Shown: positions 1-64,000 of the stretch, in pieces
Position numbering within the stretch: position 1 is the stretch's first letter
Layout of the letters: every line of letters begins with the position of its first letter
NCBI GenBank assembly: GCA_023091665.1
Contig: JALJCQ010000017.1
Span: 2,294,001 to 2,358,000, forward strand
Source: Pythium myriotylum
Taxonomy: Eukaryota > Oomycota > Peronosporomycetes > Pythiales > Pythiaceae
Length of the DNA stretch: 64,000 nt
Reading direction: 5' to 3'
Made by a program: the position numbers and the translations under genes
Notes under the pieces: generated by a model
The model's input: only the letters and a program-made list of their open reading frames with translations
What the model was told of the DNA's origin: nothing
Database searches by the model: none

Positions 1-152
1 TTTTCAATGAGCATATCAAACTCACCTCCACGGTGGACTACTCGGATTTGCCTTCAACATCCCAGAACCAAATTTGCGAATTGCTACACCTGATCCTAAA
101 AGCCCAACCACGTTGTCATCACCCAGTTGGCCGAATTTGATAACAGTGTCAC
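1..152. other. Left flank outside the tRNA array, function unknown
   Basis: This stretch does not recur in the array units. Reading + from base 3, an open frame of 45 codons runs into a TGA at 138-140; it could be the end of a truncated gene or exon, but it matches no family I recognise. Homology to the repeat unit starts between 153 and 163, where a 6-bp duplication (agctacagctac) marks the join. Confidence 0.4.
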
Positions 153-846
153 TGCCACAGCTACAGCTACTGTCACCACGTTGAGCCATGCCCACACGAC
201 CTCCAGTGTGCACACACGTGGTAACTTGGGATGGGATGGATCGAAGACACCCCTCGCAAAACCAAGACGTTCTCTTGACTTGACTGGAGACTCCCACCTC
301 TACCCCACCCTCCACCGCGTGATGCTGCTTGCTAGCTTGTACCTTGGCCCGTTGACTTGTCATTGGTTGGGAGCAGCGTGGTTATAGCTATGGGTGAGGT
401 TTGGTACGCTTTCAAGCACTAGGCAAGATACGAGATGCGAGATAGGCACAAAGGACTCGTATGCAAGACCGCAGTGCCGATGGGATTGCCCCGCGCTGTC
501 CCGATCCCGATCTTTATCCCCGGCCCCCTCGTGAGATCTCCGTGACAAGAAGAGCGGTTCTGCTCGTCCCGTGACGGAAGACGACGAGGAGAGACCCCAG
601 CGCAAGTGGCCTGGCGACATGGGGTTCGTTGTCAAATGAGTAAGACGTTTGGTGTTGTGTTTCGTTGTTTATGAGTTGGTGATGGGGAGTTGGGCAGTTG
701 GGACGCAGTAGATGGTCGAGGGCGTCGTGTGGCTCACGTGTGTAGTGGTGTGGGCGGCATTGGAGGCGCGTCGTGTTGAGAAGAGCGTGCAATGTGCGTA
801 GTGGTGATAAAGCCGGGACGCAGGAGGTTTGCGTGGCAAAGGGAGA

Positions 847-918
847 TGCCCCCAAGCAGGATCGAACTACCGACCTTCCGCTTACTAAGCGGGTGCTCTA
901 CCACTGAGCTATAGGGGC
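847..918 (-). tRNA. tRNA-Thr(AGT), array copy 1
   Basis: 72-nt cloverleaf on the minus strand. The acceptor stem has seven pairs (GCCCCTA with TGGGGGC) and discriminator A. The D arm is GCTC/GAGC with a 7-nt loop. The anticodon loop is TTAGTAA, so the anticodon is AGT, which after A34-to-inosine editing reads ACU/ACC threonine codons. The T arm is GGTAG/CTGCT with loop TTCGATC. One C-A mismatch closes the top of the anticodon stem. G1-C72 and C2-G71 agree with known threonine tRNA identity elements. There is no intron and no encoded CCA. The Pol III A box (TAGCTCAGTGG) and B box (AGTTCGATCC) are intact. No run of four T lies within about 590 nt downstream. The unit to the right is 1227 bp with 3 minisatellite copies. 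Confidence 0.97.
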
Positions 919-1291
919 ACGCGATCGCCACCCGCACCACCGGCACAACACAAACCACCCCACAACAACTTCACCACACAACGCACACACCAGCACGAAA
1001 TAGAACAAATACACACACTCACACACTACACCACAACAACTTTACCCATACCGTGCCAGCCTCGCCACGCACCAACCAACCACACTTATTTATTACGCGC
1101 TCGAAATTTATTCACACCAACAACATATCCGCACCATACACCAACCACTACCCACTTTCGCCGATCCCAATCATCACTGCGACACTCTTGCAACACACTT
1201 GGATCACCCAGAGAGCGCTCCGCCTCAACGCATTGAGACCAGGTCGTGAACCACGATCACAACTTGCATGCCAAGTCCAGTCCACACCAAC

Positions 1292-1321
1292 CAAGCCCAC
1301 CCAAGCCCACCCAAGCCCACC
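1292..1321. repeat. 10-bp minisatellite, representative 3-copy form
   Basis: Three perfect copies of caagcccacc. The same block starts 445 bp right of every uninterrupted tRNA left edge. On the minus strand it reads GGGTGGGCTT repeated, so two adjacent copies give four G-triplets with loops of 1, 3 and 1 nt, a textbook G-quadruplex pattern. Copy numbers over the 35 measurable intervals are 3 (12 units), 4 (16), 5 (6) and 7 (1). Confidence 0.95.
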
Positions 1322-2073
1322 CAGTCGCTGAGTCCTTCCGCTAACACCGACGCCCGACGCCGGTGTCAGCGTCCACTCCACCCCATGCCACAGCTACTGT
1401 CACCACGTTGAGCCATGCCCACACGACCTCCAGTGTGCACACACGTGGTAACTTGGGATGGGATGGATCGAAGACACCCCTCGCAAAACCAAGACGTTCT
1501 CTTGACTTGACTGGAGACTCCCACCTCTACCCCACCCTCCACCGCGTGATGCTGCTTGCTAGCTTGTACCTTGGCCCGTTGACTTGTCATTGGTTGGGAG
1601 CAGCGTGGTTATAGCTATGGGTGAGGTTTGGTACGCTTTCAAGCACTAGGCAAGATACGAGATGCGAGATAGGCACAAAGGACTCGTATGCAAGACCGCA
1701 GTGCCGATGGGATTGCCCCGCGCTGTCCCGATCCCGATCTTTATCCCCGGCCCCCTCGTGAGATCTCCGTGACAAGAAGAGCGGTTCTGCTCGTCCCGTG
1801 ACGGAAGACGACGAGGAGAGACCCCAGCGCAAGTGGCCTGGTGACATGGGGTTCGTTGTCAAATGAGTAAGACGTTTGGTGTTGTGTTTCGTTGTTTATG
1901 AGTTGGTGATGGGGAGTTGGGCAGTTGGGACGCAGTAGATGGTCGAGGGCGTCGTGTGGCTCACGTGTGTAGTGGTGTGGGCGGCATTGGAGGCGCGTCG
2001 TGTTGAGAAGAGCGTGCAATGTGCGTAGTGGTGATAAAGCCGGGACGCAGGAGGTTTGCGTGGCAAAGGGAGA

Positions 2074-2145
2074 TGCCCCCAAGCAGGATCGAACTACCGA
2101 CCTTCCGCTTACTAAGCGGGTGCTCTACCACTGAGCTATAGGGGC
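2074..2145 (-). tRNA. tRNA-Thr(AGT), array copy 2
   Basis: Same 72-nt gene as copy 1, anticodon AGT. The following unit is 1227 bp (3 minisatellite copies). Confidence 0.97.
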
Positions 2146-3300
2146 ACGCGATCGCCACCCGCACCACCGGCACAACACAAACCACCCCACAACAACTTCA
2201 CCACACAACGCACACACCAGCACGAAATAGAACAAATACACACACTCACACACTACACCACAACAACTTTACCCATACCGTGCCAGCCTCGCCACGCACC
2301 AACCAACCACACTTATTTATTACGCGCTCGAAATTTATTCACACCAACAACATATCCGCACCATACACCAACCACTACCCACTTTCGCCGATCCCAATCA
2401 TCACTGCGACACTCTTGCAACACACTTGGATCACCCAGAGAGCGCTCCGCCTCAACGCATTGAGACCAGGTCGTGAACCACGATCACAACTTGCATGCCA
2501 AGTCCAGTCCACACCAACCAAGCCCACCCAAGCCCACCCAAGCCCACCCAGTCGCTGAGTCCTTCCGCTAACACCGACGCCCGACGCCGGTGTCAGCGTC
2601 CACTCCACCCCATGCCACAGCTACTGTCACCACGTTGAGCCATGCCCACACGACCTCCAGTGTGCACACACGTGGTAACTTGGGATGGGATGGATCGAAG
2701 ACACCCCTCGCAAAACCAAGACGTTCTCTTGACTTGACTGGAGACTCCCACCTCTACCCCACCCTCCACCGCGTGATGCTGCTTGCTAGCTTGTACCTTG
2801 GCCCGTTGACTTGTCATTGGTTGGGAGCAGCGTGGTTATAGCTATGGGTGAGGTTTGGTACGCTTTCAAGCACTAGGCAAGATACGAGATGCGAGATAGG
2901 CACAAAGGACTCGTATGCAAGACCGCAGTGCCGATGGGATTGCCCCGCGCTGTCCCGATCCCGATCTTTATCCCCGGCCCCCTCGTGAGATCTCCGTGAC
3001 AAGAAGAGCGGTTCTGCTCGTCCCGTGACGGAAGACGACGAGGAGAGACCCCAGCGCAAGTGGCCTGGTGACATGGGGTTCGTTGTCAAATGAGTAAGAC
3101 GTTTGGTGTTGTGTTTCGTTGTTTATGAGTTGGTGATGGGGAGTTGGGCAGTTGGGACGCAGTAGATGGTCGAGGGCGTCGTGTGGCTCACGTGTGTAGT
3201 GGTGTGGGCGGCATTGGAGGCGCGTCGTGTTGAGAAGAGCGTGCAATGTGCGTAGTGGTGATAAAGCCGGGACGCAGGAGGTTTGCGTGGCAAAGGGAGA

Positions 3301-3372
3301 TGCCCCCAAGCAGGATCGAACTACCGACCTTCCGCTTACTAAGCGGGTGCTCTACCACTGAGCTATAGGGGC
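3301..3372 (-). tRNA. tRNA-Thr(AGT), array copy 3
   Basis: Same 72-nt gene, anticodon AGT. The following unit is 1227 bp (3 copies). Confidence 0.97.
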
Positions 3373-4527
3373 ACGCGATCGCCACCCGCACCACCGGCAC
3401 AACACAAACCACCCCACAACAACTTCACCACACAACGCACACACCAGCACGAAATAGAACAAATACACACACTCACACACTACACCACAACAACTTTACC
3501 CATACCGTGCCAGCCTCGCCACGCACCAACCAACCACACTTATTTATTACGCGCTCGAAATTTATTCACACCAACAACATATCCGCACCATACACCAACC
3601 ACTACCCACTTTCGCCGATCCCAATCATCACTGCGACACTCTTGCAACACACTTGGATCACCCAGAGAGCGCTCCGCCTCAACGCATTGAGACCAGGTCG
3701 TGAACCACGATCACAACTTGCATGCCAAGTCCAGTCCACACCAACCAAGCCCACCCAAGCCCACCCAAGCCCACCCAGTCGCTGAGTCCTTCCGCTAACA
3801 CCGACGCCCGACGCCGGTGTCAGCGTCCACTCCACCCCATGCCACAGCTACTGTCACCACGTTGAGCCATGCCCACACGACCTCCAGTGTGCACACACGT
3901 GGTAACTTGGGATGGGATGGATCGAAGACACCCCTCGCAAAACCAAGACGTTCTCTTGACTTGACTGGAGACTCCCACCTCTACCCCACCCTCCACCGCG
4001 TGATGCTGCTTGCTAGCTTGTACCTTGGCCCGTTGACTTGTCATTGGTTGGGAGCAGCGTGGTTATAGCTATGGGTGAGGTTTGGTACGCTTTCAAGCAC
4101 TAGGCAAGATACGAGATGCGAGATAGGCACAAAGGACTCGTATGCAAGACCGCAGTGCCGATGGGATTGCCCCGCGCTGTCCCGATCCCGATCTTTATCC
4201 CCGGCCCCCTCGTGAGATCTCCGTGACAAGAAGAGCGGTTCTGCTCGTCCCGTGACGGAAGACGACGAGGAGAGACCCCAGCGCAAGTGGCCTGGTGACA
4301 TGGGGTTCGTTGTCAAATGAGTAAGACGTTTGGTGTTGTGTTTCGTTGTTTATGAGTTGGTGATGGGGAGTTGGGCAGTTGGGACGCAGTAGATGGTCGA
4401 GGGCGTCGTGTGGCTCACGTGTGTAGTGGTGTGGGCGGCATTGGAGGCGCGTCGTGTTGAGAAGAGCGTGCAATGTGCGTAGTGGTGATAAAGCCGGGAC
4501 GCAGGAGGTTTGCGTGGCAAAGGGAGA

Positions 4528-4599
4528 TGCCCCCAAGCAGGATCGAACTACCGACCTTCCGCTTACTAAGCGGGTGCTCTACCACTGAGCTATAGGGGC
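4528..4599 (-). tRNA. tRNA-Thr(AGT), array copy 4
   Basis: Same 72-nt gene. The following unit is 1227 bp (3 copies) and carries the cattgTgacc variant. Confidence 0.97.
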
Positions 4600-5754
4600 A
4601 CGCGATCGCCACCCGCACCACCGGCACAACACAAACCACCCCACAACAACTTCACCACACAACGCACACACCAGCACGAAATAGAACAAATACACACACT
4701 CACACACTACACCACAACAACTTTACCCATACCGTGCCAGCCTCGCCACGCACCAACCAACCACACTTATTTATTACGCGCTCGAAATTTATTCACACCA
4801 ACAACATATCCGCACCATACACCAACCACTACCCACTTTCGCCGATCCCAATCATCACTGCGACACTCTTGCAACACACTTGGATCACCCAGAGAGCGCT
4901 CCGCCTCAACGCATTGTGACCAGGTCGTGAACCACGATCACAACTTGCATGCCAAGTCCAGTCCACACCAACCAAGCCCACCCAAGCCCACCCAAGCCCA
5001 CCCAGTCGCTGAGTCCTTCCGCTAACACCGACGCCCGACGCCGGTGTCAGCGTCCACTCCACCCCATGCCACAGCTACTGTCACCACGTTGAGCCATGCC
5101 CACACGACCTCCAGTGTGCACACACGTGGTAACTTGGGATGGGATGGATCGAAGACACCCCTCGCAAAACCAAGACGTTCTCTTGACTTGACTGGAGACT
5201 CCCACCTCTACCCCACCCTCCACCGCGTGATGCTGCTTGCTAGCTTGTACCTTGGCCCGTTGACTTGTCATTGGTTGGGAGCAGCGTGGTTATAGCTATG
5301 GGTGAGGTTTGGTACGCTTTCAAGCACTAGGCAAGATACGAGATGCGAGATAGGCACAAAGGACTCGTATGCAAGACCGCAGTGCCGATGGGATTGCCCC
5401 GCGCTGTCCCGATCCCGATCTTTATCCCCGGCCCCCTCGTGAGATCTCCGTGACAAGAAGAGCGGTTCTGCTCGTCCCGTGACGGAAGACGACGAGGAGA
5501 GACCCCAGCGCAAGTGGCCTGGTGACATGGGGTTCGTTGTCAAATGAGTAAGACGTTTGGTGTTGTGTTTCGTTGTTTATGAGTTGGTGATGGGGAGTTG
5601 GGCAGTTGGGACGCAGTAGATGGTCGAGGGCGTCGTGTGGCTCACGTGTGTAGTGGTGTGGGCGGCATTGGAGGCGCGTCGTGTTGAGAAGAGCGTGCAA
5701 TGTGCGTAGTGGTGATAAAGCCGGGACGCAGGAGGTTTGTGTGGCAAAGGGAGA

Positions 5755-5826
5755 TGCCCCCAAGCAGGATCGAACTACCGACCTTCCGCTTACTAAGCGG
5801 GTGCTCTACCACTGAGCTATAGGGGC
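5755..5826 (-). tRNA. tRNA-Thr(AGT), array copy 5
   Basis: Same 72-nt gene. The trailer side has the gtttgTgtgg variant; the following unit is 1237 bp (4 copies). First unit of the first four-unit block. Confidence 0.97.
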
Positions 5827-6991
5827 ACGCGATCGCCACCCGCACCACCGGCACAACACAAACCACCCCACAACAACTTCACCACACAACGCACACACCA
5901 GCACGAAATAGAACAAATACACACACTCACACACTACACCACAACAACTTTACCCATACCGTGCCAGCCTCGCCACGCACCAACCAACCACACTTATTTA
6001 TTACGCGCTCGAAATTTATTCACACCAACAACATATCCGCACCATACACCAACCACTACCCACTTTCGCCGATCCCAATCATCACTGCGACACTCTTGCA
6101 ACACACTTGGATCACCCAGAGAGCGCTCCGCCTCAACGCATTGAGACCAGGTCGTGAACCACGATCACAACTTGCATGCCAAGTCCAGTCCACACCAACC
6201 AAGCCCACCCAAGCCCACCCAAGCCCACCCAAGCCCACCCAGTCGCTGAGTCCTTCCGCTAACACCGACGCCCGACGCCGGTGTCAGCGTCCACTCCACC
6301 CCATGCCACAGCTACTGTCACCACGTTGAGCCATGCCCACACGACCTCCAGTGTGCACACACGTGGTAACTTGGGATGGGATGGATCGAAGACACCCCTC
6401 GCAAAACCAAGACGTTCTCTTGACTTGACTGGAGACTCCCACCTCTACCCCACCCTCCACCGCGTGATGCTGCTTGCTAGCTTGTACCTTGGCCCGTTGA
6501 CTTGTCATTGGTTGGGAGCAGCGTGGTTATAGCTATGGGTGAGGTTTGGTACGCTTTCAAGCACTAGGCAAGATACGAGATGCGAGATAGGCACAAAGGA
6601 CTCGTATGCAAGACCGCAGTGCCGATGGGATTGCCCCGCGCTGTCCCGATCCCGATCTTTATCCCCGGCCCCCTCGTGAGATCTCCGTGACAAGAAGAGC
6701 GGTTCTGCTCGTCCCGTGACGGAAGACGACGAGGAGAGACCCCAGCGCAAGTGGCCTGGTGACATGGGGTTCGTTGTCAAATGAGTAAGACGTTTGGTGT
6801 TGTGTTTCGTTGTTTATGAGTTGGTGATGGGGAGTTGGGCAGTTGGGACGCAGTAGATGGTCGAGGGCGTCGTGTGGCTCACGTGTGTAGTGGTGTGGGC
6901 GGCATTGGAGGCGCGTCGTGTTGAGAAGAGCGTGCAATGTGCGTAGTGGTGATAAAGCCGGGACGCAGGAGGTTTGTGTGGCAAAGGGAGA

Positions 6992-7063
6992 TGCCCCCAA
7001 GCAGGATCGAACTACCGACCTTCCGCTTACTAAGCGGGTGCTCTACCACTGAGCTATAGGGGC
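6992..7063 (-). tRNA. tRNA-Thr(AGT), array copy 6
   Basis: Same 72-nt gene. gtttgTgtgg trailer variant, cattgTgacc variant, unit 1227 bp (3 copies). Confidence 0.97.
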
Positions 7064-8218
7064 ACGCGATCGCCACCCGCACCACCGGCACAACACAAAC
7101 CACCCCACAACAACTTCACCACACAACGCACACACCAGCACGAAATAGAACAAATACACACACTCACACACTACACCACAACAACTTTACCCATACCGTG
7201 CCAGCCTCGCCACGCACCAACCAACCACACTTATTTATTACGCGCTCGAAATTTATTCACACCAACAACATATCCGCACCATACACCAACCACTACCCAC
7301 TTTCGCCGATCCCAATCATCACTGCGACACTCTTGCAACACACTTGGATCACCCAGAGAGCGCTCCGCCTCAACGCATTGTGACCAGGTCGTGAACCACG
7401 ATCACAACTTGCATGCCAAGTCCAGTCCACACCAACCAAGCCCACCCAAGCCCACCCAAGCCCACCCAGTCGCTGAGTCCTTCCGCTAACACCGACGCCC
7501 GACGCCGGTGTCAGCGTCCACTCCACCCCATGCCACAGCTACTGTCACCACGTTGAGCCATGCCCACACGACCTCCAGTGTGCACACACGTGGTAACTTG
7601 GGATGGGATGGATCGAAGACACCCCTCGCAAAACCAAGACGTTCTCTTGACTTGACTGGAGACTCCCACCTCTACCCCACCCTCCACCGCGTGATGCTGC
7701 TTGCTAGCTTGTACCTTGGCCCGTTGACTTGTCATTGGTTGGGAGCAGCGTGGTTATAGCTATGGGTGAGGTTTGGTACGCTTTCAAGCACTAGGCAAGA
7801 TACGAGATGCGAGATAGGCACAAAGGACTCGTATGCAAGACCGCAGTGCCGATGGGATTGCCCCGCGCTGTCCCGATCCCGATCTTTATCCCCGGCCCCC
7901 TCGTGAGATCTCCGTGACAAGAAGAGCGGTTCTGCTCGTCCCGTGACGGAAGACGACGAGGAGAGACCCCAGCGCAAGTGGCCTGGTGACATGGGGTTCG
8001 TTGTCAAATGAGTAAGACGTTTGGTGTTGTGTTTCGTTGTTTATGAGTTGGTGATGGGGAGTTGGGCAGTTGGGACGCAGTAGATGGTCGAGGGCGTCGT
8101 GTGGCTCACGTGTGTAGTGGTGTGGGCGGCATTGGAGGCGCGTCGTGTTGAGAAGAGCGTGCAATGTGCGTAGTGGTGATAAAGCCGGGACGCAGGAGGT
8201 TTGCGTGGCAAAGGGAGA

Positions 8219-8290
8219 TGCCCCCAAGCAGGATCGAACTACCGACCTTCCGCTTACTAAGCGGGTGCTCTACCACTGAGCTATAGGGGC
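8219..8290 (-). tRNA. tRNA-Thr(AGT), array copy 7
   Basis: Same 72-nt gene. cattgTgacc variant, unit 1237 bp (4 copies). Confidence 0.97.
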
Positions 8291-9455
8291 ACGCGATCGC
8301 CACCCGCACCACCGGCACAACACAAACCACCCCACAACAACTTCACCACACAACGCACACACCAGCACGAAATAGAACAAATACACACACTCACACACTA
8401 CACCACAACAACTTTACCCATACCGTGCCAGCCTCGCCACGCACCAACCAACCACACTTATTTATTACGCGCTCGAAATTTATTCACACCAACAACATAT
8501 CCGCACCATACACCAACCACTACCCACTTTCGCCGATCCCAATCATCACTGCGACACTCTTGCAACACACTTGGATCACCCAGAGAGCGCTCCGCCTCAA
8601 CGCATTGTGACCAGGTCGTGAACCACGATCACAACTTGCATGCCAAGTCCAGTCCACACCAACCAAGCCCACCCAAGCCCACCCAAGCCCACCCAAGCCC
8701 ACCCAGTCGCTGAGTCCTTCCGCTAACACCGACGCCCGACGCCGGTGTCAGCGTCCACTCCACCCCATGCCACAGCTACTGTCACCACGTTGAGCCATGC
8801 CCACACGACCTCCAGTGTGCACACACGTGGTAACTTGGGATGGGATGGATCGAAGACACCCCTCGCAAAACCAAGACGTTCTCTTGACTTGACTGGAGAC
8901 TCCCACCTCTACCCCACCCTCCACCGCGTGATGCTGCTTGCTAGCTTGTACCTTGGCCCGTTGACTTGTCATTGGTTGGGAGCAGCGTGGTTATAGCTAT
9001 GGGTGAGGTTTGGTACGCTTTCAAGCACTAGGCAAGATACGAGATGCGAGATAGGCACAAAGGACTCGTATGCAAGACCGCAGTGCCGATGGGATTGCCC
9101 CGCGCTGTCCCGATCCCGATCTTTATCCCCGGCCCCCTCGTGAGATCTCCGTGACAAGAAGAGCGGTTCTGCTCGTCCCGTGACGGAAGACGACGAGGAG
9201 AGACCCCAGCGCAAGTGGCCTGGTGACATGGGGTTCGTTGTCAAATGAGTAAGACGTTTGGTGTTGTGTTTCGTTGTTTATGAGTTGGTGATGGGGAGTT
9301 GGGCAGTTGGGACGCAGTAGATGGTCGAGGGCGTCGTGTGGCTCACGTGTGTAGTGGTGTGGGCGGCATTGGAGGCGCGTCGTGTTGAGAAGAGCGTGCA
9401 ATGTGCGTAGTGGTGATAAATCCGGGACGCAGGAGGTTTGCGTGGCAAAGGGAGA

Positions 9456-9527
9456 TGCCCCCAAGCAGGATCGAACTACCGACCTTCCGCTTACTAAGCG
9501 GGTGCTCTACCACTGAGCTATAGGGGC
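9456..9527 (-). tRNA. tRNA-Thr(AGT), array copy 8
   Basis: Same 72-nt gene. A rare g-to-t change lies in the trailer region at 9421; the following unit is the longest, 1267 bp (7 copies). Confidence 0.97.
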
Positions 9528-9900
9528 ACGCGATCGCCACCCGCACCACCGGCACAACACAAACCACCCCACAACAACTTCACCACACAACGCACACACC
9601 AGCACGAAATAGAACAAATACACACACTCACACACTACACCACAACAACTTTACCCATACCGTGCCAGCCTCGCCACGCACCAACCAACCACACTTATTT
9701 ATTACGCGCTCGAAATTTATTCACACCAACAACATATCCGCACCATACACCAACCACTACCCACTTTCGCCGATCCCAATCATCACTGCGACACTCTTGC
9801 AACACACTTGGATCACCCAGAGAGCGCTCCGCCTCAACGCATTGTGACCAGGTCGTGAACCACGATCACAACTTGCATGCCAAGTCCAGTCCACACCAAC

Positions 9901-9970
9901 CAAGCCCACCCAAGCCCACCCAAGCCCACCCAAGCCCACCCAAGCCCACCCAAGCCCACCCAAGCCCACC
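9901..9970. repeat. 10-bp minisatellite, longest allele (7 copies)
   Basis: Seven perfect copies of caagcccacc between the tRNA genes at 9456 and 10723, giving the only 1267-bp unit. On the minus strand it holds fourteen G-triplets in a row. Confidence 0.95.
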
Positions 9971-10722
9971 CAGTCGCTGAGTCCTTCCGCTAACACCGAC
10001 GCCCGACGCCGGTGTCAGCGTCCACTCCACCCCATGCCACAGCTACTGTCACCACGTTGAGCCATGCCCACACGACCTCCAGTGTGCACACACGTGGTAA
10101 CTTGGGATGGGATGGATCGAAGACACCCCTCGCAAAACCAAGACGTTCTCTTGACTTGACTGGAGACTCCCACCTCTACCCCACCCTCCACCGCGTGATG
10201 CTGCTTGCTAGCTTGTACCTTGGCCCGTTGACTTGTCATTGGTTGGGAGCAGCGTGGTTATAGCTATGGGTGAGGTTTGGTACGCTTTCAAGCACTAGGC
10301 AAGATACGAGATGCGAGATAGGCACAAAGGACTCGTATGCAAGACCGCAGTGCCGATGGGATTGCCCCGCGCTGTCCCGATCCCGATCTTTATCCCCGGC
10401 CCCCTCGTGAGATCTCCGTGACAAGAAGAGCGGTTCTGCTCGTCCCGTGACGGAAGACGACGAGGAGAGACCCCAGCGCAAGTGGCCTGGTGACATGGGG
10501 TTCGTTGTCAAATGAGTAAGACGTTTGGTGTTGTGTTTCGTTGTTTATGAGTTGGTGATGGGGAGTTGGGCAGTTGGGACGCAGTAGATGGTCGAGGGCG
10601 TCGTGTGGCTCACGTGTGTAGTGGTGTGGGCGGCATTGGAGGCGCGTCGTGTTGAGAAGAGCGTGCAATGTGCGTAGTGGTGATAAAGCCGGGACGCAGG
10701 AGGTTTGTGTGGCAAAGGGAGA

Positions 10723-10794
10723 TGCCCCCAAGCAGGATCGAACTACCGACCTTCCGCTTACTAAGCGGGTGCTCTACCACTGAGCTATAGGGGC
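10723..10794 (-). tRNA. tRNA-Thr(AGT), array copy 9
   Basis: Same 72-nt gene. gtttgTgtgg trailer variant, unit 1237 bp (4 copies). First unit of the second four-unit block. Confidence 0.97.
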
Positions 10795-11959
10795 ACGCGA
10801 TCGCCACCCGCACCACCGGCACAACACAAACCACCCCACAACAACTTCACCACACAACGCACACACCAGCACGAAATAGAACAAATACACACACTCACAC
10901 ACTACACCACAACAACTTTACCCATACCGTGCCAGCCTCGCCACGCACCAACCAACCACACTTATTTATTACGCGCTCGAAATTTATTCACACCAACAAC
11001 ATATCCGCACCATACACCAACCACTACCCACTTTCGCCGATCCCAATCATCACTGCGACACTCTTGCAACACACTTGGATCACCCAGAGAGCGCTCCGCC
11101 TCAACGCATTGAGACCAGGTCGTGAACCACGATCACAACTTGCATGCCAAGTCCAGTCCACACCAACCAAGCCCACCCAAGCCCACCCAAGCCCACCCAA
11201 GCCCACCCAGTCGCTGAGTCCTTCCGCTAACACCGACGCCCGACGCCGGTGTCAGCGTCCACTCCACCCCATGCCACAGCTACTGTCACCACGTTGAGCC
11301 ATGCCCACACGACCTCCAGTGTGCACACACGTGGTAACTTGGGATGGGATGGATCGAAGACACCCCTCGCAAAACCAAGACGTTCTCTTGACTTGACTGG
11401 AGACTCCCACCTCTACCCCACCCTCCACCGCGTGATGCTGCTTGCTAGCTTGTACCTTGGCCCGTTGACTTGTCATTGGTTGGGAGCAGCGTGGTTATAG
11501 CTATGGGTGAGGTTTGGTACGCTTTCAAGCACTAGGCAAGATACGAGATGCGAGATAGGCACAAAGGACTCGTATGCAAGACCGCAGTGCCGATGGGATT
11601 GCCCCGCGCTGTCCCGATCCCGATCTTTATCCCCGGCCCCCTCGTGAGATCTCCGTGACAAGAAGAGCGGTTCTGCTCGTCCCGTGACGGAAGACGACGA
11701 GGAGAGACCCCAGCGCAAGTGGCCTGGTGACATGGGGTTCGTTGTCAAATGAGTAAGACGTTTGGTGTTGTGTTTCGTTGTTTATGAGTTGGTGATGGGG
11801 AGTTGGGCAGTTGGGACGCAGTAGATGGTCGAGGGCGTCGTGTGGCTCACGTGTGTAGTGGTGTGGGCGGCATTGGAGGCGCGTCGTGTTGAGAAGAGCG
11901 TGCAATGTGCGTAGTGGTGATAAAGCCGGGACGCAGGAGGTTTGTGTGGCAAAGGGAGA

Positions 11960-12031
11960 TGCCCCCAAGCAGGATCGAACTACCGACCTTCCGCTTACTA
12001 AGCGGGTGCTCTACCACTGAGCTATAGGGGC
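11960..12031 (-). tRNA. tRNA-Thr(AGT), array copy 10
   Basis: Same 72-nt gene. gtttgTgtgg and cattgTgacc variants, unit 1227 bp (3 copies). Confidence 0.97.
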
Positions 12032-13186
12032 ACGCGATCGCCACCCGCACCACCGGCACAACACAAACCACCCCACAACAACTTCACCACACAACGCACA
12101 CACCAGCACGAAATAGAACAAATACACACACTCACACACTACACCACAACAACTTTACCCATACCGTGCCAGCCTCGCCACGCACCAACCAACCACACTT
12201 ATTTATTACGCGCTCGAAATTTATTCACACCAACAACATATCCGCACCATACACCAACCACTACCCACTTTCGCCGATCCCAATCATCACTGCGACACTC
12301 TTGCAACACACTTGGATCACCCAGAGAGCGCTCCGCCTCAACGCATTGTGACCAGGTCGTGAACCACGATCACAACTTGCATGCCAAGTCCAGTCCACAC
12401 CAACCAAGCCCACCCAAGCCCACCCAAGCCCACCCAGTCGCTGAGTCCTTCCGCTAACACCGACGCCCGACGCCGGTGTCAGCGTCCACTCCACCCCATG
12501 CCACAGCTACTGTCACCACGTTGAGCCATGCCCACACGACCTCCAGTGTGCACACACGTGGTAACTTGGGATGGGATGGATCGAAGACACCCCTCGCAAA
12601 ACCAAGACGTTCTCTTGACTTGACTGGAGACTCCCACCTCTACCCCACCCTCCACCGCGTGATGCTGCTTGCTAGCTTGTACCTTGGCCCGTTGACTTGT
12701 CATTGGTTGGGAGCAGCGTGGTTATAGCTATGGGTGAGGTTTGGTACGCTTTCAAGCACTAGGCAAGATACGAGATGCGAGATAGGCACAAAGGACTCGT
12801 ATGCAAGACCGCAGTGCCGATGGGATTGCCCCGCGCTGTCCCGATCCCGATCTTTATCCCCGGCCCCCTCGTGAGATCTCCGTGACAAGAAGAGCGGTTC
12901 TGCTCGTCCCGTGACGGAAGACGACGAGGAGAGACCCCAGCGCAAGTGGCCTGGTGACATGGGGTTCGTTGTCAAATGAGTAAGACGTTTGGTGTTGTGT
13001 TTCGTTGTTTATGAGTTGGTGATGGGGAGTTGGGCAGTTGGGACGCAGTAGATGGTCGAGGGCGTCGTGTGGCTCACGTGTGTAGTGGTGTGGGCGGCAT
13101 TGGAGGCGCGTCGTGTTGAGAAGAGCGTGCAATGTGCGTAGTGGTGATAAAGCCGGGACGCAGGAGGTTTGCGTGGCAAAGGGAGA

Positions 13187-13258
13187 TGCCCCCAAGCAGG
13201 ATCGAACTACCGACCTTCCGCTTACTAAGCGGGTGCTCTACCACTGAGCTATAGGGGC
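13187..13258 (-). tRNA. tRNA-Thr(AGT), array copy 11
   Basis: Same 72-nt gene. cattgTgacc variant, unit 1237 bp (4 copies). Confidence 0.97.
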
Positions 13259-14423
13259 ACGCGATCGCCACCCGCACCACCGGCACAACACAAACCACCC
13301 CACAACAACTTCACCACACAACGCACACACCAGCACGAAATAGAACAAATACACACACTCACACACTACACCACAACAACTTTACCCATACCGTGCCAGC
13401 CTCGCCACGCACCAACCAACCACACTTATTTATTACGCGCTCGAAATTTATTCACACCAACAACATATCCGCACCATACACCAACCACTACCCACTTTCG
13501 CCGATCCCAATCATCACTGCGACACTCTTGCAACACACTTGGATCACCCAGAGAGCGCTCCGCCTCAACGCATTGTGACCAGGTCGTGAACCACGATCAC
13601 AACTTGCATGCCAAGTCCAGTCCACACCAACCAAGCCCACCCAAGCCCACCCAAGCCCACCCAAGCCCACCCAGTCGCTGAGTCCTTCCGCTAACACCGA
13701 CGCCCGACGCCGGTGTCAGCGTCCACTCCACCCCATGCCACAGCTACTGTCACCACGTTGAGCCATGCCCACACGACCTCCAGTGTGCACACACGTGGTA
13801 ACTTGGGATGGGATGGATCGAAGACACCCCTCGCAAAACCAAGACGTTCTCTTGACTTGACTGGAGACTCCCACCTCTACCCCACCCTCCACCGCGTGAT
13901 GCTGCTTGCTAGCTTGTACCTTGGCCCGTTGACTTGTCATTGGTTGGGAGCAGCGTGGTTATAGCTATGGGTGAGGTTTGGTACGCTTTCAAGCACTAGG
14001 CAAGATACGAGATGCGAGATAGGCACAAAGGACTCGTATGCAAGACCGCAGTGCCGATGGGATTGCCCCGCGCTGTCCCGATCCCGATCTTTATCCCCGG
14101 CCCCCTCGTGAGATCTCCGTGACAAGAAGAGCGGTTCTGCTCGTCCCGTGACGGAAGACGACGAGGAGAGACCCCAGCGCAAGTGGCCTGGTGACATGGG
14201 GTTCGTTGTCAAATGAGTAAGACGTTTGGTGTTGTGTTTCGTTGTTTATGAGTTGGTGATGGGGAGTTGGGCAGTTGGGACGCAGTAGATGGTCGAGGGC
14301 GTCGTGTGGCTCACGTGTGTAGTGGTGTGGGCGGCATTGGAGGCGCGTCGTGTTGAGAAGAGCGTGCAATGTGCGTAGTGGTGATAAATCCGGGACGCAG
14401 GAGGTTTGCGTGGCAAAGGGAGA

Positions 14424-14495
14424 TGCCCCCAAGCAGGATCGAACTACCGACCTTCCGCTTACTAAGCGGGTGCTCTACCACTGAGCTATAGGGGC
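14424..14495 (-). tRNA. tRNA-Thr(AGT), array copy 12
   Basis: Same 72-nt gene. The rare g-to-t trailer change recurs at 14389, 4968 bp from its first occurrence; unit 1237 bp (4 copies). Confidence 0.97.
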
Positions 14496-15660
14496 ACGCG
14501 ATCGCCACCCGCACCACCGGCACAACACAAACCACCCCACAACAACTTCACCACACAACGCACACACCAGCACGAAATAGAACAAATACACACACTCACA
14601 CACTACACCACAACAACTTTACCCATACCGTGCCAGCCTCGCCACGCACCAACCAACCACACTTATTTATTACGCGCTCGAAATTTATTCACACCAACAA
14701 CATATCCGCACCATACACCAACCACTACCCACTTTCGCCGATCCCAATCATCACTGCGACACTCTTGCAACACACTTGGATCACCCAGAGAGCGCTCCGC
14801 CTCAACGCATTGAGACCAGGTCGTGAACCACGATCACAACTTGCATGCCAAGTCCAGTCCACACCAACCAAGCCCACCCAAGCCCACCCAAGCCCACCCA
14901 AGCCCACCCAGTCGCTGAGTCCTTCCGCTAACACCGACGCCCGACGCCGGTGTCAGCGTCCACTCCACCCCATGCCACAGCTACTGTCACCACGTTGAGC
15001 CATGCCCACACGACCTCCAGTGTGCACACACGTGGTAACTTGGGATGGGATGGATCGAAGACACCCCTCGCAAAACCAAGACGTTCTCTTGACTTGACTG
15101 GAGACTCCCACCTCTACCCCACCCTCCACCGCGTGATGCTGCTTGCTAGCTTGTACCTTGGCCCGTTGACTTGTCATTGGTTGGGAGCAGCGTGGTTATA
15201 GCTATGGGTGAGGTTTGGTACGCTTTCAAGCACTAGGCAAGATACGAGATGCGAGATAGGCACAAAGGACTCGTATGCAAGACCGCAGTGCCGATGGGAT
15301 TGCCCCGCGCTGTCCCGATCCCGATCTTTATCCCCGGCCCCCTCGTGAGATCTCCGTGACAAGAAGAGCGGTTCTGCTCGTCCCGTGACGGAAGACGATG
15401 AGGAGAGACCCCAGCGCAAGTGGCCTGGTGACATGGGGTTCGTTGTCAAATGAGTAAGACGTTTGGTGTTGTGTTTCGTTGTTTATGAGTTGGTGATGGG
15501 GAGTTGGGCAGTTGGGACGCAGTAGATGGTCGAGGGCGTCGTGTGGCTCACGTGTGTAGTGGTGTGGGCGGCATTGGAGGCGCGTCGTGTTGAGAAGAGC
15601 GTGCAATGTGCGTAGTGGTGATAAAGCCGGGACGCAGGAGGTTTGCGTGGCAAAGGGAGA

Positions 15661-15732
15661 TGCCCCCAAGCAGGATCGAACTACCGACCTTCCGCTTACT
15701 AAGCGGGTGCTCTACCACTGAGCTATAGGGGC
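15661..15732 (-). tRNA. tRNA-Thr(AGT), array copy 13
   Basis: Same 72-nt gene. A private c-to-t change (gacgaTgagg) lies to its left near 15399; unit 1237 bp (4 copies). Confidence 0.97.
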
Positions 15733-16897
15733 ACGCGATCGCCACCCGCACCACCGGCACAACACAAACCACCCCACAACAACTTCACCACACAACGCAC
15801 ACACCAGCACGAAATAGAACAAATACACACACTCACACACTACACCACAACAACTTTACCCATACCGTGCCAGCCTCGCCACGCACCAACCAACCACACT
15901 TATTTATTACGCGCTCGAAATTTATTCACACCAACAACATATCCGCACCATACACCAACCACTACCCACTTTCGCCGATCCCAATCATCACTGCGACACT
16001 CTTGCAACACACTTGGATCACCCAGAGAGCGCTCCGCCTCAACGCATTGAGACCAGGTCGTGAACCACGATCACAACTTGCATGCCAAGTCCAGTCCACA
16101 CCAACCAAGCCCACCCAAGCCCACCCAAGCCCACCCAAGCCCACCCAGTCGCTGAGTCCTTCCGCTAACACCGACGCCCGACGCCGGTGTCAGCGTCCAC
16201 TCCACCCCATGCCACAGCTACTGTCACCACGTTGAGCCATGCCCACACGACCTCCAGTGTGCACACACGTGGTAACTTGGGATGGGATGGATCGAAGACA
16301 CCCCTCGCAAAACCAAGACGTTCTCTTGACTTGACTGGAGACTCCCACCTCTACCCCACCCTCCACCGCGTGATGCTGCTTGCTAGCTTGTACCTTGGCC
16401 CGTTGACTTGTCATTGGTTGGGAGCAGCGTGGTTATAGCTATGGGTGAGGTTTGGTACGCTTTCAAGCACTAGGCAAGATACGAGATGCGAGATAGGCAC
16501 AAAGGACTCGTATGCAAGACCGCAGTGCCGATGGGATTGCCCCGCGCTGTCCCGATCCCGATCTTTATCCCCGGCCCCCTCGTGAGATCTCCGTGACAAG
16601 AAGAGCGGTTCTGCTCGTCCCGTGACGGAAGACGACGAGGAGAGACCCCAGCGCAAGTGGCCTGGTGACATGGGGTTCGTTGTCAAATGAGTAAGACGTT
16701 TGGTGTTGTGTTTCGTTGTTTATGAGTTGGTGATGGGGAGTTGGGCAGTTGGGACGCAGTAGATGGTCGAGGGCGTCGTGTGGCTCACGTGTGTAGTGGT
16801 GTGGGCGGCATTGGAGGCGCGTCGTGTTGAGAAGAGCGTGCAATGTGCGTAGTGGTGATAAAGCCGGGACGCAGGAGGTTTGCGTGGCAAAGGGAGA

Positions 16898-16969
16898 TGC
16901 CCCCAAGCAGGATCGAACTACCGACCTTCCGCTTACTAAGCGGGTGCTCTACCACTGAGCTATAGGGGC
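16898..16969 (-). tRNA. tRNA-Thr(AGT), array copy 14
   Basis: Same 72-nt gene. cattgTgacc variant, unit 1227 bp (3 copies). Confidence 0.97.
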
Positions 16970-18124
16970 ACGCGATCGCCACCCGCACCACCGGCACAAC
17001 ACAAACCACCCCACAACAACTTCACCACACAACGCACACACCAGCACGAAATAGAACAAATACACACACTCACACACTACACCACAACAACTTTACCCAT
17101 ACCGTGCCAGCCTCGCCACGCACCAACCAACCACACTTATTTATTACGCGCTCGAAATTTATTCACACCAACAACATATCCGCACCATACACCAACCACT
17201 ACCCACTTTCGCCGATCCCAATCATCACTGCGACACTCTTGCAACACACTTGGATCACCCAGAGAGCGCTCCGCCTCAACGCATTGTGACCAGGTCGTGA
17301 ACCACGATCACAACTTGCATGCCAAGTCCAGTCCACACCAACCAAGCCCACCCAAGCCCACCCAAGCCCACCCAGTCGCTGAGTCCTTCCGCTAACACCG
17401 ACGCCCGACGCCGGTGTCAGCGTCCACTCCACCCCATGCCACAGCTACTGTCACCACGTTGAGCCATGCCCACACGACCTCCAGTGTGCACACACGTGGT
17501 AACTTGGGATGGGATGGATCGAAGACACCCCTCGCAAAACCAAGACGTTCTCTTGACTTGACTGGAGACTCCCACCTCTACCCCACCCTCCACCGCGTGA
17601 TGCTGCTTGCTAGCTTGTACCTTGGCCCGTTGACTTGTCATTGGTTGGGAGCAGCGTGGTTATAGCTATGGGTGAGGTTTGGTACGCTTTCAAGCACTAG
17701 GCAAGATACGAGATGCGAGATAGGCACAAAGGACTCGTATGCAAGACCGCAGTGCCGATGGGATTGCCCCGCGCTGTCCCGATCCCGATCTTTATCCCCG
17801 GCCCCCTCGTGAGATCTCCGTGACAAGAAGAGCGGTTCTGCTCGTCCCGTGACGGAAGACGACGAGGAGAGACCCCAGCGCAAGTGGCCTGGTGACATGG
17901 GGTTCGTTGTCAAATGAGTAAGACGTTTGGTGTTGTGTTTCGTTGTTTATGAGTTGGTGATGGGGAGTTGGGCAGTTGGGACGCAGTAGATGGTCGAGGG
18001 CGTCGTGTGGCTCACGTGTGTAGTGGTGTGGGCGGCATTGGAGGCGCGTCGTGTTGAGAAGAGCGTGCAATGTGCGTAGTGGTGATAAAGCCGGGACGCA
18101 GGAGGTTTGTGTGGCAAAGGGAGA

Positions 18125-18196
18125 TGCCCCCAAGCAGGATCGAACTACCGACCTTCCGCTTACTAAGCGGGTGCTCTACCACTGAGCTATAGGGGC
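18125..18196 (-). tRNA. tRNA-Thr(AGT), array copy 15
   Basis: Same 72-nt gene. gtttgTgtgg trailer variant and a cacttcgac variant upstream; unit 1247 bp (5 copies). Confidence 0.97.
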
Positions 18197-19371
18197 ACGC
18201 GATCGCCACCCGCACCACCGGCACAACACAAACCACCCCACAACAACTTCACCACACAACGCACACACCAGCACGAAATAGAACAAATACACACACTCAC
18301 ACACTACACCACAACAACTTTACCCATACCGTGCCAGCCTCGCCACGCACCAACCAACCACACTTATTTATTACGCGCTCGAAATTTATTCACACCAACA
18401 ACATATCCGCACCATACACCAACCACTACCCACTTTCGCCGATCCCAATCATCACTTCGACACTCTTGCAACACACTTGGATCACCCAGAGAGCGCTCCG
18501 CCTCAACGCATTGAGACCAGGTCGTGAACCACGATCACAACTTGCATGCCAAGTCCAGTCCACACCAACCAAGCCCACCCAAGCCCACCCAAGCCCACCC
18601 AAGCCCACCCAAGCCCACCCAGTCGCTGAGTCCTTCCGCTAACACCGACGCCCGACGCCGGTGTCAGCGTCCACTCCACCCCATGCCACAGCTACTGTCA
18701 CCACGTTGAGCCATGCCCACACGACCTCCAGTGTGCACACACGTGGTAACTTGGGATGGGATGGATCGAAGACACCCCTCGCAAAACCAAGACGTTCTCT
18801 TGACTTGACTGGAGACTCCCACCTCTACCCCACCCTCCACCGCGTGATGCTGCTTGCTAGCTTGTACCTTGGCCCGTTGACTTGTCATTGGTTGGGAGCA
18901 GCGTGGTTATAGCTATGGGTGAGGTTTGGTACGCTTTCAAGCACTAGGCAAGATACGAGATGCGAGATAGGCACAAAGGACTCGTATGCAAGACCGCAGT
19001 GCCGATGGGATTGCCCCGCGCTGTCCCGATCCCGATCTTTATCCCCGGCCCCCTCGTGAGATCTCCGTGACAAGAAGAGCGGTTCTGCTCGTCCCGTGAC
19101 GGAAGACGACGAGGAGAGACCCCAGCGCAAGTGGCCTGGTGACATGGGGTTCGTTGTCAAATGAGTAAGACGTTTGGTGTTGTGTTTCGTTGTTTATGAG
19201 TTGGTGATGGGGAGTTGGGCAGTTGGGACGCAGTAGATGGTCGAGGGCGTCGTGTGGCTCACGTGTGTAGTGGTGTGGGCGGCATTGGAGGCGCGTCGTG
19301 TTGAGAAGAGCGTGCAATGTGCGTAGTGGTGATAAAGCCGGGACGCAGGAGGTTTGTGTGGCAAAGGGAGA

Positions 19372-19443
19372 TGCCCCCAAGCAGGATCGAACTACCGACC
19401 TTCCGCTTACTAAGCGGGTGCTCTACCACTGAGCTATAGGGGC
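19372..19443 (-). tRNA. tRNA-Thr(AGT), array copy 16
   Basis: Same 72-nt gene. Shares both variants of copy 15, so these two neighbours look like a recent duplication; unit 1247 bp (5 copies). Confidence 0.97.
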
Positions 19444-20618
19444 ACGCGATCGCCACCCGCACCACCGGCACAACACAAACCACCCCACAACAACTTCACC
19501 ACACAACGCACACACCAGCACGAAATAGAACAAATACACACACTCACACACTACACCACAACAACTTTACCCATACCGTGCCAGCCTCGCCACGCACCAA
19601 CCAACCACACTTATTTATTACGCGCTCGAAATTTATTCACACCAACAACATATCCGCACCATACACCAACCACTACCCACTTTCGCCGATCCCAATCATC
19701 ACTTCGACACTCTTGCAACACACTTGGATCACCCAGAGAGCGCTCCGCCTCAACGCATTGAGACCAGGTCGTGAACCACGATCACAACTTGCATGCCAAG
19801 TCCAGTCCACACCAACCAAGCCCACCCAAGCCCACCCAAGCCCACCCAAGCCCACCCAAGCCCACCCAGTCGCTGAGTCCTTCCGCTAACACCGACGCCC
19901 GACGCCGGTGTCAGCGTCCACTCCACCCCATGCCACAGCTACTGTCACCACGTTGAGCCATGCCCACACGACCTCCAGTGTGCACACACGTGGTAACTTG
20001 GGATGGGATGGATCGAAGACACCCCTCGCAAAACCAAGACGTTCTCTTGACTTGACTGGAGACTCCCACCTCTACCCCACCCTCCACCGCGTGATGCTGC
20101 TTGCTAGCTTGTACCTTGGCCCGTTGACTTGTCATTGGTTGGGAGCAGCGTGGTTATAGCTATGGGTGAGGTTTGGTACGCTTTCAAGCACTAGGCAAGA
20201 TACGAGATGCGAGATAGGCACAAAGGACTCGTATGCAAGACCGCAGTGCCGATGGGATTGCCCCGCGCTGTCCCGATCCCGATCTTTATCCCCGGCCCCC
20301 TCGTGAGATCTCCGTGACAAGAAGAGCGGTTCTGCTCGTCCCGTGACGGAAGACGACGAGGAGAGACCCCAGCGCAAGTGGCCTGGTGACATGGGGTTCG
20401 TTGTCAAATGAGTAAGACGTTTGGTGTTGTGTTTCGTTGTTTATGAGTTGGTGATGGGGAGTTGGGCAGTTGGGACGCAGTAGATGGTCGAGGGCGTCGT
20501 GTGGCTCACGTGTGTAGTGGTGTGGGCGGCATTGGAGGCGCGTCGTGTTGAGAAGAGCGTGCAATGTGCGTAGTGGTGATAAAGCCGGGACGCAGGAGGT
20601 TTGTGTGGCAAAGGGAGA

Positions 20619-20690
20619 TGCCCCCAAGCAGGATCGAACTACCGACCTTCCGCTTACTAAGCGGGTGCTCTACCACTGAGCTATAGGGGC
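20619..20690 (-). tRNA. tRNA-Thr(AGT), array copy 17, next to LINE copy 1
   Basis: Complete 72-nt gene. Its 5' flank is replaced after only two bases (ac) by the 5' end of LINE copy 1, which is transcribed the other way. The gene is intact because its first 16 nt are part of the duplicated target site. A and B boxes are preserved. Confidence 0.97.
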
Positions 20691-20692
20691 AC
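20675..20692. repeat. Target-site duplication, left copy (LINE 1)
   Basis: actgagctataggggcac. On the minus strand it is two upstream bases plus tRNA nt 1-16 (acceptor 5' strand, A-box start, D loop). It is part of the intact tRNA copy 17. Confidence 0.95.
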
Positions 20693-20783
20693 TTCTCGTT
20701 TTGCCTCGTCGAACACAAGTCGATCCAAGCAAACAGCCGAAGTAACCAGCCAACCAGCCTCCCAGCCTTCCCGTCGAACGAAG

Positions 20784-23489
20784 ATGAAGCCAGCGAACCA
20801 GATCGACTCGGCTCGCCCATCCCCCTCCGACCTCGACTTTGTGGGTGAGAACCCTCCCGCGCAGCTGCTCCGTCCCGTCTCTGCACAAGATTCGGGAAGT
20901 CTCACGCATTGTGAGCCACCATCTGGTCTGGATGGTGCCAGTAACACTGCCGACGACTCTGCGACGCCTGCGCCCGTATCTCACGTGACTTCGAAGTCAG
21001 TGAATGCGCAAGCCCCAGTCAGCTCCGGCACGACGGCTACCTCCGCGGTCGACGACGCCGACGCTCCTTCAACCGCCGACGGACCCGCCTCTACCGCCCG
21101 CATCGTGGATGTCGGTGCCGGTATGACGGTGCTCGTGACAGGCTCCGCTCCGGTGGCGTCTGGTGTCGAGATCTCCGTTGCGCTTTCCAGTTCGACCGAC
21201 TCGCCCGCGAACACTGGGACTACTGCTGTCTCCGGTGGCGACGGTGACGACGACGACTTGATGATGGCGGCGACCTCGCTCCAGCTCAGTCTCGCCTCAA
21301 GCCCCGACGAATCAACTGTTGAAGACTCGACTACGACTGATCCGATTCCGGATGCTCAGCAACCGCCTGCCAGTGCGGCAGGTGCGACGCCTTCGCTTGG
21401 TGCTCTTCTACGCCGTCCAACCGAGATTCGCCGTGACAGAACTCCCGTCTCGGCGACCAGTCGTGTGGTGCTGCCTCGACCGTGTGCTGCGGATATCGAA
21501 GCGATTGACGCGCTGTACGAGAACGGTGGCGACTGGGCCTCGCTCTTCACGTCAGTTGAACAAGCGCGCCCGTACGAGCTCCCGCGCGCTCGTTACGTCA
21601 TGACCATCGACACTGGTCGCGCGTTCGAGCGTACCGGCATCAACAAGATCATGGCGTCTTTTCTCAAGGACAACGGGAACCCCGTGGTCACCGAGCAGAT
21701 CAAGCTTCAAGAACTCGGCCAGATCTCCAAGGGTCGTGGCGGAGAAATCCGCGTCAAGGTCAAGTCACGTGCTGCGTGCGAACGCCTCGCGCGTCAGGAA
21801 GTCAAGATCCTCGGTGGCAAGTACATGTTCCAAGACTTCGACGTCCTCGCCGATCGCTTCTACATCGACATCTCGAGCGTCGACAGCAACTTCGACAACG
21901 AAGGTCTTCTGCGCGCGTTCTTCGACATCGGCAGCGAGCCGATTTACGACACGTTCCGCGACGTCAACCTCGCGTCCGGAATGACGACAGCAACGTGGCG
22001 CGTCTACTTTCGAAGTGCGACGTGCCCACGAGCGCTGTGTGTGCAAGGCTTCACGTGCGACCAAGTCATCTTCGGCAACCGCATGTACCCAGCTTTGGCG
22101 CGCGACGCCGCGTTCCCGTCCCAGCGACGTGGTTTCGGTCAGGTGTCGCCACACGCTTTGGACTTGGACAAGATCAACCAGCCTACTCCGCCAGCACCAG
22201 TGCAACCGTCCGAGCCGGCTGCTCCGACTTCGTACGCAGACGCGGTGAAGAACGGTGTCTCGCAAGCGGAGTCCAAGTCGCAAGACTCTGCAAGCGTCAT
22301 CTCGGTCGGTACGCACGCGGGATCGCTGTTGACGCCTCCGGGTAGTCCGCAGCCTGGAGCCAAGTCTCTGCCGCCGCCGCCACCGCCGCTCGGTCTGTCC
22401 GCGTCCAACGCAGATCGTCCGGAAAACGGAACCAAATCGACCAAGTCCAAGGGCAAGCGCTCGCGTTACGCCGACGACTTTGCCGACATGTTACAGAAGG
22501 CGCGACCGAAGCCCGTGCAAGGCATCGCGACAAGCAACTACTTCGAAGTGTTGAACTCCATCGAGTTCGAACTCGACTGCTGCAATGCGGCGCTCAACGA
22601 GTCGAGCCTGCCGCGGTTCCAGGTCGTGCCTCGCAAGGTCAAGGGTCCCGACACGATCAAGACCAGCAAGGAGTCGAGTCACTTCTTGACCAAGCACCAC
22701 ACTCTGGTCATGAAGACGAAGGAACCGACGTCAATCCAAGAGATCCTCGCCGAACTCGAGACAACCGAGCCCACCGCCGACCTCCAGCTCCAGTCGAACC
22801 ATATCGCTGCAGCGGACGTTCGTGCGGAATCACTTCGGAAGACTCTCCGCAACACGGCCAACCCGGACACGATCGGCCATCTTGCCGGTGGGAAGTCTCC
22901 GCTCGCGTTCAACTCTGTGCTGCTCGGCGAGATGAGTGACCTCAGCGGCAACGTCAAGGAACTCGCACAGCTCCACATGATCAATCGTGTGTTGAGCGCG
23001 ACTGATCCAAACTCGTGTACGACCTTCGCGCACAAGTGGGCTGCGCACTGCGGTGAGAAGCTGCCGAAGGATCGCAATGACATCTTCAAGATGACGGGAC
23101 GGTGGTATCGTGATGAGCGGATGTCGGCGCTCTTGCGAGCCACGTGCGCGCTCTCGTTGTTCGAGTTGATGCTCATGTGCACGGCGCCGCAGATCTTCCA
23201 GAGCGACATGTGGATCCAGCGCCTTACCGGAGCTCCAGTCGGGTGGATTCCAGCACTCAACGGTCGTTTGCTCCACCCCAACGTGTTGTTGGCACTGCTG
23301 CGCTCCGACTTGGGCGCACAGATCTTTGCCGTGTGGGAGAAGATCCAGTGGCAAGGCGAGCTTCTCGACGACCTCGAATATCTTCGCACGTGCGGCTTGT
23401 ACTTCTCCGACGACGAAGCGGTTCTCCAGCTTACGGCTGTCAACGGCGTCGCAACACTAGGTGCCGGACCGCTCTGCCTCGACTGCTAA
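20784..23489 (+). CDS. LINE copy 1 ORF1: RNA-binding-like protein (901 aa)
   Basis: First protein of the LINE, expected to coat element RNA as a nucleoprotein. The start is the first ATG, 91 nt into the element. Residues 1-230 are low-complexity, rich in Ser, Thr, Ala and Asp with acidic runs. A folded region spans about 234-445; its part from about 352 (DRFYIDISSVDS) to 445 has alternating hydrophobic strands and helices and could be an RRM-like fold, as in many LINE ORF1 proteins (inference). A proline-rich linker contains SYADAVKNG at about 482 and a poly-Pro run at about 528, then a basic patch (KSTKSKGKRSR, about 550). The C-terminal 340 residues are helical and unrecognised. I see no CCHC zinc knuckle. 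It ends in TAA inside ORF2, in a different frame. Confidence 0.88.
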   Translation: MKPANQIDSARPSPSDLDFVGENPPAQLLRPVSAQDSGSLTHCEPPSGLDGASNTADDSATPAPVSHVTSKSVNAQAPVSSGTTATSAVDDADAPSTADGPASTARIVDVGAGMTVLVTGSAPVASGVEISVALSSSTDSPANTGTTAVSGGDGDDDDLMMAATSLQLSLASSPDESTVEDSTTTDPIPDAQQPPASAAGATPSLGALLRRPTEIRRDRTPVSATSRVVLPRPCAADIEAIDALYENGGDWASLFTSVEQARPYELPRARYVMTIDTGRAFERTGINKIMASFLKDNGNPVVTEQIKLQELGQISKGRGGEIRVKVKSRAACERLARQEVKILGGKYMFQDFDVLADRFYIDISSVDSNFDNEGLLRAFFDIGSEPIYDTFRDVNLASGMTTATWRVYFRSATCPRALCVQGFTCDQVIFGNRMYPALARDAAFPSQRRGFGQVSPHALDLDKINQPTPPAPVQPSEPAAPTSYADAVKNGVSQAESKSQDSASVISVGTHAGSLLTPPGSPQPGAKSLPPPPPPLGLSASNADRPENGTKSTKSKGKRSRYADDFADMLQKARPKPVQGIATSNYFEVLNSIEFELDCCNAALNESSLPRFQVVPRKVKGPDTIKTSKESSHFLTKHHTLVMKTKEPTSIQEILAELETTEPTADLQLQSNHIAAADVRAESLRKTLRNTANPDTIGHLAGGKSPLAFNSVLLGEMSDLSGNVKELAQLHMINRVLSATDPNSCTTFAHKWAAHCGEKLPKDRNDIFKMTGRWYRDERMSALLRATCALSLFELMLMCTAPQIFQSDMWIQRLTGAPVGWIPALNGRLLHPNVLLALLRSDLGAQIFAVWEKIQWQGELLDDLEYLRTCGLYFSDDEAVLQLTAVNGVATLGAGPLCLDC

Positions 23490-26400
23490 AGCGGTCGAGG
23501 CGGACGCGGCCGAGGTCTCGTGGGAGAACATCAGTCTTTTGACGGTGAACACCAACGGGATCAAGAAGAACGGCCACCTGTTGATCGAGAACCAGCTCAT
23601 CAAGAACAGTCTCTCGTGCGTCCAAGAGACCAAGCTGCGCGACTCGCATCATCGTGCAACGCTCCAATTTCACCATGACACCAGATTTCAACACCGCCTC
23701 TTCGTCAGCGACACCAACGCGCACAGTCCAGTTGCCGTTGCTGCACGATCGGGTGGCGTCATGACAGTGCTCCGCTCCGACTTTCCCGGCTTTCAGTCTG
23801 CTTGTGAGCAGTCTTCGTTGACTATTCAAGGCCGCTACTTGGTCGTCCGGGTCGTCGCGAACGGTGCTCCGATCTACATCCACAACGTGTACGCGCCAGT
23901 CGATAACTTCGAGAAGAAGGGGTTCTTCGAAGCGCTACCGTACGAAGTGTTCGAAGACAATGCGACTCACCTGGTGCTCGGTGACCTCAACACGCCACTT
24001 GACCCCCTCGTCGATGCGTCGGATCCAAGGGCGACAGGAACGACCGGCGGTAACGCGTGTGTGGCGTGGTTGGCCCAACTCGGTGTCGTGGATGCCTGGC
24101 GAATCCACCATCCCGACGAACGCGTCTACACTGGTCCACAGCCTCGACACAACCGTCTCGACTACATCCTCATGTCGGAGGACTTCTGCACCGCGCTATA
24201 CGGTGACTCCTCGTACTTTGAGCCCAAGGGTGCCGGCGACCATCTCGCACATCAAGTTGTGTTGCGCGCGATGAGCCAGCCTCAAGGCCACGGGTACTGG
24301 CGTTTCCAGTCGGCGATGCTCGACTTCCCCGATATCGTTGAAGCTATCCAAGGCGAACCGACGACTGTGCTTGCTGCGTTACGGCGCTCCTCCAACCCGG
24401 GCAAGGTGTGGCACAAGTGGAAAAAGGACATGCGTCGTCAGCTTCAAGCTCTGCAGCGCAAGCTGAAGCGTCAAGGTGAGACCGCCATCACCGAAGCTCG
24501 TCAGGCACTTGCCCACGCGGCTGCGGCATACCGGTCGGAGCGAAGCGATCGCGCGCAGACGGTGTTCCAGACCGCACTGACGGCATACCAAGACAGCATC
24601 AACTCGGCGCGTCTTTACAACCAAGACTCGGCTTTCGACTTCCAGGCTCAACACGCGGAGAAGTCATCCAAGTACTTCTTTCGACCGCTGGACGGATCCT
24701 TGCGGAGAGTCAGCATCGAAGAAGTGCGGCTTCAAGATGGCTCAGCATCAAGCAACCCCGCGGATATCGCGGCTGCCTTCAATCAGCACTGGGGCGGTAT
24801 CATGGGCGATGTTGAGCGCGGTGGTGTTGTCGTCCAAGAGCCTGAGCAGAGCCAGATTGACCGGATGCTCGACACGATCGACCGCCGACTGTCTGAAGAC
24901 GAGCAAAATATCCTCAACGCTCCGATCACAGCGGCGGACCTTGCTAGTGCAATCAAGAAGATGCGGGCATCGTCTGCACCCGGGATGGATGGGCTTCCAG
25001 CTTCGTTCTACCAAGTGGCTCCTGACGTCTTCGGTGAATGCCTCGAGATCGTGTTCAACTACCAGCTTCAGCGAGGAGAGCTCCTTCGGTGTCAGCGCCA
25101 GTCTGCGATCAGTCTGCTGCACAAGAAGGGATCCCGAGCTGACCCAGGCAACTATCGCCCAATTGCTTTGATGGGTGTCGACGTGAAGGCACTGTCAAAG
25201 GTTCTCGCTTTCCGACTGCAGTTGTTCCTGACCAAGCTTGTGCACCAAGACCAGAAGGCTTTCGTGCGTGGTCGCTCTCTGCATCACCACGTTCGTTTCG
25301 TGAGTGACCTGCAAGACCTCGTCACCGCGCGCGACGAAGAAGCCTACGCCATGTTCCTCGACTTTGAGAAGGCGTACGACCGCGTCAACTGGAACTACAT
25401 GTTTCAGGTGCTCGATCGGATGGGATGTGGCGGGGCGTTCTCGGGGTGGGTGAAGCTCCTGTACACTCGACCACGCGCGCATCTCATGATCAACGGATTC
25501 GTGCAAGACCCGCTCTGCCCAACGCGCGGAGTCAAGCAAGGTGATCCGCTGTCGGCGCTGCTGTTCTTGCTTGTTATCGAGCCACTCGGTAACCTGCTCC
25601 GCCAGCACGAAGAACATGGGATCTGCTTGACAGCGGATGCCACCGTCACGAGTGTTTTCTTCGCCGACGACTCGACGTTACTGTCGGGCTCTATCGCTGG
25701 TGTCGAGGCGCAACTTGGGTTGGTCGAAGAATACTGTCAAGGCTCCGGCGCCAAGCTCAACGTGAACAAGTGTGTGCTGATGTCGCTGCATCGAACGCGG
25801 CGATGCCCGGGCATACCAGGTGTGCAGGTTCTCGATGAAGACTCCACGGTCAAGTTCCTCGGTCTCCTGTTCGGTCAACGACGCACAACGGAATTGATTG
25901 TTGAAGACCTCGATCGACGCTTCTTTGACGGGTTCAAGCAGTGGTTTCGGCGCGCACGGACGCTCCAAGGCAGGCTCCTCGTCGCCCAGACCATGGTGCT
26001 CTCACGTCTGTGGCACTACACTGCTCACGTTGTTGTGCCGCCAGGACGAGTGAAGAAGTGGCAAGCCGCGCTACACCGGTTCGTCTTGAGTCGGCGCTAC
26101 GAACGCGACGCTCGGCATGTCCAGTTGATCTCGAACGAATTTGTCAACTTGCCGCGCGAGTCTGGGGGTCTGCAGGTACCGAGTCTCGACGGTGTGCTCA
26201 AGCGACAGTCACTGCAGCTCCTGCTTCAGTTCACGGCAGCTTCGGCATCGACGACCGGCAACTGGACGGTAGCAGGAGTCGAGCTGCTGCGGATCAGTCT
26301 TCCGCGGTGGGGCCCGCAGAGGCCACTCGACTTTCTCTACGTCAGTCCGTGGCGGCATCGAGGCTCGATCGAGTGGGACCAGCTCTCTTCGTGGTGGCGT

Positions 26401-27627
26401 GCGGCCTGGAAGACTTGGTACGCTATCAAGTGGCCGGTGTCGTGGCTCGACCTCCCTCCAGAAGACCGTCTTGCGTTTGCACTCGACCAACCGATCTGGT
26501 TCCATGGCGACAAGAACTTCCAGTTCCTCCCAACCAGCCGTTCCGACACAACGCCGTCCCAGCATCGTTCTCTCAGCATGATTGCAGAGCCGCAACGAAG
26601 CTTCCGTCGGCAAGTTGCCCGTGTCTTTCAGTTGCGATCTCTTCGTGACTTCGCTGGTGAAGGCGACAAGTGGCCGAGCGCGATCGAGTTTGCTGAGCGA
26701 CATGTCGACTACACCCAAGTCTCCATCACCCCGTATCGACAGTACACGTGGCTGCTCAAGCTTCACGAGGAAGCCACGCAAGTTTTCGGGCGTCTCTGCA
26801 CAATGTGCTCTGTCCCAGTCGATGGAGTGCTACCGACGGCGCCTGAGCACCAACATCCGCGAGTCGGTGTGAAGATCAACGACCGTGTGTGCTGGGTGCC
26901 GCGCATTCCACGATCCCAACTGCTCCGCCTGGTGTGGCAAGCTCCAGAGCCGACGAGAACGCATCCGCTGTTCTTCCACGACCCTCGAGCGCCTACAGAC
27001 GTGGTCCTCCGATTCAACAAGCTACGCAAGCGGCTTCGTGTGTTGCTTCTCCCGATATACGAAGACCTCCAGTTCCGCTTGGCGTACGGCTTGTTACCGA
27101 CTCGCTCACGCTTCTCGTTCATGACGGTGGCAAATCCCGGCATCGTGTACTGTGTTCGACCAGGCTGCAACTCAGTGGAGACGGCGCGTCATTTGTTCTT
27201 CGAGTGTGTGCTGCCGACTGTGATATGGCGCGACATCTTCCGTGATATGTCGGTGTTCTTCACATCTCGACCCTCCTGGACCGACATTGTCTTCGGTAAA
27301 GCCATCCGCGTTGCTCCCGTGTGGAAGGACCACACAGAAGAAATCCAAGACCTGTGGCAAGTCATCCGTGCTGTGGTGCTTCACCTGTTGTGGACTGAAC
27401 GCAATGGGCGACTGTTCAACGGGCGGTCCCCGATGCCAACAATTGCAGCACTGCGTGTGGTGTATACGACTGTGGGTGCTCATGTGCGTGCGTGTCTTCG
27501 ACGTGTGTACGACGATGCGCAGCGTGCTTCGCTTCAGGTTGTGTTGTCAAGTCTCCAGTCTACGCCTTCTTTCGGTGCCTTCCTGCAAAACAACATGGGG
27601 TTGTTTGCAGTTCGCTTTTTGGCATAA
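23461..27627 (+). CDS. LINE copy 1 ORF2: endonuclease-reverse transcriptase
   Basis: Catalytic protein for target-primed reverse transcription; 1388 codons open from just after TAG at 23458-23460. Endonuclease/exonuclease/phosphatase domain about 20-265: VNTNGI (about 28), VQETKLRD (53), NVYAPVDN (142), VLGDLNTPLDP (170), NRLDYIL (230) and GDHLAHQ (258), covering the catalytic Glu, Asp/Asn and Asp-His positions. Reverse transcriptase about 500-820: SSAPGMDGLP, NYRPIAL, FLDFEKAYDRV (631), GVKQGDPLSALLF (690), FADD (732) and KFLGLLFG. Near 1230 a C-x4-C...H-x4-C motif (CVRPGC, HLFFEC) resembles zf-RVT. No RNase H domain is seen. The frame opens with GTG; the first in-frame ATG (GGVMTVL, about residue 100) lies inside the endonuclease, so translation probably depends on ORF1 (+1 frameshift, reinitiation or a non-AUG start). 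Confidence 0.93.
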   Translation: MPDRSASTAKAVEADAAEVSWENISLLTVNTNGIKKNGHLLIENQLIKNSLSCVQETKLRDSHHRATLQFHHDTRFQHRLFVSDTNAHSPVAVAARSGGVMTVLRSDFPGFQSACEQSSLTIQGRYLVVRVVANGAPIYIHNVYAPVDNFEKKGFFEALPYEVFEDNATHLVLGDLNTPLDPLVDASDPRATGTTGGNACVAWLAQLGVVDAWRIHHPDERVYTGPQPRHNRLDYILMSEDFCTALYGDSSYFEPKGAGDHLAHQVVLRAMSQPQGHGYWRFQSAMLDFPDIVEAIQGEPTTVLAALRRSSNPGKVWHKWKKDMRRQLQALQRKLKRQGETAITEARQALAHAAAAYRSERSDRAQTVFQTALTAYQDSINSARLYNQDSAFDFQAQHAEKSSKYFFRPLDGSLRRVSIEEVRLQDGSASSNPADIAAAFNQHWGGIMGDVERGGVVVQEPEQSQIDRMLDTIDRRLSEDEQNILNAPITAADLASAIKKMRASSAPGMDGLPASFYQVAPDVFGECLEIVFNYQLQRGELLRCQRQSAISLLHKKGSRADPGNYRPIALMGVDVKALSKVLAFRLQLFLTKLVHQDQKAFVRGRSLHHHVRFVSDLQDLVTARDEEAYAMFLDFEKAYDRVNWNYMFQVLDRMGCGGAFSGWVKLLYTRPRAHLMINGFVQDPLCPTRGVKQGDPLSALLFLLVIEPLGNLLRQHEEHGICLTADATVTSVFFADDSTLLSGSIAGVEAQLGLVEEYCQGSGAKLNVNKCVLMSLHRTRRCPGIPGVQVLDEDSTVKFLGLLFGQRRTTELIVEDLDRRFFDGFKQWFRRARTLQGRLLVAQTMVLSRLWHYTAHVVVPPGRVKKWQAALHRFVLSRRYERDARHVQLISNEFVNLPRESGGLQVPSLDGVLKRQSLQLLLQFTAASASTTGNWTVAGVELLRISLPRWGPQRPLDFLYVSPWRHRGSIEWDQLSSWWRAAWKTWYAIKWPVSWLDLPPEDRLAFALDQPIWFHGDKNFQFLPTSRSDTTPSQHRSLSMIAEPQRSFRRQVARVFQLRSLRDFAGEGDKWPSAIEFAERHVDYTQVSITPYRQYTWLLKLHEEATQVFGRLCTMCSVPVDGVLPTAPEHQHPRVGVKINDRVCWVPRIPRSQLLRLVWQAPEPTRTHPLFFHDPRAPTDVVLRFNKLRKRLRVLLLPIYEDLQFRLAYGLLPTRSRFSFMTVANPGIVYCVRPGCNSVETARHLFFECVLPTVIWRDIFRDMSVFFTSRPSWTDIVFGKAIRVAPVWKDHTEEIQDLWQVIRAVVLHLLWTERNGRLFNGRSPMPTIAALRVVYTTVGAHVRACLRRVYDDAQRASLQVVLSSLQSTPSFGAFLQNNMGLFAVRFLA

Positions 27628-27760
27628 AAGCGATTTCCTGCCGTTTCTTCTTCTTCAGTGCGGGTGCTTGCTTTCAATACTGGCTCGAAACCAACCTCGT
27701 TTTGGAATCAGAGCGTACCCTCGCGGCCGAAGTCAAGCGAAACCACTAGCACAAGAAACC

Positions 27761-27836
27761 TCCCCGAGGTGGGGATCGAACCCGCGCGACCGACAACATC
27801 GGGGTCCACGCTCATAACCATTTGAGCTAACCGCAG
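27761..27836 (-). ncRNA. Antisense tRNA-like segment in the LINE copy 1 3' region
   Basis: 76 nt on the minus strand resembling a decayed tRNA. It has a perfect D stem (GCTC/GAGC), an A box (TAGCTCAAATGG), a T arm with loop TTCGATC and one mismatch in the stem, and a B box (GGTTCGATCCC). The acceptor stem pairs only about 5 of 7, and the anticodon arm does not fold canonically; GTT (Asn) is possible within ATGTTGT. It lies between the ORF2 stop and the 3' end, opposite to the LINE. A Pol III stop (four A on +) occurs about 130 bp further left near 27626. It is unlike the array tRNA-Thr. It may be a captured tRNA or an ancestral target relic. Confidence 0.65.
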
Positions 27837-28018
27837 TTATCCAACCGATGTGCTAAAACAAGTACCTAGACCAGTCAAGACCAACGGAAGTCAACCAACA
27901 ACTCAACAATTGAAGCTCCCAGCCTCGTCACATACTAGTCAAGTGTATAATATTCATCGACGAGGTAGATTAGAGTAGTCATAGTCGCATTAATTTTAGT
28001 TAATACAGACGCCTTGAA

Positions 28019-28036
28019 ACTGAGCTATAGGGGCAC
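28019..28036. repeat. Target-site duplication, right copy (LINE 1), 5' tRNA fragment
   Basis: Identical 18 bp after the LINE 3' end, followed by the normal array sequence gcgatcgcc. Only the first 16 nt of a tRNA gene are here. The first base (a) is ambiguous with the LINE tail. Confidence 0.95.
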
Positions 28037-29189
28037 GCGATCGCCACCCGCACCACCGGCACAACACAAACCACCCCACAACAACTTCACCACACAACGC
28101 ACACACCAGCACGAAATAGAACAAATACACACACTCACACACTACACCACAACAACTTTACCCATACCGTGCCAGCCTCGCCACGCACCAACCAACCACA
28201 CTTATTTATTACGCGCTCGAAATTTATTCACACCAACAACATATCCGCACCATACACCAACCACTACCCACTTTCGCCGATCCCAATCATCACTGCGACA
28301 CTCTTGCAACACACTTGGATCACCCAGAGAGCGCTCCGCCTCAACGCATTGAGACCAGGTCGTGAACCACGATCACAACTTGCATGCCAAGTCCAGTCCA
28401 CACCAACCAAGCCCACCCAAGCCCACCCAAGCCCACCCAGTCGCTGAGTCCTTCCGCTAACACCGACGCCCGACGCCGGTGTCAGCGTCCACTCCACCCC
28501 ATGCCACAGCTACTGTCACCACGTTGAGCCATGCCCACACGACCTCCAGTGTGCACACACGTGGTAACTTGGGATGGGATGGATCGAAGACACCCCTCGC
28601 AAAACCAAGACGTTCTCTTGACTTGACTGGAGACTCCCACCTCTACCCCACCCTCCACCGCGTGATGCTGCTTGCTAGCTTGTACCTTGGCCCGTTGACT
28701 TGTCATTGGTTGGGAGCAGCGTGGTTATAGCTATGGGTGAGGTTTGGTACGCTTTCAAGCACTAGGCAAGATACGAGATGCGAGATAGGCACAAAGGACT
28801 CGTATGCAAGACCGCAGTGCCGATGGGATTGCCCCGCGCTGTCCCGATCCCGATCTTTATCCCCGGCCCCCTCGTGAGATCTCCGTGACAAGAAGAGCGG
28901 TTCTGCTCGTCCCGTGACGGAAGACGACGAGGAGAGACCCCAGCGCAAGTGGCCTGGTGACATGGGGTTCGTTGTCAAATGAGTAAGACGTTTGGTGTTG
29001 TGTTTCGTTGTTTATGAGTTGGTGATGGGGAGTTGGGCAGTTGGGACGCAGTAGATGGTCGAGGGCGTCGTGTGGCTCACGTGTGTAGTGGTGTGGGCGG
29101 CATTGGAGGCGCGTCGTGTTGAGAAGAGCGTGCAATGTGCGTAGTGGTGATAAAGCCGGGACGCAGGAGGTTTGTGTGGCAAAGGGAGA

Positions 29190-29261
29190 TGCCCCCAAGC
29201 AGGATCGAACTACCGACCTTCCGCTTACTAAGCGGGTGCTCTACCACTGAGCTATAGGGGC
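29190..29261 (-). tRNA. tRNA-Thr(AGT), array copy 18
   Basis: Same 72-nt gene with an uninterrupted upstream flank. gtttgTgtgg and cattgTgacc variants, unit 1247 bp (5 copies). Confidence 0.97.
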
Positions 29262-30436
29262 ACGCGATCGCCACCCGCACCACCGGCACAACACAAACCA
29301 CCCCACAACAACTTCACCACACAACGCACACACCAGCACGAAATAGAACAAATACACACACTCACACACTACACCACAACAACTTTACCCATACCGTGCC
29401 AGCCTCGCCACGCACCAACCAACCACACTTATTTATTACGCGCTCGAAATTTATTCACACCAACAACATATCCGCACCATACACCAACCACTACCCACTT
29501 TCGCCGATCCCAATCATCACTGCGACACTCTTGCAACACACTTGGATCACCCAGAGAGCGCTCCGCCTCAACGCATTGTGACCAGGTCGTGAACCACGAT
29601 CACAACTTGCATGCCAAGTCCAGTCCACACCAACCAAGCCCACCCAAGCCCACCCAAGCCCACCCAAGCCCACCCAAGCCCACCCAGTCGCTGAGTCCTT
29701 CCGCTAACACCGACGCCCGACGCCGGTGTCAGCGTCCACTCCACCCCATGCCACAGCTACTGTCACCACGTTGAGCCATGCCCACACGACCTCCAGTGTG
29801 CACACACGTGGTAACTTGGGATGGGATGGATCGAAGACACCCCTCGCAAAACCAAGACGTTCTCTTGACTTGACTGGAGACTCCCACCTCTACCCCACCC
29901 TCCACCGCGTGATGCTGCTTGCTAGCTTGTACCTTGGCCCGTTGACTTGTCATTGGTTGGGAGCAGCGTGGTTATAGCTATGGGTGAGGTTTGGTACGCT
30001 TTCAAGCACTAGGCAAGATACGAGATGCGAGATAGGCACAAAGGACTCGTATGCAAGACCGCAGTGCCGATGGGATTGCCCCGCGCTGTCCCGATCCCGA
30101 TCTTTATCCCCGGCCCCCTCGTGAGATCTCCGTGACAAGAAGAGCGGTTCTGCTCGTCCCGTGACGGAAGACGACGAGGAGAGACCCCAGCGCAAGTGGC
30201 CTGGTGACATGGGGTTCGTTGTCAAATGAGTAAGACGTTTGGTGTTGTGTTTCGTTGTTTATGAGTTGGTGATGGGGAGTTGGGCAGTTGGGACGCAGTA
30301 GATGGTCGAGGGCGTCGTGTGGCTCACGTGTGTAGTGGTGTGGGCGGCATTGGAGGCGCGTCGTGTTGAGAAGAGCGTGCAATGTGCGTAGTGGTGATAA
30401 AGCCGGGACGCAGGAGGTTTGCGTGGCAAAGGGAGA

Positions 30437-30508
30437 TGCCCCCAAGCAGGATCGAACTACCGACCTTCCGCTTACTAAGCGGGTGCTCTACCACTGAGCT
30501 ATAGGGGC
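30437..30508 (-). tRNA. tRNA-Thr(AGT), array copy 19, next to LINE copy 2
   Basis: Complete 72-nt gene placed head-to-head with LINE copy 2, two bases apart. It has the gtttgCgtgg trailer form, unlike copy 17, so the two LINE insertions sit in units of different haplotype. Confidence 0.97.
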
Positions 30509-30510
30509 AC
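30493..30510. repeat. Target-site duplication, left copy (LINE 2)
   Basis: actgagctataggggcac, forming the 5' end of intact tRNA copy 19 plus two flanking bases. Confidence 0.95.
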
Positions 30511-30601
30511 TTCTCGTTTTGCCTCGTCGAGCACAAGTCGATCCAAGCAAACAGCCGAAGTAACCAGCCAACCAGCCTCCCAGCCTTCCCGTCGAACGAA
30601 G

Positions 30602-33319
30602 ATGAAGCCAGCGAACCAGATCGACTCGGCTCGCCCATCCCCCTCCGACCTCGACTTTGTGGGTGAGAACCCTCCCGCGCAGCTGCTCCGTCCCGTCTCT
30701 GCACAAGATTCGGGAAGTCTCACGCATTGTGAGCCACCATCTGGTCTGGATGGTGCCAGTAACACTGCCGACGACTCTGCGACGCCTGCGCCCGTATCTC
30801 ACGTGACTTCGAAGTCAGTGAATGCGCAAGCCCCAGTCAGCTCCGGCACGACGGCTACCTCCGCGGTCGACGACGCCGACGCTCCTTCAACCGCCGACGG
30901 ACCCGCCTCTACCGCCCGCATCGTGGATGTCGGTGCCGGTATGACGGTGCTCGTGACAGGCTCCGCTCCGGTGGCGTCTGGTGTCGAGATCTCCGTTGCG
31001 CTTTCCAGTTCGACCGACTCGCCCGCGAACACTGGGACTACTGCTGTCTCCGGTGGCGACGGTGACGACGACGACTTGATGATGGCGGCGACCTCGCTCC
31101 AGCTCAGTCTCGCCTCAAGCCCCGACGAATCAACTGTTGAAGACTCGACTACGACTGATTCGACCCCGGATCCGATTCCGGATGCTCAGCAACCGCCTGC
31201 CAGTGTGGCAGGTGCGACGCCTTCGCTTGGTGCTCTTCTACGCCGTCCAACCGAGATTCGCCGTGACAGAACTCCCGTCTCGGCGACCAGTCGTGTGGTG
31301 CTGCCTCGACCGTGTGCTGCGGATATCGAAGCGATTGACGCGCTGTACGAGAACGGTGGCGACTGGGCCTCGCTCTTCACGTCAGTTGAACAAGCGCGCC
31401 CGTACGAGCTCCCGCGCGCTCGTTACGTCATGACCATCGACACTGGTCGCGCGTTCGAGCGTACCGGCATCAACAAGATCATGGCGTCTTTTCTCAAGGA
31501 CAACGGGAACCCCGTGGTCACCGAGCAGATCAAGCTTCAAGAACTCGGCCAGGTCTCCAAGGGTCGTGGCGGAGAAATCCGCGTCAAGGTCAAGTCACGT
31601 GCTGCGTGCGAACGCCTCGCGCGTCAGGAAGTCAAGATCCTCGGTGGCAAGTACATGTTCCAAGACTTCGACGTCCTCGCCGATCGCTTCTACATCGACA
31701 TCTCGAGCGTCGACAGCAACTTCGACAACGAAGGTCTTCTGCGCGCGTTCTTCGACATCGGCAGCGAGCCGATTTACGACACGTTCCGCGACGTCAACCT
31801 CGCGTCCGGAATGACGACAGCAACGTGGCGCGTCTACTTTCGAAGTGCGACGTGCCCACGAGCGCTGTGTGTGCAAGGCTTCACGTGCGACCAAGTCATC
31901 TTCGGCAACCGCATGTACCCAGCTTTGGCGCGCGACGCCGCGTTCCCGTCCCAGCGACGTGGTTTCGGTCAGGTGTCGCCACACGCTTTGGACTTGGACA
32001 AGATCAACCAGCCTACTCCGCCAGCACCAGTGCAACCGTCCGAGCCGGCTGCTCCGACTTCGTACGCAGACGCGGTGAAGAACGGTGTCTCGCAAGCGGA
32101 GTCCAAGTCGCAAGACTCTGCAAGCGTCATCTCGGTCGGTACGCACGCGGGATCGCTGTTGACGCCTCCGGGTAGTCCGCAGCCTGGAGCCAAGTCTCTG
32201 CCGCCGCCGCCACCGCCGCTCGGTCTGTCCGCGTCCAACGCAGATCGTCCGGAAAACGGAACCAAATCGACCAAGTCCAAGGGCAAGCGCTCGCGTTACG
32301 CCGACGACTTTGCCGACATGTTACAGAAGGCGCGACCGAAGCCCGTGCAAGGCATCGCGACAAGCAACTACTTCGAAGTGTTGAACTCCATCGAGTTCGA
32401 ACTCGACTGCTGCAATGCGGCGCTCAACGAGTCGAGCCTGCCGCGGTTCCAGGTCGTGCCTCGCAAGGTCAAGGGTCCCGACACGATCAAGACCAGCAAG
32501 GAGTCGAGTCACTTCTTGACCAAGCACCACACTCTGGTCATGAAGACGAAGGAACCGACGTCAATCCAAGAGATCCTCGCCGAACTCGAGACGACCGAGC
32601 CCACCGCCGACCTCCAGCTCCAGTCGAACCATATCGCTGCAGCGGACGTTCGTGCGGAATCACTTCGGAAGACTCTCCGCAACACGGCCAACCCGGACAC
32701 GATCGGCCATCTTGCCGGTGGGAAGTCTCCGCTCGCGTTCAACTCTGTGCTGCTCGGCGAGATGAGTGACCTCAGCGGCAACGTCAAGGAACTCGCACAG
32801 CTCCACATGATCAATCGTGTGTTGAGCGCGACTGATCCAAACTCGTGTACGACCTTCGCGCACAAGTGGGCTGCGCACTACGGTGAGAAGCTGCCGAAGG
32901 ATCGCAATGACATCTTCAAGATGACGGGACGGTGGTATCGTGATGAGCGGATGTCGGCGCTCTTGCGAGCCACGTGCGCGCTCTCGTTGTTCGAGTTGAT
33001 GCTCATGTGCACGGCGCCGCAGATCTTCCAGAGCGACATGTGGATCCAGCGCCTTACCGGGGCTCCAGTCGGGTGGATTCCAGCACTCAACGGTCGTTTG
33101 CTCCACCCCAACGTGTTGTTGGCACTGCTGCGCTCCGACTTGGGCGCACAGATCTTTGCCGTGTGGGAGAAGATCCAGTGGCAAGGCGAGCTTCTCGACG
33201 ACCTCGAATATCTTCGCACGTGCGGCTTGTACTTCTCCGACGACGAAGCGGTTCTCCAGCTTACGGCTGTCAACGGCGTCGCAACACTAGGTGCCGGACC
33301 GCTCTGCCTCGACTGCTAA
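30602..33319 (+). CDS. LINE copy 2 ORF1: RNA-binding-like protein (905 aa)
   Basis: Same architecture as the copy 1 ORF1, with four extra residues in the acidic linker near residue 185 (DSTPDPIPD in place of DPIPD). Other changes are Ala to Val in the same linker, Ile to Val in QISKG, and Cys to Tyr in WAAHCG. All keep the frame. It ends in TAA 29 nt into ORF2. Confidence 0.88.
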   Translation: MKPANQIDSARPSPSDLDFVGENPPAQLLRPVSAQDSGSLTHCEPPSGLDGASNTADDSATPAPVSHVTSKSVNAQAPVSSGTTATSAVDDADAPSTADGPASTARIVDVGAGMTVLVTGSAPVASGVEISVALSSSTDSPANTGTTAVSGGDGDDDDLMMAATSLQLSLASSPDESTVEDSTTTDSTPDPIPDAQQPPASVAGATPSLGALLRRPTEIRRDRTPVSATSRVVLPRPCAADIEAIDALYENGGDWASLFTSVEQARPYELPRARYVMTIDTGRAFERTGINKIMASFLKDNGNPVVTEQIKLQELGQVSKGRGGEIRVKVKSRAACERLARQEVKILGGKYMFQDFDVLADRFYIDISSVDSNFDNEGLLRAFFDIGSEPIYDTFRDVNLASGMTTATWRVYFRSATCPRALCVQGFTCDQVIFGNRMYPALARDAAFPSQRRGFGQVSPHALDLDKINQPTPPAPVQPSEPAAPTSYADAVKNGVSQAESKSQDSASVISVGTHAGSLLTPPGSPQPGAKSLPPPPPPLGLSASNADRPENGTKSTKSKGKRSRYADDFADMLQKARPKPVQGIATSNYFEVLNSIEFELDCCNAALNESSLPRFQVVPRKVKGPDTIKTSKESSHFLTKHHTLVMKTKEPTSIQEILAELETTEPTADLQLQSNHIAAADVRAESLRKTLRNTANPDTIGHLAGGKSPLAFNSVLLGEMSDLSGNVKELAQLHMINRVLSATDPNSCTTFAHKWAAHYGEKLPKDRNDIFKMTGRWYRDERMSALLRATCALSLFELMLMCTAPQIFQSDMWIQRLTGAPVGWIPALNGRLLHPNVLLALLRSDLGAQIFAVWEKIQWQGELLDDLEYLRTCGLYFSDDEAVLQLTAVNGVATLGAGPLCLDC

Positions 33320-36300
33320 AGCGGTCGAGGCGGACGCGGCCGAGGTCTCGTGGGAGAACATCAGTCTTTTGACGGTGAACACCAACGGGATCAAGAAGAA
33401 CGGCCACCTGTTGATCGAGAACCAGCTCATCAAGAACAGTCTCTCGTGCGTCCAAGAGACCAAGCTGCGCGACTCGCATCATCGTGCAACGCTCCAATTT
33501 CACCATGACACCAGATTTCAACACCGCCTCTTCGTCAGCGACACCAACGCGCACAGTCCAGTTGCCGTTGCTGCACGATCGGGTGGCGTCATGACAGTGC
33601 TCCGCTCCGACTTTCCCGGGTTTCAGTCTGCTTGTGAGCAGTCTTCGTTGACTATTCAAGGCCGCTACTTGGTCGTCCGGGTCGTCGCGAACGGTGCTCC
33701 GATCTACATCCACAACGTGTACGCGCCAGTCGATAACTTCGAGAAGAAGGGGTTCTTCGAAGCGCTACCGTACGAAGTGTTCGAAGACAATGCGACTCAC
33801 CTGGTGCTCGGTGACCTCAACACGCCACTTGACCCCCTCGTCGATGCGTCGGATCCAAGGGCGACAGGAACGACCGGCGGTAACGCGTGTGTGGCGTGGT
33901 TGGCCCAACTCGGTGTCGTGGATGCCTGGCGAATCCACCATCCCGACGAACGCGTCTACACTGGTCCACAGCCTCGACACAACCGTCTCGACTACATCCT
34001 CATGTCGGAGGACTTCTGCACCGCGCTATACGGTGACTCCTCGTACTTTGAGCCCAAGGGTGCCGGCGACCATCTCGCACATCAAGTTGTGTTGCGCGCG
34101 ATGAGCCAGCCTCAAGGCCACGGGTACTGGCGTTTCCAGTCGGCGATGCTCGACTTCCCCGATATCGTTGAAGCTATCCAAGGCGAAGCGACGACTGTGC
34201 TTGCTGCGTTACGGCGCTCCTCCAACCCGGGCAAGGTGTGGCACAAGTGGAAGAAGGACATGCGTCGTCAGCTTCAAGCTCTGCAGCGCAAGCTGAAGCG
34301 TCAAGGTGAGACCGCCATCACCGAAGCTCGTCAGGCACTTGCCCACGCGGCTGCGGCATACCGGTCGGAGCGAAGCGATCGCGCGCAGACGGTGTTCCAG
34401 ACCGCACTGACGGCATACCAAGACAGCATCAACTCGGCGCGTCTTTACAACCAAGACTCGGCTTTCGACTTCCAGGCTCAACACGCGGAGAAGTCATCCA
34501 AGTACTTCTTTCGACCGCTGGACGGATCCTTGCGGAGAGTCAGCATCGAAGAAGTGCGGCTTCAAGACGGCTCAGCATCAAGCAACCCCGCGGATATCGC
34601 GGCTGCCTTCAATCAGCACTGGGGCGGTATCATGGGCGATGTTGAGCGCGGTGGTGTTGTCGTCCAAGAGCCTGAGCAGAGCCAGATTGACCGGATGCTC
34701 GACACGATCGACCGCCGACTGTCTGAAGACGAGCAAAATATCCTCAACGCTCCGATCACAGCGGCGGACCTTGCTAGTGCAATCAAGAAGATGCGGGCAT
34801 CGTCTGCACCCGGGATGGATGGGCTTCCAGCTTCGTTCTACCAAGTGGCTCCTGACGTCTTCGGTGAATGCCTCGAGATCGTGTTCAACTACCAGCTTCA
34901 GCGAGGAGAGCTCCTTCGGTGTCAGCGCCAGTCTGCGATCAGTCTGCTGCACAAGAAGGGATCCCGAGCTGACCCAGGCAACTATCGCCCAATTGCTTTG
35001 ATGGGTGTCGACGTGAAGGCACTGTCAAAGGTTCTCGCTTTCCGACTGCAGTTGTTCCTGACCAAGCTTGTGCACCAAGACCAGAAGGCTTTCGTGCGTG
35101 GTCGCTCTCTGCATCACCACGTTCGTTTCGTGAGTGACCTGCAAGACCTCGTCACCGCGCGCGACGAAGAAGCCTACGCCATGTTCCTCGACTTTGAGAA
35201 GGCGTACGACCGCGTCAACTGGAACTACATGTTTCAGGTGCTCGATCGGATGGGATGTGGCGGGGCGTTCTCGGGGTGGGTGAAGCTCCTGTACACTCGA
35301 CCACGCGCGCATCTCATGATCAACGGATTCGTGCAAGACCCGCTCTGCCCAACGCGCGGAGTCAAGCAAGGTGATCCGCTGTCGGCGCTGCTGTTCTTGC
35401 TTGTTATCGAGCCACTCGGTAACCTGCTCCGCCAGCACGAAGAACATGGGATCTGCTTGACAGCGGATGCCACCGTCACGAGTGTTTTCTTCGCCGACGA
35501 CTCGACGTTACTGTCGGGCTCTATCGCTGGTGTCGAGGCGCAACTTGGGTTGGTCGAAGAATACTGTCAAGGCTCCGGCGCCAAGCTCAACGTGAACAAG
35601 TGTGTGCTGATGTCGCTGCATCGAACGCGGCGATGCCCGGGCATACCAGGTGTGCAGGTTCTCGATGAAGACTCCACGGTCAAGTTCCTCGGTCTCCTGT
35701 TCGGTCAACGACGCACAACGGAATTGATTGTTGAAGACCTCGATCGACGCTTCTTTGACGGGTTCAAGCAGTGGTTTCGGCGCGCACGGACGCTCCAAGG
35801 CAGGCTCCTCGTCGCCCAGACCATGGTGCTCTCACGTCTGTGGCACTACACTGCTCACGTTGTTGTGCCGCCAGGACGAGTGAAGAAGTGGCAAGCCGCG
35901 CTACACCGGTTCGTCTTGAGTCGGCGCTACGAACGCGACGCTCGGCATGTCCAGTTGATCTCGAACGAATTTGTCAACCTGCCGCGCGAGTCTGGGGGTC
36001 TGCAGGTACCGAGTCTCGACGGTGTGCTCAAGCGACAGTCACTGCAGCTCCTGCTTCAGTTCACGGCAGCTTCGGCATCGACGACCGGCAACTGGACGGT
36101 AGCAGGAGTCGAGCTGCTGCGGATCAGTCTTCCGCGGTGGGGCCCGCAGAGGCCACTCGACTTTCTCTACGTCAGTCCGTGGCGGCATCGAGGCTCGATC
36201 GAGTGGGACCAGCTCTCTTCGTGGTGGCGTGCGGCCTGGAAGACTTGGTACGCTATCAAGTGGCCGGTGTCGTGGCTCGACCTCCCTCCAGAAGACCGTC

Positions 36301-37457
36301 TTGCGTTTGCACTCGACCAACCGATCTGGTTCCATGGCGACAAGAACTTCCAGTTCCTCCCAACCAGCCGTTCCGACACAACGCCGTCCCAGCATCGTTC
36401 TCTCAGCATGATTGCAGAGCCGCAACGAAGCTTCCGTCGGCAAGTTGCCCGTGTCTTTCAGTTGCGATCTCTTCGTGACTTCGCTGGTGAAGGCGACAAG
36501 TGGCCGAGCGCGATCGAGTTTGCTGAGCGACATGTCGACTACACCCAAGTCTCCATCACCCCGTATCGACAGTACACGTGGCTGCTCAAGCTTCACGAGG
36601 AAGCCACGCAAGTTTTCGGGCGTCTCTGCACAATGTGCTCTGTCCCAGTCGATGGAGTGCTACCGACGGCGCCTGAGCACCAACATCCGCGAGTCGGTGT
36701 GAAGATCAACGACCGTGTGTGCTGGGTGCCGCGCATTCCACGATCCCAACTGCTCCGCCTGGTGTGGCAAGCTCCAGAGCCGACGAGAACGCATCCGCTG
36801 TTCTTCCACGACCCTCGAGCGCCTACAGACGTGGTCCTCCGATTCAACAAGCTACGCAAGCGGCTTCGTGTGTTGCTTCTCCCGATATACGAAGACCTCC
36901 AGTTCCGCTTGGCGTACGGCTTGTTACCGACTCGCTCACGCTTCTCGTTCATGACGGTGGCAAATCCCGGCATCGTGTACTGTGTTCGACCAGGCTGCAA
37001 CTCAGTGGAGACGGCGCGTCATTTGTTCTTCGAGTGTGTGCTGCCGACTGTGATATGGCGCGACATCTTCCGTGATATGTCGGTGTTCTTCACATCTCGA
37101 CCCTCCTGGACCGACATTGTCTTCGGTAAAGCCATCCGCGTTGCTCCCGTGTGGAAGGACCACACAGAAGAAATCCAAGACCTGTGGCAAGTCATCCGTG
37201 CTGTGGTGCTTCACCTGTTGTGGACTGAACGCAATGGGCGACTGTTCAACGGGCGGTCCCCGATGCCAACAATTGCAGCACTGCGTGTGGTGTATACGAC
37301 TGTGGGTGCTCATGTGCGTGCGTGTCTTCGACGTGTGTACGACGATGCGCAGCGTGCTTCGCTTCAGGTTGTGTTGTCAAGTCTCCAGTCTACGCCTTCT
37401 TTCGGTGCCTTCCTGCAAAACAACATGGGGTTGTTTGCAGTTCGCTTTTTGGCATAA
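33291..37457 (+). CDS. LINE copy 2 ORF2: endonuclease-reverse transcriptase
   Basis: 1388 codons, essentially identical to the copy 1 ORF2; the only residue change I noticed is Pro to Ala in IQGE[P/A]TTV, between endonuclease and reverse transcriptase. All catalytic motifs are kept: endonuclease E, D, N and H positions, FADD box, terminal Cys/His cluster. It also opens with GTG directly after TAG and lacks an ATG ahead of the endonuclease, so the unusual ORF1/ORF2 junction is a conserved property and not a one-copy error. Confidence 0.93.
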   Translation: MPDRSASTAKAVEADAAEVSWENISLLTVNTNGIKKNGHLLIENQLIKNSLSCVQETKLRDSHHRATLQFHHDTRFQHRLFVSDTNAHSPVAVAARSGGVMTVLRSDFPGFQSACEQSSLTIQGRYLVVRVVANGAPIYIHNVYAPVDNFEKKGFFEALPYEVFEDNATHLVLGDLNTPLDPLVDASDPRATGTTGGNACVAWLAQLGVVDAWRIHHPDERVYTGPQPRHNRLDYILMSEDFCTALYGDSSYFEPKGAGDHLAHQVVLRAMSQPQGHGYWRFQSAMLDFPDIVEAIQGEATTVLAALRRSSNPGKVWHKWKKDMRRQLQALQRKLKRQGETAITEARQALAHAAAAYRSERSDRAQTVFQTALTAYQDSINSARLYNQDSAFDFQAQHAEKSSKYFFRPLDGSLRRVSIEEVRLQDGSASSNPADIAAAFNQHWGGIMGDVERGGVVVQEPEQSQIDRMLDTIDRRLSEDEQNILNAPITAADLASAIKKMRASSAPGMDGLPASFYQVAPDVFGECLEIVFNYQLQRGELLRCQRQSAISLLHKKGSRADPGNYRPIALMGVDVKALSKVLAFRLQLFLTKLVHQDQKAFVRGRSLHHHVRFVSDLQDLVTARDEEAYAMFLDFEKAYDRVNWNYMFQVLDRMGCGGAFSGWVKLLYTRPRAHLMINGFVQDPLCPTRGVKQGDPLSALLFLLVIEPLGNLLRQHEEHGICLTADATVTSVFFADDSTLLSGSIAGVEAQLGLVEEYCQGSGAKLNVNKCVLMSLHRTRRCPGIPGVQVLDEDSTVKFLGLLFGQRRTTELIVEDLDRRFFDGFKQWFRRARTLQGRLLVAQTMVLSRLWHYTAHVVVPPGRVKKWQAALHRFVLSRRYERDARHVQLISNEFVNLPRESGGLQVPSLDGVLKRQSLQLLLQFTAASASTTGNWTVAGVELLRISLPRWGPQRPLDFLYVSPWRHRGSIEWDQLSSWWRAAWKTWYAIKWPVSWLDLPPEDRLAFALDQPIWFHGDKNFQFLPTSRSDTTPSQHRSLSMIAEPQRSFRRQVARVFQLRSLRDFAGEGDKWPSAIEFAERHVDYTQVSITPYRQYTWLLKLHEEATQVFGRLCTMCSVPVDGVLPTAPEHQHPRVGVKINDRVCWVPRIPRSQLLRLVWQAPEPTRTHPLFFHDPRAPTDVVLRFNKLRKRLRVLLLPIYEDLQFRLAYGLLPTRSRFSFMTVANPGIVYCVRPGCNSVETARHLFFECVLPTVIWRDIFRDMSVFFTSRPSWTDIVFGKAIRVAPVWKDHTEEIQDLWQVIRAVVLHLLWTERNGRLFNGRSPMPTIAALRVVYTTVGAHVRACLRRVYDDAQRASLQVVLSSLQSTPSFGAFLQNNMGLFAVRFLA

Positions 37458-37590
37458 AAGCGATTTCCTGCCGTTTCTTCTTCTTCAGTGCGGGTGCTTG
37501 CTTTCAATACTGGCTCGAAACCAACCTCGTTTTGGAATCAGAGCGTACCCTCGCGACCGAAGTCAAGCGAAACCACTAGCACAAGAAACC

Positions 37591-37666
37591 TCCCCGAGGT
37601 GGGGATCGAACCCGCGCGACCGACAACATCGGGGTCCACGCTCATAACCATTTGAGCTAACCGCAG
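37591..37666 (-). ncRNA. Antisense tRNA-like segment in the LINE copy 2 3' region
   Basis: Identical in position and sequence to the tRNA-like segment of LINE copy 1, so it is a fixed part of the element. A- and B-box-like sequences are retained. Confidence 0.65.
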
Positions 37667-37860
37667 TTATCCAACCGATGTGCTAAAACAAGTACCTAGA
37701 CCAGTCAAGACCAACGGAAGTCAACCAACAACTCAACAATTGAAGCTCCCAGCCTCGTCACATACTAGTCAAGTGTATAATATTCATCGACGAGGTAGAT
37801 TAGAGTAGTCATAGTCGCATTAATTTTAGTTAATACAGACGCCTTGAAACTGAAATTGAA

Positions 37861-37878
37861 ACTGAGCTATAGGGGCAC
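37861..37878. repeat. Target-site duplication, right copy (LINE 2), 5' tRNA fragment
   Basis: Same 18 bp after the extended LINE tail, leading back into gcgatcgcc of the array. Confidence 0.95.
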
Positions 37879-39051
37879 GCGATCGCCACCCGCACCACCG
37901 GCACAACACAAACCACCCCACAACAACTTCACCACACAACGCACACACCAGCACGAAATAGAACAAATACACACACTCACACACTACACCACAACAACTT
38001 TACCCATACCGTGCCAGCCTCGCCACGCACCAACCAACCACACTTATTTATTACGCGCTCGAAATTTATTCACACCAACAACATATCCGCACCATACACC
38101 AACCACTACCCACTTTCGCCGATCCCAATCATCACTGCGACACTCTTGCAACACACTTGGATCACCCAGAGAGCGCTCCGCCTCAACGCATTGTGACCAG
38201 GTCGTGAACCACGATCACAACTTGCATGCCAAGTCCAGTCCACACCAACCAAGCCCACCCAAGCCCACCCAAGCCCACCCAAGCCCACCCAAGCCCACCC
38301 AGTCGCTGAGTCCTTCCGCTAACACCGACGCCCGACGCCGGTGTCAGCGTCCACTCCACCCCATGCCACAGCTACTGTCACCACGTTGAGCCATGCCCAC
38401 ACGACCTCCAGTGTGCACACACGTGGTAACTTGGGATGGGATGGATCGAAGACACCCCTCGCAAAACCAAGACGTTCTCTTGACTTGACTGGAGACTCCC
38501 ACCTCTACCCCACCCTCCACCGCGTGATGCTGCTTGCTAGCTTGTACCTTGGCCCGTTGACTTGTCATTGGTTGGGAGCAGCGTGGTTATAGCTATGGGT
38601 GAGGTTTGGTACGCTTTCAAGCACTAGGCAAGATACGAGATGCGAGATAGGCACAAAGGACTCGTATGCAAGACCGCAGTGCCGATGGGATTGCCCCGCG
38701 CTGTCCCGATCCCGATCTTTATCCCCGGCCCCCTCGTGAGATCTCCGTGACAAGAAGAGCGGTTCTGCTCGTCCCGTGACGGAAGACGACGAGGAGAGAC
38801 CCCAGCGCAAGTGGCCTGGTGACATGGGGTTCGTTGTCAAATGAGTAAGACGTTTGGTGTTGTGTTTCGTTGTTTATGAGTTGGTGATGGGGAGTTGGGC
38901 AGTTGGGACGCAGTAGATGGTCGAGGGCGTCGTGTGGCTCACGTGTGTAGTGGTGTGGGCGGCATTGGAGGCGCGTCGTGTTGAGAAGAGCGTGCAATGT
39001 GCGTAGTGGTGATAAAGCCGGGACGCAGGAGGTTTGCGTGGCAAAGGGAGA

Positions 39052-39123
39052 TGCCCCCAAGCAGGATCGAACTACCGACCTTCCGCTTACTAAGCGGGTG
39101 CTCTACCACTGAGCTATAGGGGC
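39052..39123 (-). tRNA. tRNA-Thr(AGT), array copy 20
   Basis: Same 72-nt gene. Unit 1237 bp (4 copies). Confidence 0.97.
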
Positions 39124-40288
39124 ACGCGATCGCCACCCGCACCACCGGCACAACACAAACCACCCCACAACAACTTCACCACACAACGCACACACCAGCA
39201 CGAAATAGAACAAATACACACACTCACACACTACACCACAACAACTTTACCCATACCGTGCCAGCCTCGCCACGCACCAACCAACCACACTTATTTATTA
39301 CGCGCTCGAAATTTATTCACACCAACAACATATCCGCACCATACACCAACCACTACCCACTTTCGCCGATCCCAATCATCACTGCGACACTCTTGCAACA
39401 CACTTGGATCACCCAGAGAGCGCTCCGCCTCAACGCATTGAGACCAGGTCGTGAACCACGATCACAACTTGCATGCCAAGTCCAGTCCACACCAACCAAG
39501 CCCACCCAAGCCCACCCAAGCCCACCCAAGCCCACCCAGTCGCTGAGTCCTTCCGCTAACACCGACGCCCGACGCCGGTGTCAGCGTCCACTCCACCCCA
39601 TGCCACAGCTACTGTCACCACGTTGAGCCATGCCCACACGACCTCCAGTGTGCACACACGTGGTAACTTGGGATGGGATGGATCGAAGACACCCCTCGCA
39701 AAACCAAGACGTTCTCTTGACTTGACTGGAGACTCCCACCTCTACCCCACCCTCCACCGCGTGATGCTGCTTGCTAGCTTGTACCTTGGCCCGTTGACTT
39801 GTCATTGGTTGGGAGCAGCGTGGTTATAGCTATGGGTGAGGTTTGGTACGCTTTCAAGCACTAGGCAAGATACGAGATGCGAGATAGGCACAAAGGACTC
39901 GTATGCAAGACCGCAGTGCCGATGGGATTGCCCCGCGCTGTCCCGATCCCGATCTTTATCCCCGGCCCCCTCGTGAGATCTCCGTGACAAGAAGAGCGGT
40001 TCTGCTCGTCCCGTGACGGAAGACGACGAGGAGAGACCCCAGCGCAAGTGGCCTGGTGACATGGGGTTCGTTGTCAAATGAGTAAGACGTTTGGTGTTGT
40101 GTTTCGTTGTTTATGAGTTGGTGATGGGGAGTTGGGCAGTTGGGACGCAGTAGATGGTCGAGGGCGTCGTGTGGCTCACGTGTGTAGTGGTGTGGGCGGC
40201 ATTGGAGGCGCGTCGTGTTGAGAAGAGCGTGCAATGTGCGTAGTGGTGATAAAGCCGGGACGCAGGAGGTTTGCGTGGCAAAGGGAGA

Positions 40289-40360
40289 TGCCCCCAAGCA
40301 GGATCGAACTACCGACCTTCCGCTTACTAAGCGGGTGCTCTACCACTGAGCTATAGGGGC
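40289..40360 (-). tRNA. tRNA-Thr(AGT), array copy 21
   Basis: Same 72-nt gene. Unit 1237 bp (4 copies). Confidence 0.97.
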
Positions 40361-41525
40361 ACGCGATCGCCACCCGCACCACCGGCACAACACAAACCAC
40401 CCCACAACAACTTCACCACACAACGCACACACCAGCACGAAATAGAACAAATACACACACTCACACACTACACCACAACAACTTTACCCATACCGTGCCA
40501 GCCTCGCCACGCACCAACCAACCACACTTATTTATTACGCGCTCGAAATTTATTCACACCAACAACATATCCGCACCATACACCAACCACTACCCACTTT
40601 CGCCGATCCCAATCATCACTGCGACACTCTTGCAACACACTTGGATCACCCAGAGAGCGCTCCGCCTCAACGCATTGAGACCAGGTCGTGAACCACGATC
40701 ACAACTTGCATGCCAAGTCCAGTCCACACCAACCAAGCCCACCCAAGCCCACCCAAGCCCACCCAAGCCCACCCAGTCGCTGAGTCCTTCCGCTAACACC
40801 GACGCCCGACGCCGGTGTCAGCGTCCACTCCACCCCATGCCACAGCTACTGTCACCACGTTGAGCCATGCCCACACGACCTCCAGTGTGCACACACGTGG
40901 TAACTTGGGATGGGATGGATCGAAGACACCCCTCGCAAAACCAAGACGTTCTCTTGACTTGACTGGAGACTCCCACCTCTACCCCACCCTCCACCGCGTG
41001 ATGCTGCTTGCTAGCTTGTACCTTGGCCCGTTGACTTGTCATTGGTTGGGAGCAGCGTGGTTATAGCTATGGGTGAGGTTTGGTACGCTTTCAAGCACTA
41101 GGCAAGATACGAGATGCGAGATAGGCACAAAGGACTCGTATGCAAGACCGCAGTGCCGATGGGATTGCCCCGCGCTGTCCCGATCCCGATCTTTATCCCC
41201 GGCCCCCTCGTGAGATCTCCGTGACAAGAAGAGCGGTTCTGCTCGTCCCGTGACGGAAGACGACGAGGAGAGACCCCAGCGCAAGTGGCCTGGTGACATG
41301 GGGTTCGTTGTCAAATGAGTAAGACGTTTGGTGTTGTGTTTCGTTGTTTATGAGTTGGTGATGGGGAGTTGGGCAGTTGGGACGCAGTAGATGGTCGAGG
41401 GCGTCGTGTGGCTCACGTGTGTAGTGGTGTGGGCGGCATTGGAGGCGCGTCGTGTTGAGAAGAGCGTGCAATGTGCGTAGTGGTGATAAAGCCGGGACGC
41501 AGGAGGTTTGCGTGGCAAAGGGAGA

Positions 41526-41597
41526 TGCCCCCAAGCAGGATCGAACTACCGACCTTCCGCTTACTAAGCGGGTGCTCTACCACTGAGCTATAGGGGC
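41526..41597 (-). tRNA. tRNA-Thr(AGT), array copy 22, next to the short element
   Basis: Complete 72-nt gene. Its upstream flank is replaced after two bases by the 759-bp non-autonomous element, at the same junction used by both LINEs. Confidence 0.97.
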
Positions 41598-41599
41598 AC
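41582..41599. repeat. Target-site duplication, left copy (short element)
   Basis: actgagctataggggcac at the 5' end of intact tRNA copy 22. Confidence 0.95.
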
Positions 41600-41709
41600 T
41601 TCGCAATTTGCTCGCTACCCCACAAGTGACCAAGTCCAGAAGTGTCCAGTCCAAGCACCCAGCCCAGCTGCCAGCCCATCACCCCCGACCCTCTCCACAC
41701 CCAGTCGCC

Positions 41710-41886
41710 ATGACCAAGGGTGCTGCGAGAGCCAAGACCAAGCGCAAGAAGCTTGGCATCGGGACGCTGCCGCCACCGCGCCGACCAGTCGGCATCCCAT
41801 GCGTGCTTCCTTCGGCTTCATCGGGAGAGCCGACATTCACCACATGGAGAGCGCGCGCCAGAGCTCGGCCACCCGGTCGACTCTAA
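41710..41886 (+). CDS. Short basic ORF in the non-autonomous element (58 aa), possibly an ORF1 remnant
   Basis: Starts at the ATG about 110 nt into the element, a position similar to the LINE ORF1 start (91 nt). The protein begins MTKGAARAKTKRKKLGIG, with a strongly basic N-terminus, and continues Pro/Ser/Arg-rich to TAA. It has no similarity to the LINE ORF1 that I can see. It may be the surviving N-terminus of ORF1 from a sister LINE family, or chance. Confidence 0.35.
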   Translation: MTKGAARAKTKRKKLGIGTLPPPRRPVGIPCVLPSASSGEPTFTTWRARARARPPGRL

Positions 41887-41976
41887 TATCAACCCACCGC
41901 TGATCAACCCACGCCGTGACCAACACTCACGGCACCCAGCCACCAACCTTCACTCACGAGACCGTTGGGTAACCAA

Positions 41977-42130
41977 CACTCACCGACACCAACCTCAACC
42001 CAACCAGCACTCACCGACACCAACCTCAACCCAACCAGCATTCAAGCAACCCAGCATCAACCCAACCGGCATTCAGCCAACCCAGCTTCAACCCAACCAA
42101 CACTCAACTCACCCAGCATCAACATACCAG
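41977..42130. repeat. 31-bp minisatellite inside the short element
   Basis: Five units at 41977, 42008, 42039, 42070 and 42101 (the last 30 bp). The first two are identical; later ones diverge. Each has the form ca[c/t]tca... followed by a segment ending in a tcaacccaacc-like motif. C/A-rich on +. Confidence 0.85.
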
Positions 42131-42358
42131 CAAACCAGCAAATGAAGGTCAAGTTAACCCAGTACCCAGCTTCAACGACAACAGAACAACAACCTCAACA
42201 ACCCAACGAACCATGACGCAAGGATTCATCCTCTCAGCACAAACCGACCAGCCAACCACGAGACACAACCGAACCTTAGCAACATAGAACCCGCACGGGA
42301 TTAGCGAGCAGTTAGAAGTCAGTCGTAAATGCTAGTGCAGCAATACAGACGCCTTGAA

Positions 42359-42376
42359 ACTGAGCTATAGGGGCAC
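42359..42376. repeat. Target-site duplication, right copy (short element), 5' tRNA fragment
   Basis: Same 18 bp, then gcgatcgcc of the array. Confidence 0.95.
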
Positions 42377-43539
42377 GCGATCGCCACCCGCACCACCGGC
42401 ACAACACAAACCACCCCACAACAACTTCACCACACAACGCACACACCAGCACGAAATAGAACAAATACACACACTCACACACTACACCACAACAACTTTA
42501 CCCATACCGTGCCAGCCTCGCCACGCACCAACCAACCACACTTATTTATTACGCGCTCGAAATTTATTCACACCAACAACATATCCGCACCATACACCAA
42601 CCACTACCCACTTTCGCCGATCCCAATCATCACTGCGACACTCTTGCAACACACTTGGATCACCCAGAGAGCGCTCCGCCTCAACGCATTGAGACCAGGT
42701 CGTGAACCACGATCACAACTTGCATGCCAAGTCCAGTCCACACCAACCAAGCCCACCCAAGCCCACCCAAGCCCACCCAAGCCCACCCAGTCGCTGAGTC
42801 CTTCCGCTAACACCGACGCCCGACGCCGGTGTCAGCGTCCACTCCACCCCATGCCACAGCTACTGTCACCACGTTGAGCCATGCCCACACGACCTCCAGT
42901 GTGCACACACGTGGTAACTTGGGATGGGATGGATCGAAGACACCCCTCGCAAAACCAAGACGTTCTCTTGACTTGACTGGAGACTCCCACCTCTACCCCA
43001 CCCTCCACCGCGTGATGCTGCTTGCTAGCTTGTACCTTGGCCCGTTGACTTGTCATTGGTTGGGAGCAGCGTGGTTATAGCTATGGGTGAGGTTTGGTAC
43101 GCTTTCAAGCACTAGGCAAGATACGAGATGCGAGATAGGCACAAAGGACTCGTATGCAAGACCGCAGTGCCGATGGGATTGCCCCGCGCTGTCCCGATCC
43201 CGATCTTTATCCCCGGCCCCCTCGTGAGATCTCCGTGACAAGAAGAGCGGTTCTGCTCGTCCCGTGACGGAAGACGACGAGGAGAGACCCCAGCGCAAGT
43301 GGCCTGGTGACATGGGGTTCGTTGTCAAATGAGTAAGACGTTTGGTGTTGTGTTTCGTTGTTTATGAGTTGGTGATGGGGAGTTGGGCAGTTGGGACGCA
43401 GTAGATGGTCGAGGGCGTCGTGTGGCTCACGTGTGTAGTGGTGTGGGCGGCATTGGAGGCGCGTCGTGTTGAGAAGAGCGTGCAATGTGCGTAGTGGTGA
43501 TAAAGCCGGGACGCAGGAGGTTTGCGTGGCAAAGGGAGA

Positions 43540-43611
43540 TGCCCCCAAGCAGGATCGAACTACCGACCTTCCGCTTACTAAGCGGGTGCTCTACCACTGA
43601 GCTATAGGGGC
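43540..43611 (-). tRNA. tRNA-Thr(AGT), array copy 23
   Basis: Same 72-nt gene. Unit 1237 bp (4 copies). Confidence 0.97.
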
Positions 43612-44776
43612 ACGCGATCGCCACCCGCACCACCGGCACAACACAAACCACCCCACAACAACTTCACCACACAACGCACACACCAGCACGAAATAGAACA
43701 AATACACACACTCACACACTACACCACAACAACTTTACCCATACCGTGCCAGCCTCGCCACGCACCAACCAACCACACTTATTTATTACGCGCTCGAAAT
43801 TTATTCACACCAACAACATATCCGCACCATACACCAACCACTACCCACTTTCGCCGATCCCAATCATCACTGCGACACTCTTGCAACACACTTGGATCAC
43901 CCAGAGAGCGCTCCGCCTCAACGCATTGAGACCAGGTCGTGAACCACGATCACAACTTGCATGCCAAGTCCAGTCCACACCAACCAAGCCCACCCAAGCC
44001 CACCCAAGCCCACCCAAGCCCACCCAGTCGCTGAGTCCTTCCGCTAACACCGACGCCCGACGCCGGTGTCAGCGTCCACTCCACCCCATGCCACAGCTAC
44101 TGTCACCACGTTGAGCCATGCCCACACGACCTCCAGTGTGCACACACGTGGTAACTTGGGATGGGATGGATCGAAGACACCCCTCGCAAAACCAAGACGT
44201 TCTCTTGACTTGACTGGAGACTCCCACCTCTACCCCACCCTCCACCGCGTGATGCTGCTTGCTAGCTTGTACCTTGGCCCGTTGACTTGTCATTGGTTGG
44301 GAGCAGCGTGGTTATAGCTATGGGTGAGGTTTGGTACGCTTTCAAGCACTAGGCAAGATACGAGATGCGAGATAGGCACAAAGGACTCGTATGCAAGACC
44401 GCAGTGCCGATGGGATTGCCCCGCGCTGTCCCGATCCCGATCTTTATCCCCGGCCCCCTCGTGAGATCTCCGTGACAAGAAGAGCGGTTCTGCTCGTCCC
44501 GTGACGGAAGACGACGAGGAGAGACCCCAGCGCAAGTGGCCTGGTGACATGGGGTTCGTTGTCAAATGAGTAAGACGTTTGGTGTTGTGTTTCGTTGTTT
44601 ATGAGTTGGTGATGGGGAGTTGGGCAGTTGGGACGCAGTAGATGGTCGAGGGCGTCGTGTGGCTCACGTGTGTAGTGGTGTGGGCGGCATTGGAGGCGCG
44701 TCGTGTTGAGAAGAGCGTGCAATGTGCGTAGTGGTGATAAAGCCGGGACGCAGGAGGTTTGCGTGGCAAAGGGAGA

Positions 44777-44848
44777 TGCCCCCAAGCAGGATCGAACTAC
44801 CGACCTTCCGCTTACTAAGCGGGTGCTCTACCACTGAGCTATAGGGGC
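44777..44848 (-). tRNA. tRNA-Thr(AGT), array copy 24
   Basis: Same 72-nt gene. Unit 1237 bp (4 copies). Confidence 0.97.
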
Positions 44849-46013
44849 ACGCGATCGCCACCCGCACCACCGGCACAACACAAACCACCCCACAACAACT
44901 TCACCACACAACGCACACACCAGCACGAAATAGAACAAATACACACACTCACACACTACACCACAACAACTTTACCCATACCGTGCCAGCCTCGCCACGC
45001 ACCAACCAACCACACTTATTTATTACGCGCTCGAAATTTATTCACACCAACAACATATCCGCACCATACACCAACCACTACCCACTTTCGCCGATCCCAA
45101 TCATCACTGCGACACTCTTGCAACACACTTGGATCACCCAGAGAGCGCTCCGCCTCAACGCATTGAGACCAGGTCGTGAACCACGATCACAACTTGCATG
45201 CCAAGTCCAGTCCACACCAACCAAGCCCACCCAAGCCCACCCAAGCCCACCCAAGCCCACCCAGTCGCTGAGTCCTTCCGCTAACACCGACGCCCGACGC
45301 CGGTGTCAGCGTCCACTCCACCCCATGCCACAGCTACTGTCACCACGTTGAGCCATGCCCACACGACCTCCAGTGTGCACACACGTGGTAACTTGGGATG
45401 GGATGGATCGAAGACACCCCTCGCAAAACCAAGACGTTCTCTTGACTTGACTGGAGACTCCCACCTCTACCCCACCCTCCACCGCGTGATGCTGCTTGCT
45501 AGCTTGTACCTTGGCCCGTTGACTTGTCATTGGTTGGGAGCAGCGTGGTTATAGCTATGGGTGAGGTTTGGTACGCTTTCAAGCACTAGGCAAGATACGA
45601 GATGCGAGATAGGCACAAAGGACTCGTATGCAAGACCGCAGTGCCGATGGGATTGCCCCGCGCTGTCCCGATCCCGATCTTTATCCCCGGCCCCCTCGTG
45701 AGATCTCCGTGACAAGAAGAGCGGTTCTGCTCGTCCCGTGACGGAAGACGACGAGGAGAGACCCCAGCGCAAGTGGCCTGGTGACATGGGGTTCGTTGTC
45801 AAATGAGTAAGACGTTTGGTGTTGTGTTTCGTTGTTTATGAGTTGGTGATGGGGAGTTGGGCAGTTGGGACGCAGTAGATGGTCGAGGGCGTCGTGTGGC
45901 TCACGTGTGTAGTGGTGTGGGCGGCATTGGAGGCGCGTCGTGTTGAGAAGAGCGTGCAATGTGCGTAGTGGTGATAAAGCCGGGACGCAGGAGGTTTGCG
46001 TGGCAAAGGGAGA

Positions 46014-46085
46014 TGCCCCCAAGCAGGATCGAACTACCGACCTTCCGCTTACTAAGCGGGTGCTCTACCACTGAGCTATAGGGGC
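46014..46085 (-). tRNA. tRNA-Thr(AGT), array copy 25
   Basis: Same 72-nt gene. Unit 1237 bp (4 copies). Confidence 0.97.
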
Positions 46086-47250
46086 ACGCGATCGCCACCC
46101 GCACCACCGGCACAACACAAACCACCCCACAACAACTTCACCACACAACGCACACACCAGCACGAAATAGAACAAATACACACACTCACACACTACACCA
46201 CAACAACTTTACCCATACCGTGCCAGCCTCGCCACGCACCAACCAACCACACTTATTTATTACGCGCTCGAAATTTATTCACACCAACAACATATCCGCA
46301 CCATACACCAACCACTACCCACTTTCGCCGATCCCAATCATCACTGCGACACTCTTGCAACACACTTGGATCACCCAGAGAGCGCTCCGCCTCAACGCAT
46401 TGAGACCAGGTCGTGAACCACGATCACAACTTGCATGCCAAGTCCAGTCCACACCAACCAAGCCCACCCAAGCCCACCCAAGCCCACCCAAGCCCACCCA
46501 GTCGCTGAGTCCTTCCGCTAACACCGACGCCCGACGCCGGTGTCAGCGTCCACTCCACCCCATGCCACAGCTACTGTCACCACGTTGAGCCATGCCCACA
46601 CGACCTCCAGTGTGCACACACGTGGTAACTTGGGATGGGATGGATCGAAGACACCCCTCGCAAAACCAAGACGTTCTCTTGACTTGACTGGAGACTCCCA
46701 CCTCTACCCCACCCTCCACCGCGTGATGCTGCTTGCTAGCTTGTACCTTGGCCCGTTGACTTGTCATTGGTTGGGAGCAGCGTGGTTATAGCTATGGGTG
46801 AGGTTTGGTACGCTTTCAAGCACTAGGCAAGATACGAGATGCGAGATAGGCACAAAGGACTCGTATGCAAGACCGCAGTGCCGATGGGATTGCCCCGCGC
46901 TGTCCCGATCCCGATCTTTATCCCCGGCCCCCTCGTGAGATCTCCGTGACAAGAAGAGCGGTTCTGCTCGTCCCGTGACGGAAGACGACGAGGAGAGACC
47001 CCAGCGCAAGTGGCCTGGTGACATGGGGTTCGTTGTCAAATGAGTAAGACGTTTGGTGTTGTGTTTCGTTGTTTATGAGTTGGTGATGGGGAGTTGGGCA
47101 GTTGGGACGCAGTAGATGGTCGAGGGCGTCGTGTGGCTCACGTGTGTAGTGGTGTGGGCGGCATTGGAGGCGCGTCGTGTTGAGAAGAGCGTGCAATGTG
47201 CGTAGTGGTGATAAAGCCGGGACGCAGGAGGTTTGCGTGGCAAAGGGATA

Positions 47251-47322
47251 TGCCCCCAAGCAGGATCGAACTACCGACCTTCCGCTTACTAAGCGGGTGC
47301 TCTACCACTGAGCTATAGGGGC
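47251..47322 (-). tRNA. tRNA-Thr(AGT), array copy 26
   Basis: Same 72-nt gene. A private g-to-t change at 47249 lies two bases past the tRNA 3' end, in the trailer. Unit 1237 bp (4 copies). Confidence 0.97.
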
Positions 47323-48487
47323 ACGCGATCGCCACCCGCACCACCGGCACAACACAAACCACCCCACAACAACTTCACCACACAACGCACACACCAGCAC
47401 GAAATAGAACAAATACACACACTCACACACTACACCACAACAACTTTACCCATACCGTGCCAGCCTCGCCACGCACCAACCAACCACACTTATTTATTAC
47501 GCGCTCGAAATTTATTCACACCAACAACATATCCGCACCATACACCAACCACTACCCACTTTCGCCGATCCCAATCATCACTGCGACACTCTTGCAACAC
47601 ACTTGGATCACCCAGAGAGCGCTCCGCCTCAACGCATTGAGACCAGGTCGTGAACCACGATCACAACTTGCATGCCAAGTCCAGTCCACACCAACCAAGC
47701 CCACCCAAGCCCACCCAAGCCCACCCAAGCCCACCCAGTCGCTGAGTCCTTCCGCTAACACCGACGCCCGACGCCGGTGTCAGCGTCCACTCCACCCCAT
47801 GCCACAGCTACTGTCACCACGTTGAGCCATGCCCACACGACCTCCAGTGTGCACACACGTGGTAACTTGGGATGGGATGGATCGAAGACACCCCTCGCAA
47901 AACCAAGACGTTCTCTTGACTTGACTGGAGACTCCCACCTCTACCCCACCCTCCACCGCGTGATGCTGCTTGCTAGCTTGTACCTTGGCCCGTTGACTTG
48001 TCATTGGTTGGGAGCAGCGTGGCTATAGCTATGGGTGAGGTTTGGTACGCTTTCAAGCACTAGGCAAGATACGAGATGCGAGATAGGCACAAAGGACTCG
48101 TATGCAAGACCGCAGTGCCGATGGGATTGCCCCGCGCTGTCCCGATCCCGATCTTTATCCCCGGCCCCCTCGTGAGATCTCCGTGACAAGAAGAGCGGTT
48201 CTGCTCGTCCCGTGACGGAAGACGACGAGGAGAGACCCCAGCGCAAGTGGCCTGGTGACATGGGGTTCGTTGTCAAATGAGTAAGACGTTTGGTGTTGTG
48301 TTTCGTTGTTTATGAGTTGGTGATGGGGAGTTGGGCAGTTGGGACGCAGTAGATGGTCGAGGGCGTCGTGTGGCTCACGTGTGTAGTGGTGTGGGCGGCA
48401 TTGGAGGCGCGTCGTGTTGAGAAGAGCGTGCAATGTGCGTAGTGGTGATAAAGCCGGGACGCAGGAGGTTTGCGTGGCAAAGGGAGA

Positions 48488-48559
48488 TGCCCCCAAGCAG
48501 GATCGAACTACCGACCTTCCGCTTACTAAGCGGGTGCTCTACCACTGAGCTATAGGGGC
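48488..48559 (-). tRNA. tRNA-Thr(AGT), array copy 27
   Basis: Same 72-nt gene. To its left the gtggCtatag variant (near 48023) replaces gtggttatag; unit 1227 bp (3 copies). Confidence 0.97.
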
Positions 48560-49714
48560 ACGCGATCGCCACCCGCACCACCGGCACAACACAAACCACC
48601 CCACAACAACTTCACCACACAACGCACACACCAGCACGAAATAGAACAAATACACACACTCACACACTACACCACAACAACTTTACCCATACCGTGCCAG
48701 CCTCGCCACGCACCAACCAACCACACTTATTTATTACGCGCTCGAAATTTATTCACACCAACAACATATCCGCACCATACACCAACCACTACCCACTTTC
48801 GCCGATCCCAATCATCACTGCGACACTCTTGCAACACACTTGGATCACCCAGAGAGCGCTCCGCCTCAACGCATTGAGACCAGGTCGTGAACCACGATCA
48901 CAACTTGCATGCCAAGTCCAGTCCACACCAACCAAGCCCACCCAAGCCCACCCAAGCCCACCCAGTCGCTGAGTCCTTCCGCTAACACCGACGCCCGACG
49001 CCGGTGTCAGCGTCCACTCCACCCCATGCCACAGCTACTGTCACCACGTTGAGCCATGCCCACACGACCTCCAGTGTGCACACACGTGGTAACTTGGGAT
49101 GGGATGGATCGAAGACACCCCTCGCAAAACCAAGACGTTCTCTTGACTTGACTGGAGACTCCCACCTCTACCCCACCCTCCACCGCGTGATGCTGCTTGC
49201 TAGCTTGTACCTTGGCCCGTTGACTTGTCATTGGTTGGGAGCAGCGTGGCTATAGCTATGGGTGAGGTTTGGTACGCTTTCAAGCACTAGGCAAGATACG
49301 AGATGCGAGATAGGCACAAAGGACTCGTATGCAAGACCGCAGTGCCGATGGGATTGCCCCGCGCTGTCCCGATCCCGATCTTTATCCCCGGCCCCCTCGT
49401 GAGATCTCCGTGACAAGAAGAGCGGTTCTGCTCGTCCCGTGACGGAAGACGACGAGGAGAGACCCCAGCGCAAGTGGCCTGGTGACATGGGGTTCGTTGT
49501 CAAATGAGTAAGACGTTTGGTGTTGTGTTTCGTTGTTTATGAGTTGGTGATGGGGAGTTGGGCAGTTGGGACGCAGTAGATGGTCGAGGGCGTCGTGTGG
49601 CTCACGTGTGTAGTGGTGTGGGCGGCATTGGAGGCGCGTCGTGTTGAGAAGAGCGTGCAATGTGCGTAGTGGTGATAAAGCCGGGACGCAGGAGGTTTGC
49701 GTGGCAAAGGGAGA

Positions 49715-49786
49715 TGCCCCCAAGCAGGATCGAACTACCGACCTTCCGCTTACTAAGCGGGTGCTCTACCACTGAGCTATAGGGGC
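49715..49786 (-). tRNA. tRNA-Thr(AGT), array copy 28
   Basis: Same 72-nt gene. Shares the gtggCtatag variant with copy 27, marking a local duplication or conversion; unit 1237 bp (4 copies). Confidence 0.97.
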
Positions 49787-50951
49787 ACGCGATCGCCACC
49801 CGCACCACCGGCACAACACAAACCACCCCACAACAACTTCACCACACAACGCACACACCAGCACGAAATAGAACAAATACACACACTCACACACTACACC
49901 ACAACAACTTTACCCATACCGTGCCAGCCTCGCCACGCACCAACCAACCACACTTATTTATTACGCGCTCGAAATTTATTCACACCAACAACATATCCGC
50001 ACCATACACCAACCACTACCCACTTTCGCCGATCCCAATCATCACTGCGACACTCTTGCAACACACTTGGATCACCCAGAGAGCGCTCCGCCTCAACGCA
50101 TTGAGACCAGGTCGTGAACCACGATCACAACTTGCATGCCAAGTCCAGTCCACACCAACCAAGCCCACCCAAGCCCACCCAAGCCCACCCAAGCCCACCC
50201 AGTCGCTGAGTCCTTCCGCTAACACCGACGCCCGACGCCGGTGTCAGCGTCCACTCCACCCCATGCCACAGCTACTGTCACCACGTTGAGCCATGCCCAC
50301 ACGACCTCCAGTGTGCACACACGTGGTAACTTGGGATGGGATGGATCGAAGACACCCCTCGCAAAACCAAGACGTTCTCTTGACTTGACTGGAGACTCCC
50401 ACCTCTACCCCACCCTCCACCGCGTGATGCTGCTTGCTAGCTTGTACCTTGGCCCGTTGACTTGTCATTGGTTGGGAGCAGCGTGGTTATAGCTATGGGT
50501 GAGGTTTGGTACGCTTTCAAGCACTAGGCAAGATACGAGATGCGAGATAGGCACAAAGGACTCGTATGCAAGACCGCAGTGCCGATGGGATTGCCCCGCG
50601 CTGTCCCGATCCCGATCTTTATCCCCGGCCCCCTCGTGAGATCTCCGTGACAAGAAGAGCGGTTCTGCTCGTCCCGTGACGGAAGACGACGAGGAGAGAC
50701 CCCAGCGCAAGTGGCCTGGTGACATGGGGTTCGTTGTCAAATGAGTAAGACGTTTGGTGTTGTGTTTCGTTGTTTATGAGTTGGTGATGGGGAGTTGGGC
50801 AGTTGGGACGCAGTAGATGGTCGAGGGCGTCGTGTGGCTCACGTGTGTAGTGGTGTGGGCGGCATTGGAGGCGCGTCGTGTTGAGAAGAGCGTGCAATGT
50901 GCGTAGTGGTGATAAAGCCGGGACGCAGGAGGTTTGCGTGGCAAAGGGAGA

Positions 50952-51023
50952 TGCCCCCAAGCAGGATCGAACTACCGACCTTCCGCTTACTAAGCGGGTG
51001 CTCTACCACTGAGCTATAGGGGC
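50952..51023 (-). tRNA. tRNA-Thr(AGT), array copy 29
   Basis: Same 72-nt gene. Unit 1237 bp (4 copies). Confidence 0.97.
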
Positions 51024-52188
51024 ACGCGATCGCCACCCGCACCACCGGCACAACACAAACCACCCCACAACAACTTCACCACACAACGCACACACCAGCA
51101 CGAAATAGAACAAATACACACACTCACACACTACACCACAACAACTTTACCCATACCGTGCCAGCCTCGCCACGCACCAACCAACCACACTTATTTATTA
51201 CGCGCTCGAAATTTATTCACACCAACAACATATCCGCACCATACACCAACCACTACCCACTTTCGCCGATCCCAATCATCACTGCGACACTCTTGCAACA
51301 CACTTGGATCACCCAGAGAGCGCTCCGCCTCAACGCATTGAGACCAGGTCGTGAACCACGATCACAACTTGCATGCCAAGTCCAGTCCACACCAACCAAG
51401 CCCACCCAAGCCCACCCAAGCCCACCCAAGCCCACCCAGTCGCTGAGTCCTTCCGCTAACACCGACGCCCGACGCCGGTGTCAGCGTCCACTCCACCCCA
51501 TGCCACAGCTACTGTCACCACGTTGAGCCATGCCCACACGACCTCCAGTGTGCACACACGTGGTAACTTGGGATGGGATGGATCGAAGACACCCCTCGCA
51601 AAACCAAGACGTTCTCTTGACTTGACTGGAGACTCCCACCTCTACCCCACCCTCCACCGCGTGATGCTGCTTGCTAGCTTGTACCTTGGCCCGTTGACTT
51701 GTCATTGGTTGGGAGCAGCGTGGTTATAGCTATGGGTGAGGTTTGGTACGCTTTCAAGCACTAGGCAAGATACGAGATGCGAGATAGGCACAAAGGACTC
51801 GTATGCAAGACCGCAGTGCCGATGGGATTGCCCCGCGCTGTCCCGATCCCGATCTTTATCCCCGGCCCCCTCGTGAGATCTCCGTGACAAGAAGAGCGGT
51901 TCTGCTCGTCCCGTGACGGAAGACGACGAGGAGAGACCCCAGCGCAAGTGGCCTGGTGACATGGGGTTCGTTGTCAAATGAGTAAGACGTTTGGTGTTGT
52001 GTTTCGTTGTTTATGAGTTGGTGATGGGGAGTTGGGCAGTTGGGACGCAGTAGATGGTCGAGGGCGTCGTGTGGCTCACGTGTGTAGTGGTGTGGGCGGC
52101 ATTGGAGGCGCGTCGTGTTGAGAAGAGCGTGCAATGTGCGTAGTGGTGATAAAGCCGGGACGCAGGAGGTTTGCGTGGCAAAGGGAGA

Positions 52189-52260
52189 TGCCCCCAAGCA
52201 GGATCGAACTACCGACCTTCCGCTTACTAAGCGGGTGCTCTACCACTGAGCTATAGGGGC
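52189..52260 (-). tRNA. tRNA-Thr(AGT), array copy 30
   Basis: Same 72-nt gene. Unit 1237 bp (4 copies). Confidence 0.97.
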
Positions 52261-53425
52261 ACGCGATCGCCACCCGCACCACCGGCACAACACAAACCAC
52301 CCCACAACAACTTCACCACACAACGCACACACCAGCACGAAATAGAACAAATACACACACTCACACACTACACCACAACAACTTTACCCATACCGTGCCA
52401 GCCTCGCCACGCACCAACCAACCACACTTATTTATTACGCGCTCGAAATTTATTCACACCAACAACATATCCGCACCATACACCAACCACTACCCACTTT
52501 CGCCGATCCCAATCATCACTGCGACACTCTTGCAACACACTTGGATCACCCAGAGAGCGCTCCGCCTCAACGCATTGAGACCAGGTCGTGAACCACGATC
52601 ACAACTTGCATGCCAAGTCCAGTCCACACCAACCAAGCCCACCCAAGCCCACCCAAGCCCACCCAAGCCCACCCAGTCGCTGAGTCCTTCCGCTAACACC
52701 GACGCCCGACGCCGGTGTCAGCGTCCACTCCACCCCATGCCACAGCTACTGTCACCACGTTGAGCCATGCCCACACGACCTCCAGTGTGCACACACGTGG
52801 TAACTTGGGATGGGATGGATCGAAGACACCCCTCGCAAAACCAAGACGTTCTCTTGACTTGACTGGAGACTCCCACCTCTACCCCACCCTCCACCGCGTG
52901 ATGCTGCTTGCTAGCTTGTACCTTGGCCCGTTGACTTGTCATTGGTTGGGAGCAGCGTGGTTATAGCTATGGGTGAGGTTTGGTACGCTTTCAAGCACTA
53001 GGCAAGATACGAGATGCGAGATAGGCACAAAGGACTCGTATGCAAGACCGCAGTGCCGATGGGATTGCCCCGCGCTGTCCCGATCCCGATCTTTATCCCC
53101 GGCCCCCTCGTGAGATCTCCGTGACAAGAAGAGCGGTTCTGCTCGTCCCGTGACGGAAGACGACGAGGAGAGACCCCAGCGCAAGTGGCCTGGTGACATG
53201 GGGTTCGTTGTCAAATGAGTAAGACGTTTGGTGTTGTGTTTCGTTGTTTATGAGTTGGTGATGGGGAGTTGGGCAGTTGGGACGCAGTAGATGGTCGAGG
53301 GCGTCGTGTGGCTCACGTGTGTAGTGGTGTGGGCGGCATTGGAGGCGCGTCGTGTTGAGAAGAGCGTGCAATGTGCGTAGTGGTGATAAAGCCGGGACGC
53401 AGGAGGTTTGCGTGGCAAAGGGAGA

Positions 53426-53497
53426 TGCCCCCAAGCAGGATCGAACTACCGACCTTCCGCTTACTAAGCGGGTGCTCTACCACTGAGCTATAGGGGC
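53426..53497 (-). tRNA. tRNA-Thr(AGT), array copy 31
   Basis: Same 72-nt gene. Unit 1227 bp (3 copies). Confidence 0.97.
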
Positions 53498-54652
53498 ACG
53501 CGATCGCCACCCGCACCACCGGCACAACACAAACCACCCCACAACAACTTCACCACACAACGCACACACCAGCACGAAATAGAACAAATACACACACTCA
53601 CACACTACACCACAACAACTTTACCCATACCGTGCCAGCCTCGCCACGCACCAACCAACCACACTTATTTATTACGCGCTCGAAATTTATTCACACCAAC
53701 AACATATCCGCACCATACACCAACCACTACCCACTTTCGCCGATCCCAATCATCACTGCGACACTCTTGCAACACACTTGGATCACCCAGAGAGCGCTCC
53801 GCCTCAACGCATTGAGACCAGGTCGTGAACCACGATCACAACTTGCATGCCAAGTCCAGTCCACACCAACCAAGCCCACCCAAGCCCACCCAAGCCCACC
53901 CAGTCGCTGAGTCCTTCCGCTAACACCGACGCCCGACGCCGGTGTCAGCGTCCACTCCACCCCATGCCACAGCTACTGTCACCACGTTGAGCCATGCCCA
54001 CACGACCTCCAGTGTGCACACACGTGGTAACTTGGGATGGGATGGATCGAAGACACCCCTCGCAAAACCAAGACGTTCTCTTGACTTGACTGGAGACTCC
54101 CACCTCTACCCCACCCTCCACCGCGTGATGCTGCTTGCTAGCTTGTACCTTGGCCCGTTGACTTGTCATTGGTTGGGAGCAGCGTGGTTATAGCTATGGG
54201 TGAGGTTTGGTACGCTTTCAAGCACTAGGCAAGATACGAGATGCGAGATAGGCACAAAGGACTCGTATGCAAGACCGCAGTGCCGATGGGATTGCCCCGC
54301 GCTGTCCCGATCCCGATCTTTATCCCCGGCCCCCTCGTGAGATCTCCGTGACAAGAAGAGCGGTTCTGCTCGTCCCGTGACGGAAGACGACGAGGAGAGA
54401 CCCCAGCGCAAGTGGCCTGGTGACATGGGGTTCGTTGTCAAATGAGTAAGACGTTTGGTGTTGTGTTTCGTTGTTTATGAGTTGGTGATGGGGAGTTGGG
54501 CAGTTGGGACGCAGTAGATGGTCGAGGGCGTCGTGTGGCTCACGTGTGTAGTGGTGTGGGCGGCATTGGAGGCGCGTCGTGTTGAGAAGAGCGTGCAATG
54601 TGCGTAGTGGTGATAAAGCCGGGACGCAGGAGGTTTGCGTGGCAAAGGGAGA

Positions 54653-54724
54653 TGCCCCCAAGCAGGATCGAACTACCGACCTTCCGCTTACTAAGCGGGT
54701 GCTCTACCACTGAGCTATAGGGGC
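54653..54724 (-). tRNA. tRNA-Thr(AGT), array copy 32
   Basis: Same 72-nt gene. Unit 1247 bp (5 copies). Confidence 0.97.
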
Positions 54725-55899
54725 ACGCGATCGCCACCCGCACCACCGGCACAACACAAACCACCCCACAACAACTTCACCACACAACGCACACACCAGC
54801 ACGAAATAGAACAAATACACACACTCACACACTACACCACAACAACTTTACCCATACCGTGCCAGCCTCGCCACGCACCAACCAACCACACTTATTTATT
54901 ACGCGCTCGAAATTTATTCACACCAACAACATATCCGCACCATACACCAACCACTACCCACTTTCGCCGATCCCAATCATCACTGCGACACTCTTGCAAC
55001 ACACTTGGATCACCCAGAGAGCGCTCCGCCTCAACGCATTGAGACCAGGTCGTGAACCACGATCACAACTTGCATGCCAAGTCCAGTCCACACCAACCAA
55101 GCCCACCCAAGCCCACCCAAGCCCACCCAAGCCCACCCAAGCCCACCCAGTCGCTGAGTCCTTCCGCTAACACCGACGCCCGACGCCGGTGTCAGCGTCC
55201 ACTCCACCCCATGCCACAGCTACTGTCACCACGTTGAGCCATGCCCACACGACCTCCAGTGTGCACACACGTGGTAACTTGGGATGGGATGGATCGAAGA
55301 CACCCCTCGCAAAACCAAGACGTTCTCTTGACTTGACTGGAGACTCCCACCTCTACCCCACCCTCCACCGCGTGATGCTGCTTGCTAGCTTGTACCTTGG
55401 CCCGTTGACTTGTCATTGGTTGGGAGCAGCGTGGTTATAGCTATGGGTGAGGTTTGGTACGCTTTCAAGCACTAGGCAAGATACGAGATGCGAGATAGGC
55501 ACAAAGGACTCGTATGCAAGACCGCAGTGCCGATGGGATTGCCCCGCGCTGTCCCGATCCCGATCTTTATCCCCGGCCCCCTCGTGAGATCTCCGTGACA
55601 AGAAGAGCGGTTCTGCTCGTCCCGTGACGGAAGACGACGAGGAGAGACCCCAGCGCAAGTGGCCTGGTGACATGGGGTTCGTTGTCAAATGAGTAAGACG
55701 TTTGGTGTTGTGTTTCGTTGTTTATGAGTTGGTGATGGGGAGTTGGGCAGTTGGGACGCAGTAGATGGTCGAGGGCGTCGTGTGGCTCACGTGTGTAGTG
55801 GTGTGGGCGGCATTGGAGGCGCGTCGTGTTGAGAAGAGCGTGCAATGTGCGTAGTGGTGATAAAGCCGGGACGCAGGAGGTTTGCGTGGCAAAGGGAGA

Positions 55900-55971
55900 T
55901 GCCCCCAAGCAGGATCGAACTACCGACCTTCCGCTTACTAAGCGGGTGCTCTACCACTGAGCTATAGGGGC
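55900..55971 (-). tRNA. tRNA-Thr(AGT), array copy 33
   Basis: Same 72-nt gene. Unit 1227 bp (3 copies). Confidence 0.97.
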
Positions 55972-57126
55972 ACGCGATCGCCACCCGCACCACCGGCACA
56001 ACACAAACCACCCCACAACAACTTCACCACACAACGCACACACCAGCACGAAATAGAACAAATACACACACTCACACACTACACCACAACAACTTTACCC
56101 ATACCGTGCCAGCCTCGCCACGCACCAACCAACCACACTTATTTATTACGCGCTCGAAATTTATTCACACCAACAACATATCCGCACCATACACCAACCA
56201 CTACCCACTTTCGCCGATCCCAATCATCACTGCGACACTCTTGCAACACACTTGGATCACCCAGAGAGCGCTCCGCCTCAACGCATTGAGACCAGGTCGT
56301 GAACCACGATCACAACTTGCATGCCAAGTCCAGTCCACACCAACCAAGCCCACCCAAGCCCACCCAAGCCCACCCAGTCGCTGAGTCCTTCCGCTAACAC
56401 CGACGCCCGACGCCGGTGTCAGCGTCCACTCCACCCCATGCCACAGCTACTGTCACCACGTTGAGCCATGCCCACACGACCTCCAGTGTGCACACACGTG
56501 GTAACTTGGGATGGGATGGATCGAAGACACCCCTCGCAAAACCAAGACGTTCTCTTGACTTGACTGGAGACTCCCACCTCTACCCCACCCTCCACCGCGT
56601 GATGCTGCTTGCTAGCTTGTACCTTGGCCCGTTGACTTGTCATTGGTTGGGAGCAGCGTGGTTATAGCTATGGGTGAGGTTTGGTACGCTTTCAAGCACT
56701 AGGCAAGATACGAGATGCGAGATAGGCACAAAGGACTCGTATGCAAGACCGCAGTGCCGATGGGATTGCCCCGCGCTGTCCCGATCCCGATCTTTATCCC
56801 CGGCCCCCTCGTGAGATCTCCGTGACAAGAAGAGCGGTTCTGCTCGTCCCGTGACGGAAGACGACGAGGAGAGACCCCAGCGCAAGTGGCCTGGTGACAT
56901 GGGGTTCGTTGTCAAATGAGTAAGACGTTTGGTGTTGTGTTTCGTTGTTTATGAGTTGGTGATGGGGAGTTGGGCAGTTGGGACGCAGTAGATGGTCGAG
57001 GGCGTCGTGTGGCTCACGTGTGTAGTGGTGTGGGCGGCATTGGAGGCGCGTCGTGTTGAGAAGAGCGTGCAATGTGCGTAGTGGTGATAAAGCCGGGACG
57101 CAGGAGGTTTGCGTGGCAAAGGGAGA

Positions 57127-57198
57127 TGCCCCCAAGCAGGATCGAACTACCGACCTTCCGCTTACTAAGCGGGTGCTCTACCACTGAGCTATAGGGGC
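57127..57198 (-). tRNA. tRNA-Thr(AGT), array copy 34
   Basis: Same 72-nt gene. cattgTgacc variant, unit 1247 bp (5 copies). Confidence 0.97.
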
Positions 57199-58373
57199 AC
57201 GCGATCGCCACCCGCACCACCGGCACAACACAAACCACCCCACAACAACTTCACCACACAACGCACACACCAGCACGAAATAGAACAAATACACACACTC
57301 ACACACTACACCACAACAACTTTACCCATACCGTGCCAGCCTCGCCACGCACCAACCAACCACACTTATTTATTACGCGCTCGAAATTTATTCACACCAA
57401 CAACATATCCGCACCATACACCAACCACTACCCACTTTCGCCGATCCCAATCATCACTGCGACACTCTTGCAACACACTTGGATCACCCAGAGAGCGCTC
57501 CGCCTCAACGCATTGTGACCAGGTCGTGAACCACGATCACAACTTGCATGCCAAGTCCAGTCCACACCAACCAAGCCCACCCAAGCCCACCCAAGCCCAC
57601 CCAAGCCCACCCAAGCCCACCCAGTCGCTGAGTCCTTCCGCTAACACCGACGCCCGACGCCGGTGTCAGCGTCCACTCCACCCCATGCCACAGCTACTGT
57701 CACCACGTTGAGCCATGCCCACACGACCTCCAGTGTGCACACACGTGGTAACTTGGGATGGGATGGATCGAAGACACCCCTCGCAAAACCAAGACGTTCT
57801 CTTGACTTGACTGGAGACTCCCACCTCTACCCCACCCTCCACCGCGTGATGCTGCTTGCTAGCTTGTACCTTGGCCCGTTGACTTGTCATTGGTTGGGAG
57901 CAGCGTGGTTATAGCTATGGGTGAGGTTTGGTACGCTTTCAAGCACTAGGCAAGATACGAGATGCGAGATAGGCACAAAGGACTCGTATGCAAGACCGCA
58001 GTGCCGATGGGATTGCCCCGCGCTGTCCCGATCCCGATCTTTATCCCCGGCCCCCTCGTGAGATCTCCGTGACAAGAAGAGCGGTTCTGCTCGTCCCGTG
58101 ACGGAAGACGACGAGGAGAGACCCCAGCGCAAGTGGCCTGGTGACATGGGGTTCGTTGTCAAATGAGTAAGACGTTTGGTGTTGTGTTTCGTTGTTTATG
58201 AGTTGGTGATGGGGAGTTGGGCAGTTGGGACGCAGTAGATGGTCGAGGGCGTCGTGTGGCTCACGTGTGTAGTGGTGTGGGCGGCATTGGAGGCGCGTCG
58301 TGTTGAGAAGAGCGTGCAATGTGCGTAGTGGTGATAAAGCCGGGACGCAGGAGGTTTGCGTGGCAAAGGGAGA

Positions 58374-58445
58374 TGCCCCCAAGCAGGATCGAACTACCGA
58401 CCTTCCGCTTACTAAGCGGGTGCTCTACCACTGAGCTATAGGGGC
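58374..58445 (-). tRNA. tRNA-Thr(AGT), array copy 35
   Basis: Same 72-nt gene. cattgTgacc variant, unit 1227 bp (3 copies). Confidence 0.97.
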
Positions 58446-59600
58446 ACGCGATCGCCACCCGCACCACCGGCACAACACAAACCACCCCACAACAACTTCA
58501 CCACACAACGCACACACCAGCACGAAATAGAACAAATACACACACTCACACACTACACCACAACAACTTTACCCATACCGTGCCAGCCTCGCCACGCACC
58601 AACCAACCACACTTATTTATTACGCGCTCGAAATTTATTCACACCAACAACATATCCGCACCATACACCAACCACTACCCACTTTCGCCGATCCCAATCA
58701 TCACTGCGACACTCTTGCAACACACTTGGATCACCCAGAGAGCGCTCCGCCTCAACGCATTGTGACCAGGTCGTGAACCACGATCACAACTTGCATGCCA
58801 AGTCCAGTCCACACCAACCAAGCCCACCCAAGCCCACCCAAGCCCACCCAGTCGCTGAGTCCTTCCGCTAACACCGACGCCCGACGCCGGTGTCAGCGTC
58901 CACTCCACCCCATGCCACAGCTACTGTCACCACGTTGAGCCATGCCCACACGACCTCCAGTGTGCACACACGTGGTAACTTGGGATGGGATGGATCGAAG
59001 ACACCCCTCGCAAAACCAAGACGTTCTCTTGACTTGACTGGAGACTCCCACCTCTACCCCACCCTCCACCGCGTGATGCTGCTTGCTAGCTTGTACCTTG
59101 GCCCGTTGACTTGTCATTGGTTGGGAGCAGCGTGGTTATAGCTATGGGTGAGGTTTGGTACGCTTTCAAGCACTAGGCAAGATACGAGATGCGAGATAGG
59201 CACAAAGGACTCGTATGCAAGACCGCAGTGCCGATGGGATTGCCCCGCGCTGTCCCGATCCCGATCTTTATCCCCGGCCCCCTCGTGAGATCTCCGTGAC
59301 AAGAAGAGCGGTTCTGCTCGTCCCGTGACGGAAGACGACGAGGAGAGACCCCAGCGCAAGTGGCCTGGTGACATGGGGTTCGTTGTCAAATGAGTAAGAC
59401 GTTTGGTGTTGTGTTTCGTTGTTTATGAGTTGGTGATGGGGAGTTGGGCAGTTGGGACGCAGTAGATGGTCGAGGGCGTCGTGTGGCTCACGTGTGTAGT
59501 GGTGTGGGCGGCATTGGAGGCGCGTCGTGTTGAGAAGAGCGTGCAATGTGCGTAGTGGTGATAAAGCCGGGACGCAGGAGGTTTGCGTGGCAAAGGGAGA

Positions 59601-59672
59601 TGCCCCCAAGCAGGATCGAACTACCGACCTTCCGCTTACTAAGCGGGTGCTCTACCACTGAGCTATAGGGGC
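59601..59672 (-). tRNA. tRNA-Thr(AGT), array copy 36 (last)
   Basis: Same 72-nt gene and the last one in the window. The next unit is cut off at 60779 before its tRNA gene. Confidence 0.97.
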
Positions 59673-60779
59673 ACGCGATCGCCACCCGCACCACCGGCAC
59701 AACACAAACCACCCCACAACAACTTCACCACACAACGCACACACCAGCACGAAATAGAACAAATACACACACTCACACACTACACCACAACAACTTTACC
59801 CATACCGTGCCAGCCTCGCCACGCACCAACCAACCACACTTATTTATTACGCGCTCGAAATTTATTCACACCAACAACATATCCGCACCATACACCAACC
59901 ACTACCCACTTTCGCCGATCCCAATCATCACTGCGACACTCTTGCAACACACTTGGATCACCCAGAGAGCGCTCCGCCTCAACGCATTGAGACCAGGTCG
60001 TGAACCACGATCACAACTTGCATGCCAAGTCCAGTCCACACCAACCAAGCCCACCCAAGCCCACCCAAGCCCACCCAGTCGCTGAGTCCTTCCGCTAACA
60101 CCGACGCCCGACGCCGGTGTCAGCGTCCACTCCACCCCATGCCACAGCTACTGTCACCACGTTGAGCCATGCCCACACGACCTCCAGTGTGCACACACGT
60201 GGTAACTTGGGATGGGATGGATCGAAGACACCCCTCGCAAAACCAAGACGTTCTCTTGACTTGACTGGAGACTCCCACCTCTACCCCACCCTCCACCGCG
60301 TGATGCTGCTTGCTAGCTTGTACCTTGGCCCGTTGACTTGTCATTGGTTGGGAGCAGCGTGGTTATAGCTATGGGTGAGGTTTGGTACGCTTTCAAGCAC
60401 TAGGCAAGATACGAGATGCGAGATAGGCACAAAGGACTCGTATGCAAGACCGCAGTGCCGATGGGATTGCCCCGCGCTGTCCCGATCCCGATCTTTATCC
60501 CCGGCCCCCTCGTGAGATCTCCGTGACAAGAAGAGCGGTTCTGCTCGTCCCGTGACGGAAGACGACGAGGAGAGACCCCAGCGCAAGTGGCCTGGTGACA
60601 TGGGGTTCGTTGTCAAATGAGTAAGACGTTTGGTGTTGTGTTTCGTTGTTTATGAGTTGGTGATGGGGAGTTGGGCAGTTGGGACGCAGTAGATGGTCGA
60701 GGGCGTCGTGTGGCTCACGTGTGTAGTGGTGTGGGCGGCATTGGAGGCGCGTCGTGTTGAGAAGAGCGTGCAATGTGCG

Positions 60780-60921
60780 GACTTTCTTTTCTTTCACGGA
60801 CTTGTAAAGTCGACACTTCAACATCTAAGTCGCAAGCCAGAAAGATCCAAAAACCCAGGAAGAATATTGCTGTATTCATTTCCATCTGACATGTTCGCCA
60901 TATGAGTGCGCAGGGAATGTT
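60780..60921. other. Array/right-flank junction, no gene seen
   Basis: Unrelated sequence starts at 60780 with gactttc. A 6-bp inverted pair (gacttt at 60780, aaagtc about 20 bp later) lies at the junction. Nothing else is recognised before the broken minus-strand gene. Confidence 0.5.
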
Positions 60922-61110
60922 TCATCGCTGGCTTTTGTAACTGATAGATGGCGGTTCCGTCGAGCACGGCTCAGACGGCTCACTTGGAATATACTCCGAG
61001 CTAGTGTCTGGGAGTATCGGAGCTGAGGTCTGTGTCAGTAAATATTCTTCCACTGTTTGTTCCGTTCCGGTGCGTAAGATGTCGACGACTTCTCGCAGTC
61101 TCTTAGCCAT
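60922..61110 (-). pseudogene. C-terminal remnant of the broken right-flank gene (62 aa frame)
   Basis: Begins MAKRLREVVDILRTGTEQTVEEYL and continues Ser/Pro/Glu-rich to a stop. It overlaps the end of the OTU-like region in a different frame and is probably its acidic tail after another frameshift. No family recognised. Confidence 0.35.
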
Positions 61111-61687
61111 AGCCTTGGCCTTCGATTTCGGGCCGGACCACGCAGAGTAGCCACTCGGAGGGCCTGGAAGTGGGACGCGTTGGTTCCATCATTGTTCTCG
61201 CGATGATGGAGGACGAGAAGGAGCGGAAGGACCGTTCTGGTGGCGTAGACGTGAAGCTGCGCGACGGTCTCGGCTATGGAGAGGGTCTCTGTCGCCACGG
61301 AGTCCACCTGCGGGTCGTACGAGTACCGCTGAACCACTGCTTCCCATTGTCTCTGCCCAGTTGCTGGACCAAGAACACTGAAAACGTAAACCGGTTCTTG
61401 GCTTCAGTGAACGAGAGCAATGATGTGGAGGCCTGCTCCCCAAAACGAGCTCCAATTGGAGAGCCGGATTTTATCGCCGCTTCCTCCATCAAATGACCAA
61501 TGATGCGCTGCTCCGTGTTTTCGTCGACGACATCCACTCCCAGCAATGTCTGACTGGCCTCTCCGAGGGAGATGGACCCGTTGGTAATCAGTCTCTGAAG
61601 ATTCTTGATCAGATGTTGGGGGCGGTTGGCTCGCCAGAAGTCATTTCCGACACGACTTGCCAGGTGCATACAAGCACCGATACGCAC
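61035..61687 (-). pseudogene. OTU-like cysteine protease, C-terminal part in two further frames
   Basis: From 61687 down to 61274 one frame reads protein-like sequence (GARFGEQASTSLLSFTEA, then FTFSVFL) typical of the middle of OTU domains. From 61337 down, a second frame contains LHVYATRTVLPLLLVL and SHFQALRV, the latter resembling the catalytic His block (His codon 61170-61172). Catalytic Cys and His thus lie in different frames, so at least two frameshifts separate them. This looks like decay, though sequencing error or programmed shifting is not excluded. Confidence 0.45.
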
Positions 61688-62112
61688 GTTTGGACCTTCA
61701 TGGCATGGACCGCGGCTTGGAAGCAGTGGCCGTCTCCGGGTGTGACGATCTCACACAGGTCGACTCTGGTTTTGATTGCCTCGAAAGGAAGAGTTCTCCA
61801 TTCCTCCGCAGTCAGCACCCTCGTCGTCGTCGCTAGATCCTCTACTACCCACTGATTGGCACCTGCGTCCTCAGCATCCTCGTACATGTCTACATCTTCG
61901 CCGTCGGCTTGTCTGGCGCCGCGAGGGCGGAGGAAGCGAGCCACTGAGAGCTGGCGCTGTGAGGTTGTGCCCCGTGGGTGTTGCGCCTTCGGAGCATCCC
62001 CACTCTGATCCGCACGAGGTGCCGTCTTCTCCACTGCGGGTGTCGACTCATGTCCGTTGATAGTCGCCATTCGAACATCTCTATCATTATCCAGCTGTCC
62101 CGCAATCGCCAC
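61609..62112 (-). pseudogene. OTU-like cysteine protease, N-terminal part (167 aa frame)
   Basis: Follows the 466-aa frame with a 26-nt overlap. Acidic, low-complexity residues 1-95 lead into TPGDGHCFQAAVHAM at about 125-138, which matches the OTU catalytic Asp-Gly-x-Cys block (Cys130, codon 61723-61725). After this the frame loses protein-like character and stops; the domain appears to continue in another frame. The family call rests on the motif only. It could belong to the same element as the upstream frame. Confidence 0.5.
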
Positions 62113-63487
62113 CTCTCTCGTGCCGCGTCCTCCAGGCGACTGTCCGGGACTCGACAGCGTCTCCTAGCGGCCCCATTTCCCGTGCTTGGTCTTTTGAACT
62201 CCCGGCCTCACCGGTGGCTTGTGCCCGTGGCTGGGAAGCTGTGTGGTCGCTGCGCATATTGCCACCTCCGTGTCCGTTTCCCTCCAAGGTACGCTCCGTC
62301 GACTCGGCCATTGGCTCAGGCTTCTTTTTATTGGGGCTGGCCTTGGTCTTCATCTTGGACTTTGACGGCGCTGGCGTGGTGGAGCGTTGGAGATCGACCT
62401 CAGGTTCGGGTGGTGGAGGGGGTGCTGGGAGTGCATCTCGCTCAGCCAAAGCCTTGTGAAGTTCTTGCTCGGTTGCTTCAAGCTTAGCTTCCGCGTTTGC
62501 CGCGGCCAGGTTAGCCGCCGCGATAGCCTCAGCCGCCATGACGACCGCTTCTTGAGCCCTCGCGACCTTAGGCTTGAGATGAGCATTACCTCGTTCCAGC
62601 TGCCTCGCGAGTTCCGCTCGTGATCTCGGTTTGGGGAAACGCAGCCTGGCGACCGGGGCCTCCAACTCCAGCTCCAGCACCCGAGGAGTGCGCATCTCCA
62701 AGCGCTTCGCGGCCGCTTCCGGAGTGTCTGCTTTAACCGGGCATCGCTGCCGCGGGTGCCAGTCGTGCAGACAATAGGCGCGAGGTGGAAAAGTCGCCAG
62801 CCACGGTTGGTGGACCCCGAAGAGGAAAAGTTTCGGGCCTATCTTGACTCTCAACTCCCGCAAATTTCCCAGTATCTTGGGTCCGGACAACGTTGACAGC
62901 GTAATGATCCATACTTGATCGTGCGTGTACCTCTGTCCAATGGTGTTCTCTGTTTCGATGGAGAGAATGTCAATTTCCTCACAGATCCGTTCGGCGACGG
63001 TCTGGATCTCGTGCGCCGTGGCTCCATCTCCACCCAGGAGTCTGATCTGATACAACAAGGTCGTCGCCACCTTGTCATACCCGATCTCGGGGTCCTCCTC
63101 CGCCAAACAGTTAGTCGCCAGAAGCGTGACCGTTCCACCTGGAAAGCGCAGGGTCTTCTGGTCGTATTCAAGACATGGCTCCGGTCTGATGAACTTGAAG
63201 TAAACAAAGGTTGCAGTGCAAGGCATGCTGTACGATTTTTGGATCAGTTCCTTTGCATTGGCGTCCGTGACCACGCCGTCATCGTTCATTCCCATTAAAG
63301 TGACGAGCAGATGATACTTTGCACCATATTCCCTCAGCTTGAAGCCTAGAGGGGGAATCATGTAGAGTCTGTAGTGCTTTGTCTCCCGGTGGATTTGCAA
63401 GTATGTCAAGCGCTGATCCAATGACATCGTGGTCTTGAAATGCTCCGGCATCTTTGCTAGAAAATCTCGTTGTTTCTCCAGAGCCAT
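62087..63487 (-). CDS. ORF1/gag-like protein with degenerate zinc knuckle (466 aa), probably from a decayed mobile element
   Basis: Longest intact frame of the right flank; the start chosen is the first ATG in frame. The N-terminal half (1-230) is an unrecognised globular region. At 236-249 the spacing R-x2-C-x4-H-x4-C (YCLHDWHPRQRC) matches a CCHC knuckle whose first Cys is Arg, a pattern seen in retroelement ORF1/gag proteins (inference). About 280-350 is an Ala/Glu/Leu-rich probable coiled coil, followed by a Pro-rich and Lys-rich tail. Its last 26 nt overlap the next frame (61609-62112), which carries an OTU-like motif. Composition and neighbours suggest a mobile element, not a host gene. 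It is unrelated in sequence to the LINE ORF1 in the array. Confidence 0.55.
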   Translation of the reverse strand: MALEKQRDFLAKMPEHFKTTMSLDQRLTYLQIHRETKHYRLYMIPPLGFKLREYGAKYHLLVTLMGMNDDGVVTDANAKELIQKSYSMPCTATFVYFKFIRPEPCLEYDQKTLRFPGGTVTLLATNCLAEEDPEIGYDKVATTLLYQIRLLGGDGATAHEIQTVAERICEEIDILSIETENTIGQRYTHDQVWIITLSTLSGPKILGNLRELRVKIGPKLFLFGVHQPWLATFPPRAYCLHDWHPRQRCPVKADTPEAAAKRLEMRTPRVLELELEAPVARLRFPKPRSRAELARQLERGNAHLKPKVARAQEAVVMAAEAIAAANLAAANAEAKLEATEQELHKALAERDALPAPPPPPEPEVDLQRSTTPAPSKSKMKTKASPNKKKPEPMAESTERTLEGNGHGGGNMRSDHTASQPRAQATGEAGSSKDQAREMGPLGDAVESRTVAWRTRHERGGDCGTAG

Positions 63488-63786
63488 CCAACCGTTATCT
63501 CCCCCTCCGTGGGCGCACGGTGATATCCCGGAGCCGCAATGTTGTGCGGTCTGCGAGCTTCGGTGTATGCTGTTGCATGCGCAGTCTGGTCTGGGTAATC
63601 TTCGGTTTCCACGGCCGCCTTCGCTTCTGGGGAGAAGAGAGCTTTCGTGAGCGCCGTGTCCACGCCTTCTTCACTGGCGGGACCGGACTGTGGTGGAGTG
63701 TCCTCGGATTTTCCCCGACGAAAGAGAAATTCCCAGTTTAGAAAAGTAAAAATTAGGTTATAGGAGCGTATGTCACGAAAAAACAA
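63457..63786 (-). pseudogene. Possible displaced N-terminal segment of the right-flank gene (109 aa frame)
   Basis: Precedes the 466-aa frame, overlapping it by 31 nt in another frame. The middle (SEEGVDTALTKALFSPEAK and onward) looks protein-coding, with balanced charged residues. It may be the original N-terminus, separated by a frameshift near 63480. No recognised domain. Confidence 0.3.
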
Positions 63787-63808
63787 CAGAAACAGTAGGA
63801 TAGGGACG

Positions 63809-63849
63809 CTAGGGACATTGTTCCCCTATTTTGGGGGATAAGTCCCTAG
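63809..63849. repeat. Nested inverted repeat (hairpin-forming)
   Basis: Outer arms CTAGGGAC (63809-63816) and GTCCCTAG (63842-63849) pair over 8 bp. Inner arms TCCCC (63822-63826) and GGGGA (63834-63838) pair again. TAGGGAC is also directly repeated at 63801. It lies upstream of the minus-strand broken gene, so it may be a terminal or regulatory structure of that element. Confidence 0.6.
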
Positions 63850-63859
63850 TTTGGGATTG

Positions 63860-63909
63860 GTGAGGTTTTTCACCATCTCCCTTAACGTGGGGTGAGGGTG
63901 ATTTCACCC
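63860..63909. repeat. Two short palindromes (ggtga/tcacc, gggtga/tcaccc)
   Basis: A ggtga...tcacc pair around a T-rich loop, and a perfect 6+2+6 palindrome at 63896-63909. Both share the TCACC core with each other. Function unknown. Confidence 0.5.
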
Positions 63910-64000
63910 AGATCCCCCTCAGAAGAGAATCGAATTTGCCGTCAACCCAACAAGTCAGTTTGCGCAAGTTCAAGGAAGGAAAAACCCAACACCCACAGAA

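Follow-up and report, generated by a model that had tools for sequence, protein, structure and literature searches.

The tRNA-Thr array and its insertions

The window, a 64-kb stretch of Pythium myriotylum DNA, carries 36 tRNA-Thr(AGT) genes in tandem, all on the minus strand, as detected by ARAGORN and Rfam. Thirty-five of these are identical across 75 bases and the 36th differs at the last annotated base. The 18-mer ACTGAGCTATAGGGGCAC occurs 39 times in the window and its normal flanks are lost at six places only. These six are the left and right ends of two inserted LINEs and one inserted short element.

20617..20691, minus strand: rebuilt complete tRNA-Thr(AGT) left of LINE 1 (ARAGORN, Rfam), identical to other array copies; mature nt 1 read as 20690
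20675..20692, no strand: left copy of the 18-bp target duplication of LINE 1 (junctions)
20693..28018, plus strand: LINE copy 1, 7326 bp, antisense to the tRNA gene (junctions; 40 genomic 5' ends listed)
28019..28036, no strand: right copy of the LINE 1 duplication, with a 16-nt tRNA remnant (junction)
30435..30509, minus strand: rebuilt tRNA-Thr gene left of LINE 2 (ARAGORN; array identity)
30493..30510, no strand: left duplication of LINE 2 (junction)
30511..37860, plus strand: LINE copy 2, 7350 bp, of which 37849-37860 are 12 extra tail bases (junctions; comparison with copy 1)
37861..37878, no strand: right duplication of LINE 2 (junction)
41524..41598, minus strand: rebuilt tRNA-Thr gene left of the short element (ARAGORN; array identity)
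41582..41599, no strand: left duplication of the short element (junction)
41600..42358, plus strand: non-autonomous short element, 759 bp (junctions; last 17 bases identical to the LINE 3' end)
42359..42376, no strand: right duplication of the short element (junction)

The sequence-only reading had put the insertion within the tRNA gene, at a single exact base, with the gene rebuilt by the target duplication. Both points are borne out: all three elements join the same base of the tRNA-Thr(AGT) gene, each is flanked by an exact 18-bp duplication, and a complete tRNA-Thr gene stands to the left of each. Recomputation of the array units, less the element and 18 bp, returned the same lengths as before (1227, 1247 and 1237 bp). 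Chance or an assembly artefact as the source of the junctions is ruled out, since arrays of many isotypes show one and the same junction. Relative to LINE 1, LINE 2 has 12 substitutions and two 12-bp insertions. The 12 extra bases before its right-hand duplication read ACTGAAATTGAA.

Proteins encoded by the LINE

Each LINE has two ORFs.

20784..23489, plus strand: ORF1 of LINE 1, 901 aa
23461..27627, plus strand: ORF2 of LINE 1, 1388 aa, with an AP-type endonuclease, a reverse transcriptase and a cysteine/histidine motif near the C terminus
30602..33319, plus strand: ORF1 of LINE 2, 905 aa
33291..37457, plus strand: ORF2 of LINE 2, 1388 aa

ORF1 has no Pfam match. The centre of the LINE 1 protein (about residues 270-440) weakly resembles two RRM folds in a low-confidence model (pLDDT 54, three matches at E <= 0.001). 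The ORF2 endonuclease scores just below the Pfam cut-off for Exo_endo_phos (24.3 against 24.5 bits). Its predicted structure (pLDDT 85) has the L1 endonuclease, L1-EN, as its top PDB match by fold, in agreement with the apurinic-type endonuclease named earlier from the sequence, and the catalytic motifs QE, HNVYAP, GD, NRLDY and GDH are invariant among 21 aligned proteins. The reverse transcriptase matches L1 ORF2p at 198-200 bits and R2-named chains at 76-78 bits, a comparison of bit scores rather than a tree. No RNase H match was found in ORF2. The two ORFs, with the endonuclease and reverse transcriptase of ORF2, mark the element as an autonomous LINE of the AP-endonuclease, L1-like type. 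Relatives occur in Globisporangium, Plasmopara, Peronospora and Lagenidium. When viral contigs were scanned for relatives, two pattern matches came up, neither of them a relative.

The 3' UTR and the short elements

27763..27836, minus strand: tRNA-like sequence in the LINE 3' UTR, antisense, with A-box-like and B-box-like motifs read by eye

Neither ARAGORN nor Rfam calls a tRNA in this stretch. A variant of it in another LINE copy is itself an insertion target, in a nested insertion (L053/L066).

The 759-bp element is not an internally deleted copy of the LINE, the significant match between them being the last 17 bases only. By eye, its 5' end resembles that of the LINE. Elsewhere in the genome one short element (L087) has a broken left tRNA and five short elements adjoin partial Lys tRNAs. 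Stacking on another element was seen at 14 of the 44 5' ends examined. One diverged tail lies within a tRNA-Phe array (L075) and one 3' UTR fragment is without a tail (L079). Five of 20 further stretches (L093, L100, L105, L106 and L108), their positions guessed, showed no element end.

Targets across the genome

Forty LINE 5' ends were listed genome-wide. A complete antisense tRNA gene, called by ARAGORN, lies within 7 nt of 37 of them, and 13 anticodons are represented. Only two of the 40 adjoin Thr-AGT; 35 adjoin complete Ala, Lys, Cys, Trp, Asn, Phe, Arg, Ile, Tyr or Pro genes and three lie elsewhere. The specificity for tRNA-Thr that the window had suggested does not hold, since most copies lie outside tRNA-Thr genes, the very finding that the sequence-only reading had named as its refutation.

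The 3' ends define the target. ACT directly follows the element at all 217 exact 3' ends in the genome, and the complement of the A box, ACTRRRCYA, directly follows 204 of them. Where a longer flank was seen, 90 of 96 3' ends lead into an A box, either of a tRNA or of a tRNA-like stretch; the other 121 are represented by three to nine flanking bases. Many copies reside in amplified array units, and the copies thus outnumber independent events. The alignment of 17 targets was anchored on the A-box pattern, so that its conserved bases are partly built in. The target, as read from these flanks, is the Pol III A box common to many tRNA genes, and not tRNA-Thr.

There are six exceptions among the 217 3' ends. 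One LINE lies about 17 bp upstream of a tRNA-Val (C43) and two short elements lie about 20 bp upstream of tRNA-Ala(CGC) (C23); at these upstream sites TCA^A or TCA^G is retained. One element is in the D-loop of an apparent tRNA-Glu in the opposite orientation (C16:35116), one is in the T-arm of a tRNA-Ala(TGC) (C7:577443), and one is outside any tRNA (C12:1745326, ACTGAGCAG).

The stretch shared by the two sides measures 15-19 bp in 27 paired junctions across many tRNA targets. Where this stretch begins and ends is not sharply defined, since the element itself opens with (T)CAC and contributes AAACT at its 3' end. Insertions at Ala, Tyr and the LINE-UTR site contain an extra A, and those at Arg and the Val site an extra AC, that is absent from the target and therefore supplied by the element. 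The junction variants differ even within single isotypes (Cys, Phe and Ala). Judged by these junctions, the duplication normally rebuilds the tRNA gene beside the insertion and leaves an intact-looking copy.

What sets the insertion site

An endonuclease with little sequence preference could be guided to the site by a tether to the Pol III machinery (TFIIIC/TFIIIB), the model proposed for TRE5. The genes hit are Pol III genes, TFIIIC binds the A box according to the accessible text of PMC5391098, and a tRNA gene contains, or lies within about 20 bp of, five of the six exceptional 3' ends. However, the 3' junction is precise to one base, with ACT in 217/217, and both the upstream sites and the non-tRNA site keep TCA^(A/G). 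In addition, genes of the Ser-GCT and His types sit beside targeted Trp, Thr and Ala genes and are passed over: no 3' end among the 217 is followed by ACTCGG (Ser-GCT type) or ACTATA (His type), a pattern that speaks for recognition of sequence. Tethering as the sole determinant is therefore unlikely, though a helper role of the Pol III complex in targeting may exist.

Spread of a few founder insertions by array amplification and gene conversion, with the specificity as its echo, would fit the identical piles repeated on C4 and the identical junctions in some arrays. The same site is however used in arrays of 13 anticodons with different spacers, where flanks were seen, and the junctions vary within one isotype. 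Unequal exchange inside one array would not be expected to place an insertion at the matching base in the array of a different tRNA, and this origin has almost no probability. Equally negligible is a LINE specific to the tRNA-Thr gene alone, which would suit both LINEs and the short element of the window, all in tRNA-Thr(AGT), but not the 12 other anticodons hit.

Proposed mechanism

The site, its precision, the duplication, the range of isotypes, the stacking and the ORFs, all seen in the sequence, are very probably the work of an autonomous AP-endonuclease, L1-like LINE that targets the A box, the internal Pol III promoter, of many tRNA genes by a route of nicking, target-primed reverse transcription (TPRT) and duplication. 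The ORF2 endonuclease would nick the tRNA-sense strand in the A box beside A14, typically at 5'-TRGCTCA^G-T-(N)-GG. The freed 3' end would then prime reverse transcription of LINE RNA ending in ..CCTTGAAACT, and the RNA end may pair with the primer ..AGT. A second-strand cut about 14-17 bp away, from tRNA nt 1 to about -3, and subsequent fill-in would duplicate tRNA nt 1 to about 14-16. The predicted outcome is a complete tRNA gene, presumably transcribed, head-to-head with the LINE 5' end, and a remnant of about 16 nt at the LINE 3' end. Since the rebuilt gene could be hit again, elements would stack. The 759-bp element, with the same last 17 nt as the LINE, probably uses the LINE machinery.

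A broader reading is favored by a narrow margin of belief. A LINE lineage, possibly oomycete-wide, would have the Pol III A box as its address, with cuts spaced so as to duplicate just the part of the tRNA upstream of the nick; the gene is thereby regenerated and stays open to further hits and to stacking. The upstream region of the tRNA gene would then be the LINE 5' end itself, and this head-to-head layout could also serve transcription of the element. NLTR-A of Dictyostelium purpureum may be an unrecognised second case.

Significance

Across tRNA genes in general the A box is conserved, and this conservation bears on targeted gene insertion. In the accessible parts of the literature compared here, tRNA-targeting retrotransposons stay beside the gene or in a spacer. 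To cut the internal promoter of many isotypes and normally repair the gene by its own duplication would be a different way for an element to survive in essential DNA. With many isotypes and one cut, the insertions are a natural test set for the reading of a degenerate motif by an AP endonuclease. A-box cutting may also explain elements found a few bases upstream of tRNA genes elsewhere.

Comparison with known systems

In the open-licence literature searched, no LINE was found that is described as making its cut within the coding part of a tRNA gene. Human LINE-1 ORF2p is the best match among solved structures by sequence and, for the endonuclease, also by fold. L1 has a loose target preference and no known RNA-gene specificity. 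The nearest known systems are NLTR-A of D. purpureum, Dewa of zebrafish and the Dada DNA transposons.

Dewa is an AP-type element of the Tx1 group. Attributed to Kojima and Fujiwara in 2004, it is, like the present LINE, a target-specific non-LTR retrotransposon associated with tRNA genes, but it targets the tRNA-Leu spacer rather than the gene, and one isotype (PMC3706591). tRNA genes are named among non-LTR retrotransposon targets, with the 2004 Dewa paper among the citations, in the available part of PMC8869645; those of PMC3747384 and PMC7082073 hold nothing further on LINEs cutting inside tRNA genes.

NLTR-A is reported 2-6 bp upstream of tRNAs and has an RNase H downstream of the reverse transcriptase (PMC5006619, PMC5911963), whereas ORF2 here has no such match. 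The accessible accounts mention no cut inside a tRNA (PMC5006619, PMC5911963), and the phrase "target site duplication" is absent from the main text of PMC5006619.

TRE5 and TRE3 of Dictyostelium discoideum are likewise LINEs aimed at tRNA genes and stack in tandem at one gene (PMC5391098). They differ in inserting about 47 bp upstream or about 100 bp downstream with positional scatter, and in their proposed use of TFIIIB/TFIIIC, as that paper's accessible text describes. The contrast with TREs drawn earlier thus stands: the junctions here are inside the tRNA gene, three upstream exceptions apart, which places the LINE outside the TRE family.

Dada DNA transposons also insert inside tRNA genes, and three Perkinsus families have the putative target duplication TAGCTC, part of the A box (PMC3706591). 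As described there, they encode a DDE transposase and make 6-7 bp duplications, and the tRNA genes hit are particular to each Perkinsus family. The reverse transcriptase, AP endonuclease and shared stretch of 15-19 bp place the present elements outside Dada. Utopia is a site-specific LINE in oomycete small-RNA gene arrays, but by the accessible account it has a restriction-like endonuclease, targets U2 snRNA and leaves disrupted U2 genes (PMC4640811); the LINE described here is distinguished from it by an AP endonuclease and tRNA targets.

Insertions in the tRNA-Thr array

The window covers 2294001-2358000 of contig C17, and its array contains 36 tRNA-Thr(AGT) genes, all on the minus strand. 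The 18-mer ACTGAGCTATAGGGGCAC occurs 39 times in the window, with normal flanks except at six places, which are both ends of three insertions.

845-59673: array units of 1227, 1237, 1247 and, once, 1267 bp
20693-28018: LINE 1, 7326 bp
27763-27836, minus strand: antisense tRNA-like stretch in the LINE 3' UTR, with A-box-like and B-box-like motifs
30511-37860: LINE 2, 7350 bp
41600-42358: short element, 759 bp, its final 17 bases the same as those of the LINE
62087-63487, minus strand: 466-aa ORF past the array, without Pfam match

Relative to LINE 1, LINE 2 has 12 substitutions, an ORF1 lengthened by a 12-bp insertion, and a tail with 12 additional bases. At all three insertions the left-hand tRNA gene is intact and identical to its array neighbours, and removing each element plus 18 bp restores the unit lengths, as the sequence-only reading had claimed. 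The site, its precision and the gene-rebuilding duplication are real, and the same junctions are repeated genome-wide. The 10-bp steps in unit length suggest a short spacer repeat in variable number. Long tandem tRNA arrays are known from oomycetes; those described for Phytophthora infestans include a Thr(CGT)-Trp-Ser trimer (PMC9584435).

The A box as target across tRNA isotypes

A DNA search of the genome (58.7 Mb, 55 contigs) with the 5' part of the LINE found at least 40 copies beginning at the first base of the query, plus one fragment; the copy number is a lower bound, 40 of 44 candidates having been scored. The 5' flank was examined for all 40 listed copies; 37 of them have next to the LINE, no more than 7 nt away, the end of a complete tRNA gene in antisense orientation, as predicted by ARAGORN.

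LINE 5' ends by abutting tRNA gene
Ala-AGC: 7
Lys-CTT: 6
Cys: 5
Trp: 4
Asn: 3
Thr-AGT, Phe, Lys-TTT, Arg-ACG: 2 each
Ile-TAT, Ile-AAT, Tyr, Pro-TGG: 1 each

The proposal that tRNA-Thr is the only target is therefore wrong: only 2 of the 40 listed ends lie at Thr-AGT, and 12 other anticodons are represented. The true target is the A box, the internal Pol III promoter element, of many tRNA genes. With the short element the targets extend to Thr-TGT, Thr-CGT and Ala-TGC. The remaining three of the 40 LINE 5' ends are a LINE stacked onto a short element in a Thr-CGT array (locus L047), a LINE about 17 bp upstream of tRNA-Val at an A-box-like motif (contig C43; L048, also L080), and a LINE inserted into another LINE copy, within a tRNA-like stretch of the latter's 3' UTR (C18; L053/L066). 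This last target is a variant of the tRNA-like stretch at 27763-27836.

Genome-wide there are 217 exact copies of the 17-base 3' end, including 43 of LINE type. ACT follows directly in all 217, and ACTRRRCYA, the A box read backwards, in 204. Seven of the remaining 13 continue with ACTGAA and six do not. In six of the seven, tail repeats precede an A box (three at tRNA-Arg, LINE 2 of the window, L047 and one on C13). Extra ACTGAA-type repeats lie at six 3' junctions (window 37849-37860, C1, C11, C13) and look as if the transcript end had been copied more than once. The end at C7:575448 is in the A box of tRNA-Ala(TGC), though outside the ACTRRRCYA pattern. Altogether 211 of the 217 ends fit the A-box rule; a longer flank was examined for 96, of which 90 fit, and the others were judged on the pattern bases alone.

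3' ends outside the A-box rule
C43: LINE upstream of tRNA-Val
C23:1272145 and 1274468 (L111-L114): two short elements, about 20 bp upstream of tRNA-Ala(CGC)
C16:35116 (L110): D-loop of a tRNA-Glu-like gene (by eye), orientation opposite to the others
C7:577427-577443 (L090): the seventh ACTGAA end, belonging to a short element; the site is the T-arm, not the A box, of tRNA-Ala(TGC)
C12:1745326: not in a tRNA; the next bases are ACTGAGCAG

The C43 and C23 sites still show TCA^G or TCA^A.

Cut site and target duplication

Both junctions were paired in 27 copies, the Thr-TGT entry representing the outer ends of a pile, and the stretch common to the two is 15-19 bp. When 17 targets were aligned at the cut, G10, A14 and one D-loop G were present in all and T8 in 16; the alignment was anchored by the A-box pattern, so the conserved bases illustrate the site only. 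The insertion carries an A absent from the target at the Ala, Tyr and LINE-UTR sites, and an AC at the Arg and Val sites; thus the element itself supplies ..TTGAAAC(T). The primer strand would end beside A14, typically at 5'-TRGCTCA^G. The second cut would fall between nt 1 of the tRNA and about three bases upstream, so that the duplicated stretch normally makes the tRNA whole again from nt 1. The first bases of the element, (T)CAC, become the new 5' flank of the tRNA. One short element left a broken tRNA gene (L087).

Short elements and piles

The 759-bp non-autonomous element is present full-length at at least 61 places in the genome (40 of 131 candidates scored), with a 790-bp variant on C4. 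Its significant match to the LINE is confined to the last 17 bases, and the insertion site is the same. Short elements stand head to tail, separated by the 16-nt tRNA remnant alone. Among 44 5' ends in 264 kb, 25 adjoin an intact tRNA, 14 are stacked and 5 adjoin a partial Lys tRNA; this count omits two C12 LINE 5' ends with variable first bases, which are included among the 40 LINE ends. Repeated hits on the rebuilt gene are a simple explanation of the piles. Since identical piles recur on C4, unequal exchange has probably added to them by duplication as well.

Encoded proteins

ORF2 has an AP endonuclease and a reverse transcriptase; neither an RNase H in ORF2 nor any domain in ORF1 gave a Pfam match. 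The endonuclease model (pLDDT 85) best matches the human LINE-1 endonuclease, and the LTx hairpin-exchange variant of that enzyme is among the matches (TM 0.77 by target length). Its catalytic motifs are kept across 21 aligned proteins. The modelled middle of ORF1 may, with low confidence, resemble tandem RRM domains. All protein relatives with a species name are from oomycetes (Globisporangium, Peronospora, Lagenidium, Aphanomyces, Plasmopara, Pythium), which makes it very likely that the host too belongs to this group.

DNA sequence versus chromatin

At 1.61-1.73 Mb of C11 one repeat combines Ser, Trp and Thr tRNA genes. There 40 of 41 exact 3' ends read ACTGAGCTA, consistent with Trp and Thr, and one has an ACTGAA tail. 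The 5' part of the Ser gene is TTGGCCGAGTGG, where an insertion would read ACTCGG. A pyrimidine follows ACT at one of the 217 ends genome-wide (ACTT), and the His-type sequence ACTATA occurs at none of the 217, even though His genes adjoin targeted Ala genes. That none of these ends enters a Ser- or His-type A box beside targeted genes favours a site choice made by DNA sequence recognition, perhaps with help from the Pol III complex.

Comparison with known systems

Site-specific AP-endonuclease LINEs are known, and tRNA genes are listed, in general terms, among non-LTR targets (PMC8869645). We could not find the present target position and breadth described; searches of an open-licence library listed no LINE cutting inside the tRNA coding region. 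PMC3706591 gives a tRNA-Leu spacer as the target of Dewa and places insertions of Dada DNA transposons within tRNA genes; in three Perkinsus families the putative duplication is TAGCTC, which belongs to the A box. Utopia, an oomycete element that targets U2 genes (PMC4640811), has an endonuclease different from the AP endonuclease of this LINE. TRE5-A inserts about 47 bp upstream and stays outside the tRNA gene (PMC5391098), whereas this LINE lies inside it. NLTR-A of Dictyostelium purpureum is reported 2-6 bp upstream of mature tRNAs (PMC5006619, PMC5911963), which is where a reading of a single flank would place this LINE.
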